Source: Xanthomonas bonasiae (GTDB lineage Bacteria; Pseudomonadota; Gammaproteobacteria; Xanthomonadales; Xanthomonadaceae). From it: a stretch of DNA of 64,000 nucleotides. Where the stretch lies: contig NZ_JAFIWB010000012.1 in the NCBI RefSeq assembly GCF_017163705.1, forward strand, positions 1-64,000, written 5' to 3'. Each line of letters starts with the position of its first letter. Position 1 is the stretch's first letter. Shown one piece after another: positions 1 to 64,000 of this stretch. The position numbers and the translations under genes are program-made. The notes below the pieces were generated by a model that saw only the letters and a program-made list of their open reading frames with translations, was not told where the DNA came from and ran no database searches.

Positions 1-190
1 CGCGGCTGAAGCCGCTCCTACAGGAACTCCGCGGCGCGCCGGCTGGGTGCACTGTAGGAGGGACTTCAGTCCCGACATCCTCCAACACCGATCGGTCCAC
101 CGCTTCGCTCGTCGCGGCTGAAGCCGCTCCTACAGGAACTCCGCGGCGCGCCTGCTGGATGCACTGTGGGAGGGACTTCAGTCCCGACTG
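1..190. repeat. Two tandem copies of a composite REP element (112-bp period)
   Basis: A unit made of the palindrome GCGGCTGAAGCCGC with its CTAC tag, a short spacer, and a second palindrome GGGACTTCAGTCCC with a GTAG/GTGG tag starts at 1 and again at 113. The two copies are nearly identical, and the first runs in from outside the window. Read on the minus strand it is the same composite element as the array at 41926. GTAG-tagged palindromes of this kind are the REP class associated with RAYT transposases; no RAYT gene is seen here. Confidence 0.85.
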
Positions 191-328
191 CACGATGCGT
201 GGAAAACCACCCCAGCCGGCGGAAGCGAGCGAGGGGCCGCGAGCATCGAGCGGAGCGCGGCGCATCTGCCCAGCGCACGTTGGCCCGCGTCGTCGCGTCT
301 TCGGAAACGGCCGTCCCCGTCAAAGCCC

Positions 329-736
329 CTACAACGCGTCGAGATCGCCCAGCGCGCGGATCAACCGCCGCGCGCGCTTGTCCGGCTTGCCCTCGGGCGC
401 CTGGTAGCCGTTGCGTTCGGCGCTGCGTTGCGCGCGTTGCTGCGCGCGCCGCTCGCGCGAGGCCTCGCTCTCCTGGTACAGCGTCTGCGCGACGCTGGCC
501 GGGCCGCGGTCGTCGCTGAGCGCCAGCACCTGGATCTCGAACACCTCCTCGCCGCGCTCCACGCGCAACTGCTCGCCCACGCGCACCGCGCGCGAGGATT
601 TCGGCCGCTGCCCGGCCACGTCGACCTTGCCGGTCTCCACCGCCTGCTTGGCCACGCTGCGGGTCTTGAAGAAGCGTGCGGCCCATAGCCAGACATCCAG
701 CCGGACCACACTCGGTTGCGCTAGCGGTTCATTCAT
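329..736 (-). CDS. hslR: Hsp15-like S4-domain RNA-binding protein
   Basis: 135 aa. The N-terminal half is an S4 RNA-binding domain (about residues 10-70): VRLDVWLWAARFFKTRS, then the G-x-V-x-V strand (GKVDVAGQRPK) and the typical SRAV/VRVGEQL segment. The C-terminal tail is rich in Arg and Lys, as in Hsp15. Family members bind stalled 50S subunits that carry nascent chain and tRNA, helping to recycle them after heat stress. Its start overlaps the end of the upstream lipoprotein gene by 8 bp, so the two are probably co-transcribed and translationally coupled. Hsp15 family membership is well supported; the exact role is from family knowledge. Confidence 0.85.
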   Translation of the reverse strand: MNEPLAQPSVVRLDVWLWAARFFKTRSVAKQAVETGKVDVAGQRPKSSRAVRVGEQLRVERGEEVFEIQVLALSDDRGPASVAQTLYQESEASRERRAQQRAQRSAERNGYQAPEGKPDKRARRLIRALGDLDAL

Positions 737-1013
737 CGCGTTTACGGAAATCCACGTTCATCGGTCGATCGTCGCGTCGCTCGCCGGACCACTGCAGCGA
801 CTCCTGCGGATGGCAGCGCTGCTGGCGCTGGCTGGCGGCCAGGCCGTCGGCGCGGCGCGGGAGCGCGCTGGCGTCCTCGCCGACCAGGCATTCCGGGCGC
901 TCGCCCGGCCGCAGGTGGGCCTCGTCCCGGCGCGCGTTGTCGGCACAAGCGGCCAGTGCCAGCGCCAGCGCGCTGCATCCGATCCACTGCAGGTTGCGGC
1001 GCGATCGCGGCAT
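729..1013 (-). CDS. small putative lipoprotein
   Basis: 94 aa. The start is ATG at 1013 because a strong ribosome site (CGGAGGAAC) lies just upstream; the frame stays open further upstream but without a better start. The N-terminus is a lipoprotein signal: basic MPRSRR, hydrophobic core, and lipobox LAAC with Cys at about residue 23. The mature part is short, polar and rich in Arg, Gln and Glu, with two further cysteines. I do not recognise a family. It overlaps the hslR-like start by 8 bp, which suggests a two-gene unit. Confidence 0.65.
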   Translation of the reverse strand: MPRSRRNLQWIGCSALALALAACADNARRDEAHLRPGERPECLVGEDASALPRRADGLAASQRQQRCHPQESLQWSGERRDDRPMNVDFRKRDE

Positions 1014-1267
1014 TGCAAGTTCCTCCGGTGAGTGCAGCGCCGACAGCCTGCGCCCAGGCCTGAAACTGCACCGAAAGGCCCGGCCGCGTGCGCCTGCACC
1101 GCCGACGGGCCGGCGCACCATCGGCGGGCGGCGATCGCCGCTTCAGCATCGACGCCTTCAGTCTAGGACGTTCGCCGCCGCGCCACATCTGCCATGCGTC
1201 GCCTCCCCGGGGTCGCGCGCAGGTGCTAGTGTGCGCGGCTCCCCGCTCCCGTCCCTGCAGGCAAGCG

Positions 1268-2728
1268 ATGGCCAAGCCCGCCACCCTCACCGAAGGCCCG
1301 ATCGGCCGGCAGTTGCTGCTGTTCGCGCTGCCGATCCTGGCCGGCAACATCGCGCAGTCGCTGAACGGGTCGGTCAACGCGATCTGGGTGGGCCGCTACC
1401 TCGGCGAGGCGGCGCTGACCGCGGCGGCCAACGCCAACAGCATCATGTTCTTCCTGATCGGCTCGGTGTTCGGCATCGGCATGGCCGCCACCATCCTGAT
1501 CGGCCAGGCGATGGGCCGCGGCGACGTGGTCCAGGCGCGGCGGGTGATGGGCACCAGCGCCACGTTTTTCATCGGCATCTCGGTGCTGATCGCGGCCGGC
1601 GGCTGGTGGCTGGCGCGGCACCTGCTCGCGGCGATGGGCACCCCGGCCGCCTCGCTGCCGCTGGCCGAGGCCTACCTGCGGGTGATCTTCCTGGCGATGC
1701 CGCTGCTGTACGCGTTCGCGTTCCTGTCGGCGGCGCTGCGCGGCACCGGCGACTCGCGCACCCCGTTCCGCTTCCTGCTGCTGTCGGTGGCGCTGGATAT
1801 CGGCTTCAATCCGCTGCTGCTGTTCGGGCTGGGGCCGTTCCCGAAGCTGGGCATCGCCGGCGCGGCCTGGGCCACGCTGATCGCCCAGGCCATCGCCCTG
1901 GGCGGCCTGCTGCTGTACCTGCGGCACAAGCGCCATGTGCTGTGGCTGGGCCGGCAGGACGCACGGCTGTTCCGCATCGACCCGACGATCCTGCGCGCGC
2001 TGGTGGTCAAGGGCGTGCCGATGGGCCTGCAGATGGTGCTGATCTCGCTGGCGATGATCGTGATGATCTCGATGGTCAACGGCTACGGCACCGATACCTC
2101 GGCCGCCTACGGTGCGGCGATGCAGCTGTGGACCTACGTGCAGATGCCGGCGATGGCGATCGGCGCGGCCTGTTCGTCGATGGCCGCGCAGAACGTCGGC
2201 GCGCAGCGCTGGGACCGGGTCGCGGCGACCGCGCGGCAGGGCGTGCTGTTCAACTTCCTGCTGACCGGCGCGCTGATCGCGCCGCTGATCCTGCTCGACC
2301 GCTGGACCCTGGCGCTGTTCCTGCCGCCGCACAGCGCGGCGCTGGAGATCGCGCGCCACCTCAACCACATCGCGGTGTGGTCGTTCCTGTTCTTCGGCGT
2401 GACCTTCGTGATCTCCGGCGTGGTCCGTGCCACCGGCGCGGTGATGCCGCCGCTGCTGATCCTGGCGCTGGCACTGTGGGGCATCCGCGTGCCGTTCGCG
2501 CAGCTGCTGCAGCCGCAGTTCGGCGCCGATGCGGTGTGGTGGAGCTTCCCGACCAGTTCGATCTGCGCGATGGCCTTGTCGCTGGCCTATTACCGCTGGG
2601 GCAACTGGCGCAAGGCGCAGATGCTGAGCCAGCCCCGCCCCGAGGAAATGGCGCATCCGGCGGAAGTGCCGGCGGCGCCGCCGGCCGCGGTCGCGGACGT
2701 GTCGATCGTGCAGGAGCCGGCGCGCTGA
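1268..2728 (+). CDS. MATE family multidrug/cation efflux transporter
   Basis: 486 aa with about 12 hydrophobic segments in two similar halves, the length and layout of NorM-type MATE antiporters. The N-terminal PIGRQLLLFALPILAGN and the MGRGDVVQARRVMGT loop are typical of the family, which exports organic cations in exchange for Na+ or H+. ATG at 1268 is chosen because the protein then begins directly before the first membrane helix; the open frame upstream has no family-like sequence. It stands alone, followed by a REP-rich gap. The substrate cannot be told from sequence. Confidence 0.88.
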   Translation: MAKPATLTEGPIGRQLLLFALPILAGNIAQSLNGSVNAIWVGRYLGEAALTAAANANSIMFFLIGSVFGIGMAATILIGQAMGRGDVVQARRVMGTSATFFIGISVLIAAGGWWLARHLLAAMGTPAASLPLAEAYLRVIFLAMPLLYAFAFLSAALRGTGDSRTPFRFLLLSVALDIGFNPLLLFGLGPFPKLGIAGAAWATLIAQAIALGGLLLYLRHKRHVLWLGRQDARLFRIDPTILRALVVKGVPMGLQMVLISLAMIVMISMVNGYGTDTSAAYGAAMQLWTYVQMPAMAIGAACSSMAAQNVGAQRWDRVAATARQGVLFNFLLTGALIAPLILLDRWTLALFLPPHSAALEIARHLNHIAVWSFLFFGVTFVISGVVRATGAVMPPLLILALALWGIRVPFAQLLQPQFGADAVWWSFPTSSICAMALSLAYYRWGNWRKAQMLSQPRPEEMAHPAEVPAAPPAAVADVSIVQEPAR

Positions 2729-2761
2729 GCGTGCGCGCCCGCGTTTCGATCGAGGCGATCG

Positions 2762-2985
2762 CCTGTGGGAGCGGCCTCGATGGCGACGGGATTTCCCGGG
2801 AAGTCCCGTCGCGACTGAAGTCGCTCCCACATGCCGCCTTCGATGGCTCCGGGAAGCCCGCTCACTCCGCCTCGGCCGAAGCGGCATCGAGAGAACGCCG
2901 TCGGGGCTGAAGCCGCCGACGCGTTGGCCACGGATGGTCCGCGGCTTCGCTCGGTCGCGGTTGAAACCGCTCCTACAGGATTTGC
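2762..2985. repeat. REP-type inverted repeats in the MATE-rplS gap
   Basis: The 451-bp gap after the MATE gene holds no gene. It contains an inverted pair of GTGGGAGCG/CGCTCCCAC elements (about 2768-2832) with inner arms ACGGGA and TCCCGT, then decayed copies of the GGGGCTGAAGCC and CGGTTGAAACCGCTCCTAC palindromes (about 2906-2980). They are the same family as the copies at 1, 10781, 24193, 41926 and 45243. The rest of the gap up to the rplS terminator looks featureless. Confidence 0.7.
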
Positions 2986-3130
2986 GGCTGGCCGGCCCGG
3001 TGCGCTGCGGCAGGAGCCTTCGCCCCCGACCGGAAATCCCCTGCCCGCGTCATGCCGAGCGCACGCCCGACATATCGAGCGCAGCGGCGCAGCCACGCGC
3101 CATCGCGGCCACACCGCCGCCCAAACGCAA

Positions 3131-3152
3131 ACGGCCGCCCGAAGGCGGCCGT
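3131..3152 (-). terminator. intrinsic terminator after rplS
   Basis: A perfect 9-bp stem (ACGGCCGCC / GGCGGCCGT) with loop CGAA lies 28 bp beyond the rplS stop. On the minus strand it is followed by TTTGCGTTT, a broken T-tract. It would end the rpsP-rimM-trmD-rplS transcript. Confidence 0.7.
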
Positions 3153-3179
3153 CGCGGCAGCGACCGAAGTCGCCGGGGA

Positions 3180-3596
3180 TTACTCGGCCTTGGCGGCGGC
3201 CGCAGCGGCCTGACGCGCGACCTTGGCCTGTGCAGCGGCGGCCAGATCTTCCTTGATGCGGGCGGCCTTGCCTTCCAGGCCACGCAGGTAGTACAGCTTG
3301 CCGGCGCGGACCTTGCCGCGGCGCTTCACTTCGACCGAGTCGATGATGGCGCTGTGGCTCTGGAACACGCGCTCCACGCCGAAGCCGTGGGAGATCTTGC
3401 GCACGGTGAACGAGGAGTTCAGGCCGGCGTTCTTGGTGCCGATCACCACGCCCTCGTAGGCCTGGACGCGCTCGCGGTTGCCTTCCTTCACCTTGACGTT
3501 GACGACGATGGTGTCGCCCTGGTTGAACTCCGGCAGCTTGCGCTGGATCTGGGCGGCTTCGAAGTCGGCCAGGATGGTCTTGTTGAGCTTGCTCAT
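3180..3596 (-). CDS. rplS: 50S ribosomal protein L19
   Basis: 138 aa from ATG at 3596 ([16 protein letters not shown]). A GTG three codons upstream is possible but adds nothing conserved. L19 lies at the 30S-50S interface. The body matches the family throughout: [64 protein letters not shown]. The C-terminus carries an alanine/lysine-rich tail ([20 protein letters not shown]) longer than in E. coli L19 (115 aa), as is usual in Xanthomonadaceae. It is the last gene of the rpsP operon and is followed by an intrinsic terminator. Confidence 0.97.
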
Positions 3597-3727
3597 GGTG
3601 GGCACCGCTTGTGTCTGGTGAGGTGGTCCGGCAGTCGCCGCACGGCGATTGCGCGATATACGGATGGGCCAAGCGCAGATGGCTAGGCCGGAAAGCCGGG
3701 CATTTTAACCCAGTCGTGCCGCCATGG

Positions 3728-4510
3728 CTAGGGCTTGGATGGATTTTCCTGCACGGGGGCCGGATCGGCCTGCAGGCCCTGGCGGAATTCCTCCAGCAGG
3801 CGGCGGTCGGCCGCGCTCAGCGCCGCCTCGTCCAGCAGGTCCGGGCGCCGCAGCCAGGTCCGGCCCAGCGCCTGCATGCGCCGCCAGCGCGCGATCGCGG
3901 CATGGTTGCCGGAGCGCAGGATGGCCGGCACCTCGCCCAGCGCGTGCTCGCGCGGATGGGTGTAGTGCGGGCAGTCGAGCAGGCCGTCCGGGCCTTCGAA
4001 GCTGTCCTGGGCGGCGGACTCGGCATCGTTCAGCGCGCCCTCCTGCAACCGGGTGACCGCATCGACCAGCACCGCCGCGGCCAGCTCGCCGCCGGACAGC
4101 ACGTAGTCGCCGATCGAGAGTTCCTCGTCCACCGCCACGGCGACGAAGCGCTCGTCCACCCCCTCGTAGCGTCCGCACAGCAGCACCAGCCGCGGCAAGG
4201 CCGCCAGCTGGCGGGCCTTGGCCTGGGTCAGCGGCGCGCCCTGCGGGCTCAGGTAGATGACCGGCGCCGGTTGCGGGTCGGCCTCGCGCACCGCCTGCAG
4301 GCAGGCCTGCAGCGGCTCGATCATCATCACCATGCCCGGGCCGCCGCCGAACGGGCGGTCGTCCACCTTGCGGTAGCCGCCGGTGGCGTAATCGCGCGGA
4401 TTCCAGCCGTGCAGCGCCAGCAGCGCGCGCTCCTGCGCACGCCCGACCACGCCGAACGCGGCGCACTGGGCGACGAACTCGGGGAACAGGCTGATGACGT
4501 CGATGCGCAT
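3728..4510 (-). CDS. trmD: tRNA (guanine-N1)-methyltransferase TrmD
   Basis: 260 aa. It methylates G37 N1 in tRNAs that read CNN codons, using SAM, and so prevents +1 frameshifting. SPOUT-fold signatures are visible: [12 protein letters not shown] at the start, GGGPGMVMM near residue 75, [19 protein letters not shown], and the trefoil-knot segment [13 protein letters not shown]. The C-terminal domain has the usual HYTHPREH and LRSGNHAAI segments. It is third in the rpsP operon; the 73-bp space from rimM contains a Xanthomonas-type short repeat. Confidence 0.97.
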
Positions 4511-4516
4511 GGGGCC

Positions 4517-4548
4517 GGGAATGGGGAGTCGAGAATGGGGAATGGGAA
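4517..4548. repeat. GGGAATGGGG-type short direct repeat inside the rpsP operon
   Basis: GGAATGGGG, AGTCGAGAATGGGG and AATGGGAA follow one another in the 73-bp space between rimM and trmD, almost touching the trmD start. Repeats of this kind are common in Xanthomonas intergenic DNA. A small hairpin (GCGGCC/GGCCGC, 4564-4579) lies next to it, just past the rimM stop. Confidence 0.6.
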
Positions 4549-4583
4549 CAGCAAGAGCGAAAGCGGCCGCATGGCCGCCTTGC

Positions 4584-5096
4584 TCAGAACTCGGGGTCCC
4601 AGTCGACCACGATCAGGTTGGCCTCGAAATCCACCGACTTGACGTAGTCCGGCTGCACGAACGGCAGCAGCCGCTCGCGGTCGCCGCGCACCACCAGCAC
4701 GTCGTTGGCGCCGTTGGAGAACAGGTGCGAGACCTGGCCCAGGGCCACGCCGTCGACGGTGCGCACGTCCAGGCCTTCCAGGTCCACCCAGTAGTATTCG
4801 TCGGGCTTGGGCGGCGGCAGGGTGTCGCGCGCCACGTAGATCTCGGTGCCGCGCAGCGCCTCGACCGCATCGCGATCGGTGACGTCGGGCAAGGTGACCA
4901 CCAGATGCTTGCTGGATTCGCGGCCGCGCACCCCGCTGAGGGTGCTTTCGCTGCCGTCGGGCTTGCGCACGATCCAGGGCTGGTAGCGAAAAATGGCGAG
5001 GCGCGGCTCGGTCCACGACTCGAGCTTGGCCTCGCCACGTACGCCGAAGGCGCCCAGGATCCTGCCCAGCAGGATACGGCGCTGGCTGTCTTTCAT
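4584..5096 (-). CDS. rimM: 16S rRNA processing protein RimM
   Basis: 170 aa. RimM is an assembly factor that binds S19 and the 30S head during 16S maturation. The N-terminal barrel ([26 protein letters not shown]) and the C-terminal PRC-barrel-like domain ([50 protein letters not shown]) fit the family in length and order. It lies 43 bp after rpsP, and a terminator-like hairpin occupies that space, which suggests that its expression is lower than that of S16. Confidence 0.96.
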
Positions 5097-5102
5097 GGGT
5101 GC

Positions 5103-5133
5103 AAAAACCGAAGGGCCGCGCCAGGCGCGGCCC
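5103..5133 (-). terminator. terminator-like hairpin between rpsP and rimM
   Basis: Stem GGGCCGCG / CGCGGCCC with a 5-nt loop, followed on the minus strand by TTCGGTTTTTGC and then, almost at once, the rimM ATG. It has the form of a weak intrinsic terminator and also sits over the rimM translation initiation region. In E. coli the same operon makes far more S16 and L19 than RimM and TrmD; this element could serve that purpose here (inference). Confidence 0.5.
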
Positions 5134-5139
5134 GCAGGA

Positions 5140-5400
5140 TCAGGCCGCGGTGGCCTGGGCCTTGGTCGCTTCCTTGTACAGGTTGCGCACCTTGTCGGTC
5201 AGCTGCGCGCCATTGGACACCCAATGGTCAACGCGCGGCAGGTCGAGCACGATACGCGGCTCGGCGCCCTGCGCGACCGGGTTGTAATAGCCCAGGCGCT
5301 CGATGTTGCGGCCGTCGCGCGCGCTGCGCACGTCGGTGACGATGATGTGGTAGAAGGGGCGCTTCTTGGCGCCGCCACGGGTAAGGCGAATCTTGACCAT
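5140..5400 (-). CDS. rpsP: 30S ribosomal protein S16
   Basis: 86 aa, the normal S16 length. The sequence is canonical: [20 protein letters not shown], then [19 protein letters not shown] and a [23 protein letters not shown]-terminal half. S16 is needed early in assembly of the 30S body. It is the first gene of the rpsP-rimM-trmD-rplS operon and follows a near-consensus sigma-70 promoter. Confidence 0.98.
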
Positions 5401-5451
5401 GGTGAGTTTTCCGGTGTTGCCCAGTCGCCAGGATGGCGCGGTAAGCCGGCG

Positions 5452-5480
5452 ATTATAGCGGGCGGGCGGAACGCTGCCAA
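5452..5480 (-). promoter_or_regulatory. sigma-70 promoter of the rpsP operon
   Basis: On the minus strand, TTGGCA (5480-5475) and TATAAT (5457-5452) are separated by exactly 17 bp. The -10 matches consensus fully and the -35 matches at five of six positions. Transcription would start near 5445, giving a leader of about 45 nt before the rpsP ATG. Confidence 0.85.
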
Positions 5481-5496
5481 GTCGCCCCCAGACCGG

Positions 5497-6297
5497 TCAG
5501 ATGGCTTGCCAGGCCTGGGTCTCGACGGCGGCGTTCAGTATCCGCAACAGCTCCGCGGCCGGCCCCAGCGCCTGCCCGTCCACCGCGGCGATGGCCTGCT
5601 GACCGCGCGCATTGCAGGCGAAGGCGGCGGCACACCCGGCCAGTTCGCGCAGGTGCAGCGGCCGCACCTGCTGGGCGATGCCGAGCTTGGCCAGGCCGGC
5701 CTGCAGCAGCCGCTCCTGGGTGCCGCGCAGGGCCGGCGCCTGCGGCCACACCACACCCTGCCCGTCCCACACACCCAGGTTCCAGATCGACCCCTCGGCG
5801 ACCAGCCCTTGCGCGTCGACGAACAGCGCATCGTCGAAGCCGGCCTGCAGCGCCAGCCGGCGTTGGTGGAACAAGGCGAACGTGCCAGCGTGCTTGATCT
5901 GCGGCAGTTCGCGCGCGAACACCGCGCTGCGCAGCCGCAACGGCGTGGCATCCGCCTGCGCGGGCGCCGCCAGCGAGACCAGCAATTCCGGCGTGCAGGC
6001 CGCATCGGCGCGGCGGAAATCGAAGTCGCGGGCGAACACGCTGGCGCGCAGCGACGCATCGCCGCTGCCGAATGCCTGCAACGCCGCGCGCAGTTCGGCG
6101 CGGATCCGGGCGGCCGGCAGTTCGCTGCCGAACAGCGTGCGGGTGGCCTCATCGAGCCGCCGCAGATGCAGGTCGAAGCCGCGCACCGCGCCGTCGCGGA
6201 CCTGCATCGTGCTGAAGTGGCCGTAGTTGACCAGCGCCGGCGCGGCCAATGCCTCCGCGCTCGCCGGCCGTCCGTTGCAGAACAGCCTCGCGCTCAC
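5497..6297 (-). CDS. class IV aminotransferase (PabC/IlvE-like fold)
   Basis: 266 aa from a GTG at 6297, which overlaps the upstream gene stop as GTGA. Fold-type IV PLP enzymes include 4-amino-4-deoxychorismate lyase, branched-chain and D-amino acid transaminases. Family signs: [23 protein letters not shown] near the N-terminus (the F-T-x-x-x-x-G region and the HLRRL segment), a lysine in PQIKHAG at the expected PLP site, then [23 protein letters not shown], which fits the G-x-V-x-E-x-S/T-x-x-N motif. The substrate is unclear; the length fits an aminodeoxychorismate lyase-like protein. The Lys assignment is by motif position only. Confidence 0.75.
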
Positions 6298-7358
6298 AGC
6301 AGCGCCTGCGCCTGGTCCCACCAGCTGTCGAGCAGCGTCGCCGCCGGCAGCGCCGGCGCCATCCACGCCGACTGCCCGGCCCAGGCCTGCATCGCCGCCA
6401 GGCGACCTTCGCGCACCGCGGCCTGGCGCATCGGCGCGGTCAGCCCGCGCTGCACCGGGTAGGGCCGCGGCGGCGGCGCCGTCGGCTCGGCGGCGGCGCG
6501 CACGTAGTCGGTGGCCAGCGCGCGGCCGAGGCGGCCGGAAAAGGCGCGGGTCGGCACGGTCTGTTCCGGCTCGGCGCGTGCCAGCGCCTCGGCCCAGGCT
6601 GGCGCCAGCGCCGCCTCCGGGGTGCGCAGGAAGGCGGTGCCGATCTGTACCGCGCTGGCCCCCAGGGTCAGCGCCGCAGCGATGCCGCGGCCATCGGCGA
6701 TGCCGCCGGCGGCGATCACCGGCACGTCCAGCCGATCGGCCAACCGCGGCAGCAACGCGAACAGCCCGGTCAGCTGCTGCTCGGCGCGCGCCGCATCGAA
6801 CGCGCCGCGGTGGCCGCCGGCCTCCGCGCCCTGCGCGACCACCGCATCGGCGCCGGCCGCCTGCGCCGCCAGCGCCTCGTCCAGCGTGGTGGCACAGGCG
6901 AACCAGGCGATGCCGGCCCGCTTCAGCTGCGCGACGAAGGCGGGCGGGAACAGGCCCATGATCGAGGACGCCACCGCTGGCCGCGCGGCCAGCAGCGCGG
7001 CGCATTGCGCGTCGAAATCGGCTGGACCGGCATCGCCGGCGGCAGCCTCGACCGGCGGCCCCCACTGCGCGAGGAACGCGCGCGTGGCCGCCTCGGCCGC
7101 GGCATCGCGCAGCGGCGGCGGATCCGGCACCCACAGGTTGACCTGCGCCGGCCCATCGGTATCGCGCCGAAACGCGTCCATCCAGGCGCCGATGTCCGCG
7201 ACCGAGGACAGCACCGCGCCCATCGCGCCCATGCCGCCGGCCTGCGCGACCGCCACCGACAGCGGCACCGGGCAGGCCCCGGCCATCGGCGCCAGCAGGA
7301 TCGGCGCGCGCAACCGGTAGCGCTGGCAAAAGTCCGATGCGCGCGTGCGTGTCAACAA
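6294..7358 (-). CDS. nitronate monooxygenase-like FMN flavoprotein
   Basis: About 354 aa. NMO/2-nitropropane dioxygenase TIM-barrel family: [33 protein letters not shown] at the start, the FMN/substrate segment [16 protein letters not shown] (with the conserved His), [36 protein letters not shown] near the end. Such enzymes oxidise alkyl nitronates; some relatives are FMN-dependent enoyl reductases. No ATG fits the family start; TTG at 7358 (or the next codon) is used and is uncertain. It lies 22 bp after the DUF2314 gene and overlaps the aminotransferase gene by GTGA, so the three look like one operon. Confidence 0.8.
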
Positions 7359-7380
7359 GGACGCCGCCGAAGGCCTCACG

Positions 7381-8196
7381 TCAGCCCGCCTGTTGCAGCA
7401 GTTGCACGATCCGCGGCCACTGCATCTGCTGCGCCAGCTCCAGCGCCGTGCGTCCCAGCGGGTTGCGCAGCGACGGATCCGCGCCGTGCTGCAACAGCAT
7501 CGCCACCGGCTGGTAGTTGCCGGCCAGCGCGTCGCGCTGCAGCAGCGTCCAGCCCTGCTCGTCGAGCACGTGCACCGCATCGGGGCGGCCGCGCAGGTCT
7601 TCGTCGATGCGCGGACCCATGTTCTCGCTCATCGGGTGCTCGCGCAGCGACAGCGCCTCGGCATCGTCCTCGGCGCCGTCGTTGCGACCGAGCATACCGG
7701 CGAACAGCCCGCGCTTCGGCGCGGGCACCAGCCGCACCTGCCCGGGCGCACCGAATTCCAGGCCCCAGGCGGCGTCGTGCTCGGCGCGCTCGGCGGCCGA
7801 CATGCCGCGACGCAGCGCATCGATGGTGTAGCCGCCATAGACCTTGCCGTCGATGACGTACATCCAGTCCTCCAGCTCCGCGACCGGAGCGGCGACCGCG
7901 GCGCCGGCCTGCAACGCAGCGATGTGGTCCGGATCGTTGAGCAGGGTGCCGGAGACGGTGTGCCCGTCGAACTGCACGTCGCCGACCCACATGTGTTCGA
8001 CCGATGGCACGCCTTGGTCGGTGGCATCGGTCGCGAACGCCAGCTTCACCGCCGCCATGTCCAGTCCCGGCACGATGCGCCGGTATTCCCAGGACATCTC
8101 GCGCCAGAAGAACTTGAAGGTGCCGCGCGCGGCGACGTACGCCGCCTGCATCGCGGCGTCTTCGCCGCCCACGGAATAGGCTGAATCCTCATTCAT
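7381..8196 (-). CDS. DUF2314 protein with C-terminal ankyrin repeats
   Basis: 271 aa with no signal peptide. The N-terminal two thirds fit DUF2314 (YegJ-like): [41 protein letters not shown], and [20 protein letters not shown]. The last 70 residues contain about two ankyrin-type repeats ([34 protein letters not shown], then [13 protein letters not shown]). Function unknown; ankyrin repeats usually bind proteins. It is first in a likely three-gene unit with the nitronate monooxygenase-like and aminotransferase genes. Confidence 0.75.
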
Positions 8197-8328
8197 CGCA
8201 CTGACTTCCTCGTCGAGAACAGATCGCAGTCGACGCGCTCGCGGCGCCGCGAGCGCAGGAGCGCACGGCGCGACCGGGGATGCCGCGGCTCAGGAGCGCT
8301 GCGCGCGCGCAGCGCATGCGCACCGGCC

Positions 8329-9708
8329 TCAGCGGAACGGCAGGCCGCCGCGGCCGCCCATGCCGCCCATCATGCCCTTCATGCCGCGCATCAGGCCCTT
8401 CATGCCGCCGCCGGCCATCTTCGACATCATCTTTTCCATTTGCTGGAACTGCTTCATCAGCTTGTTGACGTCGGCCGGCTGGGTGCCGGAACCGCGCGCG
8501 ATGCGGGCGCGGCGCGAACCGTTGAGCAGGGTCGGATTGCGCCGCTCCTTCTTGGTCATCGAGCCGATGATCGCGATCATCCGCGGCACGTCCTTGTTGC
8601 CGGCGACCTGCTGCTTGAGGTGCTCGGGGATCTGGCCCATGCCCGGCAGCTTGTCCATCAGCCCGGAAATGCCGCCCATGTTCTGCATCTGCTCGAGCTG
8701 GTCGCGCATGTCGTTGAGGTCGAACTTCTTGCCCTTGGCGACCTTCTCGGCGAGCTTCTGCGCCTTGTCCTTGTCGACCTGGTGCTCGACCTGCTCGACC
8801 AGCGACAGCACGTCGCCCATGTCCAGGATGCGGCTGGCCAGGCGGTCGGGATGGAACACGTCCAGGCCGTCGGGCTTCTCGCCCACGCCGATGAACTTGA
8901 TCGGCTTGCCGGTGATGTAGCGCACGCTCAGCGCGGCGCCGCCGCGGGCGTCGCCGTCGGTCTTGGTCAGCACCACGCCGGTCAGCGGCAGCGCTTCGCT
9001 GAACGCCTTGGCGGTGTTGGCCGCGTCCTGGCCGGTCATCGCATCGACCACGAACAGGGTTTCGGCCGGGTTGATCGCGGCGTGCAGCGCCTTGATCTCG
9101 GTCATCATCGCCGCGTCGATGGCGAGGCGGCCGGCGGTGTCGACCAGCAGCACGTCGACGAAGGACTTGCGCGCGTCGGCGATCGCGGCGCGGACGATGT
9201 CCACCGGCTGCTGCGAGGCCTCGGACGGGAAGAACAGCACCCCGACCTGCTCGGCCAGGGTCTTGAGCTGCTCGATCGCCGCCGGACGGTAGACGTCGGC
9301 GGAGACCACCATCACCTTCTTCTTGCGCTTTTCCTTCAGGTGCTTGGCCAGCTTGCCGACCGTGGTGGTCTTGCCCGCGCCCTGCAGGCCGGCCATCAGC
9401 ACGATCGCCGGCGCCGGCACGTTGAGGTTGAGGTCGCTGGCGGCCGAGCCCATCACCGTGGTCAGCTCGTCGCGCACGACCTTGATCAGCGCCTGGCCCG
9501 GGGTCAGGCTCTTGAGCACTTCCTGGCCGACCGCGCGCACCTTGATGCGCTCGATCAGCGCCTGCACCACCGGCAGCGCGACGTCGGCCTCGAGCAGCGC
9601 GATGCGCACTTCGCGGGTGGCTTCGCGGATGTTCTCCTCGGTCAGGCGGCCGCGGCCGCGCAGGCGCTGCATGGTGCCGGAGAGGCGTTGGGTGAGGGAT
9701 TCGAACAT
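8329..9708 (-). CDS. ffh: signal recognition particle protein Ffh
   Basis: 459 aa. Ffh binds 4.5S RNA and the signal sequences of nascent membrane proteins and targets ribosomes to FtsY. Domains in order: N helical bundle (about 1-90), G domain with Walker A GLQGAGKTTTVGKLA near residue 105, DTAGRLAID, and TKTDGDARGGAAL, then the methionine-rich M domain ending in a glycine/methionine tail (MKGLMRGMKGMMGGMGG). All GTPase motifs are intact. It is divergent from the ccsA-like gene, as ffh and ypjD are in E. coli. Confidence 0.98.
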   Translation of the reverse strand: MFESLTQRLSGTMQRLRGRGRLTEENIREATREVRIALLEADVALPVVQALIERIKVRAVGQEVLKSLTPGQALIKVVRDELTTVMGSAASDLNLNVPAPAIVLMAGLQGAGKTTTVGKLAKHLKEKRKKKVMVVSADVYRPAAIEQLKTLAEQVGVLFFPSEASQQPVDIVRAAIADARKSFVDVLLVDTAGRLAIDAAMMTEIKALHAAINPAETLFVVDAMTGQDAANTAKAFSEALPLTGVVLTKTDGDARGGAALSVRYITGKPIKFIGVGEKPDGLDVFHPDRLASRILDMGDVLSLVEQVEHQVDKDKAQKLAEKVAKGKKFDLNDMRDQLEQMQNMGGISGLMDKLPGMGQIPEHLKQQVAGNKDVPRMIAIIGSMTKKERRNPTLLNGSRRARIARGSGTQPADVNKLMKQFQQMEKMMSKMAGGGMKGLMRGMKGMMGGMGGRGGLPFR

Positions 9709-9740
9709 GCGGGCGGGTCGCAGACGGGAAACGGTCGTCG

Positions 9741-9770
9741 ATTATAGCCGCGCCGGCCGGCGATCCCGGA
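9741..9770 (-). promoter_or_regulatory. possible ffh promoter
   Basis: A perfect -10 TATAAT lies at 9746-9741, 33 bp before the ffh ATG. The hexamer 17 bp further upstream (CCGGGA) is a poor -35, so either another factor helps or the promoter is weak. Confidence 0.4.
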
Positions 9771-9960
9771 GCCGGCCCCGGCTCGGGCCCGTAGCGGCAT
9801 AGGCAGGCCGCCCCGCCCTGGCGCCGCCGCCTGCCGGCTTCCTCGCGGTGCCGCCGATGCCGTCGCGCATGGCGCGCTGCCGTGGGCGCGGCGCGAGCGG
9901 GTGCGTCCGATCGACCGGGCCGCCGCCACGAGCGCGGGCCCGATATGCGAAACTGGCGCG

Positions 9961-10755
9961 ATGCTCCTGATCCTCGTCGCGACCCTGCTGTACCTGACCG
10001 CTACCGGCCTGCTGGTCGGCTCGGTGGTGCGCGACCGGGTCGAACGCAGCCGCGCCTGGCTGTGGGCGGCGCTGCCGGCGGTGGCGCTGCATGCGGGCTA
10101 TCACGTGGAAGTCGCGCTGCACACCGCCGGCGGGCCGGACATGCACTTCTTCGCCGCGCTGTCGCTGGTCAGCCTGGGCATGGCGCTGATGACCGCGCTG
10201 GTCGGCGCCAGCGGCCGCATGGCGGCGCTGGGCGTGGTGGTGTTCCCGCTGTCGGCGGCGCTGCTGCTGGCCTACCACTCGCACGGCCACGAACCGGCAC
10301 CGCTGCTGGACTGGCGGCTGCAGCTGCATGCGTGGATGGCGCTGCTGGCCTACGCCACGCTGGGCATCGCCGCGCTGCTGGCGGTGATGCTGTGGCTGCA
10401 GGAGCGCGCGCTGCGCCGCCGCGATTTCCACCCGTGGCTGCGCGCGCTGCCGCCGCTGACCGCGCTGGAGACGCTGCTGTTCCGCACCATCGTGGTCGGC
10501 TTCATCCTGCTGACCCTGACCCTGCTCACCGGGGTGCTGTTCGTGCAGGATTTCCTGGCGCAGCGGCTGGTGCAGAAGACCGTGCTCAGCGTGCTGTCGT
10601 GGATCGTGTTCGGCGCGCTGCTGTTCGGCCGCTGGCGCTATGGCTGGCGCGGGATCAAGGCGGTGCACTGGACGCTGGCGGCGATGCTGTTGCTGCTGCT
10701 GGCGTTCTTCGGCAGCAAGTTCGTGATCGAACTGGTGCTCGGGCATCCGCAGTAG
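9961..10755 (+). CDS. CcsA/YpjD-like cytochrome c assembly family membrane protein
   Basis: 264 aa with about eight hydrophobic segments. It belongs to the CcmC/CcsA integral membrane family, whose members handle heme for c-type cytochromes. The typical segment is present: WRLQLHAWMALLAYATLGIAALLAVMLWLQE, followed by LPPLTALETLLFRTIVVGFILLTLTLLTGVLF. YpjD-type members next to ffh lack a proven role. ATG at 9961 is chosen because it opens directly into the first helix. Histidines in HSHGHEPAP and LHAWMALL are candidate heme ligands (inference). Confidence 0.85.
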   Translation: MLLILVATLLYLTATGLLVGSVVRDRVERSRAWLWAALPAVALHAGYHVEVALHTAGGPDMHFFAALSLVSLGMALMTALVGASGRMAALGVVVFPLSAALLLAYHSHGHEPAPLLDWRLQLHAWMALLAYATLGIAALLAVMLWLQERALRRRDFHPWLRALPPLTALETLLFRTIVVGFILLTLTLLTGVLFVQDFLAQRLVQKTVLSVLSWIVFGALLFGRWRYGWRGIKAVHWTLAAMLLLLLAFFGSKFVIELVLGHPQ

Positions 10756-10780
10756 CGGCTGGGATGCGCGATGCATCCTG

Positions 10781-10863
10781 TGTAGGAGCGGCTTCAGCCG
10801 CGACAGAATGTTTCCGCAGCTGACATTCCTCGGCGCCCGGTCGCGGCTGAAGCCGCTCTACAG
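10781..10863. repeat. inverted pair of REP elements
   Basis: TGTAGGAGCGGCTTCAGCCG at 10781 faces its reverse complement ending CTCTACAG near 10863, with about 35 bp between. It sits between the convergent ccsA-like and galM genes and could fold into a long stem. One arm has lost a base (GCTCTACA rather than GCTCCTACA). Confidence 0.85.
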
Positions 10864-10901
10864 GAATCGCGCTATCTGCCCGCGGCGATCTGCATCGCAG
10901 C

Positions 10902-11954
10902 TCAGTCTGCCAGCGCCGCCTCCACAGCCTCCCAATCGGCATCCGCGCCGACCTCGGCGAAGCGGTATTCGATGCGGTGCCGGTAGACCTGGCCGGGACG
11001 CAGGATGGTATCGGGAAAGCCCGGCTGGTTCGGCGCATCCGGATAGCCCTGCGGCTCCAGGCACACGCCGCGGCCCAGGCCCGGATGCTGGCGGTCCAGC
11101 CAATGCCCTTCGTACAGTTGCAGCGCCGGCATCGCGCTGGCGATGCGCATGGCCACGCCGCTGTGCGGCGAATACAGGATGGCGCTGCAGTCGCGCGCCT
11201 GCGCCAGCACCAGGCAATGGTCGTAGCCGCCGCTCAGGCGCAGCTGCGGATCGGCGGCACTGTCCTTGTCGGCGATCGCGCGCGGCGTGCGGAAGTCGAA
11301 TGGGGTGCCGGCCACACCGGCGATCTCGCCGCTCGGCAGCAGCGCCGCGTCGGCCACCGGCAGGTAACGGTCGGCCGGCACCCGCAGCCACTGCGCGGCA
11401 GCCGCCACGCTGGCATCGCCGGCCAGGTTGAAGTACGGATGATGGGTGAGATTGAGCGGGGTCGGCGCATCGGTCTGCGCGGCGAACTGCAGTTCCAGGG
11501 TGCGGCCATGCAGCTTGAACTCGGCGCTGACCTGCAGGTTGCCCGGATAGCCTTCCTCGCCGGCCGGCGAGTCGTAGTGCAATTGCAGGCTGCGCTCGGT
11601 CTGCGCCTGCAGCGACCACACCCGGCGCCCGAATCCGCATGCGCCGCCATGCAGATGATTGGCGCCCTCGTTGGCGCTGAGCGCGTAGCGCTGCCCGTCC
11701 ACGCTGAAGGCCGACCCGGCGATGCGGTTGCCGAAGCGGCCGACCAGCACGCCGAGATAGGCCGGGTCGTGCAGGTACGCATCCAGCGTCGGCAGGCCGA
11801 GGACCAATTCGGTGCGGCCACGCGCGGTGTCCAGGCTGAGGCTGCGCAGCAGGCCGCCATAGGTCAGCAGTTCCGCGCGCAGGCCCGCGCCGCTGTCCAG
11901 AACCACGCGTTGGATGGCGGTACCGTCGGGAAGCTGGCCGAAGATCGATGACAT
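10902..11954 (-). CDS. galM: aldose 1-epimerase (mutarotase)
   Basis: 350 aa. GalM interconverts alpha and beta anomers of aldoses such as galactose, glucose or arabinose. Motifs: GRFGNRIAGSAF near residue 70, the catalytic-His segment NLTHHPYFNLAG (family H-x-Y-F-N), and a late acid in the VCLEPQGYPDAPN region that fits the catalytic Glu (LEPQ). No signal peptide is seen, so it acts in the cytoplasm. It is divergent from the TonB receptor/GH51 pair, which suggests a role in handling the released pentose. Confidence 0.93.
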   Translation of the reverse strand: MSSIFGQLPDGTAIQRVVLDSGAGLRAELLTYGGLLRSLSLDTARGRTELVLGLPTLDAYLHDPAYLGVLVGRFGNRIAGSAFSVDGQRYALSANEGANHLHGGACGFGRRVWSLQAQTERSLQLHYDSPAGEEGYPGNLQVSAEFKLHGRTLELQFAAQTDAPTPLNLTHHPYFNLAGDASVAAAAQWLRVPADRYLPVADAALLPSGEIAGVAGTPFDFRTPRAIADKDSAADPQLRLSGGYDHCLVLAQARDCSAILYSPHSGVAMRIASAMPALQLYEGHWLDRQHPGLGRGVCLEPQGYPDAPNQPGFPDTILRPGQVYRHRIEYRFAEVGADADWEAVEAALAD

Positions 11955-12488
11955 GCAGAGGTCCTGGTTGGGTGAGCGCGCGTTCCACGCGTGCCGCGCA
12001 GCATAACCAGCGCAGCCGGTCGCAAGCCATCGCCGCGTCCTTGGCCACGGCGACGCTGGGACCCGTCGCGTGGACGCAGGCGCGTTGCGTGCAGCGACGG
12101 CACGCGCTCGCCGCGTCGAGCGTCAGCGAAAAATCTGCGGCATTGCAGCATTGCAATCCCCATATCGATAAGTCGATTTAAATCATTAGTCGGTTATTCG
12201 TCGCTCCTCTATTCTCCGCTCGCTGAACCTGGATGGGCACGCCCGTGATCCCCGCCGCGACTGCGCCGCAGCCGAGCGTGGGGACTGCGCCCCCTTGCAC
12301 CTGCCTTCCTGGCGCAACGCGTCGGGCCATCGCGATGTGGCCCGACGCGCGCTCTGCGCATGCACCCAGTCGCACCACTCGGAATGGCCTTGCCACGGCA
12401 TCGCCAGTCCCGCACACCGAAGGCGACCGCACTGCATCGCGGCGCCATCGCGCCATCGTCCGCACGACTCTGGGAGGAGTTACCTGCG
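11955..12488. promoter_or_regulatory. 534-bp galM/TonB-receptor divergent intergenic region
   Basis: No convincing gene. An AT-richer patch at about 12130-12220 stands out. It holds an inverted repeat ATTGCA-GCAT-TGCAAT (12142-12157) and next to it ATCGA-TAAG-TCGAT. These are candidate operator half-sites for a shared regulator of galM and the receptor. The stretch nearer the receptor is GC-rich leader ending in a strong ribosome site, GGGAGGAG. Confidence 0.35.
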
Positions 12489-15182
12489 ATGAAGATCGTG
12501 ACCACGAACCGCCGGCCCACGCCGCGTCCCTTGCCGCATGCGCTGGCTGCGGCGCTGAGCCTGATCCTGGCCGCGGGCAGCGCCGCCGCGCAGCAGACCG
12601 AACCGGGCTCGGACGCTTCGGCCGCCGACACCGCACAAGCCGCGAGCGGCGCTCAGGCGCCGACGCAGCTGGACACGGTCGAGGTCAAGGGCGTGCGCGG
12701 CAGCATCGCCAGTGCTATCGCGCTGAAGCAGAACAGCACCCAGATCACCGACTCGATCGTGGCCGAGGACGTGGGCAAGCTGCCGGACAACAGCGTGGCC
12801 GCGGCGCTGCAGCGGGTCACCGGGGTGCAGGTGGCGCGCAGCGCCGGCGAAGTGAGCACGGTGCTGGTGCGCGGCCTGCCGGACGTGGTGACCACGCTCA
12901 ACGGCCGCAACGTGTTCACCACCACCGGCCGCAGCATGACCCTGGCCGACATTCCTGCCGACCTGCTGCAGCGCGTGGACGTGTACAAGACCAGCGGCGC
13001 GGAAAACATCGAGGGCGGTATCGGCGGCTTGATCGACGTGCGCCTGCGGCGGCCGTTCGACTTCCAGAACGACTGGACCCTGGCCGGCAGCGCACGCGCG
13101 TTGTACAGCCGCAACTCCGGCGAAGCCGACCCCAACGGCAGCCTGACCGCGAACAAGTTGTGGCACACCGATGCCGGCAAGTTCGGGGTGATGGGCAGCG
13201 TCTCCTACCAGTCCCAGCAATATCAGGAAAGCAATACCTTCAACGGCACCTACACGCTGAAGGACAACCCGGCCAATCCCGGCGAGCAGATCTACGTTCC
13301 CGATACCATCGGCTCGATCTACACCATCGGCGACCGCGACCGCCGCTCGGCCAATCTGACCTTGCAGTGGGCGCCGAACGAGAACACCGAGCTGTACTTC
13401 GAGAATTTCTACGTCGGCTACCGCAACGATTCGCAGGTCAACTTCTGGATCCCGCTGCCGACCCTGGTCAACGCCGACAACGTGGTCAGCGTGACCACCA
13501 AGCCGGGCACCAACGTCGCCCAGAGCATCACCGCGCGCGACCTGTTCACGCTGACCAGCAACCAGGCCTACGCCAACACCTCCGACACCTACCAGAGCGC
13601 GATCGGCGGCAGCTGGAAGGGCGAACGCCTGAGCCTGTCCACCGATCTGGCCTATACCTACAGCAAGGCCGACAACCGCAGCTTCATCCTCGATACCGCA
13701 TTCATCGCACCATCGATCACGATGAACTTCGACAACAAGGGCGCCTCCGACGCGCGGGTCAGCAACGCCGACGGCAGCGCCTACGGCGTCGCCGACGCGT
13801 CCAACTACTGGCTGCACCAGTACTACGACGCGTGGAGCCGGCAGGAAGGCAAGGACTGGTCGTGGAAGGGCGACGGCAGCTTCAGGCTCGACGCCGGCCC
13901 GCTCGCCGCGCTGGACTTCGGCTTCCGCGCCAGCCGCCGCGAGGCGAAGAACGTCGCCGCCGATACCGGCGGGCGCACCAACATCAGCGGCGGCACCGTG
14001 TTCGTCGACGACCTGGCCGGCCTGGCCTCGACCACGCCGAGCAACTTGCTCAACGGCGAACGTTCGGTGTCGACCTCGCAGTGGATGGTGGCCGACCGCG
14101 ACTACCTGCTCGCCAACGCAGGACTGATCCGCGCGGCGATGGGCTACGACGCCGCGGCGCCGACCGCGAGTCCCTCGCTGTACTTCGACGACAAGGAAGA
14201 CAGCTACGCGGCCTACCTGCAGGCCCGCTACTCCACCAGCGTGGGCGGCATGAACCTGGATGGCGCGGTCGGGGTGCGGGCGGTGAAGCTGGACGCGCAA
14301 TTGCAAGGCACCCAGATCGTCGATGGCGCCAACTCGCCGGTCAGCATCGACAAGAGCGACACCGAACTGCTGCCCAGCTTCAGCGCCAACCTGTCGATCC
14401 GCGACGACCTGCTGCTGCGCGCCTCGTACGGCAAGTCGATCACCCGCGCCAGCTTCAGCGCGCTCAATCCGCAGCTGTCGCTCTACCAGGCCACCGCCAC
14501 CGTGCCGGCGACCGGCAGCGGCGGCAATCCGGATCTGAATCCGGTCAAATCGGAGAACCTGGACCTGTCGCTGGAATGGTATTTCCGCCCCGGCTCGCTG
14601 CTGTCGGCGGCGGCGTTCTACCGCCGCATCGACGGCTACATCCAGACCTACGCCAGCGACGAAGTCATCAACGGGGTGACCTACTCGGTGAGCCGCCCGC
14701 GCAATACCGGCGACGGCACGCTGAAGGGCATCGAGCTTGCCTACACCCAGTTCTACGATTTCCTGCCCGGCTGGCTGTCCGGCTTCGGCACCCAGCTCAA
14801 CGCCACCTTCATCGATGCGCAGACCGAGTCGCCCAGCGGGCAGATGCAGGACCTGGTCAACGTCTCCGACCGCGCCTACAACGCCGTGCTGATCTACCAG
14901 AAGGGCGCCTTCTCCAGCCGCCTGGCCTACAACTGGCGCAGCGAATACGCGCTCAGCTACACCGCCAGCGGCGACCAGCCGCAGTCGATCTACGTGGCGC
15001 CGACCGACTCGCTGGATTTCGCGATGAACTACGACATCGACGACGCCATGACCGTATCGCTGGAGGCGACCAACCTGCTCGGCCAGGTCACCCGCAACTA
15101 CTTCGGCGATTCGTACCGCTTCCCGCGCGACATCGGGGTCGCGGAGCGCACCTTCAGCCTGGGATTGCGCTTCCGCTTCTGA
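12489..15182 (+). CDS. TonB-dependent outer-membrane receptor, carbohydrate type
   Basis: 897 aa. ATG at 12489 follows GGGAGGAG and opens a classic signal peptide (basic start, ALAAALSLILAAGSAAAQ). The TonB box LDTVEVKG is at about residues 61-68. The plug follows (SIVAEDVGKLPDNSVAAALQRVTGVQV; VLVRGLPDVVTTLNGRNVF), then a long 22-strand-type barrel ending in the outer-membrane signature FSLGLRFRF. There is no N-terminal STN signalling domain. The protein resembles Caulobacter/Xanthomonas TBDTs for plant oligosaccharides. The secreted GH51 gene follows 104 bp downstream, so arabino-oligosaccharides are the likely cargo (inference). Confidence 0.93.
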   Translation: MKIVTTNRRPTPRPLPHALAAALSLILAAGSAAAQQTEPGSDASAADTAQAASGAQAPTQLDTVEVKGVRGSIASAIALKQNSTQITDSIVAEDVGKLPDNSVAAALQRVTGVQVARSAGEVSTVLVRGLPDVVTTLNGRNVFTTTGRSMTLADIPADLLQRVDVYKTSGAENIEGGIGGLIDVRLRRPFDFQNDWTLAGSARALYSRNSGEADPNGSLTANKLWHTDAGKFGVMGSVSYQSQQYQESNTFNGTYTLKDNPANPGEQIYVPDTIGSIYTIGDRDRRSANLTLQWAPNENTELYFENFYVGYRNDSQVNFWIPLPTLVNADNVVSVTTKPGTNVAQSITARDLFTLTSNQAYANTSDTYQSAIGGSWKGERLSLSTDLAYTYSKADNRSFILDTAFIAPSITMNFDNKGASDARVSNADGSAYGVADASNYWLHQYYDAWSRQEGKDWSWKGDGSFRLDAGPLAALDFGFRASRREAKNVAADTGGRTNISGGTVFVDDLAGLASTTPSNLLNGERSVSTSQWMVADRDYLLANAGLIRAAMGYDAAAPTASPSLYFDDKEDSYAAYLQARYSTSVGGMNLDGAVGVRAVKLDAQLQGTQIVDGANSPVSIDKSDTELLPSFSANLSIRDDLLLRASYGKSITRASFSALNPQLSLYQATATVPATGSGGNPDLNPVKSENLDLSLEWYFRPGSLLSAAAFYRRIDGYIQTYASDEVINGVTYSVSRPRNTGDGTLKGIELAYTQFYDFLPGWLSGFGTQLNATFIDAQTESPSGQMQDLVNVSDRAYNAVLIYQKGAFSSRLAYNWRSEYALSYTASGDQPQSIYVAPTDSLDFAMNYDIDDAMTVSLEATNLLGQVTRNYFGDSYRFPRDIGVAERTFSLGLRFRF

Positions 15183-15286
15183 GACCCGCGCAGCGCTGTG
15201 GCGCCCACCCGCCACGGTCGCATGCGACCATCACCGACGCGGCGCCCGTGCACGGATGCGCCGCCCCTGCCCACTAGGAGACACCG

Positions 15287-16882
15287 ATGCTCTCGACCCG
15301 TTCATTGAAGAATGCCGCGATACGCTGGCGGCGGCGCCTGCCGCTGGCCGCGGCGATGGCGGCGCTGACGCTCTGCGCCGGCCTGGCGCAGGCAGCCGAC
15401 GTCGAGGTGCGTGGCACGCTGCGCGCCGACCAGCCCGGCGCGCAGGTGTCGCGCAACATCTTCGGCCAGTTCGCAGAACACCTCGGCACCGGCATCTATG
15501 GCGGCCTGTGGGTCGGCCCGGATTCCAAGATCCCCAATACCCGCGGCTACCGCAACGACGTGGTCGCCGCGCTGAAGGATCTGCAGATTCCGAACGTGCG
15601 CTGGCCGGGCGGATGCTTCGCCGACGAATACCACTGGCGCGACGGCATCGGCCCGCGCGCCAAGCGCCCGACCAGCATCAACACCCACTGGGGCGGCGTC
15701 GAGGAACCCAACAGCTTCGGCACCCACGAATTCATGGACTTCGTCGAGCTGATCGGCAGCGAAGCCTACGTGGCCGGCAACGTCGGCAATGCCGCGCCGG
15801 ACGAGATGGCGCAGTGGGTCGAGTACATGACCGGCCCGGCCGGATCGACGCTGGCGAAGGAGCGCATCGGCAACGGCCGCCAGCAACCGTGGAAGGTGCC
15901 GTACTTCGGCGTCGGCAACGAACTGTGGGGCTGCGGCGGCAACATGCGCGTGGAATATGCCGCCGACGTGTACCGCCGCTACCAGACCTTCGTCAAGGCG
16001 CCGGCCGGCGCCACCATCCTGAAGATCGCCCCAGGACCCAACAACGACGACTATCACTGGACCGAGGTGATGATGCGCGAGGCCACCAAGTTCATGGACG
16101 GCCTGAGCCTGCACTACTACACCCTGCCCGGCGGCGGCTGGCCGCCGCGCGCCTCGTCCACCGACTTCGACGAGACCCTGTGGATCGAGACGCTGTCGCG
16201 CACGCTGCGCATGGACGAACTGATCACCAAGCACAGCGCGGTGATGGACAAGTACGACCCGGAAAAGAAAGTGGCGTTGGTGGTGGACGAATGGGGCACC
16301 TGGTACGCCGGCCTGCCCGGCTCCAACCCCGGCTTCCTGCACCAGCAGAACACGCTGCGCGACGCGCTGGTGGCCTCGATCAATCTGGACATCTTCACCG
16401 CGCACGCCGAGCGCGTGCGCATGGCCAACATCGCGCAGATGATCAACGTGCTGCAGGCGATGATCCTCACCGACGGCGACAAGATGCTGCTGACGCCGAC
16501 CTACCACGTGTTCATGATGTACAAGCCGTACCAGGACGCCACCTATCTGCCGCTGCAGATCAAGACGCCCGACTACAAGCACGATCAGTACACCGTGCCG
16601 GCCGTGCACGGCTCGGCGGTGAAGGCCAAGGACGGGCATGTCTACGTGGCGCTGACCAACCTGGACCCGAACCGCGAAGCAGAGGTTTCGGTGCAGGTCA
16701 GCGGCGCGCAGGCCACGCGCGTCAGCGGCCAGATCCTGACCGCGCCGAAGATGACCGCGCTCAACAGCTTCGAACAGCCGCAGGCGGTGAAGCCGACCGC
16801 CTTCGGCGGCGCCAGCCTGCAAGGCGGCACGCTGAAGGTGGCGTTGCCGGCCAAGGCGATCGTGATGCTGAAACTGCAGTAG
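15287..16882 (+). CDS. secreted alpha-L-arabinofuranosidase, GH51
   Basis: 531 aa with a signal peptide (cleavage near AQAA-DVEV, about residue 37). GH51 enzymes remove alpha-L-arabinofuranose from arabinan and arabinoxylan with retention. Motifs seen: [36 protein letters not shown], the acid/base Glu in [12 protein letters not shown], and the nucleophile Glu in [11 protein letters not shown]-terminal beta domain ends the protein ([15 protein letters not shown]). It lies downstream of the TonB receptor on the same strand and is followed by a strong intrinsic terminator. It is probably periplasmic or surface-exposed. Family assignment is secure. Confidence 0.95.
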
Positions 16883-16935
16883 TCGCCGGACGCCACCGCG
16901 CCATCCCCTCCCGCTGTAGGCGCGGGCAGGTCGTC

Positions 16936-16968
16936 CGAACCGCGCCGACGCAGGTCGGCGTGGTTTTT
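16936..16968 (+). terminator. strong intrinsic terminator after GH51
   Basis: A 12-bp stem (AACCGCGCCGAC / GTCGGCGTGGTT, one G-T pair) with a 4-nt loop runs into a tract of T residues. It ends the TonB receptor-GH51 transcript and faces the convergent gene at 16982. Confidence 0.9.
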
Positions 16969-16981
16969 TTATGCGCGGCGC

Positions 16982-17440
16982 CTATTCCGACGCATCGGAC
17001 AGCCGCGCGAACAGCGATTCGCCGGCCGGCGAGATCAGGTCGCTGACCGCCCAGCAGCCGTTGCCGCGGCGCTGCAGTTCGATCTTCACCGTGCCGGTGC
17101 CACCGAGCGCGCGTCGATAGTCCATCCGCACCTCCAGCACGGTGGCCAGGGAGCCGCCGGACACCAGGGTGAAGCGTGGCGCGCCCTCGATGGCGCCCTG
17201 CGCATCGGTCCACGGATCGTAGCCCAGGCGGCAGGCGCCCTTGCGCTTGGTGCAGCCGAGCCCCGCCTCGACCGCATGGGCGAAGGACGGCGTCAACAAC
17301 CCGTCCAGGTTCTGCGGCCGCCGATAGAAATCGCGCGCCTGGTACAGCTTCTCGGCCACCTGCAGCGGCGTCGCGCACGGTGGCGCCTGCGCCGCGGCAA
17401 GCGCAGGCAGAAAGGCGAGGATGGCGAACAGTCGACGCAT
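16982..17440 (-). CDS. small exported protein, DUF3828-like
   Basis: 152 aa with a clear signal peptide (MRRLFAILAFLPALAAAQA). The mature part contains VAEKLYQARDFYRRPQNLDGLLTPSFAHAV, a YDPWTDAQ segment and a C-terminal VKIELQRRGNGCWAVSDLIS. This pattern resembles small periplasmic proteins of the DUF3828 type, which share a cystatin-like/NTF2-like fold. Four cysteines could form disulfides. No function is known. It is transcribed towards the GH51 terminator and stands alone. Confidence 0.6.
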   Translation of the reverse strand: MRRLFAILAFLPALAAAQAPPCATPLQVAEKLYQARDFYRRPQNLDGLLTPSFAHAVEAGLGCTKRKGACRLGYDPWTDAQGAIEGAPRFTLVSGGSLATVLEVRMDYRRALGGTGTVKIELQRRGNGCWAVSDLISPAGESLFARLSDASE

Positions 17441-17504
17441 GCACGGCTCCGGTGTGGGGGGCGCCTATGAAGCCCGGATCGCGGCGCGCGTGCAAGCGCC
17501 GGGC

Positions 17505-17535
17505 AAAAAAAGAGGAGCCGGCGAACCGGCTCCTC
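17505..17535 (-). terminator. intrinsic terminator after the EF-G paralogue
   Basis: A perfect 10-bp stem (GAGGAGCCGG / CCGGCTCCTC, tetraloop) begins 37 bp after the stop at 17572. On the minus strand it is followed by eight T residues. Confidence 0.9.
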
Positions 17536-17571
17536 GACCTCATGCAGCTTCTCTTCGGCAGGCGAGCCGAC

Positions 17572-19635
17572 TCATGCCGCCCTGACCGCCGCGTAGCCGT
17601 CGAAGGTCATGCTGGCCGACGCGCGGCCCTGGGTCAGCGAACGCAACGCGGTGGTGTAGGCCTGCAGTTGCGCCAGCGGCGCCTGCGCGACCACGTCGGC
17701 GCGGGTGCCGCGCTCGGCGATCGCCACGACGCGCCCCTCGCGCCGCTGCAGATCGCCGAGCACGTCGCCGACGCTGGCGGCCGGGGTATCGATCGCCAAC
17801 GCCATCACCGGCTCCAGCAGCAGCGTGCCGGCCTGCGCCAGCGCCGCCTTCACCGCGTCCGACGCCGCACGCTGGAACGCCAGGTCCGACGAATCCACCG
17901 CATGCGCCTGGCCATCGACCAGCACCACCTCCACGCCGACCACCGGGTAGCCGCGCGGACCTTGCGCCAATACCGCGCGCACGCCCTTCTCGGTCGCGGC
18001 GACGAACGCCTTCGGCACCACGCCGCCACGGCTGCGGTCGGCGAAGACCACCTCGCCGTCCGCACGCGGCACCAGGTCCAGCACCACCTGCGCGAACTGG
18101 CCATGGCCGCCGTTCTGCTTGGACAGCCGCCCGACCACGCCCAGCGCCGCGGCGCGCAGCGTTTCCTGGTAGGCCACGCGCGGCGCACCGGTGCGCACGT
18201 CCACCTGCCACTCGCTGCGCAGGCGCTCCACCATCACCTCCAGGTGCAGCTCGCCCATGCCCCAGACCAGGGTTTCGCCGGTCTCGGCATCGCTGTCGAC
18301 GCGGAACGAGGGATCTTCCTGCGCCAGCCGCGCCAATCCCTGCCCCATCCGCACCAGCTCCGCGGCATTGGCCGCGCCCAGCCGCCACGCCAGCACCGGC
18401 GGCTGCGTGCGGATGCTTTCCAGCACCCAGCGCGCATCGCCGCCGCTGAGCGTCTCGCCGCTGGCCGCCTCCTTCCAGCCGAGGATGGCCACGATCTCGC
18501 CGGCGCAGGCCTGCGCCACGTCGTGGGTGCGCTGCGCCTGCACCACCGCCAGCCGCCCGACCCGGCGCAGACGCCGCGCCTGCGACGTCCACACCATGTC
18601 GCCGACGCGCAAGGTGCCCGCATACACGCGCACGAACGCCAGCGGCCCCTGTGCGGTATGCGCGACCTTGAACACCAGCGCCGCCAACGGGCCGGACGGA
18701 TCCGGCGCCAGCTGCGCGGCGAGCGCCATGTCCGTGCCGCCGACGTCGTCCGCGTCGCGCGTCGCCGGCACCGGCGGGCGGTCCAGCGGCGACGGCAGCC
18801 AGTCGACGATCGCGTCCAGCAGCGGCTCGATGCCCTTGCTCTTGAATGCCGAGCCGGCCAGCACCGGCACGCCGGCGCCGGCCAGGGTGGCGCGGCGCAG
18901 CGCGGCGCGCAGCGCGTCGTCGTCGATCGCACGTTCTTCCAGATAGGCCTGCGCCAGCGCGTCGTCGTGCTCGGCCACTGCGGCGACCAGCCGTTCGCGC
19001 GCCTCGGCGAACGCAGCGGCATCGTCCGTGTTCCATGCACGCGCGGCCATGCGTCCGTCGCCGTCCCACCCCAGCACGCGGCGGCCGACCAGGTCGACCC
19101 AGCCGTCGAAGCCGGAATCGCCCGGCAGCGGCACGCCGACCGCCCACACCGTGGCGTCGAGCTTGCTGCGCAGCTGCGCCAGCACGCCCTCGAACGAGGC
19201 GCCGGCGCGGTCCATCTTGTTGACGAACGCGACCAGCGGCACGCCGTGCCGGCGCGCCTGGCGCCACACGGTTTCCGATTGCGGCTGCACGCCGTCGACC
19301 GCGGAGAACACCGCGACCGCGCCGTCGAGCACGCGCAGCGAGCGTTCCACCTCGATCGCGAAATCGATGTGCCCGGGAGTGTCGATCAGGGTGAGCCGAT
19401 GCGCCGGCTGCCCGCGCGGCGCCCACTGCGCCTGCACCGCGGCCGCGCCGATGGTGATGCCGCGGGCGCGTTCGATGTCGGAGAAGTCGGTGGTGGCGGC
19501 GCCGTCGTGGACTTCGCCGACGCGATGGATCGCGCCGGTGACCCACAACAGGCGTTCGGTGAGGGTGGTCTTGCCGGCGTCGATGTGGGCGATGATGCCG
19601 AGGTTGCGCCAGCGGGAAAGGGTTTGGGTGTTCAT
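17572..19635 (-). CDS. elongation factor G paralogue (FusA2-type translational GTPase)
   Basis: 687 aa. ATG at 19635 opens directly into MNTQTLSRWRNLGIIAHIDAGKTTLTERLL. GTPase motifs: G1 AHIDAGKTT, ARGITIGAAA (switch I), G3 DTPGHIDF, G4 NKMDRAGA. Domains II to V follow, with QTPVIAWRLG-like and WGMGELHLEVMVERL segments, ending MTFDGYAAVRAA. EF-G promotes translocation or ribosome recycling. Its isolated place, away from the str operon (rpsL-rpsG-fusA-tuf), points to a second copy. Unusually, a 9-codon leader ORF and hairpins precede it, as for ribosome-protection or antibiotic-responsive genes. Whether it is an EF-G2, EF-G-like stress factor or a TetM-like protein cannot be settled here. Confidence 0.88.
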   Translation of the reverse strand: MNTQTLSRWRNLGIIAHIDAGKTTLTERLLWVTGAIHRVGEVHDGAATTDFSDIERARGITIGAAAVQAQWAPRGQPAHRLTLIDTPGHIDFAIEVERSLRVLDGAVAVFSAVDGVQPQSETVWRQARRHGVPLVAFVNKMDRAGASFEGVLAQLRSKLDATVWAVGVPLPGDSGFDGWVDLVGRRVLGWDGDGRMAARAWNTDDAAAFAEARERLVAAVAEHDDALAQAYLEERAIDDDALRAALRRATLAGAGVPVLAGSAFKSKGIEPLLDAIVDWLPSPLDRPPVPATRDADDVGGTDMALAAQLAPDPSGPLAALVFKVAHTAQGPLAFVRVYAGTLRVGDMVWTSQARRLRRVGRLAVVQAQRTHDVAQACAGEIVAILGWKEAASGETLSGGDARWVLESIRTQPPVLAWRLGAANAAELVRMGQGLARLAQEDPSFRVDSDAETGETLVWGMGELHLEVMVERLRSEWQVDVRTGAPRVAYQETLRAAALGVVGRLSKQNGGHGQFAQVVLDLVPRADGEVVFADRSRGGVVPKAFVAATEKGVRAVLAQGPRGYPVVGVEVVLVDGQAHAVDSSDLAFQRAASDAVKAALAQAGTLLLEPVMALAIDTPAASVGDVLGDLQRREGRVVAIAERGTRADVVAQAPLAQLQAYTTALRSLTQGRASASMTFDGYAAVRAA

Positions 19636-19664
19636 AGAATGGATTCCAGTGCCAACACGGGGAG

Positions 19665-19698
19665 GCCGCATGCCCCGGTTGGCGCGTGGGCATGCGGC
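19665..19698 (-). promoter_or_regulatory. stem-loop between leader ORF and EF-G paralogue
   Basis: A perfect 11-bp inverted repeat (GCCGCATGCCC / GGGCATGCGGC) with a 12-nt loop begins at the last base of the leader stop codon and ends 29 bp before the GTPase start. A ribosome paused on the leader would disturb its formation. Its role is inferred from position only. Confidence 0.55.
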
Positions 19699-19727
19699 TA
19701 GGTTTCGGGTTCGGCGGCGTGGTGCAT
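19698..19727 (-). CDS. 9-residue leader peptide upstream of the EF-G paralogue
   Basis: ATG at 19727 is followed by eight codons and TAG, encoding MHHAAEPET. A strong ribosome site, AAGGAG, lies eight bases before the start, better than that of the GTPase gene itself. The stop abuts the 11-bp stem-loop. The two adjacent His codons and the acidic, proline-containing end (EPE) could allow pausing. It has the layout of translation- or transcription-attenuation leaders, but no experiment or homologue is known to me. Confidence 0.45.
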   Translation of the reverse strand: MHHAAEPET

Positions 19728-19779
19728 GGCACGTTCTCCTTCGCGTCGGTTCGGTGAAGTGGAAAGCTGAAAAAAGGCA

Positions 19780-19804
19780 ATAAAAAAGCACCCATCGGGT
19801 GCTT
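19780..19804 (-). terminator. intrinsic terminator/attenuator upstream of the leader ORF
   Basis: On the minus strand the stem AAGCACCC / GGGTGCTT (3-nt loop) runs into TTTTTTATT. It lies 275 bp after the dipeptidase stop and about 53 bp before the leader ATG. It could simply end dipeptidase transcription, or attenuate transcription into the leader if the promoter lies upstream. There is little room for a promoter between it and the leader. The 274 bp from here to the dipeptidase stop (19805-20078) hold no convincing gene. Confidence 0.75.
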
Positions 19805-20078
19805 GTCTGCGGCGGATCGGCGGCGGCGGAGCGCTACGGCTCGGCTCGTTCCATCCCGTCAGGCAGGCGCACCCGGCCCGCGCTGGCGCGCAGGGCGTTG
19901 GTCGGCAATATCAGTAGCGGTGCGTGCGGCATGGGATGGCGGACGATACGGTGAATGAGGGCGCAAGTCTGGACCTGCGCCGTAGCCGGGTCAATGCGCT
20001 GGGCGCATCGCCGCTGGAACAGTCCGGCGCGGCGCATGCAACGGCGCGGCACACCGGCGCACGCGATCTGGGCGTGCC

Positions 20079-21242
20079 TCAGGCCGCCCAGATCTCGCCG
20101 AACACCCGATCGAAGTTCAACCCCAGCACTTTCTCGGTCACCCGCGCGCCGTAACCATGGCGCAGCAGGCCGTCGGCGACGCGTTCGAGCTTGCGCACGC
20201 TGTTGACGTCGGGCAGGTACGGGGTGCGGTTCTCGCCGGGCGCACCGACGCCGTCGCGGCGGCGTTGCTGCATCTGCTCGTCCAGCTCGCGCATGTCCTG
20301 TTCGGTGACCGGAAAGAACAGCGAATCGGTGCCGATGCCGACGTGGTCCTCGCCGCACACGTCCAGCGCATGCCGCATGTGCCGCAGATAATCGGCCAGC
20401 TGCGGCTGGCGGCTGTCCTCGGTCAGGAACGGCAGCATGTAGATGCCCATCACCCCGCCCTTGTCGGCGAGCGCGCGCATGTCGCGGTCGAGCTTGTTGC
20501 GCGGATGCGCGAACACCGCGCTGCAGCCGGCATGGGTGAACACCGGCGGACGCTGCGACAGCGCGATACCGTCGCGGGTGGTCTGCGCGTTGGCATGGCT
20601 CAGGTCCAGCGCCACGCCGAGCCGGTTCATGCGCGCGATCGCCTCGCGCCCGAGCGCGGTGACGCCGCCGGCATCGCCGTCCAGGCAGCCGGTGCCGAAC
20701 GGCGAGGCGCGGTTGTAGGACAGCTGCATCACGCGCACGCCGAGCTGGCGGAACAGATCGATGCGCTCGGGCTTGTCCTCCAGCATGGCCGCCGATTCGA
20801 AGGAGAAGATCAGCGCGATCCGGCCCTCGCGCTTGGCCCGCTGCAGGTCGTCGTGCTGCAGCACTTTCAGGAAGTGCTGCGGATAGGTTTCGACCAGCGC
20901 CTGCGCCGCGGCGATGTCCTTCACCGCCGCTTCGAAGTCGCCGTCGGCATCGCCCAGCGTGGTCTTCAGCGCGGTCACGCCGGAATCGCGCAACTGGCGT
21001 ATGCGATCGGCGCTGTCGCCGTCGCCGGCCAACCGGCCGATCGAGGCCAGGGTGTTGGCGTCGAGCACCAGGGCGCGCCGATACAGCGCCTCGGCGTCGG
21101 TCGCGTGCGCACCCTGGTCGGCCGCGCCCTTCGCCGTCCCTGCCGCTGCGCCGCTTGCCGTCGCCGTACCCGGCAGCAGCCCCGCAAGCAGCGCGCTGCC
21201 GGAAAGGCCCAGCCATTGCCGCCGCGTCCATGCTTCGCTCAT
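20079..21242 (-). CDS. exported membrane dipeptidase, peptidase family M19
   Basis: 387 aa. ATG at 21242 is preferred: GAGAGGACG lies just upstream. The start carries a twin-arginine signal (TRRQWLGLSGSALLAGLL). The M19 TIM-barrel hydrolase signatures are visible: LVLDANTLAS (in place of the usual D-x-H), IALIFSFESAAML, VMQLSYNRASPFGTGC, ALDLSHANAQTT, VFTHAGCSAVFAHPRN (zinc His), and EDHVGIGTDSLFF. The family cleaves dipeptides, including D-containing ones, using a dinuclear zinc centre. The first metal motif departs from D-x-H: it reads LDANT, so activity needs checking. Confidence 0.85.
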   Translation of the reverse strand: MSEAWTRRQWLGLSGSALLAGLLPGTATASGAAAGTAKGAADQGAHATDAEALYRRALVLDANTLASIGRLAGDGDSADRIRQLRDSGVTALKTTLGDADGDFEAAVKDIAAAQALVETYPQHFLKVLQHDDLQRAKREGRIALIFSFESAAMLEDKPERIDLFRQLGVRVMQLSYNRASPFGTGCLDGDAGGVTALGREAIARMNRLGVALDLSHANAQTTRDGIALSQRPPVFTHAGCSAVFAHPRNKLDRDMRALADKGGVMGIYMLPFLTEDSRQPQLADYLRHMRHALDVCGEDHVGIGTDSLFFPVTEQDMRELDEQMQQRRRDGVGAPGENRTPYLPDVNSVRKLERVADGLLRHGYGARVTEKVLGLNFDRVFGEIWAA

Positions 21243-21486
21243 CGTCCTCTCCCCCACCGTATCAAGTGATGCCCCGCCCGTGGCCGTTGACGGCCGGGCG
21301 TGCCGCCCCGCATAGCACTGTATCCGGCGCGCGGCGGTCAGTGCCGAAAGTACCGTCGGCGGTTCGCTGCGACACCCGCGACGCCGCCCGGCCGCTCCGG
21401 CCGGCAGGCGGCGCAGGCGCCGGGCATGCGTGGCTTTCTCCGCGCCGCGCTCCTATCATCCGCCGACATATCAAGGATGCGTGCCA

Positions 21487-22755
21487 ATGACCACACCGCA
21501 GATGTCCGTCTATTTCTTTCTGCAGGCGGCGGCAATCCTCCTGATCTGCCGGCTGGTCGGCCTGTTGGCCAAGCGCGTGGGCCAGCCGCAGGTGGTGGGC
21601 GAAATGATCGCCGGCGTGGCGCTGGGGCCGTCATTGTTCGGCTGGCTGCTGCCGGACGTGCAGCAGGCGCTGTTCCCCAAGCAGACCCTGGACATGCTGT
21701 ACGTGTTCGCCCAGTTCGGCGTGGGCCTGTACATGTTCCTGGTCGGCACCGACTTCCGCGGCGACCATTTCCGCGCGCGCTACCGCAGCGCGATGAGCGT
21801 GTCGCTGGCCGGCATCGCGGTGCCGTTCGTGCTCGCGTTCCTGCTGGTGCCGTGGCTGCTGCACACCCCGGGCCTGTTCTCGGCCAAGGCCAAGACCCTG
21901 GAAGCCTCGCTGTTCCTGGGTGCGGCCATCGCCATCACCGCCTTCCCGATGCTGGCGCGGATCATCCACGAGCGCGGCCTCACCGGTAGTTCGCTGGGCA
22001 CCCTGGCGCTCACCGCCGGCGCGGTGGACGATGCCGCGGCCTGGTGCATCCTGGCCATCGTGCTGGCCAGTTTCGGCGGCAGCTGGAACAGCGCCTACCT
22101 GGCGATCGGCGGCGGCGTGGGCTACGCGCTGTTCATGCTGCTGGTCGGCCGCCATTGGCTGCGGCGCCTGGCCGATCACGTGCGTCCCGACCAGCCGCTC
22201 AGCGCCAGCGTGCTGGCGGTGGTGCTGATGCTGTTCTGCCTCAGCGCCTGGGCGATGGACGCGATCGGCATCCATGCGGTGTTCGGCGGCTTCCTGCTCG
22301 GCGCCTGCCTGCCCAAGGGTGCGCTGACCGAGAAGCTGCGCGAACAGCTGCAGCCGTTCGTGGTGGTGTTCCTGCTGCCGATGTTCTTCACCTTCTCCGG
22401 GCTCAAGACCCAGCTCAGCGTGCTCCTGGACCCGCAGATCCTGCTCGCCGCCGGCGCGATCCTGCTGGCTTCGTTCCTGGGCAAGGGCATCGCCTGCTGG
22501 GCCGCGGCGCGCGTCAGCGGCGAGAACAACCGCGACGCCATGGCGATCGGCGCGCTGATGAACGCACGCGGGCTGATGGAGCTGATCATCATCAACATCG
22601 GCTTGCAGGCCGGGGTCATCGAACAGGGCCTGTTCTCGATCCTGGTGCTGATGGCGATCGTGTCCACGCTGATGGCCACACCGCTGTTCAACTGGGTGAT
22701 GCGCCGCGCCGCCGCGCGCGAGGCGGCGCCGGCGGTGGCCGGCGGCAGGCTGTAG
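21487..22755 (+). CDS. CPA2-family cation/proton antiporter (KefB-type membrane domain)
   Basis: 422 aa, about 12 membrane segments, no C-terminal TrkA-N or TrkA-C domain. N-terminal LLAKRVGQPQVVGEMIAGVALGPSLFG is the family signature, and LTAGAVDDAAAWCILAI contains the DD pair of ion-binding carboxylates. The substrate is probably K+ or Na+ in exchange for H+. ATG at 21487 follows AAGGATG. It is a stand-alone gene, divergent from the dipeptidase. Confidence 0.88.
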   Translation: MTTPQMSVYFFLQAAAILLICRLVGLLAKRVGQPQVVGEMIAGVALGPSLFGWLLPDVQQALFPKQTLDMLYVFAQFGVGLYMFLVGTDFRGDHFRARYRSAMSVSLAGIAVPFVLAFLLVPWLLHTPGLFSAKAKTLEASLFLGAAIAITAFPMLARIIHERGLTGSSLGTLALTAGAVDDAAAWCILAIVLASFGGSWNSAYLAIGGGVGYALFMLLVGRHWLRRLADHVRPDQPLSASVLAVVLMLFCLSAWAMDAIGIHAVFGGFLLGACLPKGALTEKLREQLQPFVVVFLLPMFFTFSGLKTQLSVLLDPQILLAAGAILLASFLGKGIACWAAARVSGENNRDAMAIGALMNARGLMELIIINIGLQAGVIEQGLFSILVLMAIVSTLMATPLFNWVMRRAAAREAAPAVAGGRL

Positions 22756-22776
22756 CGCGCCGCCTGTCGTGCCGGT

Positions 22777-23709
22777 CTAGGCCGTGGGTACGCGCCACGA
22801 CTGCGGCAGGCACGCCACGATGTGCTCCTGAAAAGCGCGCACCTTCGCGGTGAAATCGCGGCGGTCGGCCACGCACAGGTAGAGCCGCATCGGTTCGGGC
22901 GCGGCGTTGACCGCGCCGGTGGCGTCGTACTCGAACAAGGCGCGCAACGCGCCACTTTGCAGGTAAGGCTGTGCCACGAACGCAGCCAACCGGGTGATGC
23001 CGCCGCCGGCCACGGCCATGCCGGCGAGCGCGTCGATGTCGTCGCCGACCAATGCCGGCGTCACTTCCGCGTCGAAGCGCAGCCCGTCGCGAACGAAGCC
23101 CCAGCGCAGGTAGCGGCCGTCCACCGGCCAGCGCAGCAGCAGGCAGGCGTGGTCCTTCAGGTGCTCCGGCGTCGTTGGCGTGCCGGCACGCGCCAGGTAG
23201 TCGGGCGCCGCACAGAACACGAACGGCACCGCGGCGATGCAGCGCGCGACCAGACCGTCCTGCAGCTGCGGCTCGATGCGGATGCTGACGTCCACGCCCT
23301 CCTGCGCATGGTCGACCCGGTGATCGGCGCTCAGCAGTTCGATCGACAGGCGCGGATGCCGCGCCGCCAGTGCCGGCAGCAGCGGCGCCAGCACGTGCCG
23401 GCCGAATGCGGCGGTGCTGGCCACGCGCAGCCGCCCTTCCGGTTCTGCCTGCGGATCGGCGACCGATTGCCGCGCACGCTCCAAATCCAGCTCGACCTGC
23501 CGCACCTGCTGCAGATACAGCGCGCCGCGCTCGGTCAGCGCCAGGCTGCGCGTGCTGCGATTGAGCAGGCGCACCCCCAGGTGCGCCTCCAGCCGCGCGA
23601 TGTTCTGGCTCACCGCTGCGGCGCTCACGCCCAGCGCCTTGGCGCCAGCGGCGATGCTGCCGGCCTCGGCGGTGTGGATGAAACTGCGGATGGACAGAAG
23701 AAGGTTCAC
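22777..23709 (-). CDS. LysR-family transcriptional regulator
   Basis: 310 aa. N-terminal winged helix-turn-helix (FIHTAEAGSIAAGAKALGVSAAAVSQNIARLEAHLGVRLLNRSTRSLALTERG is one continuous region at residues about 10-62) followed by a periplasmic-binding-like effector domain (GRLRVASTAAFGRHVLAPLLPALAARHP). It is divergent from the small DUF2798 gene 141 bp away, so that gene is the likely target. The gap includes an AT-richer T-N11-A-like stretch around 23730-23760. The effector is unknown. Confidence 0.88.
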   Translation of the reverse strand: MNLLLSIRSFIHTAEAGSIAAGAKALGVSAAAVSQNIARLEAHLGVRLLNRSTRSLALTERGALYLQQVRQVELDLERARQSVADPQAEPEGRLRVASTAAFGRHVLAPLLPALAARHPRLSIELLSADHRVDHAQEGVDVSIRIEPQLQDGLVARCIAAVPFVFCAAPDYLARAGTPTTPEHLKDHACLLLRWPVDGRYLRWGFVRDGLRFDAEVTPALVGDDIDALAGMAVAGGGITRLAAFVAQPYLQSGALRALFEYDATGAVNAAPEPMRLYLCVADRRDFTAKVRAFQEHIVACLPQSWRVPTA

Positions 23710-23850
23710 TGACGACAGCTATACGCGATGCATTCGTAAGTTGCAGTTTACAAAGTCGCAAGCCGCCCTCGCCTACTGGCGCCACGGAGCGCTTGCTAAC
23801 GTGCCGCCTCCCGAGCTGCCAGGCTCGCAACGACCATCGAGGCATCGCCC

Positions 23851-24117
23851 ATGCAGGATTTCGACATCGCCGCGCCACGCCGCCTGAAGCTGGGCGTGCG
23901 CGCCACGCCGTTCGTGTTCGCCTTCTACATGGCCACGATCATGGCCATGCTGATGTGCCTAGTGATTACCGCGGCCAATGCCGGGCTCGGCGAGGACTAT
24001 CTGCCGCGGGTGCTCGGGGCGTACCGGCTGGCGATGCCGACCGCGTTCTGCTGCATTCTGGTGGTGCGGCCGCTGGTGATGCGGCTGGTGGCGGCGACGG
24101 TGCATGCGCCGCGTTGA
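23851..24117 (+). CDS. DUF2798 small membrane protein
   Basis: 88 aa with two membrane helices (FVFAFYMATIMAMLMCLVITAAN and YRLAMPTAFCCILVVRPLVMRLV). The short length, paired helices and the VVRPLVMRLV end fit DUF2798, a family of unknown function often placed next to a LysR gene, as here. It probably forms a regulator-target pair with the divergent LysR gene. Confidence 0.75.
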   Translation: MQDFDIAAPRRLKLGVRATPFVFAFYMATIMAMLMCLVITAANAGLGEDYLPRVLGAYRLAMPTAFCCILVVRPLVMRLVAATVHAPR

Positions 24118-24192
24118 GCGGTTTTCGCGTGCCGTCTCCGCAGCAAGCGTGTCATGCAGCGCAACGGTGGCGATCGGTCTTACGGTGACATC

Positions 24193-24219
24193 CTGTCGCG
24201 GCTGAAGCCGCTCCTACAG
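24193..24219. repeat. single REP element
   Basis: CTGTCGCGGCTGAAGCCGCT followed by CCTACAG, one unpaired copy of the REP family, just past the 3' end of the DUF4261 gene. Confidence 0.85.
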
Positions 24220-24255
24220 CGGCGTGGCGTGCACGGATGCAAGAAAAGCGCCGGC

Positions 24256-24975
24256 TTACAGCGGCGTCAGCCGCCATAAGCCGTAGGGATTGGCGAACAG
24301 GTCGCCGGGCTGGAACTGGGTGCTGGGTTCGGCATCGATCCGATAGCGCGGCGCATCCTCCGCGACGGCGAAGGTGTGGCCCTCGCGTATCGGCGGCGCT
24401 TCGGTGAACAGATACCAGCTGAAGGTGTGCAGCAGCGCCACCGGATCGGGCGCGGCCTGCGCATCGACGATCGCGTCCTTCATGCCGAAGTGATGCATGC
24501 CGCAGGAATGGACCTGCTCGCCGGTAATGTTCAACACCTAGGCACGATGGGCGCTGCAATGCGTCAGGTCCGCGCACAGCTGGCGCCATGCCCCCGGGCC
24601 GTGCGCGACGCCGCTGCTCTCGACCTTCACTCCCAGGCCGCCTGCATCCAGCAGCGCCGCGGCGGCCAGCATCATCGCCTCGGCGCGCACCCTGGAACCG
24701 CCAGCGCCGATCAGGTACACGACCGAGGCATGCGCGTGGATGCGCGCCATCTCGTCGGAATCGAGCCAATGCGGCCCGGCGGCAGCGAACGCGGCCGCCA
24801 TGCGCGGGTCGCGCGGCTCGTATTCCAGTTCGAACGCGTCGCCGCTTTCCATGTGCAGCAGGACCCGTCCGGCAAACAGATAACCGCCGCTGTCGCGGAC
24901 GATACGCGCCAGCAGCTCCGAGCGATCCTGCCACGGACCGGGAATGCACAACACGATTTTCGGGGTTTCGATCAA
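24256..24975 (-). pseudogene. DUF4261 gene interrupted by an in-frame amber codon
   Basis: The frame from ATG 24975 encodes 145 residues (MIETPKIVLCIPGPW..., ending CSAHRA), then TAG at 24540-24538, then continues without shift as VLNITGEQVHSCGMHHFGMKD... to TGA at 24256. Both halves fit DUF4261, whose members carry a late GMHxFG motif, and together give a normal length of about 239 residues. A TAC or TAT to TAG change would explain it. The downstream part shows no other decay, so the mutation looks recent, or the base may be an error. Function of the family is unknown. Confidence 0.75.
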
Positions 24976-25072
24976 GATGGCGGCTCCTTGCCGTCAGGTG
25001 CCGGGCGCGCCCGACTGGAATGGCCGCCGCCGCAAAACCGGTGCGGCAGCGCTGGCAGGAGAAAAGCCGTGT

Positions 25073-25693
25073 TCAGGTGAGCGGCGTCATCACGCCCTTG
25101 CGGTAGGCCGGACGCTGTTGCAGGCGCGCATACCAGTCCTGCAGATGCGGCAGCGCAGGCCGTTCGATCGGCATCTCGAACCAGGCGTAGGCGAAGCTGC
25201 CCAGCGGGATGTCGCCCATCGCGAACTGCGCACCCGACAGCCAGGGCCGCTGCGCCAGCGCCGCATCGGCAATGCCCAGCAATTCGCCGGAACGCGCCAG
25301 CGCGGCAGCGATCCTGGCCTCGTCGCGCGCTTCTGGCGCGGTGCGCAGCGTGCCCCAGAACAGATCGCGGAATACCCCGGCGAAGCTCGAGGTGGTCCAG
25401 TCCATCCACTTGTCGCCGAGCGCGCGCTCGGCCGGGTCTTCGGGGTACAGCACGCCCGGCGCGTAGCGCGCGGCCAGGTAGCGCACGATGGCGTTGGATT
25501 CCCACAGCGCCAGGCCGTGGTCCTCGATCGCCGGCACCAGGCCGTTGGGATTCATCGCCCGGTAGTGCGGATCGTCGGTCCTGCCGAACGCGCCGCCGGC
25601 CTCGATCGATTCGTACGCCACACCGATTTCCTCGGCGCACCACAGCACCTTGCGCACGTTGCTCGAATTGTGTCGTCCCCAGATCTTCAGCAT
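25073..25693 (-). CDS. glutathione S-transferase family protein
   Basis: 206 aa from ATG at 25693 (AGGAG 8 bases upstream); the open frame continues upstream without GST sequence. Thioredoxin-like N-domain: MLKIWGRHNSSNVRKVLWCAEEIGV (the S-N-V pair at the glutathione site), MNPNGLVPAIED (cis-Pro) and LWESNAIVRYLAARY (E-S glutathione motif). The helical C-domain has the GDIPLGSFAYAWFEM N-capping region. GSTs conjugate or remove glutathione from electrophiles. It lies downstream of GH97 by 206 bp and is probably independent of the arabinose genes. Confidence 0.92.
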   Translation of the reverse strand: MLKIWGRHNSSNVRKVLWCAEEIGVAYESIEAGGAFGRTDDPHYRAMNPNGLVPAIEDHGLALWESNAIVRYLAARYAPGVLYPEDPAERALGDKWMDWTTSSFAGVFRDLFWGTLRTAPEARDEARIAAALARSGELLGIADAALAQRPWLSGAQFAMGDIPLGSFAYAWFEMPIERPALPHLQDWYARLQQRPAYRKGVMTPLT

Positions 25694-25899
25694 GGCAGCG
25701 CTCCTGTTGCGAGTGCCAATTCTATGCTCACACGCGTAGCGCAGGCCGATGCATGCGCTTGCGCCCGCTGCGACGCCAGCGCAACGGTGCAGATCCGGCC
25801 GCACCGACCGGCGCGGCGCGCAACAGCAGCGCCGCTTGCCACCGGCATCCCCAGGCGCGACTGCGACCACGCCTGCCGCTGCGCACGCCGCAGGCGCGC

Positions 25900-27891
25900 T
25901 CAGTCAAACTGCAACACGAAGCCGCCGCGCGCCGGCAATGCCACCTCGAGGTTTTGCGTCGGCCCCACGTCGATGCGGCGGCTGGCCAACCCCAGCGGGC
26001 CGTCGCCATCGACGATCAGGCGTGCGCCGCGACCGGCCACACCCAGCTCCGACAAGTTCAGGCGCAACGTGCGCGGCTGCGCATCGGCATTGATGCCTGC
26101 CACGTACCAACGCGTGCCGCCGCGCCGCGCGAACACCGCGAAGCGCCCGGGATAGCCGTCCACATAGCGGCTGTCGTCCCACACCGAGGGCAGCTCGCGC
26201 AACAGCGCGCGCACCTCCGGCGCTGCCTTCTCAAGATTCTCGGGCGTCTCGGCGTAATGCTGGATGCCGGAGACGAACAGCACCGTCTCGGCCAGTTCGA
26301 AGCCCGGCGTGGTGCGGCGCTGCACCTTGTCGTTGAGCTTGACCAGGGCCAGCGGGGTGAAGTCCATCGGGTCGAACACGTTGCGCGCGAACGGCAGCAT
26401 CGCCGCATGCGCCGGCACCTGGTCGGCGTTGACCTGCTCGAAGGTGGCGAATTCCAGCCCGCGCACCGCCTCCATCGTCATCAGGTCCGGCCAGGTGCGC
26501 TGCCAGCCGCGCGGCAAGGTGGCGCCATGGAAGTTGAGCATCAGCCCGTACGGCGCGGCGTCCTGCATGATGTCCAGGTAGTAGCCGATCATCGACTGCC
26601 CGTCGCCGCCGAAGAAGTCGATCTTCACCCCGGCCACGCCCATCGTCTTGAGCCGTTCGAACTCGCGGATGCGGCTGGCGTGGGTCAGCATGCGGTCGCG
26701 CGGGGTCTGCGGCGCATCGTTCCAGCTGCCGGCCGAGTTGTACCAGAGCAGGATGGCCACGTGCTTGCCGCGGGCGTAGTCGATCAGCTCGCGCATCCTG
26801 TCTTCGCCGATCTGCGTGTCCCACAAGGCGTCGATCAGGGTGTAGCGCCAGCCCATGCGCGCGGCGAAATCGATGTAGCGCTTCTGCACCTCGAAAGTGG
26901 TGGCGCCGTCGCCGAGCAGCGGCCAGCTCCACGATGCCTTGCCCGGCTGCGGCGGCGCGACCGGCGCGACCGCGGGCGGGTCGGCCAGGTCGGTGCCGAG
27001 GGTGGACTCGGCGATGGTCTTCAGGCTGCCGATGGCGACGATGCGCCAGGGCGAGCGCCACGGCAGCGCGAAGCTCGGGTTGGCGGCGCCACCGGGGAGC
27101 ACTTCGCGCGGATCGGGCATGCCGATCGCATACTCGCCGGGCACGTCGGCGACATCGCGCAGGCGGCTGCCGGCATGGCCGCGACCGAGCGCGCCCTCGC
27201 TGAGCAAGACCCAGTCCGCGCCATGGCGGAACAGCGCCGGATACACCCAGCCGGCCGCGAGCGGCGACGGCGTGCCCACCGCGATGTCCTGCAGGTAGTA
27301 CTCCTCGTACGCGGGGTTGGTCCTGCCGAACCCGGTCTTGGCCGCCGACATCGGCTGCAGCCACGCACGGGTCTGGGCCGCGAAGCGGAACGTGCTGGCG
27401 TCCTCGCGCAGCTGGCGGATCGTCGCATCGCGCTGCGGGAAGTCGTAGCGGAACGCGACGCCGTCGTCGGACACCTGGAATTCGATCTGCAGGCGTTCGC
27501 CGTTGGCGCCGCGCCAGGAGAACACGCGCCGGTTGGCGCGGTAGTCGTTGATCCGTCGCTTGCCGGTGAGCAGTTCGTAGCGATCGCGCACGGCGGCGAC
27601 CGGCGACACCTCGATCAGCTGCAGGCCCTTGGAAAAATCGGCATCGTCGCGCACCAGACCGAGCCGCGAGGGCAGCAGCACCTCCCGTCCCTGGCGCAGC
27701 ACGCGGTAGTGTGCGGTGCCGGCCGAGTCCAGGGTCAGCTGCGCGCGCAGCGTGGCGTCCGGGCTGAGTACCTCGCCGACCATGCGCTCGGCGGCCAGCG
27801 CCGGCAGCGCGCACAACAGCAGCGCGCACGCTGCCGCGATCGTGGCCCAGCCCCTGCGCCAGCGGCTCAGAATTGCGGATTCTTTTCCCAT
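25900..27891 (-). CDS. secreted glycoside hydrolase family 97
   Basis: 663 aa with a signal peptide (core TIAAACALLLCALPALA). GH97 has an N-terminal super-sandwich domain, a TIM barrel and a C-terminal beta domain, all with space here. The barrel holds MGVAGVKIDFFGGDGQSMIGYY, LNFHGATLPRGW and MTMEAVRGLEF. The Asp in VKIDFF matches the nucleophile of retaining GH97 enzymes (alpha-galactosidase, and the bifunctional beta-L-arabinopyranosidase type), whereas SusB-like inverting alpha-glucosidases lack it. In an arabinose cluster a beta-L-arabinopyranosidase/alpha-galactosidase is therefore plausible (inference). Its ATG lies inside a remnant of a GH127 gene end, so the N-terminus may be a product of rearrangement. 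Confidence 0.88.
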   Translation of the reverse strand: MGKESAILSRWRRGWATIAAACALLLCALPALAAERMVGEVLSPDATLRAQLTLDSAGTAHYRVLRQGREVLLPSRLGLVRDDADFSKGLQLIEVSPVAAVRDRYELLTGKRRINDYRANRRVFSWRGANGERLQIEFQVSDDGVAFRYDFPQRDATIRQLREDASTFRFAAQTRAWLQPMSAAKTGFGRTNPAYEEYYLQDIAVGTPSPLAAGWVYPALFRHGADWVLLSEGALGRGHAGSRLRDVADVPGEYAIGMPDPREVLPGGAANPSFALPWRSPWRIVAIGSLKTIAESTLGTDLADPPAVAPVAPPQPGKASWSWPLLGDGATTFEVQKRYIDFAARMGWRYTLIDALWDTQIGEDRMRELIDYARGKHVAILLWYNSAGSWNDAPQTPRDRMLTHASRIREFERLKTMGVAGVKIDFFGGDGQSMIGYYLDIMQDAAPYGLMLNFHGATLPRGWQRTWPDLMTMEAVRGLEFATFEQVNADQVPAHAAMLPFARNVFDPMDFTPLALVKLNDKVQRRTTPGFELAETVLFVSGIQHYAETPENLEKAAPEVRALLRELPSVWDDSRYVDGYPGRFAVFARRGGTRWYVAGINADAQPRTLRLNLSELGVAGRGARLIVDGDGPLGLASRRIDVGPTQNLEVALPARGGFVLQFD

Positions 27892-27930
27892 ACAGCCCTC
27901 ACTCGGCAATAGACCGCATAACGCTGGTGG
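27867..27930 (-). pseudogene. remnant of a GH127 gene 3' end
   Basis: The minus strand reads HQRYAVYCRVRAVWEKNPQF then TGA, almost the same as the last residues of the intact GH127 protein (HERYAVYCRARPVWEKNPQF). About 56 of 64 bases agree with 31667-31730, and the similarity stops abruptly beyond 27930. The start codon of GH97 lies within it, in another frame. It is the scar of a deletion or of a gene duplication. Confidence 0.8.
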
Positions 27931-28050
27931 ACTCGGCGTTGCTCACCTTCCCCAACATGTCGCTAGCGCGTATCGACCGTGCGCTGCACCTGTCCAAGCA
28001 GCACGGACGCGACGCGATTACCGTGTTCAGCGGCGGGGCCGAACCCGCCG
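27931..28050 (+). pseudogene. possible fragment of a GGDEF (diguanylate cyclase) gene end
   Basis: One plus-strand frame reads SLARIDRALHLSKQHGRD, then AITVFSGG. This resembles the end of GGDEF domains (RADxALYxAKxxGRNR). No upstream domain is present, as the sequence joins the GH127 remnant. The assignment is by eye from about 25 residues and is weak. The rest of the 187-bp gap between GH97 and the GH43 gene holds nothing else. Confidence 0.3.
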
Positions 28051-28078
28051 GCGCCCGCGGGACGGCGCACGCGCCGGC

Positions 28079-29152
28079 TCACTTCTGCAACGCTGATGCA
28101 TCCACCTGCGGCCATTGCTGCGCGTCCCAGCGCAACGGCAGCACGTGCAGCTTGGGCCGGCCGTTGTCCTTGCTGTCGTAGGCATGGAACACCAGGTAGT
28201 CCTTGCCATCGAAGGTGTACGCGCTGTTATGGCCGGGACCGGCCCAGCGTGCGCTGCCTTGCAGCACCAGGCTGCCGCCGCCCTGATCCAGACGCTTGCC
28301 GTCCTTGTCCAGGTACGGGCCGGTCACCTCGCGGGCGCGGCCGACCATGATCTTGTAGTCGCTCTTGACGCCGCGGCAGCAGTGGTCCCAGGACAGGAAC
28401 AGGTAGTACCAGCCGTTCTTCTTGAACACGAACGGCGCCTCCAGTGCGGCCGGCTCCGGCTCGGCGTCGTCCACCAGCAGCGAGCGTTCGCGCTTGGCCA
28501 GGGTCTGCCATTGTTGCGGCTCGGCCAGATGCAGGCGGTCGGGCGCGAGCCGGACCAGCTTCAGTCCGCCCCAGAACGAGCCGAAGCTGAGCCAAGGCGT
28601 GCCCTGCGCGTCTTCGACCAGGTTCGGATCGATGGCGTTCCACAGGTCGCGCTGCGGCAGCGAACGGATCAGGATGCCGTGGTCCTTCCAGGCGAAGGCG
28701 GGATCCTTGGGATCGAGCGTGGTGTTGGTGGCCACGCCGATCGCCGAGGTGTTCTTGCCGCCGCTGGAAACGGAGTAATACAGCGTGTAGACGCCGTCGT
28801 GGAAGGAGATGTCCGGCGCCCAGATATGCCCGTTGAAGTCCTTGACCACGCTGGCGGTCCAGGCCGGACTGTGCGCGAACACCGGCGGCTCGGCCTTCCA
28901 GGTCTTCATGTTGCGCGAGCTGTAGACGCTGATGCCCGGGCCGGTAATGAACAGGTACCAGGTCTTGCCCTGGCGGATCATCACCGGATCGTGCGCGAGC
29001 ACATCGGCGTGGTAGCCCTTGCGCGGCGCGGCCACCGGCGGTTGGTCGAGCATCGAGGCACCGGCGGCCGACGGCGGCGTCTGCGCGGCCGCAGTGGCGC
29101 ACAACGCGACGCCCAGCAGCAGGCCGGCGAGCCGTGGCAGGCGCCGGCTCAT
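28079..29152 (-). CDS. secreted GH43 arabinan endo-1,5-alpha-L-arabinosidase
   Basis: 357 aa with a signal peptide (LAGLLLGVALCATAAAQ). The five-bladed propeller family GH43 acts by inversion. The three acidic residues are visible: base Asp in VLAHDPVMIRQG, pKa-modulating Asp in NAIDPNLVED, and acid Glu in ALEAPFVFKKNGWYYLF. Segments FGSFWGGLKL and SWDHCCRG are typical of endo-arabinanases, which cut the arabinan backbone. Its ATG overlaps the stop of the preceding GH43 gene (ATGA), so the two are translationally coupled. Confidence 0.93.
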   Translation of the reverse strand: MSRRLPRLAGLLLGVALCATAAAQTPPSAAGASMLDQPPVAAPRKGYHADVLAHDPVMIRQGKTWYLFITGPGISVYSSRNMKTWKAEPPVFAHSPAWTASVVKDFNGHIWAPDISFHDGVYTLYYSVSSGGKNTSAIGVATNTTLDPKDPAFAWKDHGILIRSLPQRDLWNAIDPNLVEDAQGTPWLSFGSFWGGLKLVRLAPDRLHLAEPQQWQTLAKRERSLLVDDAEPEPAALEAPFVFKKNGWYYLFLSWDHCCRGVKSDYKIMVGRAREVTGPYLDKDGKRLDQGGGSLVLQGSARWAGPGHNSAYTFDGKDYLVFHAYDSKDNGRPKLHVLPLRWDAQQWPQVDASALQK

Positions 29153-30117
29153 GCGCCATCCTCGCCGACGATCGCCTCGCGTTGCGGGCGGCCGAACACC
29201 GGCATGCCATCCGCGTCCCACTGCAACGGCTGCACGCAGGCGTGGCGGTCGGGATTCCATAGCGGGTCGCCTTCGATGTCGCGGTAGTTGCGCGCGTGGT
29301 AGACCAGCAGGTCCTGGCGGCCGTCTGCGGAGACGGTGAAGCTGTTGTGGCCGGGGCCATACACCTGTCGCTCCACATCGGTCGCGAACACCGGCTGCGG
29401 CGACTTGTGCCAGGACGCCGGGTCGAGCAGGTCGTCGTTCTCGTCGGCCCACAGCAGGCCCATGCAGTAGCGCGCGTCGGTGGCGCTGGCCGAGTAGCTG
29501 ACGAACACCTTGCCATGCCGCAGCAGCACCGCCGGGCCTTCGTTGACCAGGAAGCCCTGCACTTCCCATTCCAGTTCCGGCCGGCTCAGCAGCACCGGCA
29601 CGCCGGCCAGTTGCGTGGGCGTGGCCATCGGCGCGATGTACAGGTTGGAGTTGCCGGCGATCTGCGGCGCCTTCTGCGCCCACACGTAGTAGCGCTGGCC
29701 GCGGTGGGCGAAGGTGGTGGCGTCCAGGCAGAACGCATCGATGCCGCTGTGCACCTGGCCGAGGAATTCCCAGTCGCCGCCGAGCGGATCGTCGGCGCCG
29801 CAGCGCAGCGCGTACATGCGGTGCTGGAACAGGCCGTCGCGGATCTCGCGCGACGGCGCCGCGGCGAAGTACACGTACCAGACGCCGTCGATATGGTGCA
29901 ACTCCGGCGCCCAGATCAGCGCGCTGGCCGGGCCGCTCGGCGGCGCGTGCCACACCGCGACCGGCGCGGCGTCGGCCAGGCCGTCCAACGTGCGCGCGCG
30001 GCGCAGTTCGATGCGGTCGTATTCGGGCACCGAGGCAGTGAAGTAGTAGTGGCCGTCGTGGTGGCGCAGCACGAACGGATCGGCGCGTTGCGGTACCAGG
30101 GGGTTGCTGATGTGCAT
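29149..30117 (-). CDS. GH43 arabinanase/arabinofuranosidase (subfamily 26-like), no signal peptide
   Basis: 322 aa. Starts MHISNPLVPQRADPFVLRHH, with base Asp in RADP; SGIDAFCLDATTF supplies the modulating Asp, and FLVNEGPAVLLRHGKVF the acid Glu. This layout fits GH43_26-like exo-alpha-1,5-L-arabinofuranosidases. No export signal is visible, so it would finish imported arabino-oligosaccharides in the cytoplasm, complementing the secreted endo-enzyme. It lies 19 bp after the GPH transporter gene and overlaps the next GH43 gene by ATGA. Confidence 0.9.
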   Translation of the reverse strand: MHISNPLVPQRADPFVLRHHDGHYYFTASVPEYDRIELRRARTLDGLADAAPVAVWHAPPSGPASALIWAPELHHIDGVWYVYFAAAPSREIRDGLFQHRMYALRCGADDPLGGDWEFLGQVHSGIDAFCLDATTFAHRGQRYYVWAQKAPQIAGNSNLYIAPMATPTQLAGVPVLLSRPELEWEVQGFLVNEGPAVLLRHGKVFVSYSASATDARYCMGLLWADENDDLLDPASWHKSPQPVFATDVERQVYGPGHNSFTVSADGRQDLLVYHARNYRDIEGDPLWNPDRHACVQPLQWDADGMPVFGRPQREAIVGEDGA

Positions 30118-30136
30118 GGTGTGCGTCCGTGGGTCG

Positions 30137-31513
30137 TCAGGTAGGCGTGGCCGGCGGGGCGGCCGCCACGCCTTGCAGCGACAGCGGCAACGTGCCCTGG
30201 GTGAGCCGGCGGTAGTAGTCGTCGGTGATGCGGTAGCCGAACATCAGCGCCCCCATCAGCGCATGGAACAGGCCCGGAATCACCGACAGCATCAGCGCGA
30301 TGCCGGTCAGGGTGAAGGTGCTCTGCGGGCGGTCGGGCACATACTGGTAGTAGGTCAGCAGCCAGCCGACCAGCGCGCCGGCCACGCCCATGCCGGCCTT
30401 CTGGCAAAACGAGATGCCGCCGAACGCCAACCCGGCCACGCGCTTTCCGGTCTTGGCCTCGCCGTAGTCCACCGCTTCGGCGATGGCCGACCAGAACACC
30501 GGCGCGTGCAGGTCCACCACGAACGAGATCAGGAAATACAGCACGAACGCGAGCAGCGTATCGCCGGGCTTGACCAGCACGAACATCAGCACGCTCAGCA
30601 GCGCCACCAGCAGCTGGCTGTAGCGGAACAGCTTGATCTTGCAGAACGCCTTGGTGATCCAGGTGGAGGCGACCATCGCCAGGATCGCGGCCGCCACGCC
30701 GGTGGACAGGAACGCCGACAGCAACCGCGCGTCGCCGCCCAGGTAGTACTTGGCGTAGTAGGCGGCGACCGAGCCGCGCACCACGTAGCCGACGGTGCCG
30801 GTCACGCACACCGCGCACAGGATCAGCCATTGGTCGTTGCGCAGCAGCAGGCGCAGTTGCTCCAGGAACGGCTTGCGCTCCACTTCGTGCTGCACGCGTT
30901 CGGTGGTGGTGAAGAAGCAGAACAGGAACAGCAGCGTGGCCATCGCCCCCATCAGTCCCATCGCCCATTGGTAGCCGCGCGCCAGGTTGCCGTCGCCCCA
31001 GGCCACCGCCAACTGCGGCACCACGATGGTGACCAGGAACGCGGCGACCTTGGCGAAGAACAGCCGGTAGCCATTGGCCGACAGGCGCTCCTTGGGATCG
31101 GCGGTGAGCACGCCGATGATGGAGATGTAGGGAATGGTGACGCCGGTGAAGATCAGCATCACCAGCAGATAGGTGGCGTAGGCGTAGGCCAGCTTCAGGT
31201 TGTAGGCCAGGTCCGGGGTGCTGAAGGTCAGGAACACCGCCAGCCCGAACGGCACCGACAGGAACAGGAAGTACGGCCGGTAGCGGCCCCAGCGCGTATT
31301 GATGCGGTCGGTGACGATGCCCATCAGCGGGTCGGTGACCGCATCGACCATGCGCACGGCGATGAACAACAGCGCCAGGTCCTGCGGTTTGAGGCCGTAG
31401 ATATCGGTATAGAAGAAGGTGATGATCAGCATCATCGACGACATCACCACGTTCACGGCCATGTCGCCGGCGCCGAAGCCGACCTTCTCGATCACGCTCA
31501 ATTTGTGTTGCAT
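30137..31513 (-). CDS. GPH-family sugar:cation symporter (MFS superfamily)
   Basis: 458 aa, about 12 helices. ATG at 31513 follows AGGAGGGG. Family signatures: KVGFGAGDMAVNVVMSSMM, the MVDAVTDPLMGIVTDRINTRWGRYRPYFL loop (one region near residues 50-80, with the D-P-x-x-G-x-x-x-D-R motif) and FWSAIAEAVDYGEAKTGKRVAG in the second half. GPH members (MelB, XynP, XylP, AraP-type) move glycosides with Na+ or H+. Placed just before a cytoplasmic GH43 gene, it most likely imports arabino-oligosaccharides across the inner membrane (inference). Confidence 0.92.
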   Translation of the reverse strand: MQHKLSVIEKVGFGAGDMAVNVVMSSMMLIITFFYTDIYGLKPQDLALLFIAVRMVDAVTDPLMGIVTDRINTRWGRYRPYFLFLSVPFGLAVFLTFSTPDLAYNLKLAYAYATYLLVMLIFTGVTIPYISIIGVLTADPKERLSANGYRLFFAKVAAFLVTIVVPQLAVAWGDGNLARGYQWAMGLMGAMATLLFLFCFFTTTERVQHEVERKPFLEQLRLLLRNDQWLILCAVCVTGTVGYVVRGSVAAYYAKYYLGGDARLLSAFLSTGVAAAILAMVASTWITKAFCKIKLFRYSQLLVALLSVLMFVLVKPGDTLLAFVLYFLISFVVDLHAPVFWSAIAEAVDYGEAKTGKRVAGLAFGGISFCQKAGMGVAGALVGWLLTYYQYVPDRPQSTFTLTGIALMLSVIPGLFHALMGALMFGYRITDDYYRRLTQGTLPLSLQGVAAAPPATPT

Positions 31514-31666
31514 GCGCCCCTCCTGCGAAGCTCGCGCGATGATTCGTAGAGCCCGGCCGTGCCCTCCACGCGCCGGGATGCAAGCACGCTCAGCCGGACT
31601 GCGCCACGTCGCCTCCCGGTGGCGGGGACGCGCCGCAGCAGGACACGCCACGCGCGCGTGGCGGGG

Positions 31667-33622
31667 TCAGAATTGCGGGTTCTTTTCCCACACCGGCCTC
31701 GCTCGGCAATAGACCGCATAGCGTTCGTGGGCGATACGGTAGAACGGCACCAGGGTGATCGGGCCTTCGATGCCGTCGGCCTCGAACACCTGCTCCTGGC
31801 CGTCGCGCCGGCGCGCCCACAGTGTGTCCGGCGCGAAGTAGACCGCCGGCAACTGGCGGCCGACGATCTTGTTCAACGACGGCCGCTGGTCGGACACGTG
31901 CAGCTGCGCCGGATCGATGCCGTCGCTGCCCAGTTGCGCGGCCAGCACCAGCGGGCCGTACATCATCGCCTGCAGGCTGGGTTCATCGGGCAGCGGCGCG
32001 GCGTGCAGCGCCATCGGCAGGTCCAGTTCGATGCGGTCGCCGTCGGCGAAGCGGCGCTGCAACTCCAGATAGCTGCCCGGGGTCGCCTTGACCGCCTGCG
32101 CCTTGCCGTTGATGCGCAGGCGCACGCCCTGCGTGGCCCAGTACGGGATGCGCAGGCGCAGCGTCATCTGCTGCGCGCGCTTGCACTGGAACTCGAGCGC
32201 GGTGCCTTCCTGCTGCGGGAAGCGCGTGCGCTGGACCACGCGCATGCCGCGCTCTGGCCAGTCCAGCTGCGAGGCGATGAACAGGTTGACGGTGAGGCCG
32301 GCATCGTCGCGGAAGTAGATGCTGTCGTTGCTCTTGGCGAATTCCTCCACGCCGGTGCCGGTGCAGCACCAGAACGAAGCGAACGGGGTGTTGTAGAGCT
32401 TCCAGTACCCGGCATCCATCGGCACGAAATACATCATCATGCCGGCCTCGTCCTGGGTGCCCAGGCGCGCGTTGAACAGCACGCGCTCGTAGTAATCCAT
32501 CAGCGCCGCGTCCGGCTGCCAGGTGTACAGGTGCCTGGTCAGCTTGAGCATGTTGTAGCTGCAGCAGCACTCGTGGCTGTGCCCGCTCAGGCGCCCGGCG
32601 AAGTGGCCCGGCTTGCCGAACATCTCGAAGTCGCTGGTGCCGCCGGTGCAATAGGCATGGTGGCCGCTGACGGTGCGCCAGAAGAATTCGGCGATCTGGC
32701 GCTGGCGCGGCTCGCCGCCGATCTCGTAGGCGCGCGCGGCGGCGACGATCTTCGGGATCTGGGTGTTGGCATGCAACCCGGCCAGCGCGTCGCGGCCCTG
32801 CGCCAGCGGCTCTAGCAGCGATGCCTGCTCGTAGCGCGCGGCCCAGCGCCGGTACTTGTCGTCGCCGCTGAGCAGGTACAGCTCCAGCAGCGACTCGTGC
32901 ACGCCGCCGAACTCCACGCCGAGGATGCGCTGCCACTGCGCGTCGTCGAAGCCGTCCATCCACGCGCCCAGCCAGTCGGCGAAGCGCTGCGCGGTGCGCA
33001 GCGCCTGTGCGTTGCCGGCATGGCGGGCCATGTCCAGGTGCCCGGCGAGGATCTTGTGCGCGGTGTAGATCGGCACCCACACCTCCTCGCGGCGGCCGAG
33101 CCGGTCGTAGAACGAGGACGGGTATGCGCCGAGGTAGCCGTCCGCGCGCTGGCAGCGCGCCAGCTCGGCGACCAGCGCATCCGCCTTGTCCTTCAGCGCC
33201 GCGTCGCCGGTCGCCGCGTACAGCAGCGCGCAGGCCGACAGATAGTGGCCACCGGAGAAATGCCCGCGGATTTCGCAGTGCGGCGATTCCCAGCCGCCCA
33301 GCGGCTCGGCGTGCGAGTCCAGTCCCGCGGCAAGCCGGAAATTGTGCAGCAGGCGATCGTTGGGAATCGACATCAGGTAACGGCGGTCGCGTTCGCGCGC
33401 CTGCAGGAACGGGCCGTCGAGCAGTTGCACCTGGCCCATCGCGAACGGCTGCTCGCGCAATTGCACTGCTGGCTGCCGTTTCGCGGCGGCCGGCGCAGCC
33501 GACGGCGTCACGGCCAGCGCCTCGCCCTGCGCCAGCACACCCAGCGCGGCCAGCGAGGCGCCGCCGTAGTGCAGGAAATCGCGCCGTGTGCAGGCCATGC
33601 CTGCCTCTTCATGTTCCGTCAT
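31667..33622 (-). CDS. GH127 beta-L-arabinofuranosidase, Tat-exported
   Basis: 651 aa from ATG 33622, which overlaps the permease stop as ATGA; ATG 33598 (MACTRRDFL) with GAAGAGG upstream is an equally possible start (643 aa). The N-terminus is a twin-arginine signal (TRRDFLHYGGASLAALG). GH127 enzymes such as HypBA1 split beta-arabinofuranosides, as on hydroxyproline-rich plant cell-wall proteins, with a zinc-bound Cys nucleophile. The metal site is visible: HSHECCCSYNM (E-x-C) and ASFWCCTGTGVEE (CC pair). LSACALLYAATGDAALKD and WVPIYTAHKILAGHLD support the alpha/alpha barrel. It is coupled to a furanose importer operon. Confidence 0.92.
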   Translation of the reverse strand: MTEHEEAGMACTRRDFLHYGGASLAALGVLAQGEALAVTPSAAPAAAKRQPAVQLREQPFAMGQVQLLDGPFLQARERDRRYLMSIPNDRLLHNFRLAAGLDSHAEPLGGWESPHCEIRGHFSGGHYLSACALLYAATGDAALKDKADALVAELARCQRADGYLGAYPSSFYDRLGRREEVWVPIYTAHKILAGHLDMARHAGNAQALRTAQRFADWLGAWMDGFDDAQWQRILGVEFGGVHESLLELYLLSGDDKYRRWAARYEQASLLEPLAQGRDALAGLHANTQIPKIVAAARAYEIGGEPRQRQIAEFFWRTVSGHHAYCTGGTSDFEMFGKPGHFAGRLSGHSHECCCSYNMLKLTRHLYTWQPDAALMDYYERVLFNARLGTQDEAGMMMYFVPMDAGYWKLYNTPFASFWCCTGTGVEEFAKSNDSIYFRDDAGLTVNLFIASQLDWPERGMRVVQRTRFPQQEGTALEFQCKRAQQMTLRLRIPYWATQGVRLRINGKAQAVKATPGSYLELQRRFADGDRIELDLPMALHAAPLPDEPSLQAMMYGPLVLAAQLGSDGIDPAQLHVSDQRPSLNKIVGRQLPAVYFAPDTLWARRRDGQEQVFEADGIEGPITLVPFYRIAHERYAVYCRARPVWEKNPQF

Positions 33623-34647
33623 GCGTCCGCTCCCGAATCCGGCGTGCGCCGGGTCAACAAGCGCTGCAGCAGGCAGAACACCAGCAGCAGCGCGCCGATC
33701 ACGATGCGTGTCCACCATGAGCTGAGCGTGCCGTCGAACACGATCAGGGTCTGGATCACGCCCAGGATCAGCACGCCGAACAGCGTGCCGATCACGTAGC
33801 CGCTGCCGCCGGCCAGCAAGGTGCCGCCGATCACCACCGCGGCGATCGCATCCAGTTCCAGGCCCAACGCATGCAGGCTGTAACCGGACAGCATGTAGAA
33901 CGTGCACACCACCCCGGCCAGCGCCGAGCAGAACCCGCTGAAGGCGTAGACCTTGACCTGGGTCGCGGCCACCGGCAGGCCCATCAGCCGTGCCGAGGCT
34001 TCGCTGCCGCCCAGCGCGTACACGCCGCGGCCGAAACGCGTGCTGTGCGCCAGCCACATGCCCAGCGCCACCGTGGCCAGCGCGATCAGCGCGCCGATCG
34101 ACAGCGAGGCGCCGGCGCCGATCGGCACGCGGAACTGGGCGATGGCCACGTACAGCGCATCGTCGATCGGGATCGAATCGACGCTGATCAGATAGCTGGC
34201 GCCGCGCGCCAGGAACATGCCGGCCAGGGTCACCACGAACGGCTGCAGCCGGTAGCGCTGGATCAGCATGCCCATGAACGCGCCGAACAGCGCACCGAGC
34301 AGCAGCACCAGCGGGATCGCCGCCAGCGGCGACCAGCCGTGGTGCTGCACCAGCGACGCCGACAGCACCGTGGTGAAGGCGATCACCGCGCCCACCGACA
34401 GGTCGATGCCGCCGCTCAGGATCACGAACGTCATGCCGACCGCGGCGATGCACAGGAAGGCGTTGTCGATCAGCAGATTGGCGAACACCTGCGGCGACAG
34501 GAAGCCGTCGTAGAGCGCGCCGCCGGCGCCGGCCATGGCCACGAACAGGGCCACGGTGATCGCCAGCGGCAGGCGCGCGCCATGCAGCAGCGCGCCGGCG
34601 CGGCGCAGGCCGCGCGCGGTCTGGACCGGTACGCCGGCCGCGCTCAT
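33619..34647 (-). CDS. sugar ABC transporter permease (YjfF-like)
   Basis: 342 aa, about nine hydrophobic helices, of the RbsC/BPD-transp-2 family. Diagnostic segment: GMTFVILSGGIDLSVGAVIAFTTV, and later ALGGSEASARLMGLPV, followed by GGTLLAGGSGYVIGTLFGV. It fits YjfF, the second permease of the E. coli galactofuranose importer YtfQRT-YjfF. Both ends overlap its neighbours by ATGA: the YtfT-like permease upstream and GH127 downstream. Confidence 0.92.
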   Translation of the reverse strand: MSAAGVPVQTARGLRRAGALLHGARLPLAITVALFVAMAGAGGALYDGFLSPQVFANLLIDNAFLCIAAVGMTFVILSGGIDLSVGAVIAFTTVLSASLVQHHGWSPLAAIPLVLLLGALFGAFMGMLIQRYRLQPFVVTLAGMFLARGASYLISVDSIPIDDALYVAIAQFRVPIGAGASLSIGALIALATVALGMWLAHSTRFGRGVYALGGSEASARLMGLPVAATQVKVYAFSGFCSALAGVVCTFYMLSGYSLHALGLELDAIAAVVIGGTLLAGGSGYVIGTLFGVLILGVIQTLIVFDGTLSSWWTRIVIGALLLVFCLLQRLLTRRTPDSGADA

Positions 34648-35699
34648 CGCCCCGCTCCCGGCTCGGGACGCCGCACCCAGCCGCGCACGCTGGCGCGGAA
34701 CTGCGGCGATTGCAGCAGCATCACCGCGAACACCAGCAGCGCCTTGATCAGCATGTTGACCTGCGCCGGCACGCCGATCGCGTAGATCGTCGCGGTCAGG
34801 GTCTGGATGATCAGCGCGCCGATCAGGCTGCCGGCCAGGCTGAAGCGGCCGCCGTCGAGCAGCGTGCCGCCCAGCGTCACCGCCAGGATCGCGTCCAGTT
34901 CCATCAACTGGCCGGCGTTGTTGGCGTCGGCGCTCTTGACGTTGGAACTGATCAGCAGCCCGGCCAGGCCGGCGCTGAACGCGCAGAACACGTACAGCAG
35001 CACCGCGATCAGCCGCGCCTTGACCCCGGCCACCCGCGCCGCGCGCGGGTTGTGCCCGATCGCGCGCACGAACAGGCCCAGCGCGGTGCGCCCGAGCAGC
35101 AGCTGCAACACCACGAACACCGCGGCCACCACGAACAGCGCGAACGGCAGGCCGAGCAGGAAGCCGTTGCCGAGGTAGAAGTACGGCGGGTAGTAGATGG
35201 TCAGGATCTGGCCGTCGCCGATCAGCTGCGCCACGCCGCGTCCGGCCACCATCAGGATCAGCGTGGCGATGATCGGCTGCATGCCGACCTTGACCACCAG
35301 CAGGCCGTTCCACAGCCCGCACGCGGCGGCGACCAGCAACGGCGCCACGATCACCGCCCACAGCGGAAAGCGGCTGTGCTCGCCGCCGCCGATCATCCAT
35401 GCCGCCACCGTCGCGGCGATCGCCACCACCGCGCCGACCGAGATGTCCAGGCCGCGCACCGCGATCACCAGGGTCATGCCCAGCGCGACCAGCGCCAACG
35501 GCGCGGCGCGGTTGCCGATGTCCACCAGGTTGCCGTACAGATGCCCGTCGCGCCATTGCAGCGCCAGGAAACCGGGATTCCACAGGCCGTTGCCGAGCAG
35601 CAGCAGTGCCAGCGTCGCCAGCGGCCAGAACAGCGGGTGGGCGGCGATGCGCGCCGGCAGCCGCGGCGCGCTGGGCGATCGGGTGGCCGCCGCGCTCAT
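34644..35699 (-). CDS. sugar ABC transporter permease (YtfT-like)
   Basis: 351 aa, RbsC-family membrane protein. VALGMTLVIAVRGLDISVGAVVAIAA is the family hallmark; FVRAIGHNPRAARVAGVKAR forms the cytoplasmic coupling loop, and LAVTLGGTLLDGGRFSLAGSLIGA follows. It pairs with the YjfF-like permease as the two membrane halves of a heterodimeric importer. Its start overlaps the ATPase stop (ATGA) and its stop overlaps the next permease start. Confidence 0.92.
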   Translation of the reverse strand: MSAAATRSPSAPRLPARIAAHPLFWPLATLALLLLGNGLWNPGFLALQWRDGHLYGNLVDIGNRAAPLALVALGMTLVIAVRGLDISVGAVVAIAATVAAWMIGGGEHSRFPLWAVIVAPLLVAAACGLWNGLLVVKVGMQPIIATLILMVAGRGVAQLIGDGQILTIYYPPYFYLGNGFLLGLPFALFVVAAVFVVLQLLLGRTALGLFVRAIGHNPRAARVAGVKARLIAVLLYVFCAFSAGLAGLLISSNVKSADANNAGQLMELDAILAVTLGGTLLDGGRFSLAGSLIGALIIQTLTATIYAIGVPAQVNMLIKALLVFAVMLLQSPQFRASVRGWVRRPEPGAGR

Positions 35700-37210
35700 G
35701 CCGCCGCGCTCCCGGCGATCAGGTCGAACACCGCGCGCTCGCCGCAGCCACCCGGCAGTTCGCCGACCAGGCGCCGTTCGCGCAGCACGGCGATGCGGTC
35801 GGCGATGCGTTCGATCTCGGCGACCTCGGCGGAAATGAACAGCACCGCCATGCCCTCGCGGGCCAGCGCCAGGATGCGGGTCATGATGTCCTGCTTGGCG
35901 GCGATGTCGATGCCGCGGGTGGGTTCGTCGAGGATCAGCAGCCGCGGCCGCGTCGCCAGCCAGCGCGCCAGCACCACTTTCTGCTGGTTGCCGCCGGACA
36001 GCAGGCCGACCGGCGTCTCCACGCTGGCGGTCTTGATGCCCAGCGCGTCCACGTAGCCCTGCGCGATGCGCACCTGCTCGGCCAGCGGCAGGAACCGGCG
36101 CAGGCCCATGCGCGCCTGCAGCGCCAGCACGATGTTCTCGCGCACCGACAGCTCGGCGACGATGCCGTCGGTCTTGCGCTCTTCCGGGCACAGCGCCAGG
36201 CCGTGGCGGATGGCGTCGGGCGGGCCGCGCAGCGCCACGTCATGGCCGTCGATCGAGACGCGGCCGCAATCGGCGCGGTCCAGGCCGAACAGCAGCCGCG
36301 CCAGTTCGGTGCGGCCGGCGCCGAGCAGGCCGGCCAGGCCCAGCACCTGGCCGCGGCGCAGCTGCAGGTCGATCGGGTGCAGCTGGCCGCGCCGGCCCAG
36401 GCCCTGCGCCTGCAGCAATACCGGCGCGGCTTCGGGCGGCGCGGCGTCCACCGCCGCGGCGGCCGCGGCGGCCACGTCCAGTTCGCGCCCGACCATCGCC
36501 GCGATCAGCCGCGGCGCCGGCAGGTCCGCGGCCAGGTATTCGCCGACCAGGCGGCCGTTGCGCAGCACGCTGATGCGGTCGGACACCGCGTACACCTGGT
36601 CGAGGAAATGGGTCACGAACAGGATCGCCATGCCCTGCTCGCGCAGGCCGCGCATCACCCGGAACAGTTCGGCGACCTCGCCTTCGTCGAGGCTGGAAGT
36701 GGGTTCGTCGAGGATCAGCACCCGCGCCGACACGCTCAGCGCGCGTGCGATCGCCACCATCTGCTGCACCGCCACCGGATAGGCGGACAGCGCGCGGCGC
36801 ACGTCGATGTCCACGCCCAGCCGCTGCAGGCACTCGCGCGCCTCGCCCTCGACCCGGCGCCAGTCGATGCGCCGCGGCCAGCCCTTCAACGGATAGCGGC
36901 CGGCGAAGATGTTCTCGGCCACCGACAGGTTCGGGCACAGGTTCACTTCCTGGTACACGGTGCTGATGCCCAGCTGCTGCGCCTGCAGCGGCGAGTTCGG
37001 CGCAATCGCGTCGCCGCCCAGCGCCATGCGCCCGGCGTCGGCCGCGACCGCGCCGGTCAGCAGTTTGATCAGGGTCGATTTGCCGGCGCCGTTCTGGCCC
37101 ATCAGCGCGTGGATCTCGCCGCGGCGCAGACACAGCGCCACGTCGTCCAGCGCGGCGACGCCGGCGTAGGCCTTGCTCAGTCCCTGCGCGTGCAGCACCA
37201 CCGGCTTCAT
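35696..37210 (-). CDS. sugar ABC transporter ATP-binding protein (YtfR-like, two NBDs)
   Basis: 504 aa, two fused ATPase domains as in RbsA/MglA/YtfR. First half: Walker A GQNGAGKSTLIKLL (about residue 38), Walker B LILDEPTSSLD. Second half: degenerate Walker A GLLGAGRTELARLLFG, signature LSGGNQQKVVLARWL, Walker B LILDEPTRGID. The first NBD has an atypical signature region (VAVQQMVAIARAL), common in this class. It energises the two permeases encoded downstream and starts 12 bp after the binding-protein gene. Confidence 0.94.
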   Translation of the reverse strand: MKPVVLHAQGLSKAYAGVAALDDVALCLRRGEIHALMGQNGAGKSTLIKLLTGAVAADAGRMALGGDAIAPNSPLQAQQLGISTVYQEVNLCPNLSVAENIFAGRYPLKGWPRRIDWRRVEGEARECLQRLGVDIDVRRALSAYPVAVQQMVAIARALSVSARVLILDEPTSSLDEGEVAELFRVMRGLREQGMAILFVTHFLDQVYAVSDRISVLRNGRLVGEYLAADLPAPRLIAAMVGRELDVAAAAAAAVDAAPPEAAPVLLQAQGLGRRGQLHPIDLQLRRGQVLGLAGLLGAGRTELARLLFGLDRADCGRVSIDGHDVALRGPPDAIRHGLALCPEERKTDGIVAELSVRENIVLALQARMGLRRFLPLAEQVRIAQGYVDALGIKTASVETPVGLLSGGNQQKVVLARWLATRPRLLILDEPTRGIDIAAKQDIMTRILALAREGMAVLFISAEVAEIERIADRIAVLRERRLVGELPGGCGERAVFDLIAGSAAA

Positions 37211-37222
37211 CGGCAGGCTCCG

Positions 37223-38215
37223 TCAGTACTTGCGCTTGGGCAGCTCGGCGGCGGCCTGCTCCTGGGTGTAGACCGATTCCTCGACCACGATGCGCTTGGG
37301 CAACGCCTTGCCGGCCTTGACGTCGCGGATCGCCTGCACCAGTTGCGGGCCGAGCAGCGGATTGCATTCCACGGTGACGTTGAGCTTGCCGGCCTGCATC
37401 GCCTCGAACGCGCCCTTCACCCCGTCGATGGAGATCACCAGGATGTCCTTGCCCGGCTTCAGCCCGGCTTCCTCGATCGCCTGGATCGCGCCGATCGCCA
37501 TGTCGTCGTTGTGCGCGTACAGCACGTCGATGTTGCGCCCTTCCGACTTCAGGAACGCCTCCATCACTTCCTTGCCCTTGGCGCGGGTGAAGTCGCCGCT
37601 CTGCGAGCGCACCACCTGGAAGCGCGGGTTGGCCGCGATGATCTCCTTGAAGCCCTTCATCCGGTCGATCGCCGGCGCCGAGCCCACCGTGCCCTGCAGC
37701 TCGACGATGCGCACCGGCTTGTCGCCATCCTTCAACGGCGACTGTTCGAGCAGCCAGCGCCCGGCCTTGCGTCCTTCCTCGACGAAATCCGAACCGATCA
37801 GCGTGGTGTACAGGCTGTCGTCGGACACCTTGACCGCGCGGTCGGTCAGCACCACCGGGATGTTCGCCGCCTTCGCTTCGCGCAGCACCGTTTCCCAACC
37901 GGATTCGACCACTGGCGAGAACGCGATCACGTCCACGCGCTGGGCGATGAACGAGCGCAGCGCCTTGATCTGGTTTTCCTGCTTCTGCTGCGCGTCGGAG
38001 AATTTCAGCTTCATCCCCGCCTGCTCGATCGCCTGCTTGACCGAGGCGGTATTGGCGGTGCGCCACTCGCTCTCGGCGCCGACCTGGCTGAAGCCCACGG
38101 TGATCTGGCCCGGCTTGCCGGCCGCGTCCTTGCCGCCGCCGGAACACGCGCTCAACGCCGCGCCCAGCAGTACCGCCATCCCCAGCACCGCCGCACGCAC
38201 AGCTGACTTCTGCAT
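37223..38215 (-). CDS. periplasmic sugar-binding lipoprotein of an ABC importer (YtfQ-like)
   Basis: 330 aa from ATG 38215, preceded by GAGGAGGGG. Signal with lipobox LSAC, so the protein is probably membrane-anchored. Type I periplasmic-binding fold: ITVGFSQVGAESEWRTANTA, ENQIKALRSFIAQRVDVIAFSPV, DVLYAHNDDMAIGAIQAIEEAG, VTVECNPLLGPQLVQAI. These match YtfQ, which binds galactofuranose; here, in an arabinan cluster, L-arabinofuranose is the likely ligand (inference). First gene of the importer block. Confidence 0.92.
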   Translation of the reverse strand: MQKSAVRAAVLGMAVLLGAALSACSGGGKDAAGKPGQITVGFSQVGAESEWRTANTASVKQAIEQAGMKLKFSDAQQKQENQIKALRSFIAQRVDVIAFSPVVESGWETVLREAKAANIPVVLTDRAVKVSDDSLYTTLIGSDFVEEGRKAGRWLLEQSPLKDGDKPVRIVELQGTVGSAPAIDRMKGFKEIIAANPRFQVVRSQSGDFTRAKGKEVMEAFLKSEGRNIDVLYAHNDDMAIGAIQAIEEAGLKPGKDILVISIDGVKGAFEAMQAGKLNVTVECNPLLGPQLVQAIRDVKAGKALPKRIVVEESVYTQEQAAAELPKRKY

Positions 38216-38312
38216 AACCCCTCCTCGTTCGTTGCACGCTGGCGGTCGCGCGGCGTTCGGGCCGCGGCGGCCGCCCACCCTCCCAGGCAGGCGCGCGAAT
38301 GGATCGATCAGT

Positions 38313-39752
38313 TCATCCCGCGAATGTATAGGCCGTCTTGACCGTCGTATAGAACTCCACCGCATAGCGGCCCTGCTCGCGCGGGCCATAGCTGGAGGCC
38401 TTGCGCCCGCCGAACGGCACGTGCGGGTCGACCCCGGCGGTCGGCAGGTTGACCATCACCATGCCGGCCTGCGCATGCCGCTTGAAATGCGTGGCGTGCT
38501 GCAGCGAGCGCGTGGCGATGCCGGCGCACAGGCCGAATTCGGTGTCGTTGGCCAGCGCCAGCGCGTGTTCGTAGTCGTCGGCCGGCATCACCGCCGCAAC
38601 CGGGCCGAACACTTCCTCGCGCGCGATGCGGTGCTGCGGCTGCGCGGCGATCAGCGCCGGACGCATGTAGTGGCCCTGGTGCTCGCACTCCATCGCCTCG
38701 CCGCCGTACACCAGCTCGGCGCCTTCTTCCTGGGCGATGCGCACGTAGTCGCGGTCCTGCGCGAACTGGCTGGCGCTGGCGACCGGGCCGATATCGATGC
38801 CCGGGGTCAGCGCATGGCCGATCTTCAGCGTGGCCAGGCGCTTGCTCACGCGCGCGACGAAGTCGTCGTAGACCGCGCGCTCCACGATCAGGCGGCTGGA
38901 CGCGGTGCAGCGCTGGCCGGTGGAGAAGTAGGCGCCGTTGACCGCGATCTCCACCGCCAGATCCAGGTCGGCATCGGCCAGCACCACCAGCGGATTCTTG
39001 CCGCCCATTTCCAGCTGGATCTTCAGCCCGCGCGCGGCGGCCTGCTTGAGCAGGTGGTTGCCGGTGGGCACCGAGCCGGTGAAGCTCAGCGCATCGATGC
39101 CGCGGTCCTCGACCAGCGCCTGGCCGACGGTGCGGCCGCTGCCGATCACCAGGTTGAACGCGCCGCTGGGCAGGCCGGCGCGGCTGAGGATCTCGGCCAG
39201 CGCCCAGGCGCAGCCGGGCACGATCTCGGCCGGCTTGAACACCACGGTGTTGCCGTAGGCCAGCGCCGGGGCGATCTTCCACGCCGGGATCGCCAGCGGG
39301 AAATTCCACGGCGCGATGATGCCGACCGTGCCGACCGGCTCGCGGGTGATCTCCACGTCCACGCCGGGGCGGGTGGAGGCGAGCTTTTCGCCGGGAATGC
39401 GCAGCGCCTCGCCGGCGAAGAACTTGAAGATCTGCCCGGCGCGCGCGGCCTCGCCGATGCTCTCCGGCAGAGTCTTGCCTTCTTCGGACGCCAGCAGCGT
39501 GCCCAGTTCCTGCTTGCGCGCCAGGATCTCGCTGCCGACGAAGTCGAGTGCGTCGGCGCGCTGCTGCGGCGTGCTCGCCGCCCACTTGGCCTGCGCCGCG
39601 TTGGCCGCGGCGATCGCGCCGCGCACCGCGTCGGCGTCGACGCTGCCGACCTCGCCGACCGGCGCGGACAGGTCGGATGGGTTCTCGTCCGCCGCGATGT
39701 CGCTGCCGGCCACCCACTGGCCGTCGATATAGCTCTGGAAACGTTGGCTCAT
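38313..39752 (-). CDS. aldehyde dehydrogenase, probable 2,5-dioxopentanoate (ketoglutarate semialdehyde) dehydrogenase
   Basis: 479 aa, ALDH superfamily. Catalytic Cys in STGQRCTASSRL, general-base Glu in QLEMGGKNPLVVL, cofactor region FTGSVPTGNHLL, and APWNFPLAIPAWKIAPALAYG. ATG at 39752 is preceded by AGGAG. In the non-phosphorylative L-arabinose route this step oxidises 2,5-dioxopentanoate to 2-oxoglutarate with NAD(P)+. It lies 17 bp after GguC/AraD1, and the L-arabonate dehydratase gene is 4 kb away, so this substrate is likely. The class alone cannot prove it. Confidence 0.88.
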   Translation of the reverse strand: MSQRFQSYIDGQWVAGSDIAADENPSDLSAPVGEVGSVDADAVRGAIAAANAAQAKWAASTPQQRADALDFVGSEILARKQELGTLLASEEGKTLPESIGEAARAGQIFKFFAGEALRIPGEKLASTRPGVDVEITREPVGTVGIIAPWNFPLAIPAWKIAPALAYGNTVVFKPAEIVPGCAWALAEILSRAGLPSGAFNLVIGSGRTVGQALVEDRGIDALSFTGSVPTGNHLLKQAAARGLKIQLEMGGKNPLVVLADADLDLAVEIAVNGAYFSTGQRCTASSRLIVERAVYDDFVARVSKRLATLKIGHALTPGIDIGPVASASQFAQDRDYVRIAQEEGAELVYGGEAMECEHQGHYMRPALIAAQPQHRIAREEVFGPVAAVMPADDYEHALALANDTEFGLCAGIATRSLQHATHFKRHAQAGMVMVNLPTAGVDPHVPFGGRKASSYGPREQGRYAVEFYTTVKTAYTFAG

Positions 39753-39769
39753 GCCGTTCTCCTGTTCGG

Positions 39770-40777
39770 TTACAGCGCGCGCACGCCGCCCAGTTCGAAC
39801 CCGGCCGACACCCGCTGCAGCGGATTGACCAGGGCCGCGCCCAGCTCCGGCAGTTCGATCTCGAAGCGGTCGCCCGGCTCGGCCTGCACGCCGTCGGCGA
39901 AGCTCAGCGTGGCGGTGCCGAAGAAGTGCAGGTGCACGTCGCCGGGCACGCGATGCGCGGCGTACTTGAAATGGTGGTATTCCAGATTGGCCAGCGAATG
40001 GCACATGTTGGCCTCGCCGGTGACGAAGGGCTTCTCCCAGATCACCGCATCGCCGCGGCGGATGCGGCTGCTGCCGCGCAGGTCGCGCGGCAGTTCGCCG
40101 CTGCGCAGCTCCGGCCCGACCGCGCAGGCGCGCAGCTTGGAATGGGCCAGGTACAGATAGTTCTGGCGCTCGGTGACGTGGTCGGAGAATTCGTTGCCCA
40201 GCGCGAAGCCGAGCCGGTACGGCACGCCGTCGGCGCCGATCACGTACAGCCCGACCAACTCCGGCTCCTCGCCGCCGTCCAGCGCGAAATCCGGCGACGG
40301 CAGCGGTGCGCCCGGCGCGACCAGGATGCTGCCGTCGCCCTTGTAGAACCATTCCGGCTGCGCGCCGGGCTGGCCGTCGCGCGGGATGCCGCCTTCCACG
40401 CCGAGCTGGAAGATCTTCATCGAATCGGTGAGCGTGCCCTGGTCGGCCTGCTGCTGCAGGTTCTGGTGCATCGCGTCGCGGGTGGCGGCGCTGCCCAGGT
40501 GGGTCAGGCCGGTGCCGGTGACGCGGCAGTGCGCCGGGTCCGGATGGGTCAGCGGCGACAGCACGCGGTGGTTCGCCAGCAGTTCGGCGTAGTCGAGCAC
40601 GATGTCGCCGAGTTGATGCGTGGCGTAGTCGTCCAGGCCGAGGCCGGCGGCGAGCGCGGCGTTGGCCAGCGCATAGGTCGAGCCGACTTCGCGCAGCAGG
40701 CGCACCTGGGTGCCGTCCGCCGCCACCGCGCCCACGCTGGGGATGCCGGACTCGTCGAGCAGTTGGATCAATCGCAT
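39770..40777 (-). CDS. GguC/AraD1-family FAH-fold protein, probable 2-keto-3-deoxy-L-arabonate dehydratase
   Basis: 335 aa. Fumarylacetoacetate-hydrolase-like fold of the GguC/AraD1 type, recognised by PEWFYKGDGSILVAPGAPL, GEEPELVGLYVIGADGVPYRLGFALGNEFSDHVTE (one region, with metal-binding acids E-x-E) and HSLANLEYHHFKYAAHRVPGDVHLHFFGTATLSF. FAH-superfamily pentonate dehydratases are known; in this cluster the step is dehydration of 2-keto-3-deoxy-L-arabonate to 2,5-dioxopentanoate. In Agrobacterium gguC lies next to chvE-gguAB sugar transport genes, as here. It heads the long minus-strand operon and is divergent from a GbpR-like regulator. Confidence 0.82.
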   Translation of the reverse strand: MRLIQLLDESGIPSVGAVAADGTQVRLLREVGSTYALANAALAAGLGLDDYATHQLGDIVLDYAELLANHRVLSPLTHPDPAHCRVTGTGLTHLGSAATRDAMHQNLQQQADQGTLTDSMKIFQLGVEGGIPRDGQPGAQPEWFYKGDGSILVAPGAPLPSPDFALDGGEEPELVGLYVIGADGVPYRLGFALGNEFSDHVTERQNYLYLAHSKLRACAVGPELRSGELPRDLRGSSRIRRGDAVIWEKPFVTGEANMCHSLANLEYHHFKYAAHRVPGDVHLHFFGTATLSFADGVQAEPGDRFEIELPELGAALVNPLQRVSAGFELGGVRAL

Positions 40778-40859
40778 GAATCGGTCGCCTGTCGGAATAC
40801 GAAAGAGCCGCGCGGCAGCACAGACCGCCGGTGCCGCGGATGCGCTTCTATTCTGGCCG

Positions 40860-40925
40860 GATGACCTATATGCAACAAATATCGTTTTTGGCTTAATGTA
40901 TACGAACATTCATATGCATAGGGCC
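40860..40925. promoter_or_regulatory. AT-rich divergent promoter/operator region of gguC and gbpR-like gene
   Basis: Sharp AT-rich patch in GC-rich surroundings. It contains ATATGCAACAAATATCG (about 40868-40884) and TATACGAACATTCATATGCA (about 40897-40916). The first resembles ATACGAAAAGAAATATC in the dyad at 43362, the intergenic region of the two other arabinose genes, which fits binding sites for the same LysR regulator. Confidence 0.5.
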
Positions 40926-40928
40926 GCC

Positions 40929-41924
40929 ATGCCTGCCGCCACGCCCTGGTTCGTCCGCGCCCGCCTGAAGACCCGGCAATTGATGCTGCTGCTGGCGATC
41001 GAGGAGGAAGGCAACATCCATCGCGCCGCCGAGACCTTGAACATGTCGCAGCCGGCCGCGTCCAAGCTGCTCAAGGACCTGGAGGACATGATGGAGGTGC
41101 CGCTGTTCGAGCGGCTGCCGCGCGGCATGCGCCCGACCTGGTACGGCGAGGCGATGATCCGCCACGCGCGCATCGCCCTGTCCAGCCTGGGCGAGGCCGG
41201 CGCCGAGATCGAGGCGTTGAAGGCCGGCTATTTCGGCAGCGTCAGCGTCGGCGCCATCGCCGGGCCGGCGATGACCCTGCTGCCGGCCGCGCTGGCCCAG
41301 GTCACCGAACAGCATCCGCTGCTGCGCGTGGCGCTGCGCGTGGACGGCAGCGACGTGCTGCTGGAGCAACTGGCGCAGAACAAGCTCGACATCGTGGTGG
41401 CGCGGCTGTTCGCGCGCCACGACAAGCGCAACCTGCACTACCAGGCGCTGGCCGAGGAAGAGGTGTGCGCGATCGCCCGCCCCGGCCACCCGATCCTGGC
41501 GATGCCGCAGCCGGCGCTGCGCGAACTGGCCGACGCCGGCTGGATCGTGCCGCCGGACGGCAGCGTGCTGCGCCACCGCTTCGAGCTGATGTTCCAGAAC
41601 GCCGGGCTGGAGCCGCCGAAACGGGTGGTGGAGACCTCGGCGCTGGTGGTGCTGCCGCAGCTGCTGCGCCTGGGCGACTATCTGGCGGTGGTGCCGGTGG
41701 ACGTGGCCCGGCATTTCGCCGACCACGGCAGCGTGGCGATCGTGCCGGTGGAACTGTCGTGCCGGATGGACGCGTTCGGCATCATCACCCGCACCGACTG
41801 GCTGCTGTCGCCGGGCGCGCGGATCATGCTGCAGGCGCTGCAGGCCGCGGCCGGGCCGGTGTACGGCTATGTCGCGCCGGCCGAGGATGCGGTGGCGCCG
41901 GCGGATGCGCGAACCGAAGGATGA
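40929..41924 (+). CDS. GbpR-like LysR-family regulator of sugar utilisation
   Basis: 331 aa from ATG 40929; ATGs at 40914 and 40896 are possible alternatives. N-terminal HTH: TRQLMLLLAIEEEGNIHRAAETLNMSQPAASKLLKDLE. The effector domain includes GSVSVGAIAGPAMTLLPAALAQV. The PAASKLLKDLE and ERLPRGMRPTWYGE segments match the GbpR (galactose-binding protein regulator) group, which in Agrobacterium and Azospirillum responds to galactose, arabinose and fucose and controls a sugar-binding protein. It is therefore the likely regulator of this cluster. The REP array begins two bases after its stop. Confidence 0.9.
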   Translation: MPAATPWFVRARLKTRQLMLLLAIEEEGNIHRAAETLNMSQPAASKLLKDLEDMMEVPLFERLPRGMRPTWYGEAMIRHARIALSSLGEAGAEIEALKAGYFGSVSVGAIAGPAMTLLPAALAQVTEQHPLLRVALRVDGSDVLLEQLAQNKLDIVVARLFARHDKRNLHYQALAEEEVCAIARPGHPILAMPQPALRELADAGWIVPPDGSVLRHRFELMFQNAGLEPPKRVVETSALVVLPQLLRLGDYLAVVPVDVARHFADHGSVAIVPVELSCRMDAFGIITRTDWLLSPGARIMLQALQAAAGPVYGYVAPAEDAVAPADARTEG

Positions 41925-41925
41925 G

Positions 41926-42462
41926 GTCGGGGCTGAAGCCCCTCCTACAGTGCACCCAGCCGGTCAACCGCAAACCCCTGTAGGAGCGGCTTCAGCCGCG
42001 ACCGAACGCAGCGGTAGACATTCCGTCCGTCTGCGCACACCGTCGGGGCTGAAGCCCCTCCCACAGTGCACCCAGCCGACCAACCGCAAGCCCCTGTGGG
42101 AGCGGCTTCAGCCGCGACCGAACGCAGCGGTAAACATTCCGTCTGCAGACACCGTCGGGGCTGAAGCCCCTCCCACAGTGCACCCAGCCAACCAACCGCA
42201 AGCCCCTGTAGGAGCGGCTTCAGCCGCGACCGAACGTAGCGGTAGACATTCCGTCTGCGCACACCGTCGGGGCTGAAGCCCCTCCCACAGTGCACGCAGC
42301 CGACCAACCGCAACCCCCTGTAGGAGCGGCTTCAGCCGCGACCGAACGCAGCGGCAGCCCAGGCGTGCCGCCAAACCATCTGAGCCGAAGCCCTCCCACC
42401 CTGCAACCCGCCAGGCAATCGCGACCATCTTGTGGGAGCGACTTCAGTCGCGACGAGCGGAG
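41926..42462. repeat. five-unit tandem array of a composite REP element
   Basis: Units begin near 41926, 42042, 42154, 42266 and 42378, a period of 112-116 bp. Each holds GGGGCTGAAGCCCC with CTCC(T/C)ACAG, a spacer GTGCACCCAGCC...CAACCGCAA, then TGTAGGAGCGGCTTCAGCCG and a further CCGAACG(C/T)AGCGG link. The first four are nearly identical; the fifth is diverged. The array fills the 612-bp gap between the regulator and the SDR gene, with no gene in it. Confidence 0.92.
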
Positions 42463-42536
42463 CCTGGAAGCGCGACCGTTTCAACGATCGGTCGGAGCCC
42501 AAGCCCCCCCGACATGTCAGCGATGCACCCGCTCGC

Positions 42537-43334
42537 TCAGGTCCACCCACCATCCACCACGAACTCCTGCGCGGTGATCGCGCGCGACTCGTCCGAGGCC
42601 AGGAACAGCGCCATGCGCGCGATATCTTCCGGCATCACCTTGTCCGGCAGGCACTGGTTGCGCGCCAGTTCGCGCTCGCCGGCCTCGTCCAGCCACAGCG
42701 TGACCTGGCGTTCGGTCATCACCCAGCCCGGGGTCAGCACGTTGACCCGGATCCGCGCCGCGCCCAGCTCGCGCGCCAGGCCGCGGGTCAGACCGTTCAC
42801 CGACGACTTGGCGGTGGCGTAGACCGGATAGCCGCCGGTCTTGGTCTGCCAGCCGGTGGAGCCGAGATTGACGATCGAACCGCCACCGAGCCGCTTCATG
42901 CCCGGCACCGCCGCCTGGATCGCGAAGAACGCGGCGCGCTGGTTGATCGCCACGCAGCGCTCCCAGTACTCCGGGGTCACCGCGTCCAGCGCATGCCGGT
43001 CGTCGCTGCCGACGTTGTTGAGCAGCACGTGGAAATCGCCCAACTCGGCGGCGGCCTCGCCCAGCGCCGCCTGCAGCGCGGCCACGTCGGTGACGTCGCA
43101 ACGGCGCCACCACGGCCTGGCCAGGCCGGCCGCGGCCAGCCGCTCGGCCAGCGCCGCGCTGGCCTCGGCGGCCACGTCGACGAAGGCGACCTGCGCCCCC
43201 TGCCCGGCAAAGGCCTCGACCAACGCCGCGCCGATGCCCGACCCGCCGCCGGTGATGAAGACGCGGCGCCCGTGCAGGCTGCCGTAGGTTGCGTTGCCGG
43301 TGCCGGGAGACGCCGCGCTTGCCGTGTTGTCCAT
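42537..43334 (-). CDS. SDR-family sugar dehydrogenase, probable L-arabinose 1-dehydrogenase
   Basis: 265 aa, classical short-chain dehydrogenase. NAD(P) site TGGGSGIGAALVEAF, VAFVDV with the acidic residue that favours NAD+, LLNNVGSDD, and the catalytic Ser and YATAK pair in NLGSTGWQTKTGGYPVYATAK. C-terminal AQEFVVDGGWT is usual for the class. It is divergent from the L-arabonate dehydratase gene. By context it oxidises L-arabinose (or galactose) at C1 to the lactone, the first step of the oxidative route. The sequence does not define the substrate. Confidence 0.85.
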   Translation of the reverse strand: MDNTASAASPGTGNATYGSLHGRRVFITGGGSGIGAALVEAFAGQGAQVAFVDVAAEASAALAERLAAAGLARPWWRRCDVTDVAALQAALGEAAAELGDFHVLLNNVGSDDRHALDAVTPEYWERCVAINQRAAFFAIQAAVPGMKRLGGGSIVNLGSTGWQTKTGGYPVYATAKSSVNGLTRGLARELGAARIRVNVLTPGWVMTERQVTLWLDEAGERELARNQCLPDKVMPEDIARMALFLASDESRAITAQEFVVDGGWT

Positions 43335-43361
43335 GCCGTTTCGCTCTAGGTGGATAGGATT

Positions 43362-43417
43362 TTGATATACGAAAAGAAATATCTGAATGCAGATATTTGT
43401 TATTTTTCATGTATCAA
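43362..43417. promoter_or_regulatory. large AT-rich dyad between the SDR and arabonate dehydratase genes
   Basis: Inner perfect inverted repeat AAATATCTG-AATG-CAGATATTT (43377-43398). Outer imperfect arms TTGATATACGAAAA (from 43362) and TTTTTCATGTATCAA (to 43417). The symmetry lies between divergent genes and is typical of an operator for a dimer or tetramer of a LysR-type regulator. The remaining 90 bp up to the dehydratase start hold no other clear signal. Confidence 0.65.
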
Positions 43418-43507
43418 TATGCCCGCTAGCATCGCCGACGTAAAGCACCCGGGCGACGCCGCGCAGGCACCGATCCGGGCCGATCAGGTCTCGAGGATTC
43501 CGCCAGC

Positions 43508-45232
43508 ATGGGCTCACCCACCAAACCGGTCCGCCGCAGCCAGGCGTGGTTCGGTCGCGAAGGCAAGCAGGGTTTCTACTACCGCAGCTGGCTCAAGAGC
43601 GCGGGCCACCCGCACGACATGTTCGACGGGCGCCCGGTGATCGGCATCTGCAACACCTGGTCGGAGCTGACCCCGTGCAACGGCCACCTGCGCGAGCTGG
43701 CCGAGCACGTCAAACGCGGCGTCTACGAGGCCGGCGGCTTCCCGCTGGAATTCCCGGTGATGTCGCTGGGCGAAACGCAGATGCTGCCCACCGCGATGCT
43801 GTTCCGCAACCTGGCCAGCATGGACGTGGAGGAGTCGATCCGCGCCAATCCGCTGGACGGCGTGGTGCTGCTGATGGGCTGCGACAAGACCACCCCGTCG
43901 CTGCTGATGGGCGCGGCCAGCGTGGACCTGCCGACCATCGGTTTATCCGGCGGCCCGTCGCTGTCCGGCAACTGGCGCGGGCAGCCGTTGGGTTCGGGCA
44001 CCGGGGTGATCCAGATGTCGGAGATGGTCCGCGCCGGCACCCTGAGCCAAGACGAGTTCGTCGAGGCCGAAGCCTGCATGCAGCGCTCCAAGGGCAGCTG
44101 CATGACCATGGGCACCGCTTCGACGATGGCCAGCATGGTCGAAGCGCTGGGCATCTCGCTGCCGGAAAACGCGGCGATCCCGGCGGTGGATTCGCGCCGC
44201 GCGCGGCTGGCGCGGCTCAGCGGCCGGCGCATCGTGCAGATGGTCGAGGACGACCTGCGCATGTCGCAGGTGCTGACCCGCTCCGCGTTCGCGAACGCGA
44301 TCAAGGTCAATGCGGCGATCGGCGGCTCCACCAATGCGGTGATCCACCTGCTCGCCATCGCCGGGCGCCTGGGCGTGCCGCTGAGCCTGGACGACTGGGA
44401 TCAGTTGGGGTCGCGGCTGCCGTGCCTGGTCAACCTGAAACCGTCCGGCCAGTACCTGATGGAAGATTTCTACTACGCCGGCGGCTTGCCGGCGGTGATG
44501 CGCGAACTCGGCGCCGAGCTGGACCTGGACGCGCTCACCGTCAATGGCCGCACCCTCGGCGAGAACGTGGCCGACGCGCCGTGCTGGAACCGCGAGGTGA
44601 TCCATGCGCTGGACACGCCGTTCCGCGAACAGGCCGGCATCGCCGTGCTGCGCGGCAACCTGGCCCCGGACGGCGCGGTGATCAAACCCTCGGCCGCCTC
44701 GCCGCACCTGCTGCGGCACCGCGGCCGCGCGGTGGTGTTCGAAAGCATCGAGGACATGAAGGCGCGCATCGACGACGAAGCGTTGGACATCGATGCCGAC
44801 TGCATCATGGTGCTGAAGAACTGCGGCCCACGCGGCTACCCCGGCATGGCCGAGGTCGGCAACATGCCGCTGCCGCCGAAACTGCTGCGCGCCGGCGTCA
44901 CCGACATGGTGCGCATCTCCGATGCGCGCATGAGCGGCACCGCCTACGGCACCGTGGTCCTGCACGCCTCGCCCGAAGCCGCCACCGGCGGCACCCTGGC
45001 GCTGGTGCGCGACGGCGACATCATCGAACTCGACGTGCCCGGGCGCTCGCTGCACCTGGAGGTCAGCGACGAGGAACTGCTGCGCCGGCGCAGCGAATGG
45101 ACGCCGCTGCCGACGCCGCTGCGCGGCTGGAGCAAGCTGTACGTGGAGCACGTGCAGCAGGCGCACCTGGGCGCGGACCTGGATTTCCTGGTCGGCGGCA
45201 GCGGCGCCGACGTGGCGCGCGATTCGCACTAG
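43508..45232 (+). CDS. L-arabonate dehydratase (IlvD/Edd family)
   Basis: 574 aa. Iron-sulphur dehydratase. The cluster cysteines lie in NTWSELTPCNGHLRELAEHV, LLMGCDKTTPSLLMGA and SKGSCMTMGTASTMA; GGSTNAVIHLLAIAGR and VLKNCGPRGYPGMAEVGNM are also conserved. The NTWSELTPCN form is that of sugar-acid dehydratases rather than of IlvD proper. It turns L-arabonate into 2-keto-3-deoxy-L-arabonate. It is divergent from the SDR gene and shares its operator region. It may accept related pentonates or fuconate. Confidence 0.9.
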   Translation: MGSPTKPVRRSQAWFGREGKQGFYYRSWLKSAGHPHDMFDGRPVIGICNTWSELTPCNGHLRELAEHVKRGVYEAGGFPLEFPVMSLGETQMLPTAMLFRNLASMDVEESIRANPLDGVVLLMGCDKTTPSLLMGAASVDLPTIGLSGGPSLSGNWRGQPLGSGTGVIQMSEMVRAGTLSQDEFVEAEACMQRSKGSCMTMGTASTMASMVEALGISLPENAAIPAVDSRRARLARLSGRRIVQMVEDDLRMSQVLTRSAFANAIKVNAAIGGSTNAVIHLLAIAGRLGVPLSLDDWDQLGSRLPCLVNLKPSGQYLMEDFYYAGGLPAVMRELGAELDLDALTVNGRTLGENVADAPCWNREVIHALDTPFREQAGIAVLRGNLAPDGAVIKPSAASPHLLRHRGRAVVFESIEDMKARIDDEALDIDADCIMVLKNCGPRGYPGMAEVGNMPLPPKLLRAGVTDMVRISDARMSGTAYGTVVLHASPEAATGGTLALVRDGDIIELDVPGRSLHLEVSDEELLRRRSEWTPLPTPLRGWSKLYVEHVQQAHLGADLDFLVGGSGADVARDSH

Positions 45233-45242
45233 CGCCGCGCTG

Positions 45243-45312
45243 TTGTAGGAGCGGCTTCAGCCGCGACAGGCCTTACCGACAGCGCCTGTCGCGGCTGAAG
45301 CCGCTCCTACAA
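45243..45312. repeat. perfect 29-bp inverted REP pair
   Basis: The left arm starts TTGTAGGAGCGGCTTCAGCC at 45243 and its exact complement ends CTCCTACAA at 45312, with a 12-bp centre. As RNA it would form a very stable stem just past the dehydratase stop. It is not followed by a T-tract on the plus strand, so it is more likely an mRNA 3' stabiliser or transcription barrier than a classic terminator. Confidence 0.92.
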
Positions 45313-45394
45313 AAATCGATATCCGGCGCAGCCCTGGCCGCATGCCATCAGGCTTCTCCGCGAAAGCCCTGTCCAAGCATCGGACACGCAGCCC

Positions 45395-45411
45395 GTCACC
45401 GAAACGTCATC
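45395..45411 (+). promoter_or_regulatory. candidate ECF promoter element upstream of the sigma gene
   Basis: GTCACCGAAACGTCATC lies 45 bp before the proposed sigma start. It matches 14 of 17 bases of GTCACAGAAAATTCATC upstream of the TonB receptor gene (47259). Autoregulation by the ECF sigma factor would explain the shared motif (inference). Confidence 0.5.
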
Positions 45412-45455
45412 CGCAGCCTCTAGCCTGCGCCGCATCCAAGGGGCAAGGCAGGTCG

Positions 45456-45980
45456 GTGGCGGCACATCCCAAGCGCGCGTGGGCGCGCATGTTCGCGGAA
45501 CATGGTCCGGTGCTGCGCGGCTTCTTCGTGCGCCGCGGCGCCAACGAGGATGCCGAGGACATGGTGCAGGAAACCTATCTGCGCCTGCTGCGCGCGCACC
45601 AGCACCAGGGCGAGGCGATCGCCAATCCCGAGGCCTACCTGTACACGGTGGCGCTGAACCTGGCGCGCGAACAGGCCGCGCGGCGCAAGCAGGCGCCGCT
45701 GCGCATCGACGAGATGGAGCAGTTTTCGCAATTGCTGGCCGCAGGGGACGACGTGGAAGACACGGCACAGCGACAGCAGCGGCAACAGCGCCTGCAGGCC
45801 CTGCTGGCCGGCTTGCCCGAACGCACCCGCGCGGTGCTGGTGATGCAGTACCGCGACGGCCTCAGCTACAAGCAGATCGCCGAACGCATGGGCGTGTCCG
45901 CGCACATGGTCAAGAAGCACGTGGTGCGCGGGCTGTCGGCGTGCCGGCGGGCGCTGGCCGAGAGCGGAGAAAGCTGGTGA
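45456..45980 (+). CDS. ECF sigma-70 factor, FecI-like
   Basis: 174 aa from GTG at 45456, which follows AAGGCAGG. Region 2: LRGFFVRRGANEDAEDMVQETYLRLL (the D-A-E-D-M-V-Q-E-T-Y core). Region 4: LAGLPERTRAVLVMQYRDGLSYKQIAERMGVSAHMVKKHVVRGLSACR. This is the FecI class, held by a FecR-type inner-membrane anti-sigma factor and released by a signal from an outer-membrane receptor. The FecR gene overlaps by GTGA, and an STN-domain TonB receptor follows, giving the full set. Confidence 0.93.
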   Translation: MAAHPKRAWARMFAEHGPVLRGFFVRRGANEDAEDMVQETYLRLLRAHQHQGEAIANPEAYLYTVALNLAREQAARRKQAPLRIDEMEQFSQLLAAGDDVEDTAQRQQRQQRLQALLAGLPERTRAVLVMQYRDGLSYKQIAERMGVSAHMVKKHVVRGLSACRRALAESGESW

Positions 45981-47056
45981 ACGAGGCCGCCTTCCCGCCG
46001 CGCAGCGCCACTGCCGAGGCCGCGCACTGGCATGCCCTGCAACGCATGCAGGCGCTGGACGCGAGCCAGCAGGCGCAGCTCATGGACTGGCTGACCGCAT
46101 CGCCGCTGCACCTGCGCGAATACATGGCGGTGCTGCGCGTGGCCGGCGAACTGGGCGAGGCCATGCGCGGCATGGACCTGGACGTGGACGCGCTGCTCGA
46201 CGCCGACCGTCGCGCCGACACCGACGCGGCGCCGCGCAACGTGATCGCGCTGCCGCTGCCGCAACGGCCACCGCGCCCCGCCGCGCAGATGCCCCGCGCC
46301 GCAGGCCGGCACGCGCGCCTGCGCGGCTGGGGCATGGGCCTGGCCGCGGCGCTGTGCGGCGTAGCGGTGCTGGCCGCCTGGGCCTGGCCGCGCACCACGA
46401 CCTACAGCACCGCGCACGGCGAACAGCGCAGCGTGCAGCTGGCCGATCGCAGCACCGTGCACCTCAACGCGCAAAGCGCGCTGCGCGCGACGATGACCCC
46501 GTGGAGCCGGCGCCTGCAGTTGCTGCATGGCCAGGCCAGCTTCGTGGTCGCGCCGGATCGGCGCCCGCTGCAGGTGCTGGCCGGCACGCTGCGGGTCGAG
46601 GACATCGGCACCACCTTCGATATCGCCCTGTACCGGCAACAGGCACGCATCGACGTGGCCGAGGGCCGCGTGCACGTATGGCGCGCCGATCGCCCGCGGC
46701 AGCCGATGCTGGCCGATCTCGGCGCCGGGCAGAGCGCGCGCATCGACGCCGCCAGCGGCCGGGTCGAACTGGCCAGCGAGGACGTCGCCGCGATGCATGC
46801 CTGGTGGCAGCGCCGCATCGTGTTCCGCAACGAACCGCTGGCCAACGTCGCCGAGGATTTCAACCGGCTCAACCGCACCCGCCTGCTGATCGACGACACC
46901 GCCGCCGGTGCGATGCGCCTGACCGGCAACCTGCGCGGCGACGACATCGCCTCGCTGCGCGCGTTCCTCGCCGACCAACCGACGTTGCGCGTCACCGCCA
47001 GCGCCGACGCGATCCGCGTCGGCAGCCGCGCCGCGCCGCGGCCGGTCGCACGCTGA
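45977..47056 (+). CDS. FecR-family anti-sigma/signal transducer
   Basis: 359 aa from GTG 45977, overlapping the sigma stop. Cytoplasmic N-terminal part (about 1-115) with a DUF4880-like helical region (HWHALQRMQALDASQQAQLMDWL), a membrane helix near 119-137 (WGMGLAAALCGVAVLAAWAW), then the periplasmic FecR domain (STAHGEQRSVQLADRSTVHLNAQSALR; VEDIGTTFDIALYRQQARIDVAEGRVHVW) and a C-terminal STN-like segment (FNRLNRTRLLIDD) that contacts the receptor. It transmits the receptor signal to the sigma factor. Confidence 0.92.
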   Translation: MNEAAFPPRSATAEAAHWHALQRMQALDASQQAQLMDWLTASPLHLREYMAVLRVAGELGEAMRGMDLDVDALLDADRRADTDAAPRNVIALPLPQRPPRPAAQMPRAAGRHARLRGWGMGLAAALCGVAVLAAWAWPRTTTYSTAHGEQRSVQLADRSTVHLNAQSALRATMTPWSRRLQLLHGQASFVVAPDRRPLQVLAGTLRVEDIGTTFDIALYRQQARIDVAEGRVHVWRADRPRQPMLADLGAGQSARIDAASGRVELASEDVAAMHAWWQRRIVFRNEPLANVAEDFNRLNRTRLLIDDTAAGAMRLTGNLRGDDIASLRAFLADQPTLRVTASADAIRVGSRAAPRPVAR

Positions 47057-47386
47057 CCGCGGCGTCGGTCGCCGAACGCGGCGACCTCCGTCTGCGCGCC
47101 TGGCCAGATCGCTGCGCAACCGCGAGCGCCGTGGCACTACGCGCGCAGACGCGCCACCCACCACCGTCCAGCGCGCACCCGGTCATGGTGCAAGCGTTCG
47201 TTCGCACGCGCACGCGACCAGCGGAGAAAACGACCGATCGCCCTCGCCCCACGCACGTGTCACAGAAAATTCATCGAAAAGCGGTGCCCGATCGTCGCTG
47301 TCGATCCTCGTAGTCCAGGCACAACGCAGCATTCCGCCCTTGCGGCAGCGCTGCGCCCCACCTTCCGCTCCCACTGGACAACGACG
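47057..47386 (+). promoter_or_regulatory. 330-bp gap upstream of the STN receptor
   Basis: No gene is seen. It holds GTCACAGAAAATTCATC at 47259-47275, within an AT-richer patch (47256-47282) that stands out from its GC-rich flanks. The motif lies 111 bp before the receptor ATG, leaving a leader of roughly 80 nt. It is the candidate promoter driven by the adjacent ECF sigma factor. Confidence 0.5.
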
Positions 47387-50281
47387 ATGCGCCGCACCCT
47401 GTTCCTTTCCATCGCCCTCGCCCTGCATGCCGGTACCGCCGGCGCCCAGACCACGTCCGTCGCGGTCGATGCGATTCCCGCACAGCCGTTGGCGCGCGCG
47501 CTCAACACCCTGTCGCGGCAGAGCGGACTGCAGTTCGTCTATGCCGCGGGCGTGGCCGGCAATCCGCAGACCCGCGGCACCAGCGCCGGCGCCACGCCGG
47601 AACAGGCCCTGCGGCAATTGCTCGACGGCACCGGCCTGCGCTACCGCTATCTCAACCCGACCACGGTAACGATCGAAGCCGCAGGCGCAGAGGCCGACGC
47701 GGCGCAGGCGGCACCGCCAGCGGCATCCGCCGCAATGCCGGCCGCCGCGCCCACGGCGGACGCGCCGGTGAAGGAACTGGACCGCATCCAGGTGCTGGGC
47801 AGCTACGCCGGCAGCCTCAGCGCCGCGCTGCGCGAGAAGCGCTACGCCGACAGCGTGGTCGACGTGATCGCCGCCGAGGACATCGGCAAGCTGCCGGCGC
47901 AGAACGTGGCCGAAGCGCTGCAGCGCGTGCCCGGCGTGTCGATCGTGCGCGACCGCGGCGAAGGCGTGTACGTGCGCGTGCGCGGCCTGGGCCCGAACTT
48001 CCAGGTCACCACGCTCAACGGCCAGACCATGGCGGTCAACGAGAACGTGCGCACCTCCGGCCAGACCGGCCGCCAGTTCCGCTACGACACGCTGCCGGCC
48101 GAACTGGTGTCCGGCCTGGAGGTGATCAAGAGCCCCACCGCCGACCTGGACGAAGGTGCGATCGGCGGCATCGTCAACGTGCGCACGTTCCGTCCGCTGG
48201 AACTGGGCAAGACCCTGACCAACCTGTCGCTGGAATCGAGCCAGGCGCAGCGCACCCACGCCAACGATCCGCGCGTGTCCGGCCTGTTCAACTGGGTCAA
48301 CGCCGACGGCAGCTTCGGCATGCTGATCTCCGGCGCCTACGCGCAGCGCAGCCTGCGCCAGGACCGGGTCAACGAAGTGAGCTGGGACTACTACCCCAAC
48401 GGCGTGCCGGGCGCGCCCGGCGCCTATTACGCGCCGACCGGCCTGCGTCCGACGCTGGAACTGGAGCAGCGCGAGCGCACCGGCGTAGCCGCCTCGCTGC
48501 AATGGAAGCCGAGCGCGGCGTGGGAGACCAACCTGGACCTGCTCTACGCCAAGCAGACCGTGCACTACGACGAGTACAGCATGGGCGTGGGCTTCGACAG
48601 CCTGGCGAAGATGAGCAACATTCGCGTCGAGCACGGCGGCATCACCGGTTTCGACTACCGCAACGGCCAGGTGCAGATCTCGCGCGAGACCTCCGGCATC
48701 ACCGACGACAACCGCAGCGCGCGCCTGTCCAGCGCCTGGAGCGGCGATCGCTGGACGCTGGGCGCGGTGGCGTTCCACTCGCAGGCGCACAGCTACGATT
48801 CGGACCCGATCCGGCGCACCCGCCTGCGCAGCGGCACCAATCTGTCGATGCGCGTGGAGATGCCGCAGGCCGACGGCGACAACGTGCCCGACTGGAGCTT
48901 CACCAACGGCTTCGATCCGAACAACCCGTCCACCGTGGCCGGACGGCGCCTGGAATGGCGCGAGATCGACGCGCGCGACAAGGAGGACGCGCTGCAGTTC
49001 GACGCCAAGCGCGCGCTCGACGGCGACTTCTTCCGCGACCTCAAGGTCGGCGCAAAATACCGCCAGCGCTCGCGCAGCTACGACCGCGCCGATCTGCTGC
49101 TCAACAGCATCGCCGGCGTGCGTTTCCCGGCCGGCAACTTCACCGCGCTGCCGGTGGACGACATGCTCGCCGACGCCAACGGCACCCTGCCGCGACAATG
49201 GCTGGCGCCGATCGAATCCACCTTCTGGGGCAACTGGCCGACCGCCGCGGACCTGGCCAACACGCCCAACAGCGCCGACCTGCAGAACTCCTACGAGGTG
49301 AAGGAAAAGATCGGCTCGGCCTACGCCATGGCCGATTTCGGCAGCGAACTGGCCGGCCGCGCCCTGCGCGGCAATCTCGGCGTGCGCCTGGTGCGCACCG
49401 AACAGACCACCGATGGCCACGCAGACGTCAACGGCACCGCGCAGCCGGTGCATTTCGAGCGCAGCTACAACAACGTGCTGCCCTCGTTCAACGCCGCCTG
49501 GGACGTGCGCGAGGACATGGTGCTGCGCGGCTCTGCGGCCAAGGTCATCACCCGCCCCGACCTCACCGACCTGTCGTCCAAGCTCACCTTCAACTCCAGC
49601 GGCGAGATCCTCACCGCCAGCGGCGGCAATCCCGGGCTCAAGCCGTTCGAGGCGTGGCAGTACGACCTGACCTTCGAGTGGTACATCGACGGCACCTCGG
49701 CGCTGACCGGCGGCGTGTTCTACAAGGACATCTCCAGCTTCATCCAGACCCAGATGTCGAACCTGGTCTACCAGGGCCAGACCTATCTGCTGTCGTCCAA
49801 GACCAACGGCAGCGAGGCCAAGGTCAAGGGCGCCGAAGTGGCCTACCAGCAGGTGTTCGCCGGCCTGCCGGCGCCGCTGGACGGACTGGGCATGCAGCTC
49901 AACTACACCTGGACCGACAGCGAGGCCAGCTACCGCGACGGCACCCGCACCTTCACCGACAGCCTGGAAGGCGTGGCCAGGAACACCTACAACGCGGTGC
50001 TGTTCTACGAGAAGGGACCGCTGATGGCGCGGGTCAGCTACGGCTGGAGCGACGACATCCTCAACGCGGTCGGCACCGCCAACGTCGCCACGCTCAACAG
50101 CGACAAGTTCGGCAGCCTGGACGCGAACGTGGCCTACAAGGTCAACGACAGCCTGTCGGTGTTCGTCAACGCGATCAACCTCACCGGCGAAGTGCAGCGC
50201 CAGTACGTCGGCGACCACCTGTTCGGCGGCTACACCGACTACGGCCGCACCTGGTCGGTCGGCCTGCGCGCACGATTCTGA
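47387..50281 (+). CDS. TonB-dependent transducer with N-terminal STN domain
   Basis: 964 aa. Signal peptide MRRTLFLSIALALHAGTAGA, then an STN domain (about 22-95: VDAIPAQPLARALNTLSRQSGLQFVY, GTSAGATPEQALRQLLDGTGLRY), an Ala/Pro linker, a TonB box (LDRIQVLG, near 127), the plug (VVDVIAAEDIGKLPAQNVAEALQRVPGVSIV) and the barrel ending WSVGLRARF. STN receptors signal ligand binding to FecR. The genes downstream are secreted phosphoester hydrolases, so the ligand is more likely a phosphorylated or inositol-type compound, or iron bound by one, than a sugar (inference). Confidence 0.93.
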   Translation: MRRTLFLSIALALHAGTAGAQTTSVAVDAIPAQPLARALNTLSRQSGLQFVYAAGVAGNPQTRGTSAGATPEQALRQLLDGTGLRYRYLNPTTVTIEAAGAEADAAQAAPPAASAAMPAAAPTADAPVKELDRIQVLGSYAGSLSAALREKRYADSVVDVIAAEDIGKLPAQNVAEALQRVPGVSIVRDRGEGVYVRVRGLGPNFQVTTLNGQTMAVNENVRTSGQTGRQFRYDTLPAELVSGLEVIKSPTADLDEGAIGGIVNVRTFRPLELGKTLTNLSLESSQAQRTHANDPRVSGLFNWVNADGSFGMLISGAYAQRSLRQDRVNEVSWDYYPNGVPGAPGAYYAPTGLRPTLELEQRERTGVAASLQWKPSAAWETNLDLLYAKQTVHYDEYSMGVGFDSLAKMSNIRVEHGGITGFDYRNGQVQISRETSGITDDNRSARLSSAWSGDRWTLGAVAFHSQAHSYDSDPIRRTRLRSGTNLSMRVEMPQADGDNVPDWSFTNGFDPNNPSTVAGRRLEWREIDARDKEDALQFDAKRALDGDFFRDLKVGAKYRQRSRSYDRADLLLNSIAGVRFPAGNFTALPVDDMLADANGTLPRQWLAPIESTFWGNWPTAADLANTPNSADLQNSYEVKEKIGSAYAMADFGSELAGRALRGNLGVRLVRTEQTTDGHADVNGTAQPVHFERSYNNVLPSFNAAWDVREDMVLRGSAAKVITRPDLTDLSSKLTFNSSGEILTASGGNPGLKPFEAWQYDLTFEWYIDGTSALTGGVFYKDISSFIQTQMSNLVYQGQTYLLSSKTNGSEAKVKGAEVAYQQVFAGLPAPLDGLGMQLNYTWTDSEASYRDGTRTFTDSLEGVARNTYNAVLFYEKGPLMARVSYGWSDDILNAVGTANVATLNSDKFGSLDANVAYKVNDSLSVFVNAINLTGEVQRQYVGDHLFGGYTDYGRTWSVGLRARF

Positions 50282-50432
50282 GCCGAGCCCGCGCGGTCGC
50301 CGCCGTCGTGCGGCGCCGCGCGCGAGGGCGGCCGCGCCCGCTGCGGCGCTGTCCGCCGACCCGTCTTCCCGGCCGGTGCCTCGGCCAGCGGCATGGCGCG
50401 CCTTGCCGTCCCGCCTCTTCCGGAAACATGCG

Positions 50433-51737
50433 ATGCCATCGATCCCTCGCCTAGCCGTCGCCGCGCTGCTCGCGCTCGCCCTGCTGCCGTTCGCCGCCGC
50501 GCACGCCGCCGTCGCGGCACCGCAGGACACCCTGGAAAAAGTCCTGATCCTCAAGCGCCACGGCGTGCGTTCGGCGATGTCCAGTCCGGAGCAGCTGGGC
50601 CGCTACTCGGCGCGCCCATGGCCGCACTTCGGCGTCCCCGCCGGGCACCTGACCGAGAACGGCGCGCGCCTGGAAGCGCTGTTCGGCGCCTACTACCGCG
50701 CGCGCTATGCGCCGCAGGGCCTGTTCGCCGGCGACGCCTGCGCCAGCGCCTACTACTGGGCCAATCGCACCCAGCGCACCATCGCCTCGGCGCAGGCGTT
50801 GGCGAGCACGCTGACGCCGGGTTGCGCGAACGAGGTGCACGGCGTCGCCGACGGCGCGTCCGATCCGCTGTTCGACGGCGCGCCGGCCCTGCGCACGCCC
50901 GCCGCCGCCGCGCTGATGCGCGCGGCCATCGCCGGCCGCATCGGCGGCGACGCCGCCGCCTGGAACGCGGCGCAGCGCGATGCGATCGACACGCTGCAGC
51001 AGCTGCTGTTGCAGTGCGCGCAGCGGCCGTGCCCGGCCGACGCGGACGCCGGCAAGCAGCGCCTGGACGCGGTGGCGGCGCGGATGGGCGACAGCGAAGA
51101 CGGCATTCCCGGCGTCGAAGGCCCGGCGGCGGCGGCCTCCGGCATCAGCGAAAGCCTGCTGATGGGCTGGGCAGACGGCCAGGACTTCGCCGCGCTGGGC
51201 TGGCAAGGCCTGGACGAGGCCAGCCTGCTGCGCGCGTTCGCCCCGCACCAGGCCGAGTTCGCGCTGCGCCTGCGCGCGCCCACGGTGGCGCGCATGGCCA
51301 GTTCGCCGTTGGCCGCGCGCGTGCTGGCCACGCTGCAGCAAGGCAGCGACAGCCCCGCGCATGCCGCGCCGATCGGCGGCGCTGCGCGGCTGGTAGTCGT
51401 CTCCGGACACGACGGCACGCTGACCCTGCTGGCCGGCATGCTCGATCTGCACTGGCAGTTGCCCGGCTACCAGCCGGACCAGACCGTGCCCGGCGGCGCG
51501 CTGGTGTTCGAGCGCTGGCGCCGCGCCGATGGGCAACGCGTGATCCGCCTGCGCTACACCGCGCAGAGCCTGGCCCAGCTGCGCGAACAGCGCGCGCTGA
51601 CGCTGCAGGCGCCGCCGCCATCCGCGCCGGTGTTCATTCCCGGCTGCAGCAGCGCCACCCCGGACTACGACTGTGCGCTGCCGACGCTGGCGGCGCTGAT
51701 CGGCACCGCGATCGACCCGCACTTCATGAGCGAATGA
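50433..51737 (+). CDS. secreted histidine acid phosphatase, phytase/AppA-like
   Basis: 434 aa with a signal peptide (LAVAALLALALLPFAAAHAA). Histidine phosphatase clade 2: the nucleophile motif RHGVRSA near residue 40 (canonical R-H-G-x-R-x-P, with Ala in place of Pro), and the proton-donor motif VSGHDGTLTLLAG near 330 with the HD pair. LTENGARLEALFGAYYR and YYWANRTQRTIASAQA (second Arg) also fit. The family releases phosphate from phytate or glucose-1-phosphate in the periplasm. It lies 151 bp after the receptor gene on the same strand. Phytate as substrate is an inference from family and context. Confidence 0.88.
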   Translation: MPSIPRLAVAALLALALLPFAAAHAAVAAPQDTLEKVLILKRHGVRSAMSSPEQLGRYSARPWPHFGVPAGHLTENGARLEALFGAYYRARYAPQGLFAGDACASAYYWANRTQRTIASAQALASTLTPGCANEVHGVADGASDPLFDGAPALRTPAAAALMRAAIAGRIGGDAAAWNAAQRDAIDTLQQLLLQCAQRPCPADADAGKQRLDAVAARMGDSEDGIPGVEGPAAAASGISESLLMGWADGQDFAALGWQGLDEASLLRAFAPHQAEFALRLRAPTVARMASSPLAARVLATLQQGSDSPAHAAPIGGAARLVVVSGHDGTLTLLAGMLDLHWQLPGYQPDQTVPGGALVFERWRRADGQRVIRLRYTAQSLAQLREQRALTLQAPPPSAPVFIPGCSSATPDYDCALPTLAALIGTAIDPHFMSE

Positions 51738-51849
51738 CGCCATGCCTCCGGCCGTCGGCCGGCGCCATGGCTGCCGCATCGGCGCATCCCGCGCCGCTTC
51801 CCTGGCCATCGTGCCAGCCGCTGTTCCCCACCACCGCAAGAGGCGATTC

Positions 51850-53154
51850 ATGATCCAGCATCTACGCACCCTCGTGAGCTTCGGCATCGGAGTGAGTCTG
51901 GCCTGTGCCGGCGCGGCGCACGCGCAATCGGACACCGGCGTGCTCGACGTCCTCAGCTACAACGTGGCCGGTCTGCCCGAAGGCATTTCCAGCAGCAACC
52001 CTTCCGCCAATACCGCGCAGCTGGCACCGAAACTGGCGCCGTACGGCCTGGTCCACGTGCAGGAGGACTTCAACTACCACGCCACCCTGTATGCCGGCGA
52101 CGCGCATCCCTACCGCACCGCCACCAGCGGCGGCGCCGCCATCGGCGACGGCCTCAACACGCTGAGCAACTATCCCTTCAGCGACTTCACCCGGGTCAAG
52201 TGGAACCAGTGCAACGGCACCGACTGCCTGACCCCGAAGGGCTTCAGCTACATGCGCGTGCGCCTGGCCGACGGCGTGCTGCTGGACGTGTACAACGCCC
52301 ACCCCAACGCCGGCACCGAAGCCGGCGACCTGTCCGCGCGCCGCGCCAACATCGGCCAGCTCTCGCAGTTCATCCAGACCTGGTCGGCCGGCAACGCAGT
52401 GCTGGTGATGATGGATTCCAATACCCGCTATACCCGCGCCGACGACAACATCCGCACGCTGATCGCGGCCAACGGGCTGACCGATCCGTGGGTGGAACTG
52501 GTCAAGGGCAGCGCGCCGGCCGCCGGCGCCGAGCCGCTGCTGTGCGGCACGCCGCCGACCAATGCCTGCGAAGTGGTCGACAAGATCCTGTACCGCGATG
52601 CGCCGCAGCTGACCCTGGTCGCCAACCGCTACCAGCTCGACCCCGGCACGTTCTACGACAGCGCCGGCAAGCCGCTGTCCGACCACTACCCGCTGTACGC
52701 GCAGTTCGGCTGGGCGGTGGGCACCGACGTGCGCACCAGCGACCAGGTCGGCGGCCCGCACGGCATCCCGTTCAACGATCTGGCCGACAGCGCCAGCGGG
52801 CGTCCGCTCAGCGGGGTCACCCTGCGTGGCGGCGAGCGCCTGGACAACGTCGGCGCGATCCTGGACACCGGCAAGCTGCTCGCGCACGGCGGCACCGGCG
52901 GACAGGCGACCACCCTGTCGCTGGGCGCCAACGAGACGCTGACCTCGGCCACCGTCAGCGTCGGCAAGTACAACGACACGACCCGCGTGTTCTCGCTGAG
53001 CCTGCGCACCAGCACCGGCCGCAGCGTGCAGGCGGGCAAGCCGACCAGCGAGACCTATACGCTGACCGCGCCCAGCGGCTGGCACATCGCCGGCTTCACC
53101 GGCCGCGCCGGCGACGCGATCGACAAGCTCGGCGTGGTGTACCGGAAGAACTGA
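51850..53154 (+). CDS. secreted EEP-fold phosphoesterase fused to a jacalin-like lectin domain
   Basis: 434 aa with a signal peptide (LVSFGIGVSLACAGAAHAQ). Residues about 30-290 form an endonuclease/exonuclease/phosphatase (sphingomyelinase/DNase I-like) domain: VLDVLSYNVAGLPEG, metal Glu in LVHVQEDFNYH, VYNAHPNAG, VLVMMDSNTRY, and the catalytic His in LSDHYPLYAQF. Residues about 300-434 resemble a jacalin-type lectin: VGGPHGIPFNDL, then LLAHGGTGGQATTLSLGANETL and IAGFTGRAGDAIDKLGVVY. The lectin could hold the enzyme on plant glycans or glycolipids. Last gene of the receptor operon, 112 bp after the phosphatase. Confidence 0.85.
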   Translation: MIQHLRTLVSFGIGVSLACAGAAHAQSDTGVLDVLSYNVAGLPEGISSSNPSANTAQLAPKLAPYGLVHVQEDFNYHATLYAGDAHPYRTATSGGAAIGDGLNTLSNYPFSDFTRVKWNQCNGTDCLTPKGFSYMRVRLADGVLLDVYNAHPNAGTEAGDLSARRANIGQLSQFIQTWSAGNAVLVMMDSNTRYTRADDNIRTLIAANGLTDPWVELVKGSAPAAGAEPLLCGTPPTNACEVVDKILYRDAPQLTLVANRYQLDPGTFYDSAGKPLSDHYPLYAQFGWAVGTDVRTSDQVGGPHGIPFNDLADSASGRPLSGVTLRGGERLDNVGAILDTGKLLAHGGTGGQATTLSLGANETLTSATVSVGKYNDTTRVFSLSLRTSTGRSVQAGKPTSETYTLTAPSGWHIAGFTGRAGDAIDKLGVVYRKN

Positions 53155-53193
53155 CGCGTCGCGGCGGGTCGCTCGCGTTCGCGCACCAACGAG

Positions 53194-53222
53194 AACGGCG
53201 CTCGCAACAGCGAGCGCCGTTT
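53194..53222 (+). terminator. hairpin terminator after the phosphoesterase
   Basis: Perfect 12-bp stem (AACGGCGCTCGC / GCGAGCGCCGTT, loop AACA) 40 bp after the stop, followed by only TCGGTT. It closes the sigma-receptor-phosphatase block. The next 210 bp to the convergent DUF805 gene hold nothing clear. Confidence 0.7.
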
Positions 53223-53437
53223 CGGTTATGCGGATTGTCCCTGCGCTGCACCTGCGGCCGGCATGCCGGCGAACGCCGATGCGTCGCGGCGCGTGCAGCG
53301 CCACAGCGCTGCGCCCCGGATCGGGGTGCCGCGGTTTCCAGCGCCGATGCCGGCATCACCGCAGGCGGCGCATGCGCGCCAATGCATCGGCAGCGGCCGG
53401 ATCGCGAGACCCGGCCGCTGCGGGATCGAACCGCAGA

Positions 53438-53824
53438 TCAGGCCTGCTTCGGATCCGGACCGTAGGCGTTGGCGCCCCTGACCCCTTCCATGCACATGAA
53501 GACGAGGATCACCACGCCGCCCAGCCAGGGGATCAGGCCCAGCAGCACGTACCAGCCGGACTTGCCCTGGTCGTGGAAACGGCGCACCTGCACCGCGATC
53601 GACGGCACCAGCACCGCGAGCGAATACAGGCCCAGCAGCACGACCGCCACCAGCGACAGCGCGCCGGTGCCGTTCTGGCCGCCGACGCCGCCGCCGATTC
53701 CCATCAACACCATCAGCACGGTGATCACGACGATGTTCAACAGCGTGAACATCCAGTACTCCTTGCGCCGCGAACGCCCGGAAAAATCCGCGTAGCGCTT
53801 GAGCGGCATCAACATCCATTCCAT
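53438..53824 (-). CDS. DUF805 inner-membrane protein
   Basis: 128 aa. MLMPLKRYADFSGRSRRKEYWMFTLLN is the family signature (W/Y-x-x-x-L-x-x-Y-x-x-F-x-G-R-x-x-R-x-x-Y-W). Three to four helices follow, with VPSIAVQVRRFHDQGKSGWYVLLGLIP, the conserved R-R-x-H-D segment. ATG at 53824 follows AAAGGGAAA. Function unknown. It lies 84 bp downstream of radA on the same strand. Confidence 0.88.
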   Translation of the reverse strand: MEWMLMPLKRYADFSGRSRRKEYWMFTLLNIVVITVLMVLMGIGGGVGGQNGTGALSLVAVVLLGLYSLAVLVPSIAVQVRRFHDQGKSGWYVLLGLIPWLGGVVILVFMCMEGVRGANAYGPDPKQA

Positions 53825-53908
53825 TGTATTTCCCTTTTTTTCGAACCGCTGCGTCACTGCAGCGGGCGGCATGGTGGCATAAACCCCGCCGCAGGGAAAC
53901 GCTTGCAG

Positions 53909-55294
53909 CTACTCGCTCGCCGCCTCCAGCGCCTGCGCCAGGCGCTCCACCGCGATCACCTCCATGCCCTTGACCACGCCGGTCTTGGGCGCATTGGCCT
54001 TGGGCACGATGGCGCGCTTGAAGCCGTGCGTGGCCGCTTCGCGCAGCCGGTCCTCGCCGTTGGGCACCGGGCGGATCTCGCCGGACAGGCCGACCTCGCC
54101 GAAGGCGATGGTCTTCTCCGCCAACGGCTTGTCGCGCAGCGAGGACAATACCGCTAGCAGCACCGGCAGGTCGGCCGCGGTCTCCTGCACGCGGATGCCG
54201 CCGACCACGTTGACGAACACATCCTGGTCGCCGACCAGGATGCCCCCGTGCCGATGCAGCACCGCCAGCAGCATCGCCAGGCGGTTCTGCTCCAGGCCCA
54301 CCGCCACCCGCCGCGGATTGGACAGCGGCGAGGCATCGACCAGCGCCTGCACTTCCACCATCAGCGGCCGCGTGCCTTCGCGCGTCACCATCACGCAGCT
54401 GCCGGGCTGGTTGGCGCTGCTGCCGGACAGGAAGATCGCCGACGGGTTGGAGACTTCCTTCAGGCCCTTCTCGCCCATCGCGAACACGCCCAGCTCGTTG
54501 ACCGCGCCGAAGCGGTTCTTGAACGCGCGCAGCAGGCGGAAGCGGCTGCCGCTCTCGCCCTCGAAATACAGCACCGCATCGACCATGTGCTCGAGCACGC
54601 GCGGCCCGGCGATGCCGCCTTCCTTGGTCACATGGCCGACCAGGAACACCGCCGTGCCGGTCTCCTTGGCGTAGCGCACCAGCCGCGCCGCGCTCTCGCG
54701 CACCTGGCTGACCGAACCGGGCGCGGCGGTCAGCGACTCGGTCCACAGGGTCTGCACCGAATCGGCCACGATCAGCCTGGGCCGCGCCGCGCTGGCGTGC
54801 TGCAGGATCTGTTCGATGCCGGTCTCGGCCAGCGCGTTGAGGCCGTCCAGCGGCAGATCCAGGCGCACCGCGCGCCCGGCGACCTGGGCCAGCGATTCCT
54901 CGCCGGTCACGTACAGCACCGGCAGCGTGCCGGCCATCTTGGCCAGCGCCTGCAGCAGCAGCGTCGACTTGCCGATGCCCGGGTCGCCGCCGATCAGCAC
55001 CACCGCGCCTTCGACCAGGCCCCCGCCGAGCACCCGGTCGAACTCGCCGATGCCGGTGGACACGCGCGCCTGGTCGCGATGCTCCACGTCCTTGAGCGCG
55101 GTGATCTTCGGCGCCTCGGTCTTGCCGGCCCAGCCGCTGCGCCGCGCCGCGGCCGGCGCCTTCGCCGTCGCCGCGCTTTCCAGCACGATCTCGCTCAGCG
55201 AATTCCACGCTCCGCATTCGGTGCACTGGCCCTGCCACTTGGTGTATTCGGCGCCGCAGTCGCCGCACACATAGGCCGTTTTCGCTTTTGCCAT
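53909..55294 (-). CDS. radA: DNA repair protein RadA
   Basis: 461 aa. N-terminal zinc finger with two CxxC pairs (CGDCGAEYTKWQGQCTECG, residues 10-28), RecA-like ATPase with Walker A GGDPGIGKSTLLL, the RadA-specific KNRFG motif (AFKNRFGAVNELGVF), and a C-terminal Lon-protease-like domain (FGEVGLSGEIRPVPNGEDRL). RadA promotes branch migration in recombination. All motifs are intact and the length is normal. Confidence 0.97.
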   Translation of the reverse strand: MAKAKTAYVCGDCGAEYTKWQGQCTECGAWNSLSEIVLESAATAKAPAAARRSGWAGKTEAPKITALKDVEHRDQARVSTGIGEFDRVLGGGLVEGAVVLIGGDPGIGKSTLLLQALAKMAGTLPVLYVTGEESLAQVAGRAVRLDLPLDGLNALAETGIEQILQHASAARPRLIVADSVQTLWTESLTAAPGSVSQVRESAARLVRYAKETGTAVFLVGHVTKEGGIAGPRVLEHMVDAVLYFEGESGSRFRLLRAFKNRFGAVNELGVFAMGEKGLKEVSNPSAIFLSGSSANQPGSCVMVTREGTRPLMVEVQALVDASPLSNPRRVAVGLEQNRLAMLLAVLHRHGGILVGDQDVFVNVVGGIRVQETAADLPVLLAVLSSLRDKPLAEKTIAFGEVGLSGEIRPVPNGEDRLREAATHGFKRAIVPKANAPKTGVVKGMEVIAVERLAQALEAASE

Positions 55295-55381
55295 CTCGTT
55301 CTTGTCCGCTGCCAGGAGGCAACAGCATAGGCGCTGGCGGTCTCAGGTTGCGCGACAGAACGTCGTCACGACGTGGGTGCC

Positions 55382-56053
55382 TCAGGCACCAGTGTCCTCG
55401 GGCTTGAGGCCCATCGAGTATTCCTCGATCTCCTTGCCATCGACCCAACCGGTGGCGCAGTCGCCAGCGTAGTGGCCATCCGGCTTGAGTGCGCAGGCGA
55501 TGCCGGTTGTCGGGCGTTTCCATTCGGTCGGCGAGTCGGCGCCCTTGCACATCGCGTTGCCCCGACAGAGCTTCACGGTACGGGTTGGAATCGCCATGAC
55601 CAGGGCACGAACCAAAACCCCTTCCTTGCGTTGGGCCGCCCGCAGGCAGAGCAGCTGGTTTACTCCGACATGTGCGACGGGCTTGCCTGCGGCTGGTTTG
55701 AAACTGTCCTTGAGTGTGACGCCGTTTTCCGCTGCAACAGCGCCGAACGACAGGTTCGAGGTGCAGTCATCGCCGGCGTCGATCGCCATGCCGTCAATGG
55801 TGCAGGCAGGGTTACCGTGCGTGTCGCTGGTGCAGGACACGGCAGAGCCAGGTGACGACGCCTGCAACATAACCTGCAAGGCGTGCGCATCGCCTGGCGC
55901 GGCTGACGCCGCCGAGGCTGTTAGCAGCACAACCAGGCTCAGCGCCCATCCAGAAGAATGGATGCTCTGTCTGCTACCGAGAAGTCCCCTCACGCTGCCT
56001 TTGACGGAGCCGGCGATGGCCTTGCAGCTGGAATTGACGAGCATGATTGTCAC
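55382..56053 (-). CDS. exported cysteine-rich protein of unknown function
   Basis: 223 aa from a GTG at 56053; AGGAG lies six bases upstream, whereas the ATG three codons in would be too far from it. A long basic N-region precedes a hydrophobic core (WALSLVVLLTASAASAA), so it is probably exported. The mature protein has about eight cysteines in short patterns (SCTSDTHGNPAC, CRGNAMC, CALKPDGHYAGDC), which suggests disulfides. No family recognised. The region (about 55.33-56.27 kb) looks lower in GC and less codon-biased than its neighbours, which hints at transfer. Confidence 0.6.
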   Translation of the reverse strand: MTIMLVNSSCKAIAGSVKGSVRGLLGSRQSIHSSGWALSLVVLLTASAASAAPGDAHALQVMLQASSPGSAVSCTSDTHGNPACTIDGMAIDAGDDCTSNLSFGAVAAENGVTLKDSFKPAAGKPVAHVGVNQLLCLRAAQRKEGVLVRALVMAIPTRTVKLCRGNAMCKGADSPTEWKRPTTGIACALKPDGHYAGDCATGWVDGKEIEEYSMGLKPEDTGA

Positions 56054-56178
56054 GGGCTTCTCCTAAGCGACCTTTTGCACAATGCATACATCCGGGCCAT
56101 CGACTGCACCTGTGGGGCCGGCATGACCTGGACCCTGGCGATCAGCGACCAGCCGAAATCATGGTCTGGGGCGCTCAT
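56050..56178 (-). CDS. possible 42-residue ORF overlapping the exported protein gene
   Basis: ATG at 56178 opens a frame of 42 codons (starts MSAPDHDFGWSLIARVQVMP, ends KRSLRRSP) whose TGA overlaps the GTG of the next gene as GTGA. The overlap and position suggest translational coupling. There is only a distant AAAGGG as ribosome site, and no family is recognised, so it may be chance. Confidence 0.3.
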   Translation of the reverse strand: MSAPDHDFGWSLIARVQVMPAPQVQSMARMYALCKRSLRRSP

Positions 56179-56271
56179 CGTGATTTGACACCGCCCTTTC
56201 CAGCTGCGCGCTTTCATGTGAGCTCGCTCTCCACATCTTGCAACGTCGGCGTCGTGGAATGCACGCAGCGC

Positions 56272-58161
56272 TCAACGCGCCTTGTACAGCTCGCTCAACC
56301 GGTCCGGCTTGCCGGCGATGCGTTCCAGGTGCGGATACTGCAGGCCGCCGTGATAGGCGATGCGCAGCGTGTCGTAGCGGTTGCCGCGCTTGACCAGCAG
56401 CTCGATCGGCGCGGTGCCGCCCTTGGCCGCGGTGATCGCCTCCTTGATCGTGTCGGCGCTGAACTCGCGGCCGTTGACTGCGACCACGCTGTTGCCGGCG
56501 ATGATGCCGGCATCGAACGCCGGACCATCCCACAGCACGTCCTGCACGCTGCCCTTCTCGTCCAGGCTCAGGCCCAGCGAATAGGTCAGGCCGACGCCCT
56601 TCTTGGTCGCTTCGTAGGTCTTGATCGCCTCGTTCGGCTGGTCGGTATAGACCAGCTTCCAGCCGCTGGCCTCGATGCCGCCGACCAGCGAGCCGTGGCC
56701 ATCGACGCGGCTGCGCAGGAACGTCGCCCAGTCGTACTTGGCCACGCCGTCGAGCGTGGCGACGATGTCCTCGAAGGTATACGGATTCACGTCCCAGGCG
56801 CCGTCGTGCATGCCGAAGAAGGCCTTGGCGAAGTCGTCGATCGAGCGCTTGTTGCCGCTGAGCTCGCGCAGCTTGGCGTCGGTCTCCAGCCACAGCATCT
56901 GCCCGCCGGAATAGTAGTCCTCGCTCATCTGGTAGCTGCGGTAGGCGCGCGGCCGGCGCATCGACATGGTCGGATCGTTGGTGGTGTCCTGCAACGCGCG
57001 CCAGGCCATGCCGGGGCGGCCGCGCTGGTAGGTGGCGGCGACGTCGGCGAGCATGTCGCGTGCCTGGCTCTGCGTCCACAGGCCGGAACGCGCGGACAGC
57101 ACTTCGCCCCAGAACTGGGTCTGGCCTTCGTACAGCCACAGCAGGCTGTCGCCCATCGGCACGTTGAAGTTCGGCGTGGCCAGGTCGGCGCCGCGGCGGT
57201 ACTTGCCGTTCCAGGAATGGTTGAACTCGTGCGCAAGCAGGTCGCGCCGGTCCCAGCTCTTGTCCCACTCGGTGAAGTAGTTGAGCGGGCCGCTGTTCTC
57301 GCTGGAGCGGTGATGCTCCAGGCCGATGCCGCCGAGCTTCTCGGTCAGGGCCAGCAGGAATTCGTAGTGGTCGAAATGGCGCGCGCCGTACAGCTTGTCC
57401 ATCTGTTGCACCAGCGCCGCGTGCGCCTTGATCTGCTCGGGCCTGGCCTCCAGCGACTTGGCCTCGTCGGCGAACACGTTCAGGTACACCGGCGCCTTGC
57501 CGCCGGCATCCAGCGCGATGCGCTTGTAGTACTTGCCGGCGAACATCGGCGAATCCACCAGGTCGTCGAAGTCGATCGGCTTGAACGTCACCGTGTCGCC
57601 GACCCGCGTGGCGGTCTCCAGCGCGGTGGCGTAGCTCCAGCCCGGCGGCAGGGTCACGCTGGCCTGGGCCTTGATGTTGCGCGCGTAGTAGCCGGCCGGG
57701 TACAGCGCGGTGGTGTTCCACTGCAGGTTGAGCAGTTCCGGGGTCATCATCACCCGGCCCTGGCCGTCGCCCTGCGAGGACAGGAACTGGAACTCGGCGA
57801 CGATCTCGCTGGCGCCCTGCGGTACCTCGACCTTGAACGCGTACACGTCGAACTGGTCGCGCTTCCACGGCAACACCTGGCCGTTGGCCTTGATCACCAG
57901 CCCGGCCAGCTTGTCGATCGGCCCGGTCGGCGAATGGTTGCCGGGGATCCACTGCGGATACAGCAGGGTCATCGGACCCGGCGCAGCCGGCATCGTGGTG
58001 CGCACGCGGAAGATGCGGTGCGCCAGGTCGGTGGCATCGACATCGATCTTCAGCGTGCCGGCGAACGGCACGTCCTGCGGCGGCGCGGTCTGCGCCGAGG
58101 CCTGGAACGCGACAGTGGCGGCCAGCAGCAGCGGCGCCATCCAGGCGGTGGACTTGTTCAT
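56272..58161 (-). CDS. secreted M61 family metallopeptidase (glycyl aminopeptidase-like) with PDZ domain
   Basis: 629 aa with a signal peptide (WMAPLLLAATVAFQASAQ). The gluzincin site HEFNHSWNGKYRR (H-E-F-x-H) lies near residue 310, with the third-ligand Glu expected in the following LLWLYEGQTQFWGE segment. The N-terminal beta domain contains LLYPQWIPGNHSPTGP, a hallmark of M61. The C-terminus holds a PDZ-like domain (LGLSLDEKGSVQDVLWDGPAFDAGIIAGNSVVAVNG). M61 enzymes release N-terminal Gly or Ala from peptides in the periplasm. Stand-alone gene. Confidence 0.93.
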   Translation of the reverse strand: MNKSTAWMAPLLLAATVAFQASAQTAPPQDVPFAGTLKIDVDATDLAHRIFRVRTTMPAAPGPMTLLYPQWIPGNHSPTGPIDKLAGLVIKANGQVLPWKRDQFDVYAFKVEVPQGASEIVAEFQFLSSQGDGQGRVMMTPELLNLQWNTTALYPAGYYARNIKAQASVTLPPGWSYATALETATRVGDTVTFKPIDFDDLVDSPMFAGKYYKRIALDAGGKAPVYLNVFADEAKSLEARPEQIKAHAALVQQMDKLYGARHFDHYEFLLALTEKLGGIGLEHHRSSENSGPLNYFTEWDKSWDRRDLLAHEFNHSWNGKYRRGADLATPNFNVPMGDSLLWLYEGQTQFWGEVLSARSGLWTQSQARDMLADVAATYQRGRPGMAWRALQDTTNDPTMSMRRPRAYRSYQMSEDYYSGGQMLWLETDAKLRELSGNKRSIDDFAKAFFGMHDGAWDVNPYTFEDIVATLDGVAKYDWATFLRSRVDGHGSLVGGIEASGWKLVYTDQPNEAIKTYEATKKGVGLTYSLGLSLDEKGSVQDVLWDGPAFDAGIIAGNSVVAVNGREFSADTIKEAITAAKGGTAPIELLVKRGNRYDTLRIAYHGGLQYPHLERIAGKPDRLSELYKAR

Positions 58162-58462
58162 GGGGTCTCCAGTGGGGGTGCGGCGGACGAGCAACCCCTG
58201 ATCCTATGCCGGCGGCGGCGTGGCGCTCTATGCCATTGGTCATGCATCGGTGCCATTGGCGCCCTCGATACCGACGCGTTCACGCCTCGCCGTGCCGGCC
58301 ATCCATCGCTGCCGCCAGCGCCTGGCGATCGTTCGGCGAGAGGAGCGCGCGCTACGGCATTGGCGCGCGGATCACGCCGGCAGCTTGCCGACGGCGCTGC
58401 CTGTCAGGCGCACGTCCGTGCAGTCTCTGCCGCAAGCCGCGCGATGGCGCTTCAAGACCGCT
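58162..58462. other. 301-bp gap between the M61 and MarR genes
   Basis: I see no gene, palindrome or repeat that stands out here. The two flanking genes run the same way (minus), so it includes the M61 promoter region. Confidence 0.4.
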
Positions 58463-58897
58463 TCAAGCGCGATTGAACTTCCCGAGCAGCGCCACCAGTT
58501 GCGCCAGCTCGGCATCGTCCCAGTGCGCCAGGCGCGCCAGGAACATCTCGGCCTTGACCGCATCGGCGGCCTGCAGGCGCCGGTCGCCCGCATCGGTCAG
58601 GCGGTATACCGTTCCGCGGCCGTCGTCCGGATCGGCCATCGCCTCCACCAACCGGTGTTCGCTCAGCGACTTCGCCAGCCGGCTGACCGCGCTCTTGTCC
58701 ATGCCGAGCAGCTCGGCCAGGCGCCCGGCCTTGCTGGGACCATGCCGCGCGAGCGCGGCGGCAAGCTGATACGCGGCGGGCTGCAGAGCGGGATGGAAAC
58801 GCGCGGCCGACGCGGCCATGACCGCGCGCGATGCCGCCAGCAAGGCGCTCAGTTCGCCACCCAACTCCCCGACCAGTGCCGCATGACGTCTGCCCAT
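58463..58897 (-). CDS. MarR-family transcriptional regulator
   Basis: 144 aa from ATG 58897, preceded by GCGGAGAAC; the ATG at 58927 has no ribosome site. Winged helix: LAAALARHGPSKAGRLAELLGMDKSAVSRLAKSLSEHRLVEAMADPDDGRGTVYRLTDAG is one region (about 45-105) with the D-x-R-G wing tip. MarR proteins repress nearby genes until a phenolic or oxidant ligand binds. It is divergent from an SDR gene, and a perfect palindrome lies between them. Confidence 0.92.
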   Translation of the reverse strand: MGRRHAALVGELGGELSALLAASRAVMAASAARFHPALQPAAYQLAAALARHGPSKAGRLAELLGMDKSAVSRLAKSLSEHRLVEAMADPDDGRGTVYRLTDAGDRRLQAADAVKAEMFLARLAHWDDAELAQLVALLGKFNRA

Positions 58898-58953
58898 GTG
58901 TTCTCCGCATGCATCAAAAGTGCGCATGGACAGTGCGCGGCTTTCGTGATTTA

Positions 58954-58969
58954 GTTGATATATATCAAC
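58954..58969. promoter_or_regulatory. 16-bp perfect palindrome, probable MarR operator
   Basis: GTTGATATATATCAAC lies between the divergent MarR and SDR genes, 17 bp before the SDR start. Its length, symmetry and AT-rich centre fit operators of MarR dimers. Confidence 0.75.
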
Positions 58970-58986
58970 CAAACCGATGCCACGCC

Positions 58987-59871
58987 ATGCCCACCCTTCC
59001 CACGATCCTCATCACCGGCGCGACCGACGGCATCGGCCAGCTGGCGGCCCTGGCGCTGGCACGCCGCGGGGCACGCCTGGTGCTCACCGCACGCAGCCAG
59101 GTCAAGGCGGACAGGACCCGCGCCGCGATCCTGGCCGTCGCTCCAGCCACGCCGGTCGATGTGCATTATGTGGATTTTTCGGATCTCTCGGCGGTCGCGG
59201 CGACCGGCAAGGCGATCGCCAGGCAGCATCCGCGCATTGACGTGCTGATCAACAACGCAGGACTGCATGCCTTCCGGCAGCGCGTCAGCACGGACGGCTA
59301 TGCGGAAATGATCGCGGTCAACTACTTCGCCCCGTGGCTGCTGACCCATGTCCTGCAGGAATCCCTGCTGCATTCCGCGCCGTCGCGCATCGTCACGGTC
59401 GGCTCGGAGGCCTCCCGCCATAGCGGCGCCCTCGCCATCGAACGCGACCTGCTCGACATCGCCCCTTTCGGCGTACGCGGATCCTCGCGGATCTATGGCC
59501 GCAGCAAGCTGCTGGACATCATGTTTTCCCTGGAATTGGCGCGTCGGCTTCGCGGCAGCGGGGTGACGGTGAACTGCCTGTGCCCCGGTTTCAACGTCAC
59601 CGGCCTCGGCCGGGAATTGGGCTTCGCACGGCCGCTGGCCAGGCTGCTGCGATGGTTCGACATCGGCAACCCCCGACACGGCGCCGACGGCATCGTGCGG
59701 CTTGCGGTCGATCCGGTTTTCGGCCGCCAGACCGGCGCTTACGTGTCGGCGAAGCATGCCCGCGCGCTGACCCCGTGGGGACCGGGAAACAGCGACGCGG
59801 CGAGGCGGCAGTTGTGGGATGCGACCGCCAATCTGCTTGCCCGGTTCGTCGCATCCGCCCCCGCGCACTGA
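58987..59871 (+). CDS. SDR-family oxidoreductase
   Basis: 294 aa. Cofactor motif ITGATDGIGQLAALALARRG, followed by LTARSQ (Arg after the second strand favours NADPH). NNAG in VLINNAGLHAF, catalytic Ser in VTVGSEASRHSG and YGRSK as the Y-x-x-x-K pair. The length and AIERDLLDIAPFG insert resemble retinol-dehydrogenase-like SDRs. Its substrate is unknown. Control by the divergent MarR protein suggests a detoxification role (inference). Confidence 0.88.
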   Translation: MPTLPTILITGATDGIGQLAALALARRGARLVLTARSQVKADRTRAAILAVAPATPVDVHYVDFSDLSAVAATGKAIARQHPRIDVLINNAGLHAFRQRVSTDGYAEMIAVNYFAPWLLTHVLQESLLHSAPSRIVTVGSEASRHSGALAIERDLLDIAPFGVRGSSRIYGRSKLLDIMFSLELARRLRGSGVTVNCLCPGFNVTGLGRELGFARPLARLLRWFDIGNPRHGADGIVRLAVDPVFGRQTGAYVSAKHARALTPWGPGNSDAARRQLWDATANLLARFVASAPAH

Positions 59872-59918
59872 AGGCGCCACGCGATCGCCAACGAAGACAC
59901 GCCTGTGCCGCAACGAAG

Positions 59919-59940
59919 AAGGCCGCCCGGAGGCGGCCTT
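59919..59940. terminator. bidirectional hairpin between the SDR gene and cyoD
   Basis: Perfect 9-bp stem (AAGGCCGCC / GGCGGCCTT, loop CGGA) between convergent genes. T-rich flanks exist on the minus side (CTTCTTCGTT) and, less so, on the plus side. Confidence 0.75.
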
Positions 59941-59991
59941 CCTGCGTTCACGCGGATGACGACATGCGCATGCCGTTGCGCGTGCCCGGCC

Positions 59992-60330
59992 TCAATGCAT
60001 CATGTTGACGTTGAGGTTGTGCATGACCCACAGCGAGCCGACCACCACGATGCCGATGATCAGCAGCGAGAACAGGCCCACGTGCACGTTGGAGCGCTGC
60101 TCGGCGGAGCGGTCCATGTGCAGGAAGTAGATCAGGTGCACCAGCATCTGCACCGCGGCCAGCACCGCGATGACGATGACGGTCACGCCCTTGGGGAACG
60201 CGCCGCTCATGACCATGCCGAACGGGATCACGGTGAGCACCACCGCCATCACGAAGCCGATCAGGTAGGACTTCAGGCCGCTGCCGTGCGACTGCTCGGC
60301 GTGTGCGTCGGAAGGATGGTGGTTGGCCAT
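59992..60330 (-). CDS. cyoD: cytochrome bo3 ubiquinol oxidase subunit IV
   Basis: 112 aa with three helices (SYLIGFVMAVVLTVIPFGMVM, VIVIAVLAAVQMLVHLIYFLHM, FSLLIIGIVVVGSLWVMHNLN). This is the CyoD layout, including the conserved H-L-x-Y-F-L-H-M segment. It assists assembly and stability of the oxidase. ATG 60330 shares its first base with the last base of the cyoC stop (TAATG). Last gene of cyoABCD. Confidence 0.93.
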   Translation of the reverse strand: MANHHPSDAHAEQSHGSGLKSYLIGFVMAVVLTVIPFGMVMSGAFPKGVTVIVIAVLAAVQMLVHLIYFLHMDRSAEQRSNVHVGLFSLLIIGIVVVGSLWVMHNLNVNMMH

Positions 60331-60953
60331 TACAGCGCTCCCAGCAGGTAGACGATGGTGAACACGCCGATCCAGATCACGTCCAGGAAGTGCCAGAACA
60401 GGCTCAGGCACGCCAGGCGGGTGGTGTTGCGCGGGGTCAGGCCGTTCTTGGAGATCTGGATCACCAGCACCGCCATCCACAGCAGGCCCGAGGCCACGTG
60501 CAGGCCGTGGGTGCCGACCAGGGTGAAGAACGCGGACAGGAACGCGCTGCGGCCGGGGCCGGCCCCTTCGTGGATCAGGTGGTGGAACTCGTAGATTTCC
60601 ATGCCCAAAAAGCCCAGGCCCAGCGCCGCGGTGACCGCCAGCCAGCCGTACAGGCCGCCCAGGCTGCGCTTGTGCGCGGAGATCATCGCCAGGCCGAAGC
60701 TCAGGCTGCTGAACAGCAGCAGGAAGGTTTCCACCAGCACGAACTTCAGGTCGAACAGTTCCTTGGCGGTGGGGCCGTCCACCGTCGCGCCGGCCAGCAC
60801 CGCGTAGGTCGCGAACAGGCCGGCGAAGATGAGGCAGTCGCTCATCAGGTAGACCCAGAACCCGAACACGGTGTTGCCGCCGCTGTCGTGGTGGGCGTGG
60901 TCGTCGTGGCCGTCGGCGTGGACGGCGTGGTTATCGAGCGTCGTGGAGGACAT
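60330..60953 (-). CDS. cyoC: cytochrome bo3 ubiquinol oxidase subunit III
   Basis: 207 aa, five helices. [24 protein letters not shown] and [21 protein letters not shown] (with the GTHGLHV motif) mark it as heme-copper oxidase subunit III of the CyoC type; the His-rich N-terminus ([15 protein letters not shown]) is normal for Xanthomonas-type CyoC. It starts 3 bp after cyoB. Confidence 0.95.
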
Positions 60954-60956
60954 GGT

Positions 60957-62957
60957 TCAGACCGCCTTTGCGGCATGTGCCGCCTGTTGCTGCTCCAGCA
61001 GGGCGAAACGCGCGTTCTCGATGCGTTCCACTTCCTCTGCCGGCACCCAGTAGTCGACGTCGTCGTCGAACGTGCGCGCGATGAAGCTGCCGATCATGCC
61101 GACCAGGCCGATGATCGCCATCCACCAGATGTGCCAGATCAAGCCGAAGCCCAGCACCACGCTGAAGGCACCGATCCAGACCCCGGCCGCGGTGTTGCGC
61201 GGCATGTGGATCGGTTCGTACTTGGCCGGACGCGTCCAGCCCTTGCCCTTGAGCTTGTCTTCCCAGAACTGGTCGCGGTCGTCGATGTGCGGCAGCACGG
61301 CGAAGTTGTAGAACGGCGGCGGCGAGGACGTGGCCCACTCCAGCGTGCGCCCGTCCCACGGGTCGCCGGTCAGGTCCAGGTTGTCCTTGCGCTTCCAGAC
61401 GCTGTAGCCGATCTGCACCAGGTTCAGGAAGATGCCGATGCCGATGATCGCCGCGCCGGCCGCAGCCACCATCAGCCACGGCGCCCACTCCGGGTGGTTG
61501 TAGCTGTTCATGCGCCGGGTCATGCCCATGAAGCCGAGCACGTACAGCGGCATGAAGGCGATGAAGAAGCCGATGATCCAGCACCAGAACGAGGCCTTGC
61601 CCAGCGTCTCGTTGAGCTTGAAGCCGAACGCCTTCGGGAACCAGTAGGTCAGGCCGGCCAGGTAGCCGAACACCACGCCGCCGATGATCACGTTATGGAA
61701 GTGCGCGATCAGGAACAGGCTGTTGTGCAGCACGAAGTCCACCGCCGGGATCGCCAGCATCACCCCGGTCATGCCGCCGATGGTGAAGGTGATGATGAAG
61801 CCGATCGTCCACAGCACCGGCGCGGTCATGCGCACCCGGCCGCGGAACATGGTGAACAGCCAGTTGAAGATCTTCACCCCGGTGGGGATGGAGATGATCA
61901 TCGTGGTGATGCCGAAGAACGCGTTGACGTTGGCGCCCGAGCCCATCGTGAAGAAGTGGTGCAGCCACACGATGAACGACAGCACGCCGATCGCCGAGGT
62001 CGCATACACCATCGAGGTGTAGCCGAACAGGCGCTTGCGGCTGAAGGTGGCGATCAGCTCGGAGAAGATGCCGAACGCCGGCAGGATCAGGATATAGACT
62101 TCCGGGTGGCCCCAGATCCAGATCAGGTTGACGTACATCATGGCGTTGCCGCCACCGTCGTTGGTGAAGAAGTGGGTGCCCAGGTAACGGTCGGCACCCA
62201 GCAGCGCCAGCGCCACGGTCAGGATCGGGAACGCGGCGATGATCAGGATGTTGGTGATCAGCGCGGTCCAGGTGAAGATCGGCATGCGCATCAGGGTCAT
62301 GCCCGGCGTGCGCATGCGCATGATCGTCACGAAGAAGTTGATGCCGGTCAGCAATGTGCCTAGACCCGATATCTGCAAGGCCCAGATGTAGTAATCGACG
62401 CCGACCCCCGGACTGTATTCCAGCCCCGACAGCGGCGGATACGCCAGCCAGCCGGTCTGAGCGAATTCGCCCACGCCCAGCGAGATGTTGACCAGCGCCG
62501 CGCCGGCCACGAACAGCCAGAAGCTCAGCGAGTTCAGGAACGGGAACGCCACGTCGCGCGCGCCGATCTGCAGCGGCACGATCAGGTTCAGCAGGCCGGT
62601 CATGAACGGCATGGCCATGAAGAAGATCATGATCACGCCGTGCGCGGTGAAGATCTGGTCGTAGTGGTGCGGCGGGAAGATGCCCTCGTTGCCGCCGTGC
62701 GCGATCGCCTGCTGGGTGCGCATCATCGCCGCGTCGGCGAAGCCGCGCAGCAGCATGACCAGCGCCACCAGGATGTACATGACGCCGATGCGCTTGTGGT
62801 CGACCGAGGTGAACCACTCCTTCCAGAGATAGCCCCACAGCTTGTACTTGGTGACCGCCGCGACCACCAGCAGGCCGAGCAGGCCGGCGCCGCCGAGCGC
62901 CGCCATGATGATCGGCTCGTGGTACGGAACCGCCTCGAGCGTGAGTTTGCCTAGCAT
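60957..62957 (-). CDS. cyoB: cytochrome bo3 ubiquinol oxidase subunit I
   Basis: 666 aa, about 15 helices. Subunit I binds low-spin heme b, high-spin heme o3 and CuB and reduces O2 while pumping protons. Visible: heme and copper ligands in [37 protein letters not shown] (CuB His and cross-linked Tyr), [10 protein letters not shown] (His pair), and the late [20 protein letters not shown] 62957 shares a base with the cyoA stop (TGATG). Motifs and length are fully normal. Confidence 0.98.
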
Positions 62958-63898
62958 CACTTGTCTCCAGAAGTGCACATGGCGACCGGCTCAGCAGCCG
63001 ATGCCGGATGGGCGTCGTGGCCTTCCATCTTGTGGCCCTTGCCCATCATGTATTTGTCGAGCAACGACTTGAACATGCCGTCCTGCACCGACGAGTAGTA
63101 GGTCACCGGGTACTGCGCCTTGTCGTTGCGGTTGGCCGCCAGGATCTGGAACTCGGCCTGGTCCAGCGCCTTCGGCGCGGCCTTGACCTTGGCCACCCAG
63201 GCGTCGAAGCCGGCCTGATCGGTGGCGTGCGCGGTGAAGCCCATCTTCGAGAAGCCGTGGCCGCTGTAGTTCGCCGACAGGCCGAAGTAGTCGCCCGGCT
63301 CGTTGGCGATCAGGTGCAGCTTGGTCTCCATGCCGGCCATCGCGTAGATCTGCGTGCCCAGGTGCGGGATGAAGAACGAGTTCATCACCGTGTCGGAGGT
63401 GATCTTGAAGTTCAGCGGCGTATCCACCGGGAACGCGATCTCGTTGACCGTGGCGATGCCCTGCTCCGGATAGATGAACATCCACTTCCAGTCCAGCGCC
63501 ACCGCCTCGATGACGATCGGCTTGACCTTGGAGTCCAGCGGCTTGTACGGATCCAGCTCATGCGAGGAGCGCCAGGTCAGCACTGCCAGCACCAGGATGA
63601 TCATGCACGGGATCGACCACACCACCACCTCGATCGCGGTGGAGTGCGACCAGTTCGGCTCGTAGCGGGCCTTGGTGTTGGACGCGCGGTAGCGCCAGGC
63701 GAAGGCCAGGGTCATCACGATGACCGGGACCACCACCAGCAGCATCAGCACCACCGAGGTGATCAGCAACGTCTTTTCGTCGTGGCCGATCTGCCCCTTG
63801 GGGTTGAGAATGGCCGCGTCGCACCCGGCCAGCAGCAGCGCGAGCAGGAGCAACAGACCGGAGCGCAGCGAGCGCCGGAGTTGTTTCAACGGAATCAT
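62957..63898 (-). CDS. cyoA: cytochrome bo3 ubiquinol oxidase subunit II
   Basis: 313 aa from ATG 63898. The N-terminus is a lipoprotein signal ([20 protein letters not shown], lipobox LAGC); two membrane helices follow, then a cupredoxin-like periplasmic domain ([31 protein letters not shown]) that lacks the CuA ligands, as expected for a quinol oxidase. First gene of cyoABCD. The upstream 102 bp to the window end hold no promoter that I can call. Confidence 0.96.
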
Positions 63899-64000
63899 CG
63901 AACGATCCAATTGCGTAGGGGATGCGGACCGCGCAACGGCAAACGGGAGCGGCCCGGGGGGCGTTTCCGCGTTTCCTGCGGCATCCTGGCCGGCATGCGC

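Follow-up and report, generated by a model that had tools for sequence, protein, structure and literature searches.

A cell-surface signalling locus of Xanthomonas bonasiae with a Pho-box-like repeat upstream of its sigma factor and two putative exported phosphoester hydrolases

Here, we describe a locus for cell-surface signalling in which a repeat with the geometry of a Pho box precedes the sigma factor gene and a receptor promoter element is common to this locus and a second locus of the same genome; both elements are new here. The locus lies in a stretch of 64,000 nucleotides from Xanthomonas bonasiae, which is called the window. Cell-surface signalling is mostly linked to iron; in these plant-associated bacteria, the set appears to be linked instead to a lack of phosphate and to one specific source of organic phosphate. 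The signals in the DNA suggest that phosphate hunger, rather than iron hunger, switches the locus on. We regard as evenly balanced the reading that it is an operon for signalling and uptake at the cell surface which phosphate starvation gates, with plant inositol-phosphate compounds, and GIPC sphingolipid head groups first among them, as the most likely substrate.

Organization and conservation of the locus

Five genes on the same strand encode an ECF sigma factor, a FecR protein, an STN TonB receptor, an AppA-like histidine phosphatase and an EEP-jacalin protein. The first three stand in the order typical of FecIR cell-surface signalling, as in FecI-FecR-FecA systems.

45456..45980, + strand: ECF (FecI-like) sigma factor (Pfam Sigma70_r2 and r4_2; TIGR02937)
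45977..47056, + strand: FecR-type sigma regulator (Pfam FecR, 1.8e-17, and DUF4880), with a GTGA overlap with the stop of the sigma factor gene
47387..50281, + strand: TonB-dependent receptor/transducer (Pfam STN, 47528-47680, Plug and barrel; TIGR01782 family)
50433..51737, + strand: exported AppA-like histidine phosphatase (Pfam His_Phos_2, E 2.7e-21; signal peptide recognised by eye)
51850..53154, + strand: exported EEP phosphodiesterase domain with a C-terminal jacalin-like lectin (52741-53136; Pfam; signal peptide recognised by eye)
53197..53218, + strand: hairpin 3' of the last gene, read from the sequence, a possible transcript end

The ATG codons at 50433 and 51850 were chosen by us as the most likely starts of the last two genes, and the hairpin was not picked up by a terminator scan. 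The five-gene order, the GTGA overlap and the STN domain had been proposed in an earlier note on this DNA and are confirmed by the coordinates and Pfam domains.

A search with the phosphatase gave 30 loci, of which 22 (L006-L027) keep the order of sigma factor, FecR, receptor and phosphatase; the EEP gene comes next in 18 of these 22. When the receptor was searched for in 149 genomes of the family (E up to 1e-180), it was present in 10, the genome of the window included; a close phosphatase adjoins it in all 10, and an EEP gene adjoins the phosphatase in 7. The two samples overlap, with at least L007, L019, L021, L022 and L023 common to both. That the genes keep their order in this way shows that it is not there by chance. 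The earlier note had tied both hydrolases to the signalling set and had asked whether they lie elsewhere in relatives. The tie to the phosphatase held in every place where the receptor turned up, while that to the EEP gene held only in part, since this gene does not adjoin the phosphatase in L022, L023 and L027 (in L021 the contig ends there). The receptor and the phosphatase are the core of the locus, and the EEP protein is an accessory. Membership in the sigma regulon was examined through promoter sequences only.

The sigma factor and FecR are just ~30% alike in L020 and L027, and the sigma factor is in two pieces in L024. An automatic rule that takes in the 1500 nt before the phosphatase gene counted a same-strand receptor in 31 of 41 loci; this rule missed L120 and L035, where the order was obscured by over-long open frames, and passed L118 and L119 with overlapping over-long frames. 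No same-strand receptor was found in this interval in L129, L133, L134, L136, L175, L176, L178 and L180. The genome of the window has a second sigma/FecR/receptor/phosphatase locus (locus 2). On contig C15 of this genome, a third phosphatase follows a TonB receptor, with no sigma factor or FecR found in the 16 kb covered.

The phosphatase clade and its likely substrate

The phosphatase is of the same family as the AppA/Agp histidine acid phosphatases and shares their catalytic RH and HD, but differs from them in its clade motifs, RHGVRSAMSS and GHDGT, which stand in place of the phytase-type RHGVRAPTK and HD[TA]N. Histidine acid phytases have the motifs RHGxRxP and HD; in the window phosphatase, HD is kept and the proline of the first motif is replaced (RHGVRSA). 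With the AppA equivalog model NF007552 it scores 238.3 bits, below the cut-off of 585 bits. Its clade is a distinct one (33 rows, support 100/99), and the altered motifs (RHGVR[SA]AMS, GHDGT) are found in 33 of 33 sampled members of this clade and in 0 of 41 sequences outside it. This census lowered the plain phytase reading.

The company that the clade keeps in genus g223 bears on the substrate. There, 26 loci have a phosphatase of this clade: NAGLU and HGSNAT are present in 12, of which 9 also have GH115; GH92 and GH115 are present in 4; and 9 of the 26 have sigma factor, FecR and receptor as in the window. As glycan loci, with GH89/HGSNAT/GH115 or GH92/GH115 neighbours, we count 16 of the 26. 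The head groups of GIPC are given in PMC8099651 as GlcNAc(a1-4)GlcA(a1-2)Ins-P-Cer or Man-GlcA-Ins-P-Cer, and the g223 neighbours fit such plant sphingolipid head groups. None of these glycosidases, nor HGSNAT, was found in loci L006-L027 (n=22, up to ~21 kb each), so that the link to GIPC runs through the phosphatase clade and not through the window operon.

We have to weigh a second reading, in which the locus scavenges phytate or inositol polyphosphates in general under phosphate control: the phosphatase would be a phytase, the receptor would import partly hydrolysed inositol phosphates and the EEP protein would be a side enzyme. This reading draws on the AppA-like family of the phosphatase and on its PDB matches, which phytases head. 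It also has precedents in the literature: the pairing of a TonB receptor gene with an adjacent phytase gene has been read as phytate uptake (PMC3400609), the PhoB-controlled genes described for Caulobacter include TonB receptors and a phytase (PMC11208175), and phytate use is attributed to PhyA in Xanthomonas (PMC9403785). The uniform departure of the clade from the phytase-type motifs and its place in GIPC-type glycan loci of g223 weaken phytate as the substrate, and we consider this second reading rather unlikely. The locus still looks made for a phosphoester, as the earlier note had it; as judged from sequence, the substrate is more likely to be GIPC or another inositol-phosphate compound than phytate, which the note had named among the candidates.

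The EEP-jacalin protein

Pfam assigns the last protein to Exo_endo_phos2 (1.5e-14) and Jacalin (3.2e-18), the former name pointing to an inositol 5-phosphatase-like enzyme. We lowered this assignment because a profile search of the PDB gave, for the catalytic domain, sphingomyelinases apart from two chance matches, the best 8 all being sphingomyelinases (E 7.1e-4 to 0.22). In the profile comparison, sphingomyelinases thus come nearest to the EEP domain, and neutral sphingomyelinase C would be its nearest solved relative, a likeness that is weak (best E 7.1e-4) and that the fold search does not single out; the jacalin lectin sets the window protein apart. Structure models were poor (pLDDT 42 at full length; pLDDT 47 and pTM 0.55 for the catalytic domain), and a fold search with the poor catalytic-domain model gave different kinds of EEP enzyme with TDP2 at the top, confirming the EEP superfamily only. 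In a survey of the phylum, matches to the EEP protein were found in 2 of 398 genomes, its own included, and the match in the second genome covers the lectin part only.

Promoter elements

Two promoter regions of the locus have conserved elements.

45394..45410, + strand: Pho-box-like 11-bp direct repeat CGTCACCGAAACGTCAT, upstream of the sigma factor gene
45421..45426, + strand: -10-like hexamer TAGCCT, 10 bp past the second half-site, partly conserved
47258..47274, + strand: TGTCA-N6-ATTCAT, a block like a degenerate Pho box that precedes the receptor promoter; present in 21 of 23 loci
47282..47313, + strand: proposed ECF promoter of the receptor (CGGTGCC, 19 bp, TCGTAG), a conserved footprint

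The repeat before the sigma factor gene (GTCAY-N6-GTCAY) is found in 21 of 23 loci and in all 5 copies of the paralogous locus 2, and none of the 2675 background windows has it. One was observed in the window against 0.07 expected (7 of 100 shuffles had one). The genome, in which a PhoB gene is present, has six such sites (reversed control, 1), which include those at the window sigma factor, at locus 2 and at pstS. Among 20 genomes of the genus, the box lies upstream of pstS in 9, the genome of the window included, and is absent from 11 of the 20 first-copy pstS loci. L020 and L027 have neither a strict Pho box nor the receptor element, though L027 has TTGTCATTAAACTGACC. Just the half-site CTGTCA[CT] is conserved among nine alignable sigma promoters of g223. 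A sigma-70 consensus scan found nothing at TAGCCT.

The block upstream of the receptor ECF -35 is conserved, though degenerate as a pho box; it is absent from all 1601 background windows and is shared with locus 2. As a poor Pho box, it could be an UP element instead. If its spacing is allowed some freedom, the full receptor element is found in 21 of 23 loci and in all 5 locus-2 copies, and its core pattern has two sites in the 5.38 Mb genome, both at receptors (reversed control, 0).

Scoring for a Fur motif gave best values of 7-12 of 19 at the 23 sigma promoters and 8-13 in background bins, so that no Fur-like site above background was found at these promoters. A control FecIR/STN locus of the same genome (C66) scored 15 of 19, and the C55 control scored 9. 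The conserved sigma repeat, its six genomic sites, the shared receptor element and the lack of a Fur-like site together argue for control by PhoB, as in PUMA3, and not by iron. In PUMA3 (VreA-VreI-VreR) of Pseudomonas aeruginosa, as described in PMC4971064, expression of the sigma/anti-sigma genes is gated by PhoB, a pho box precedes the ECF -35 in the target promoters, VreA is a smaller, apparently signalling-only receptor-like protein, and vreAIR is one operon. The window locus resembles it in the pho-box-like repeat at its sigma genes, known here from sequence alone, and differs in its full-size receptor, which apparently has a promoter to itself and is linked with two hydrolases.

Could the repeats be promoter parts, or sites of a regulator other than PhoB, in a carbohydrate-type receptor locus induced by its ligand only? 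The degenerate receptor block and the strict boxes missing from L020, L027 and more than half of the first-copy pstS loci would fit such a view, but the sigma-promoter repeat has the period of a Pho box and its spacing to the -10, occurs at the pstS of its own genome and is confined to six genomic sites, and we consider it improbable. The Xanthomonas TonB carbohydrate utilisation loci known from Blanvillain's work of 2007 are said to couple a TonB receptor to exported degradative enzymes; the window locus differs from them in having a phosphatase and a phosphodiesterase. The main text of that paper (PMC1790865) contains neither the word phytase nor the word phosphatase.

Least of all do we expect the locus to be a common iron system of the FecIRA type, with hydrolases that would release iron from phytate or from other phosphoesters: it has the protein set of FecI/FecR/FecA, and such sets serve iron in most cases according to PMC1790865, but the receptor passes the TIGR01782 cut-off and falls far under those of the siderophore and FecA models, and the Fur-like site of the C66 control locus has no counterpart above background at the sigma promoters. 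The iron role allowed for in the earlier note was lowered, since the Pho-box-like repeat stands where a Fur site was sought. Compared with FecI-FecR-FecA signalling, the window locus thus has a Pho-like rather than a Fur-like site, and its neighbours are phosphoester hydrolases.

Proposed mechanism

Under the preferred reading of phosphate-gated signalling and uptake, low phosphate would lead PhoB to turn on the sigma factor and FecR genes, as the conserved Pho-like box suggests. Ligand at the STN receptor would then release the sigma factor through FecR, in keeping with the domains of these proteins, and the sigma factor, probably together with PhoB, would transcribe the receptor, phosphatase and EEP genes, as the promoter element shared with locus 2 suggests. 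The exported sphingomyelinase-type EEP-jacalin protein may cut phosphodiester head groups at the surface of the plant; the receptor would import the phosphorylated head group, from which the exported phosphatase could free phosphate.

In its most specific form, which we put forward tentatively, the locus would mine the phosphate of plant GIPC under phosphate starvation and ligand sensing: a lectin-guided sphingomyelinase-type EEP enzyme would release glycosyl-inositol-phosphate, the signalling TonB receptor would detect and import it, and the new histidine phosphatase clade would dephosphorylate it. If the GIPC link is true, it names candidate genes with which bacteria use a major lipid of the plant plasma membrane and explains a phosphatase clade that would otherwise be annotated as phytase.

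In this reading, the glycosidases that accompany the clade in genus g223 would be dedicated to the two common GIPC head groups.

Conserved linkage of the locus

The five genes described in the earlier note, encoding an ECF sigma factor, FecR, a TonB receptor with an STN domain, an AppA-like histidine phosphatase and an EEP enzyme that carries a jacalin-like lectin (45456-53154, + strand), are all present and intact. The closest named loci come from Xanthomonas, which places the genome in that group. STN was matched five times in the genome, four of them above the Pfam cut-off. The receptor belongs to the TIGR01782 family (771.7 bits against a cut-off of 310) and scores far under the cut-offs of siderophore and FecA models. 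The phosphatase is most similar to AppA-type enzymes, yet its 238.3 bits fall far short of the AppA equivalog cut-off of 585.

Using the phosphatase as query we found 30 loci, 22 of which (L006-L027) have the order sigma-FecR-receptor-phosphatase; in Pseudoxanthomonas (L020) and Sphingobium (L027), sigma and FecR are only ~30% like those of the window. An EEP gene lies downstream of the phosphatase in 18 of the 22. None adjoins it in L022, L023 and L027, and in L021 the position lies past the contig end, so that this locus counts neither for nor against. Among the 149 genomes of the family, that of the window included, at least ten have the receptor (E of 1e-180 or less), all counts being minimum values. 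Next to the receptor, all ten have a phosphatase with 67% identity or more, and an EEP gene adjoins the phosphatase in at least seven; in one of the other three (G030) the contig ends there and no EEP match was found elsewhere in the genome. These ten genomes overlap with the named loci, and the two linkage counts are thus not independent. The linkage of five genes proposed earlier holds for the first four: the locus is a real unit, and its last gene, EEP, is optional. A lone extra EEP match (40%) occurs in G004, a genome with neither a receptor nor a phosphatase match. In Xanthomonas phaseoli pv. phaseoli ATCC 49119 (L024, ~4993-5515), sigma appears as two tblastn pieces, and the gene may be broken.

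Two additional phosphatases of the genome, on contigs C36 and C15, are each encoded immediately downstream of a TonB receptor. The C36 locus has the same order as the window, sigma-FecR-STN receptor-phosphatase, with identities of 43.5%, 34.7%, 31.2% and 33.7%, respectively. Around the C15 phosphatase, no sigma or FecR was found in the 16 kb examined, and SDTH stands in place of HDTN.

L085 (C15:30000-46000), 4340-8866: third phosphatase with TonB receptor upstream; metK-like gene close by (by eye)

Proposed phosphate control and test of iron control

Upstream of sigma there is an 11-bp repeat whose letters CGTCA and GTCA are at least 90% conserved in 21 aligned rows, while the surrounding DNA has diverged. 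The pattern GTCAY-N6-GTCAY is found there in 21 of the 23 loci scanned, the exceptions being L020 and L027, and in 0 of 2675 background windows (160 nt, one strand). A candidate -10 containing TAG lies 10 bp past the repeat. The repeat has the geometry of a pho box, which the accessible part of PMC4971064 describes as a pair of 7-bp direct repeats with spacers of 4 bp. The window holds one match against 0.07 expected, and 7 of 100 shuffles also gave one. Genome-wide, the CGTCAYNNNNNYGTCAY pattern has six sites (reversed control: one): one each at the window locus, the C36 locus, pstS and an alpha/beta-hydrolase-like gene (by eye), with the remaining two elsewhere. The C36-type box is conserved in 5/5 copies. 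A strict box precedes the first-copy pstS in nine of 20 genomes of the genus, that of the window included, and none of the ten second copies examined. The genome encodes PhoB, above the curated cut-off, and we infer from the sequence that PhoB would bind the box upstream of sigma.

Two sites elsewhere in the genome may be mentioned. At L141 (C20:17688), a Pho-box-like repeat, 10 bp and TAGAGC lie ahead of the alpha/beta-hydrolase-like gene mentioned above, and at L145 (C74:40792) a Pho-box-like site lies near a match to an OmpR-type regulator and near a gene, named by eye, for a YadA-like repeat protein.

Iron control was assessed by scoring 250 nt upstream of sigma with the Xanthomonas Fur motif taken from the accessible part of PMC1790865 (maximum 19). 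The best scores are 7-12 across the 23 loci and 9-10 in five copies of the C36-type locus, compared with 8-13 for 250-nt bins of the window. Upstream of sigma at the STN locus on C66 of the same genome the score is 15; at that on C55 it is 9, and the Pho box is likewise absent.

The receptor has an upstream footprint of its own, which reads TGTCA-N6-ATTCAT-N7-CGGTGCC-N19-TCGTAG in the window and recurs, with slight differences in sequence and spacing, at 21 of the 23 loci (again except L020 and L027); its first three blocks occur in 0 of 1601 background windows. The full element also precedes the C36-type receptor in 5/5 copies, and its core pattern has exactly two sites in the genome (reversed control: 0). 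We read this footprint as a putative ECF promoter preceded by a Pho-box-like block, the same layout as in the PUMA3 system of Pseudomonas aeruginosa, where, according to the accessible part of PMC4971064, VreI promoters have a Pho box in front of the ECF promoter. Because the block is degenerate, it may instead be a plain UP element.

Phosphatase clade and candidate substrates

In a maximum-likelihood tree of 73 chosen sequences (of 74; one was removed for a bad frame), the window phosphatase belongs to a 33-member clade (support 100/99) whose other members come from further Xanthomonadaceae, from Sphingobium L027 and from g223, a genus of the same phylum. The motifs RHGVR[SA]AMS[ST] and GHDGT are found in 33/33 members and 0/41 others. 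In g223, the clade phosphatase is present in 26 of the 299 genomes of its family, in three gene contexts; Pfam families were assigned on L175, L209 and L220 and transferred to the other loci by phmmer and tblastn. Twelve loci have NAGLU(GH89)-HGSNAT-phosphatase, with a receptor upstream in 11, GH115 in nine and a PTS gene in nine. Four have receptor-GH92-phosphatase-GH115 and a second GH92, an alpha-mannosidase family, on the opposite strand. Nine of the remaining ten have sigma-FecR-receptor-phosphatase like the window; in the tenth, the contig is short and shows the receptor and phosphatase.

Plant glycosyl inositol phosphorylceramides (GIPCs) carry, according to the accessible part of PMC8099651, the head group GlcN(Ac)(a1-4)GlcA(a1-2)inositol-phosphate in rice and tobacco and Man-GlcA-inositol-phosphate in Arabidopsis leaves. 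HGSNAT, GH89 and GH115 fit the former, and GH92 with GH115 fits the latter. GH115 acts on GlcA of xylan, as stated in the accessible part of PMC4528235; its action on GIPC would be an extension of this. Loci L175 and L209-L223 of g223, with a receptor, GH89 and HGSNAT or GH92, the phosphatase and mostly GH115, look like putative dedicated loci for GIPC head-group degradation. No relatives of GH89, GH92, GH115 or HGSNAT were found in L006-L027, so that the GIPC reading of the window draws on EEP and on the clade to which the phosphatase belongs.

A profile of the EEP catalytic domain (12 rows, 75-90% identity to that of the window) gave ten matches among solved structures with E of 10 or less. 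Sphingomyelinases take the first eight places (7cne, 7.1e-4; 2uyr, 0.0011; 2ddr, 0.0012; human SMPD2, 0.003; the next four, 0.013 to 0.22), and the last two are chance matches. Predicted structures were poor, and the fold search, topped by TDP2, did not separate EEP types; a putative sphingolipid phosphodiesterase is therefore favoured, but weakly. In a full-length search, a mannose/glucose-specific lectin tops the lectin matches.

The reading in the earlier note, sensing and scavenging of a plant phosphoester (inositol phosphates, or phytate-bound iron or phosphate), is retained in part, with phosphate starvation and inositol-phosphate head groups in place of phytate and iron. That the ligand of the receptor and the substrates of both enzymes are of this kind is what we infer alongside the observed gene linkage, promoter conservation, clade motifs and gene contexts. 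PhoB-gated cell-surface signalling is already known from PUMA3, and a TonB receptor next to a phytase gene has been noted before (accessible parts of PMC4971064 and PMC3400609, respectively). In a full-text literature search, whose coverage leaves out most subscription journals, no title or abstract opening describes such a system.

Surroundings of the locus

Near the locus, an interspersed repeat of the type gtaggagcggcttcagccgcgac was seen by eye at 45244-45316 and 41900-42400. Further away in the window (12360-31650), another TonB receptor of 940 aa is followed by arabinofuranosidase-like and other apparent glycosidase genes, named by eye.
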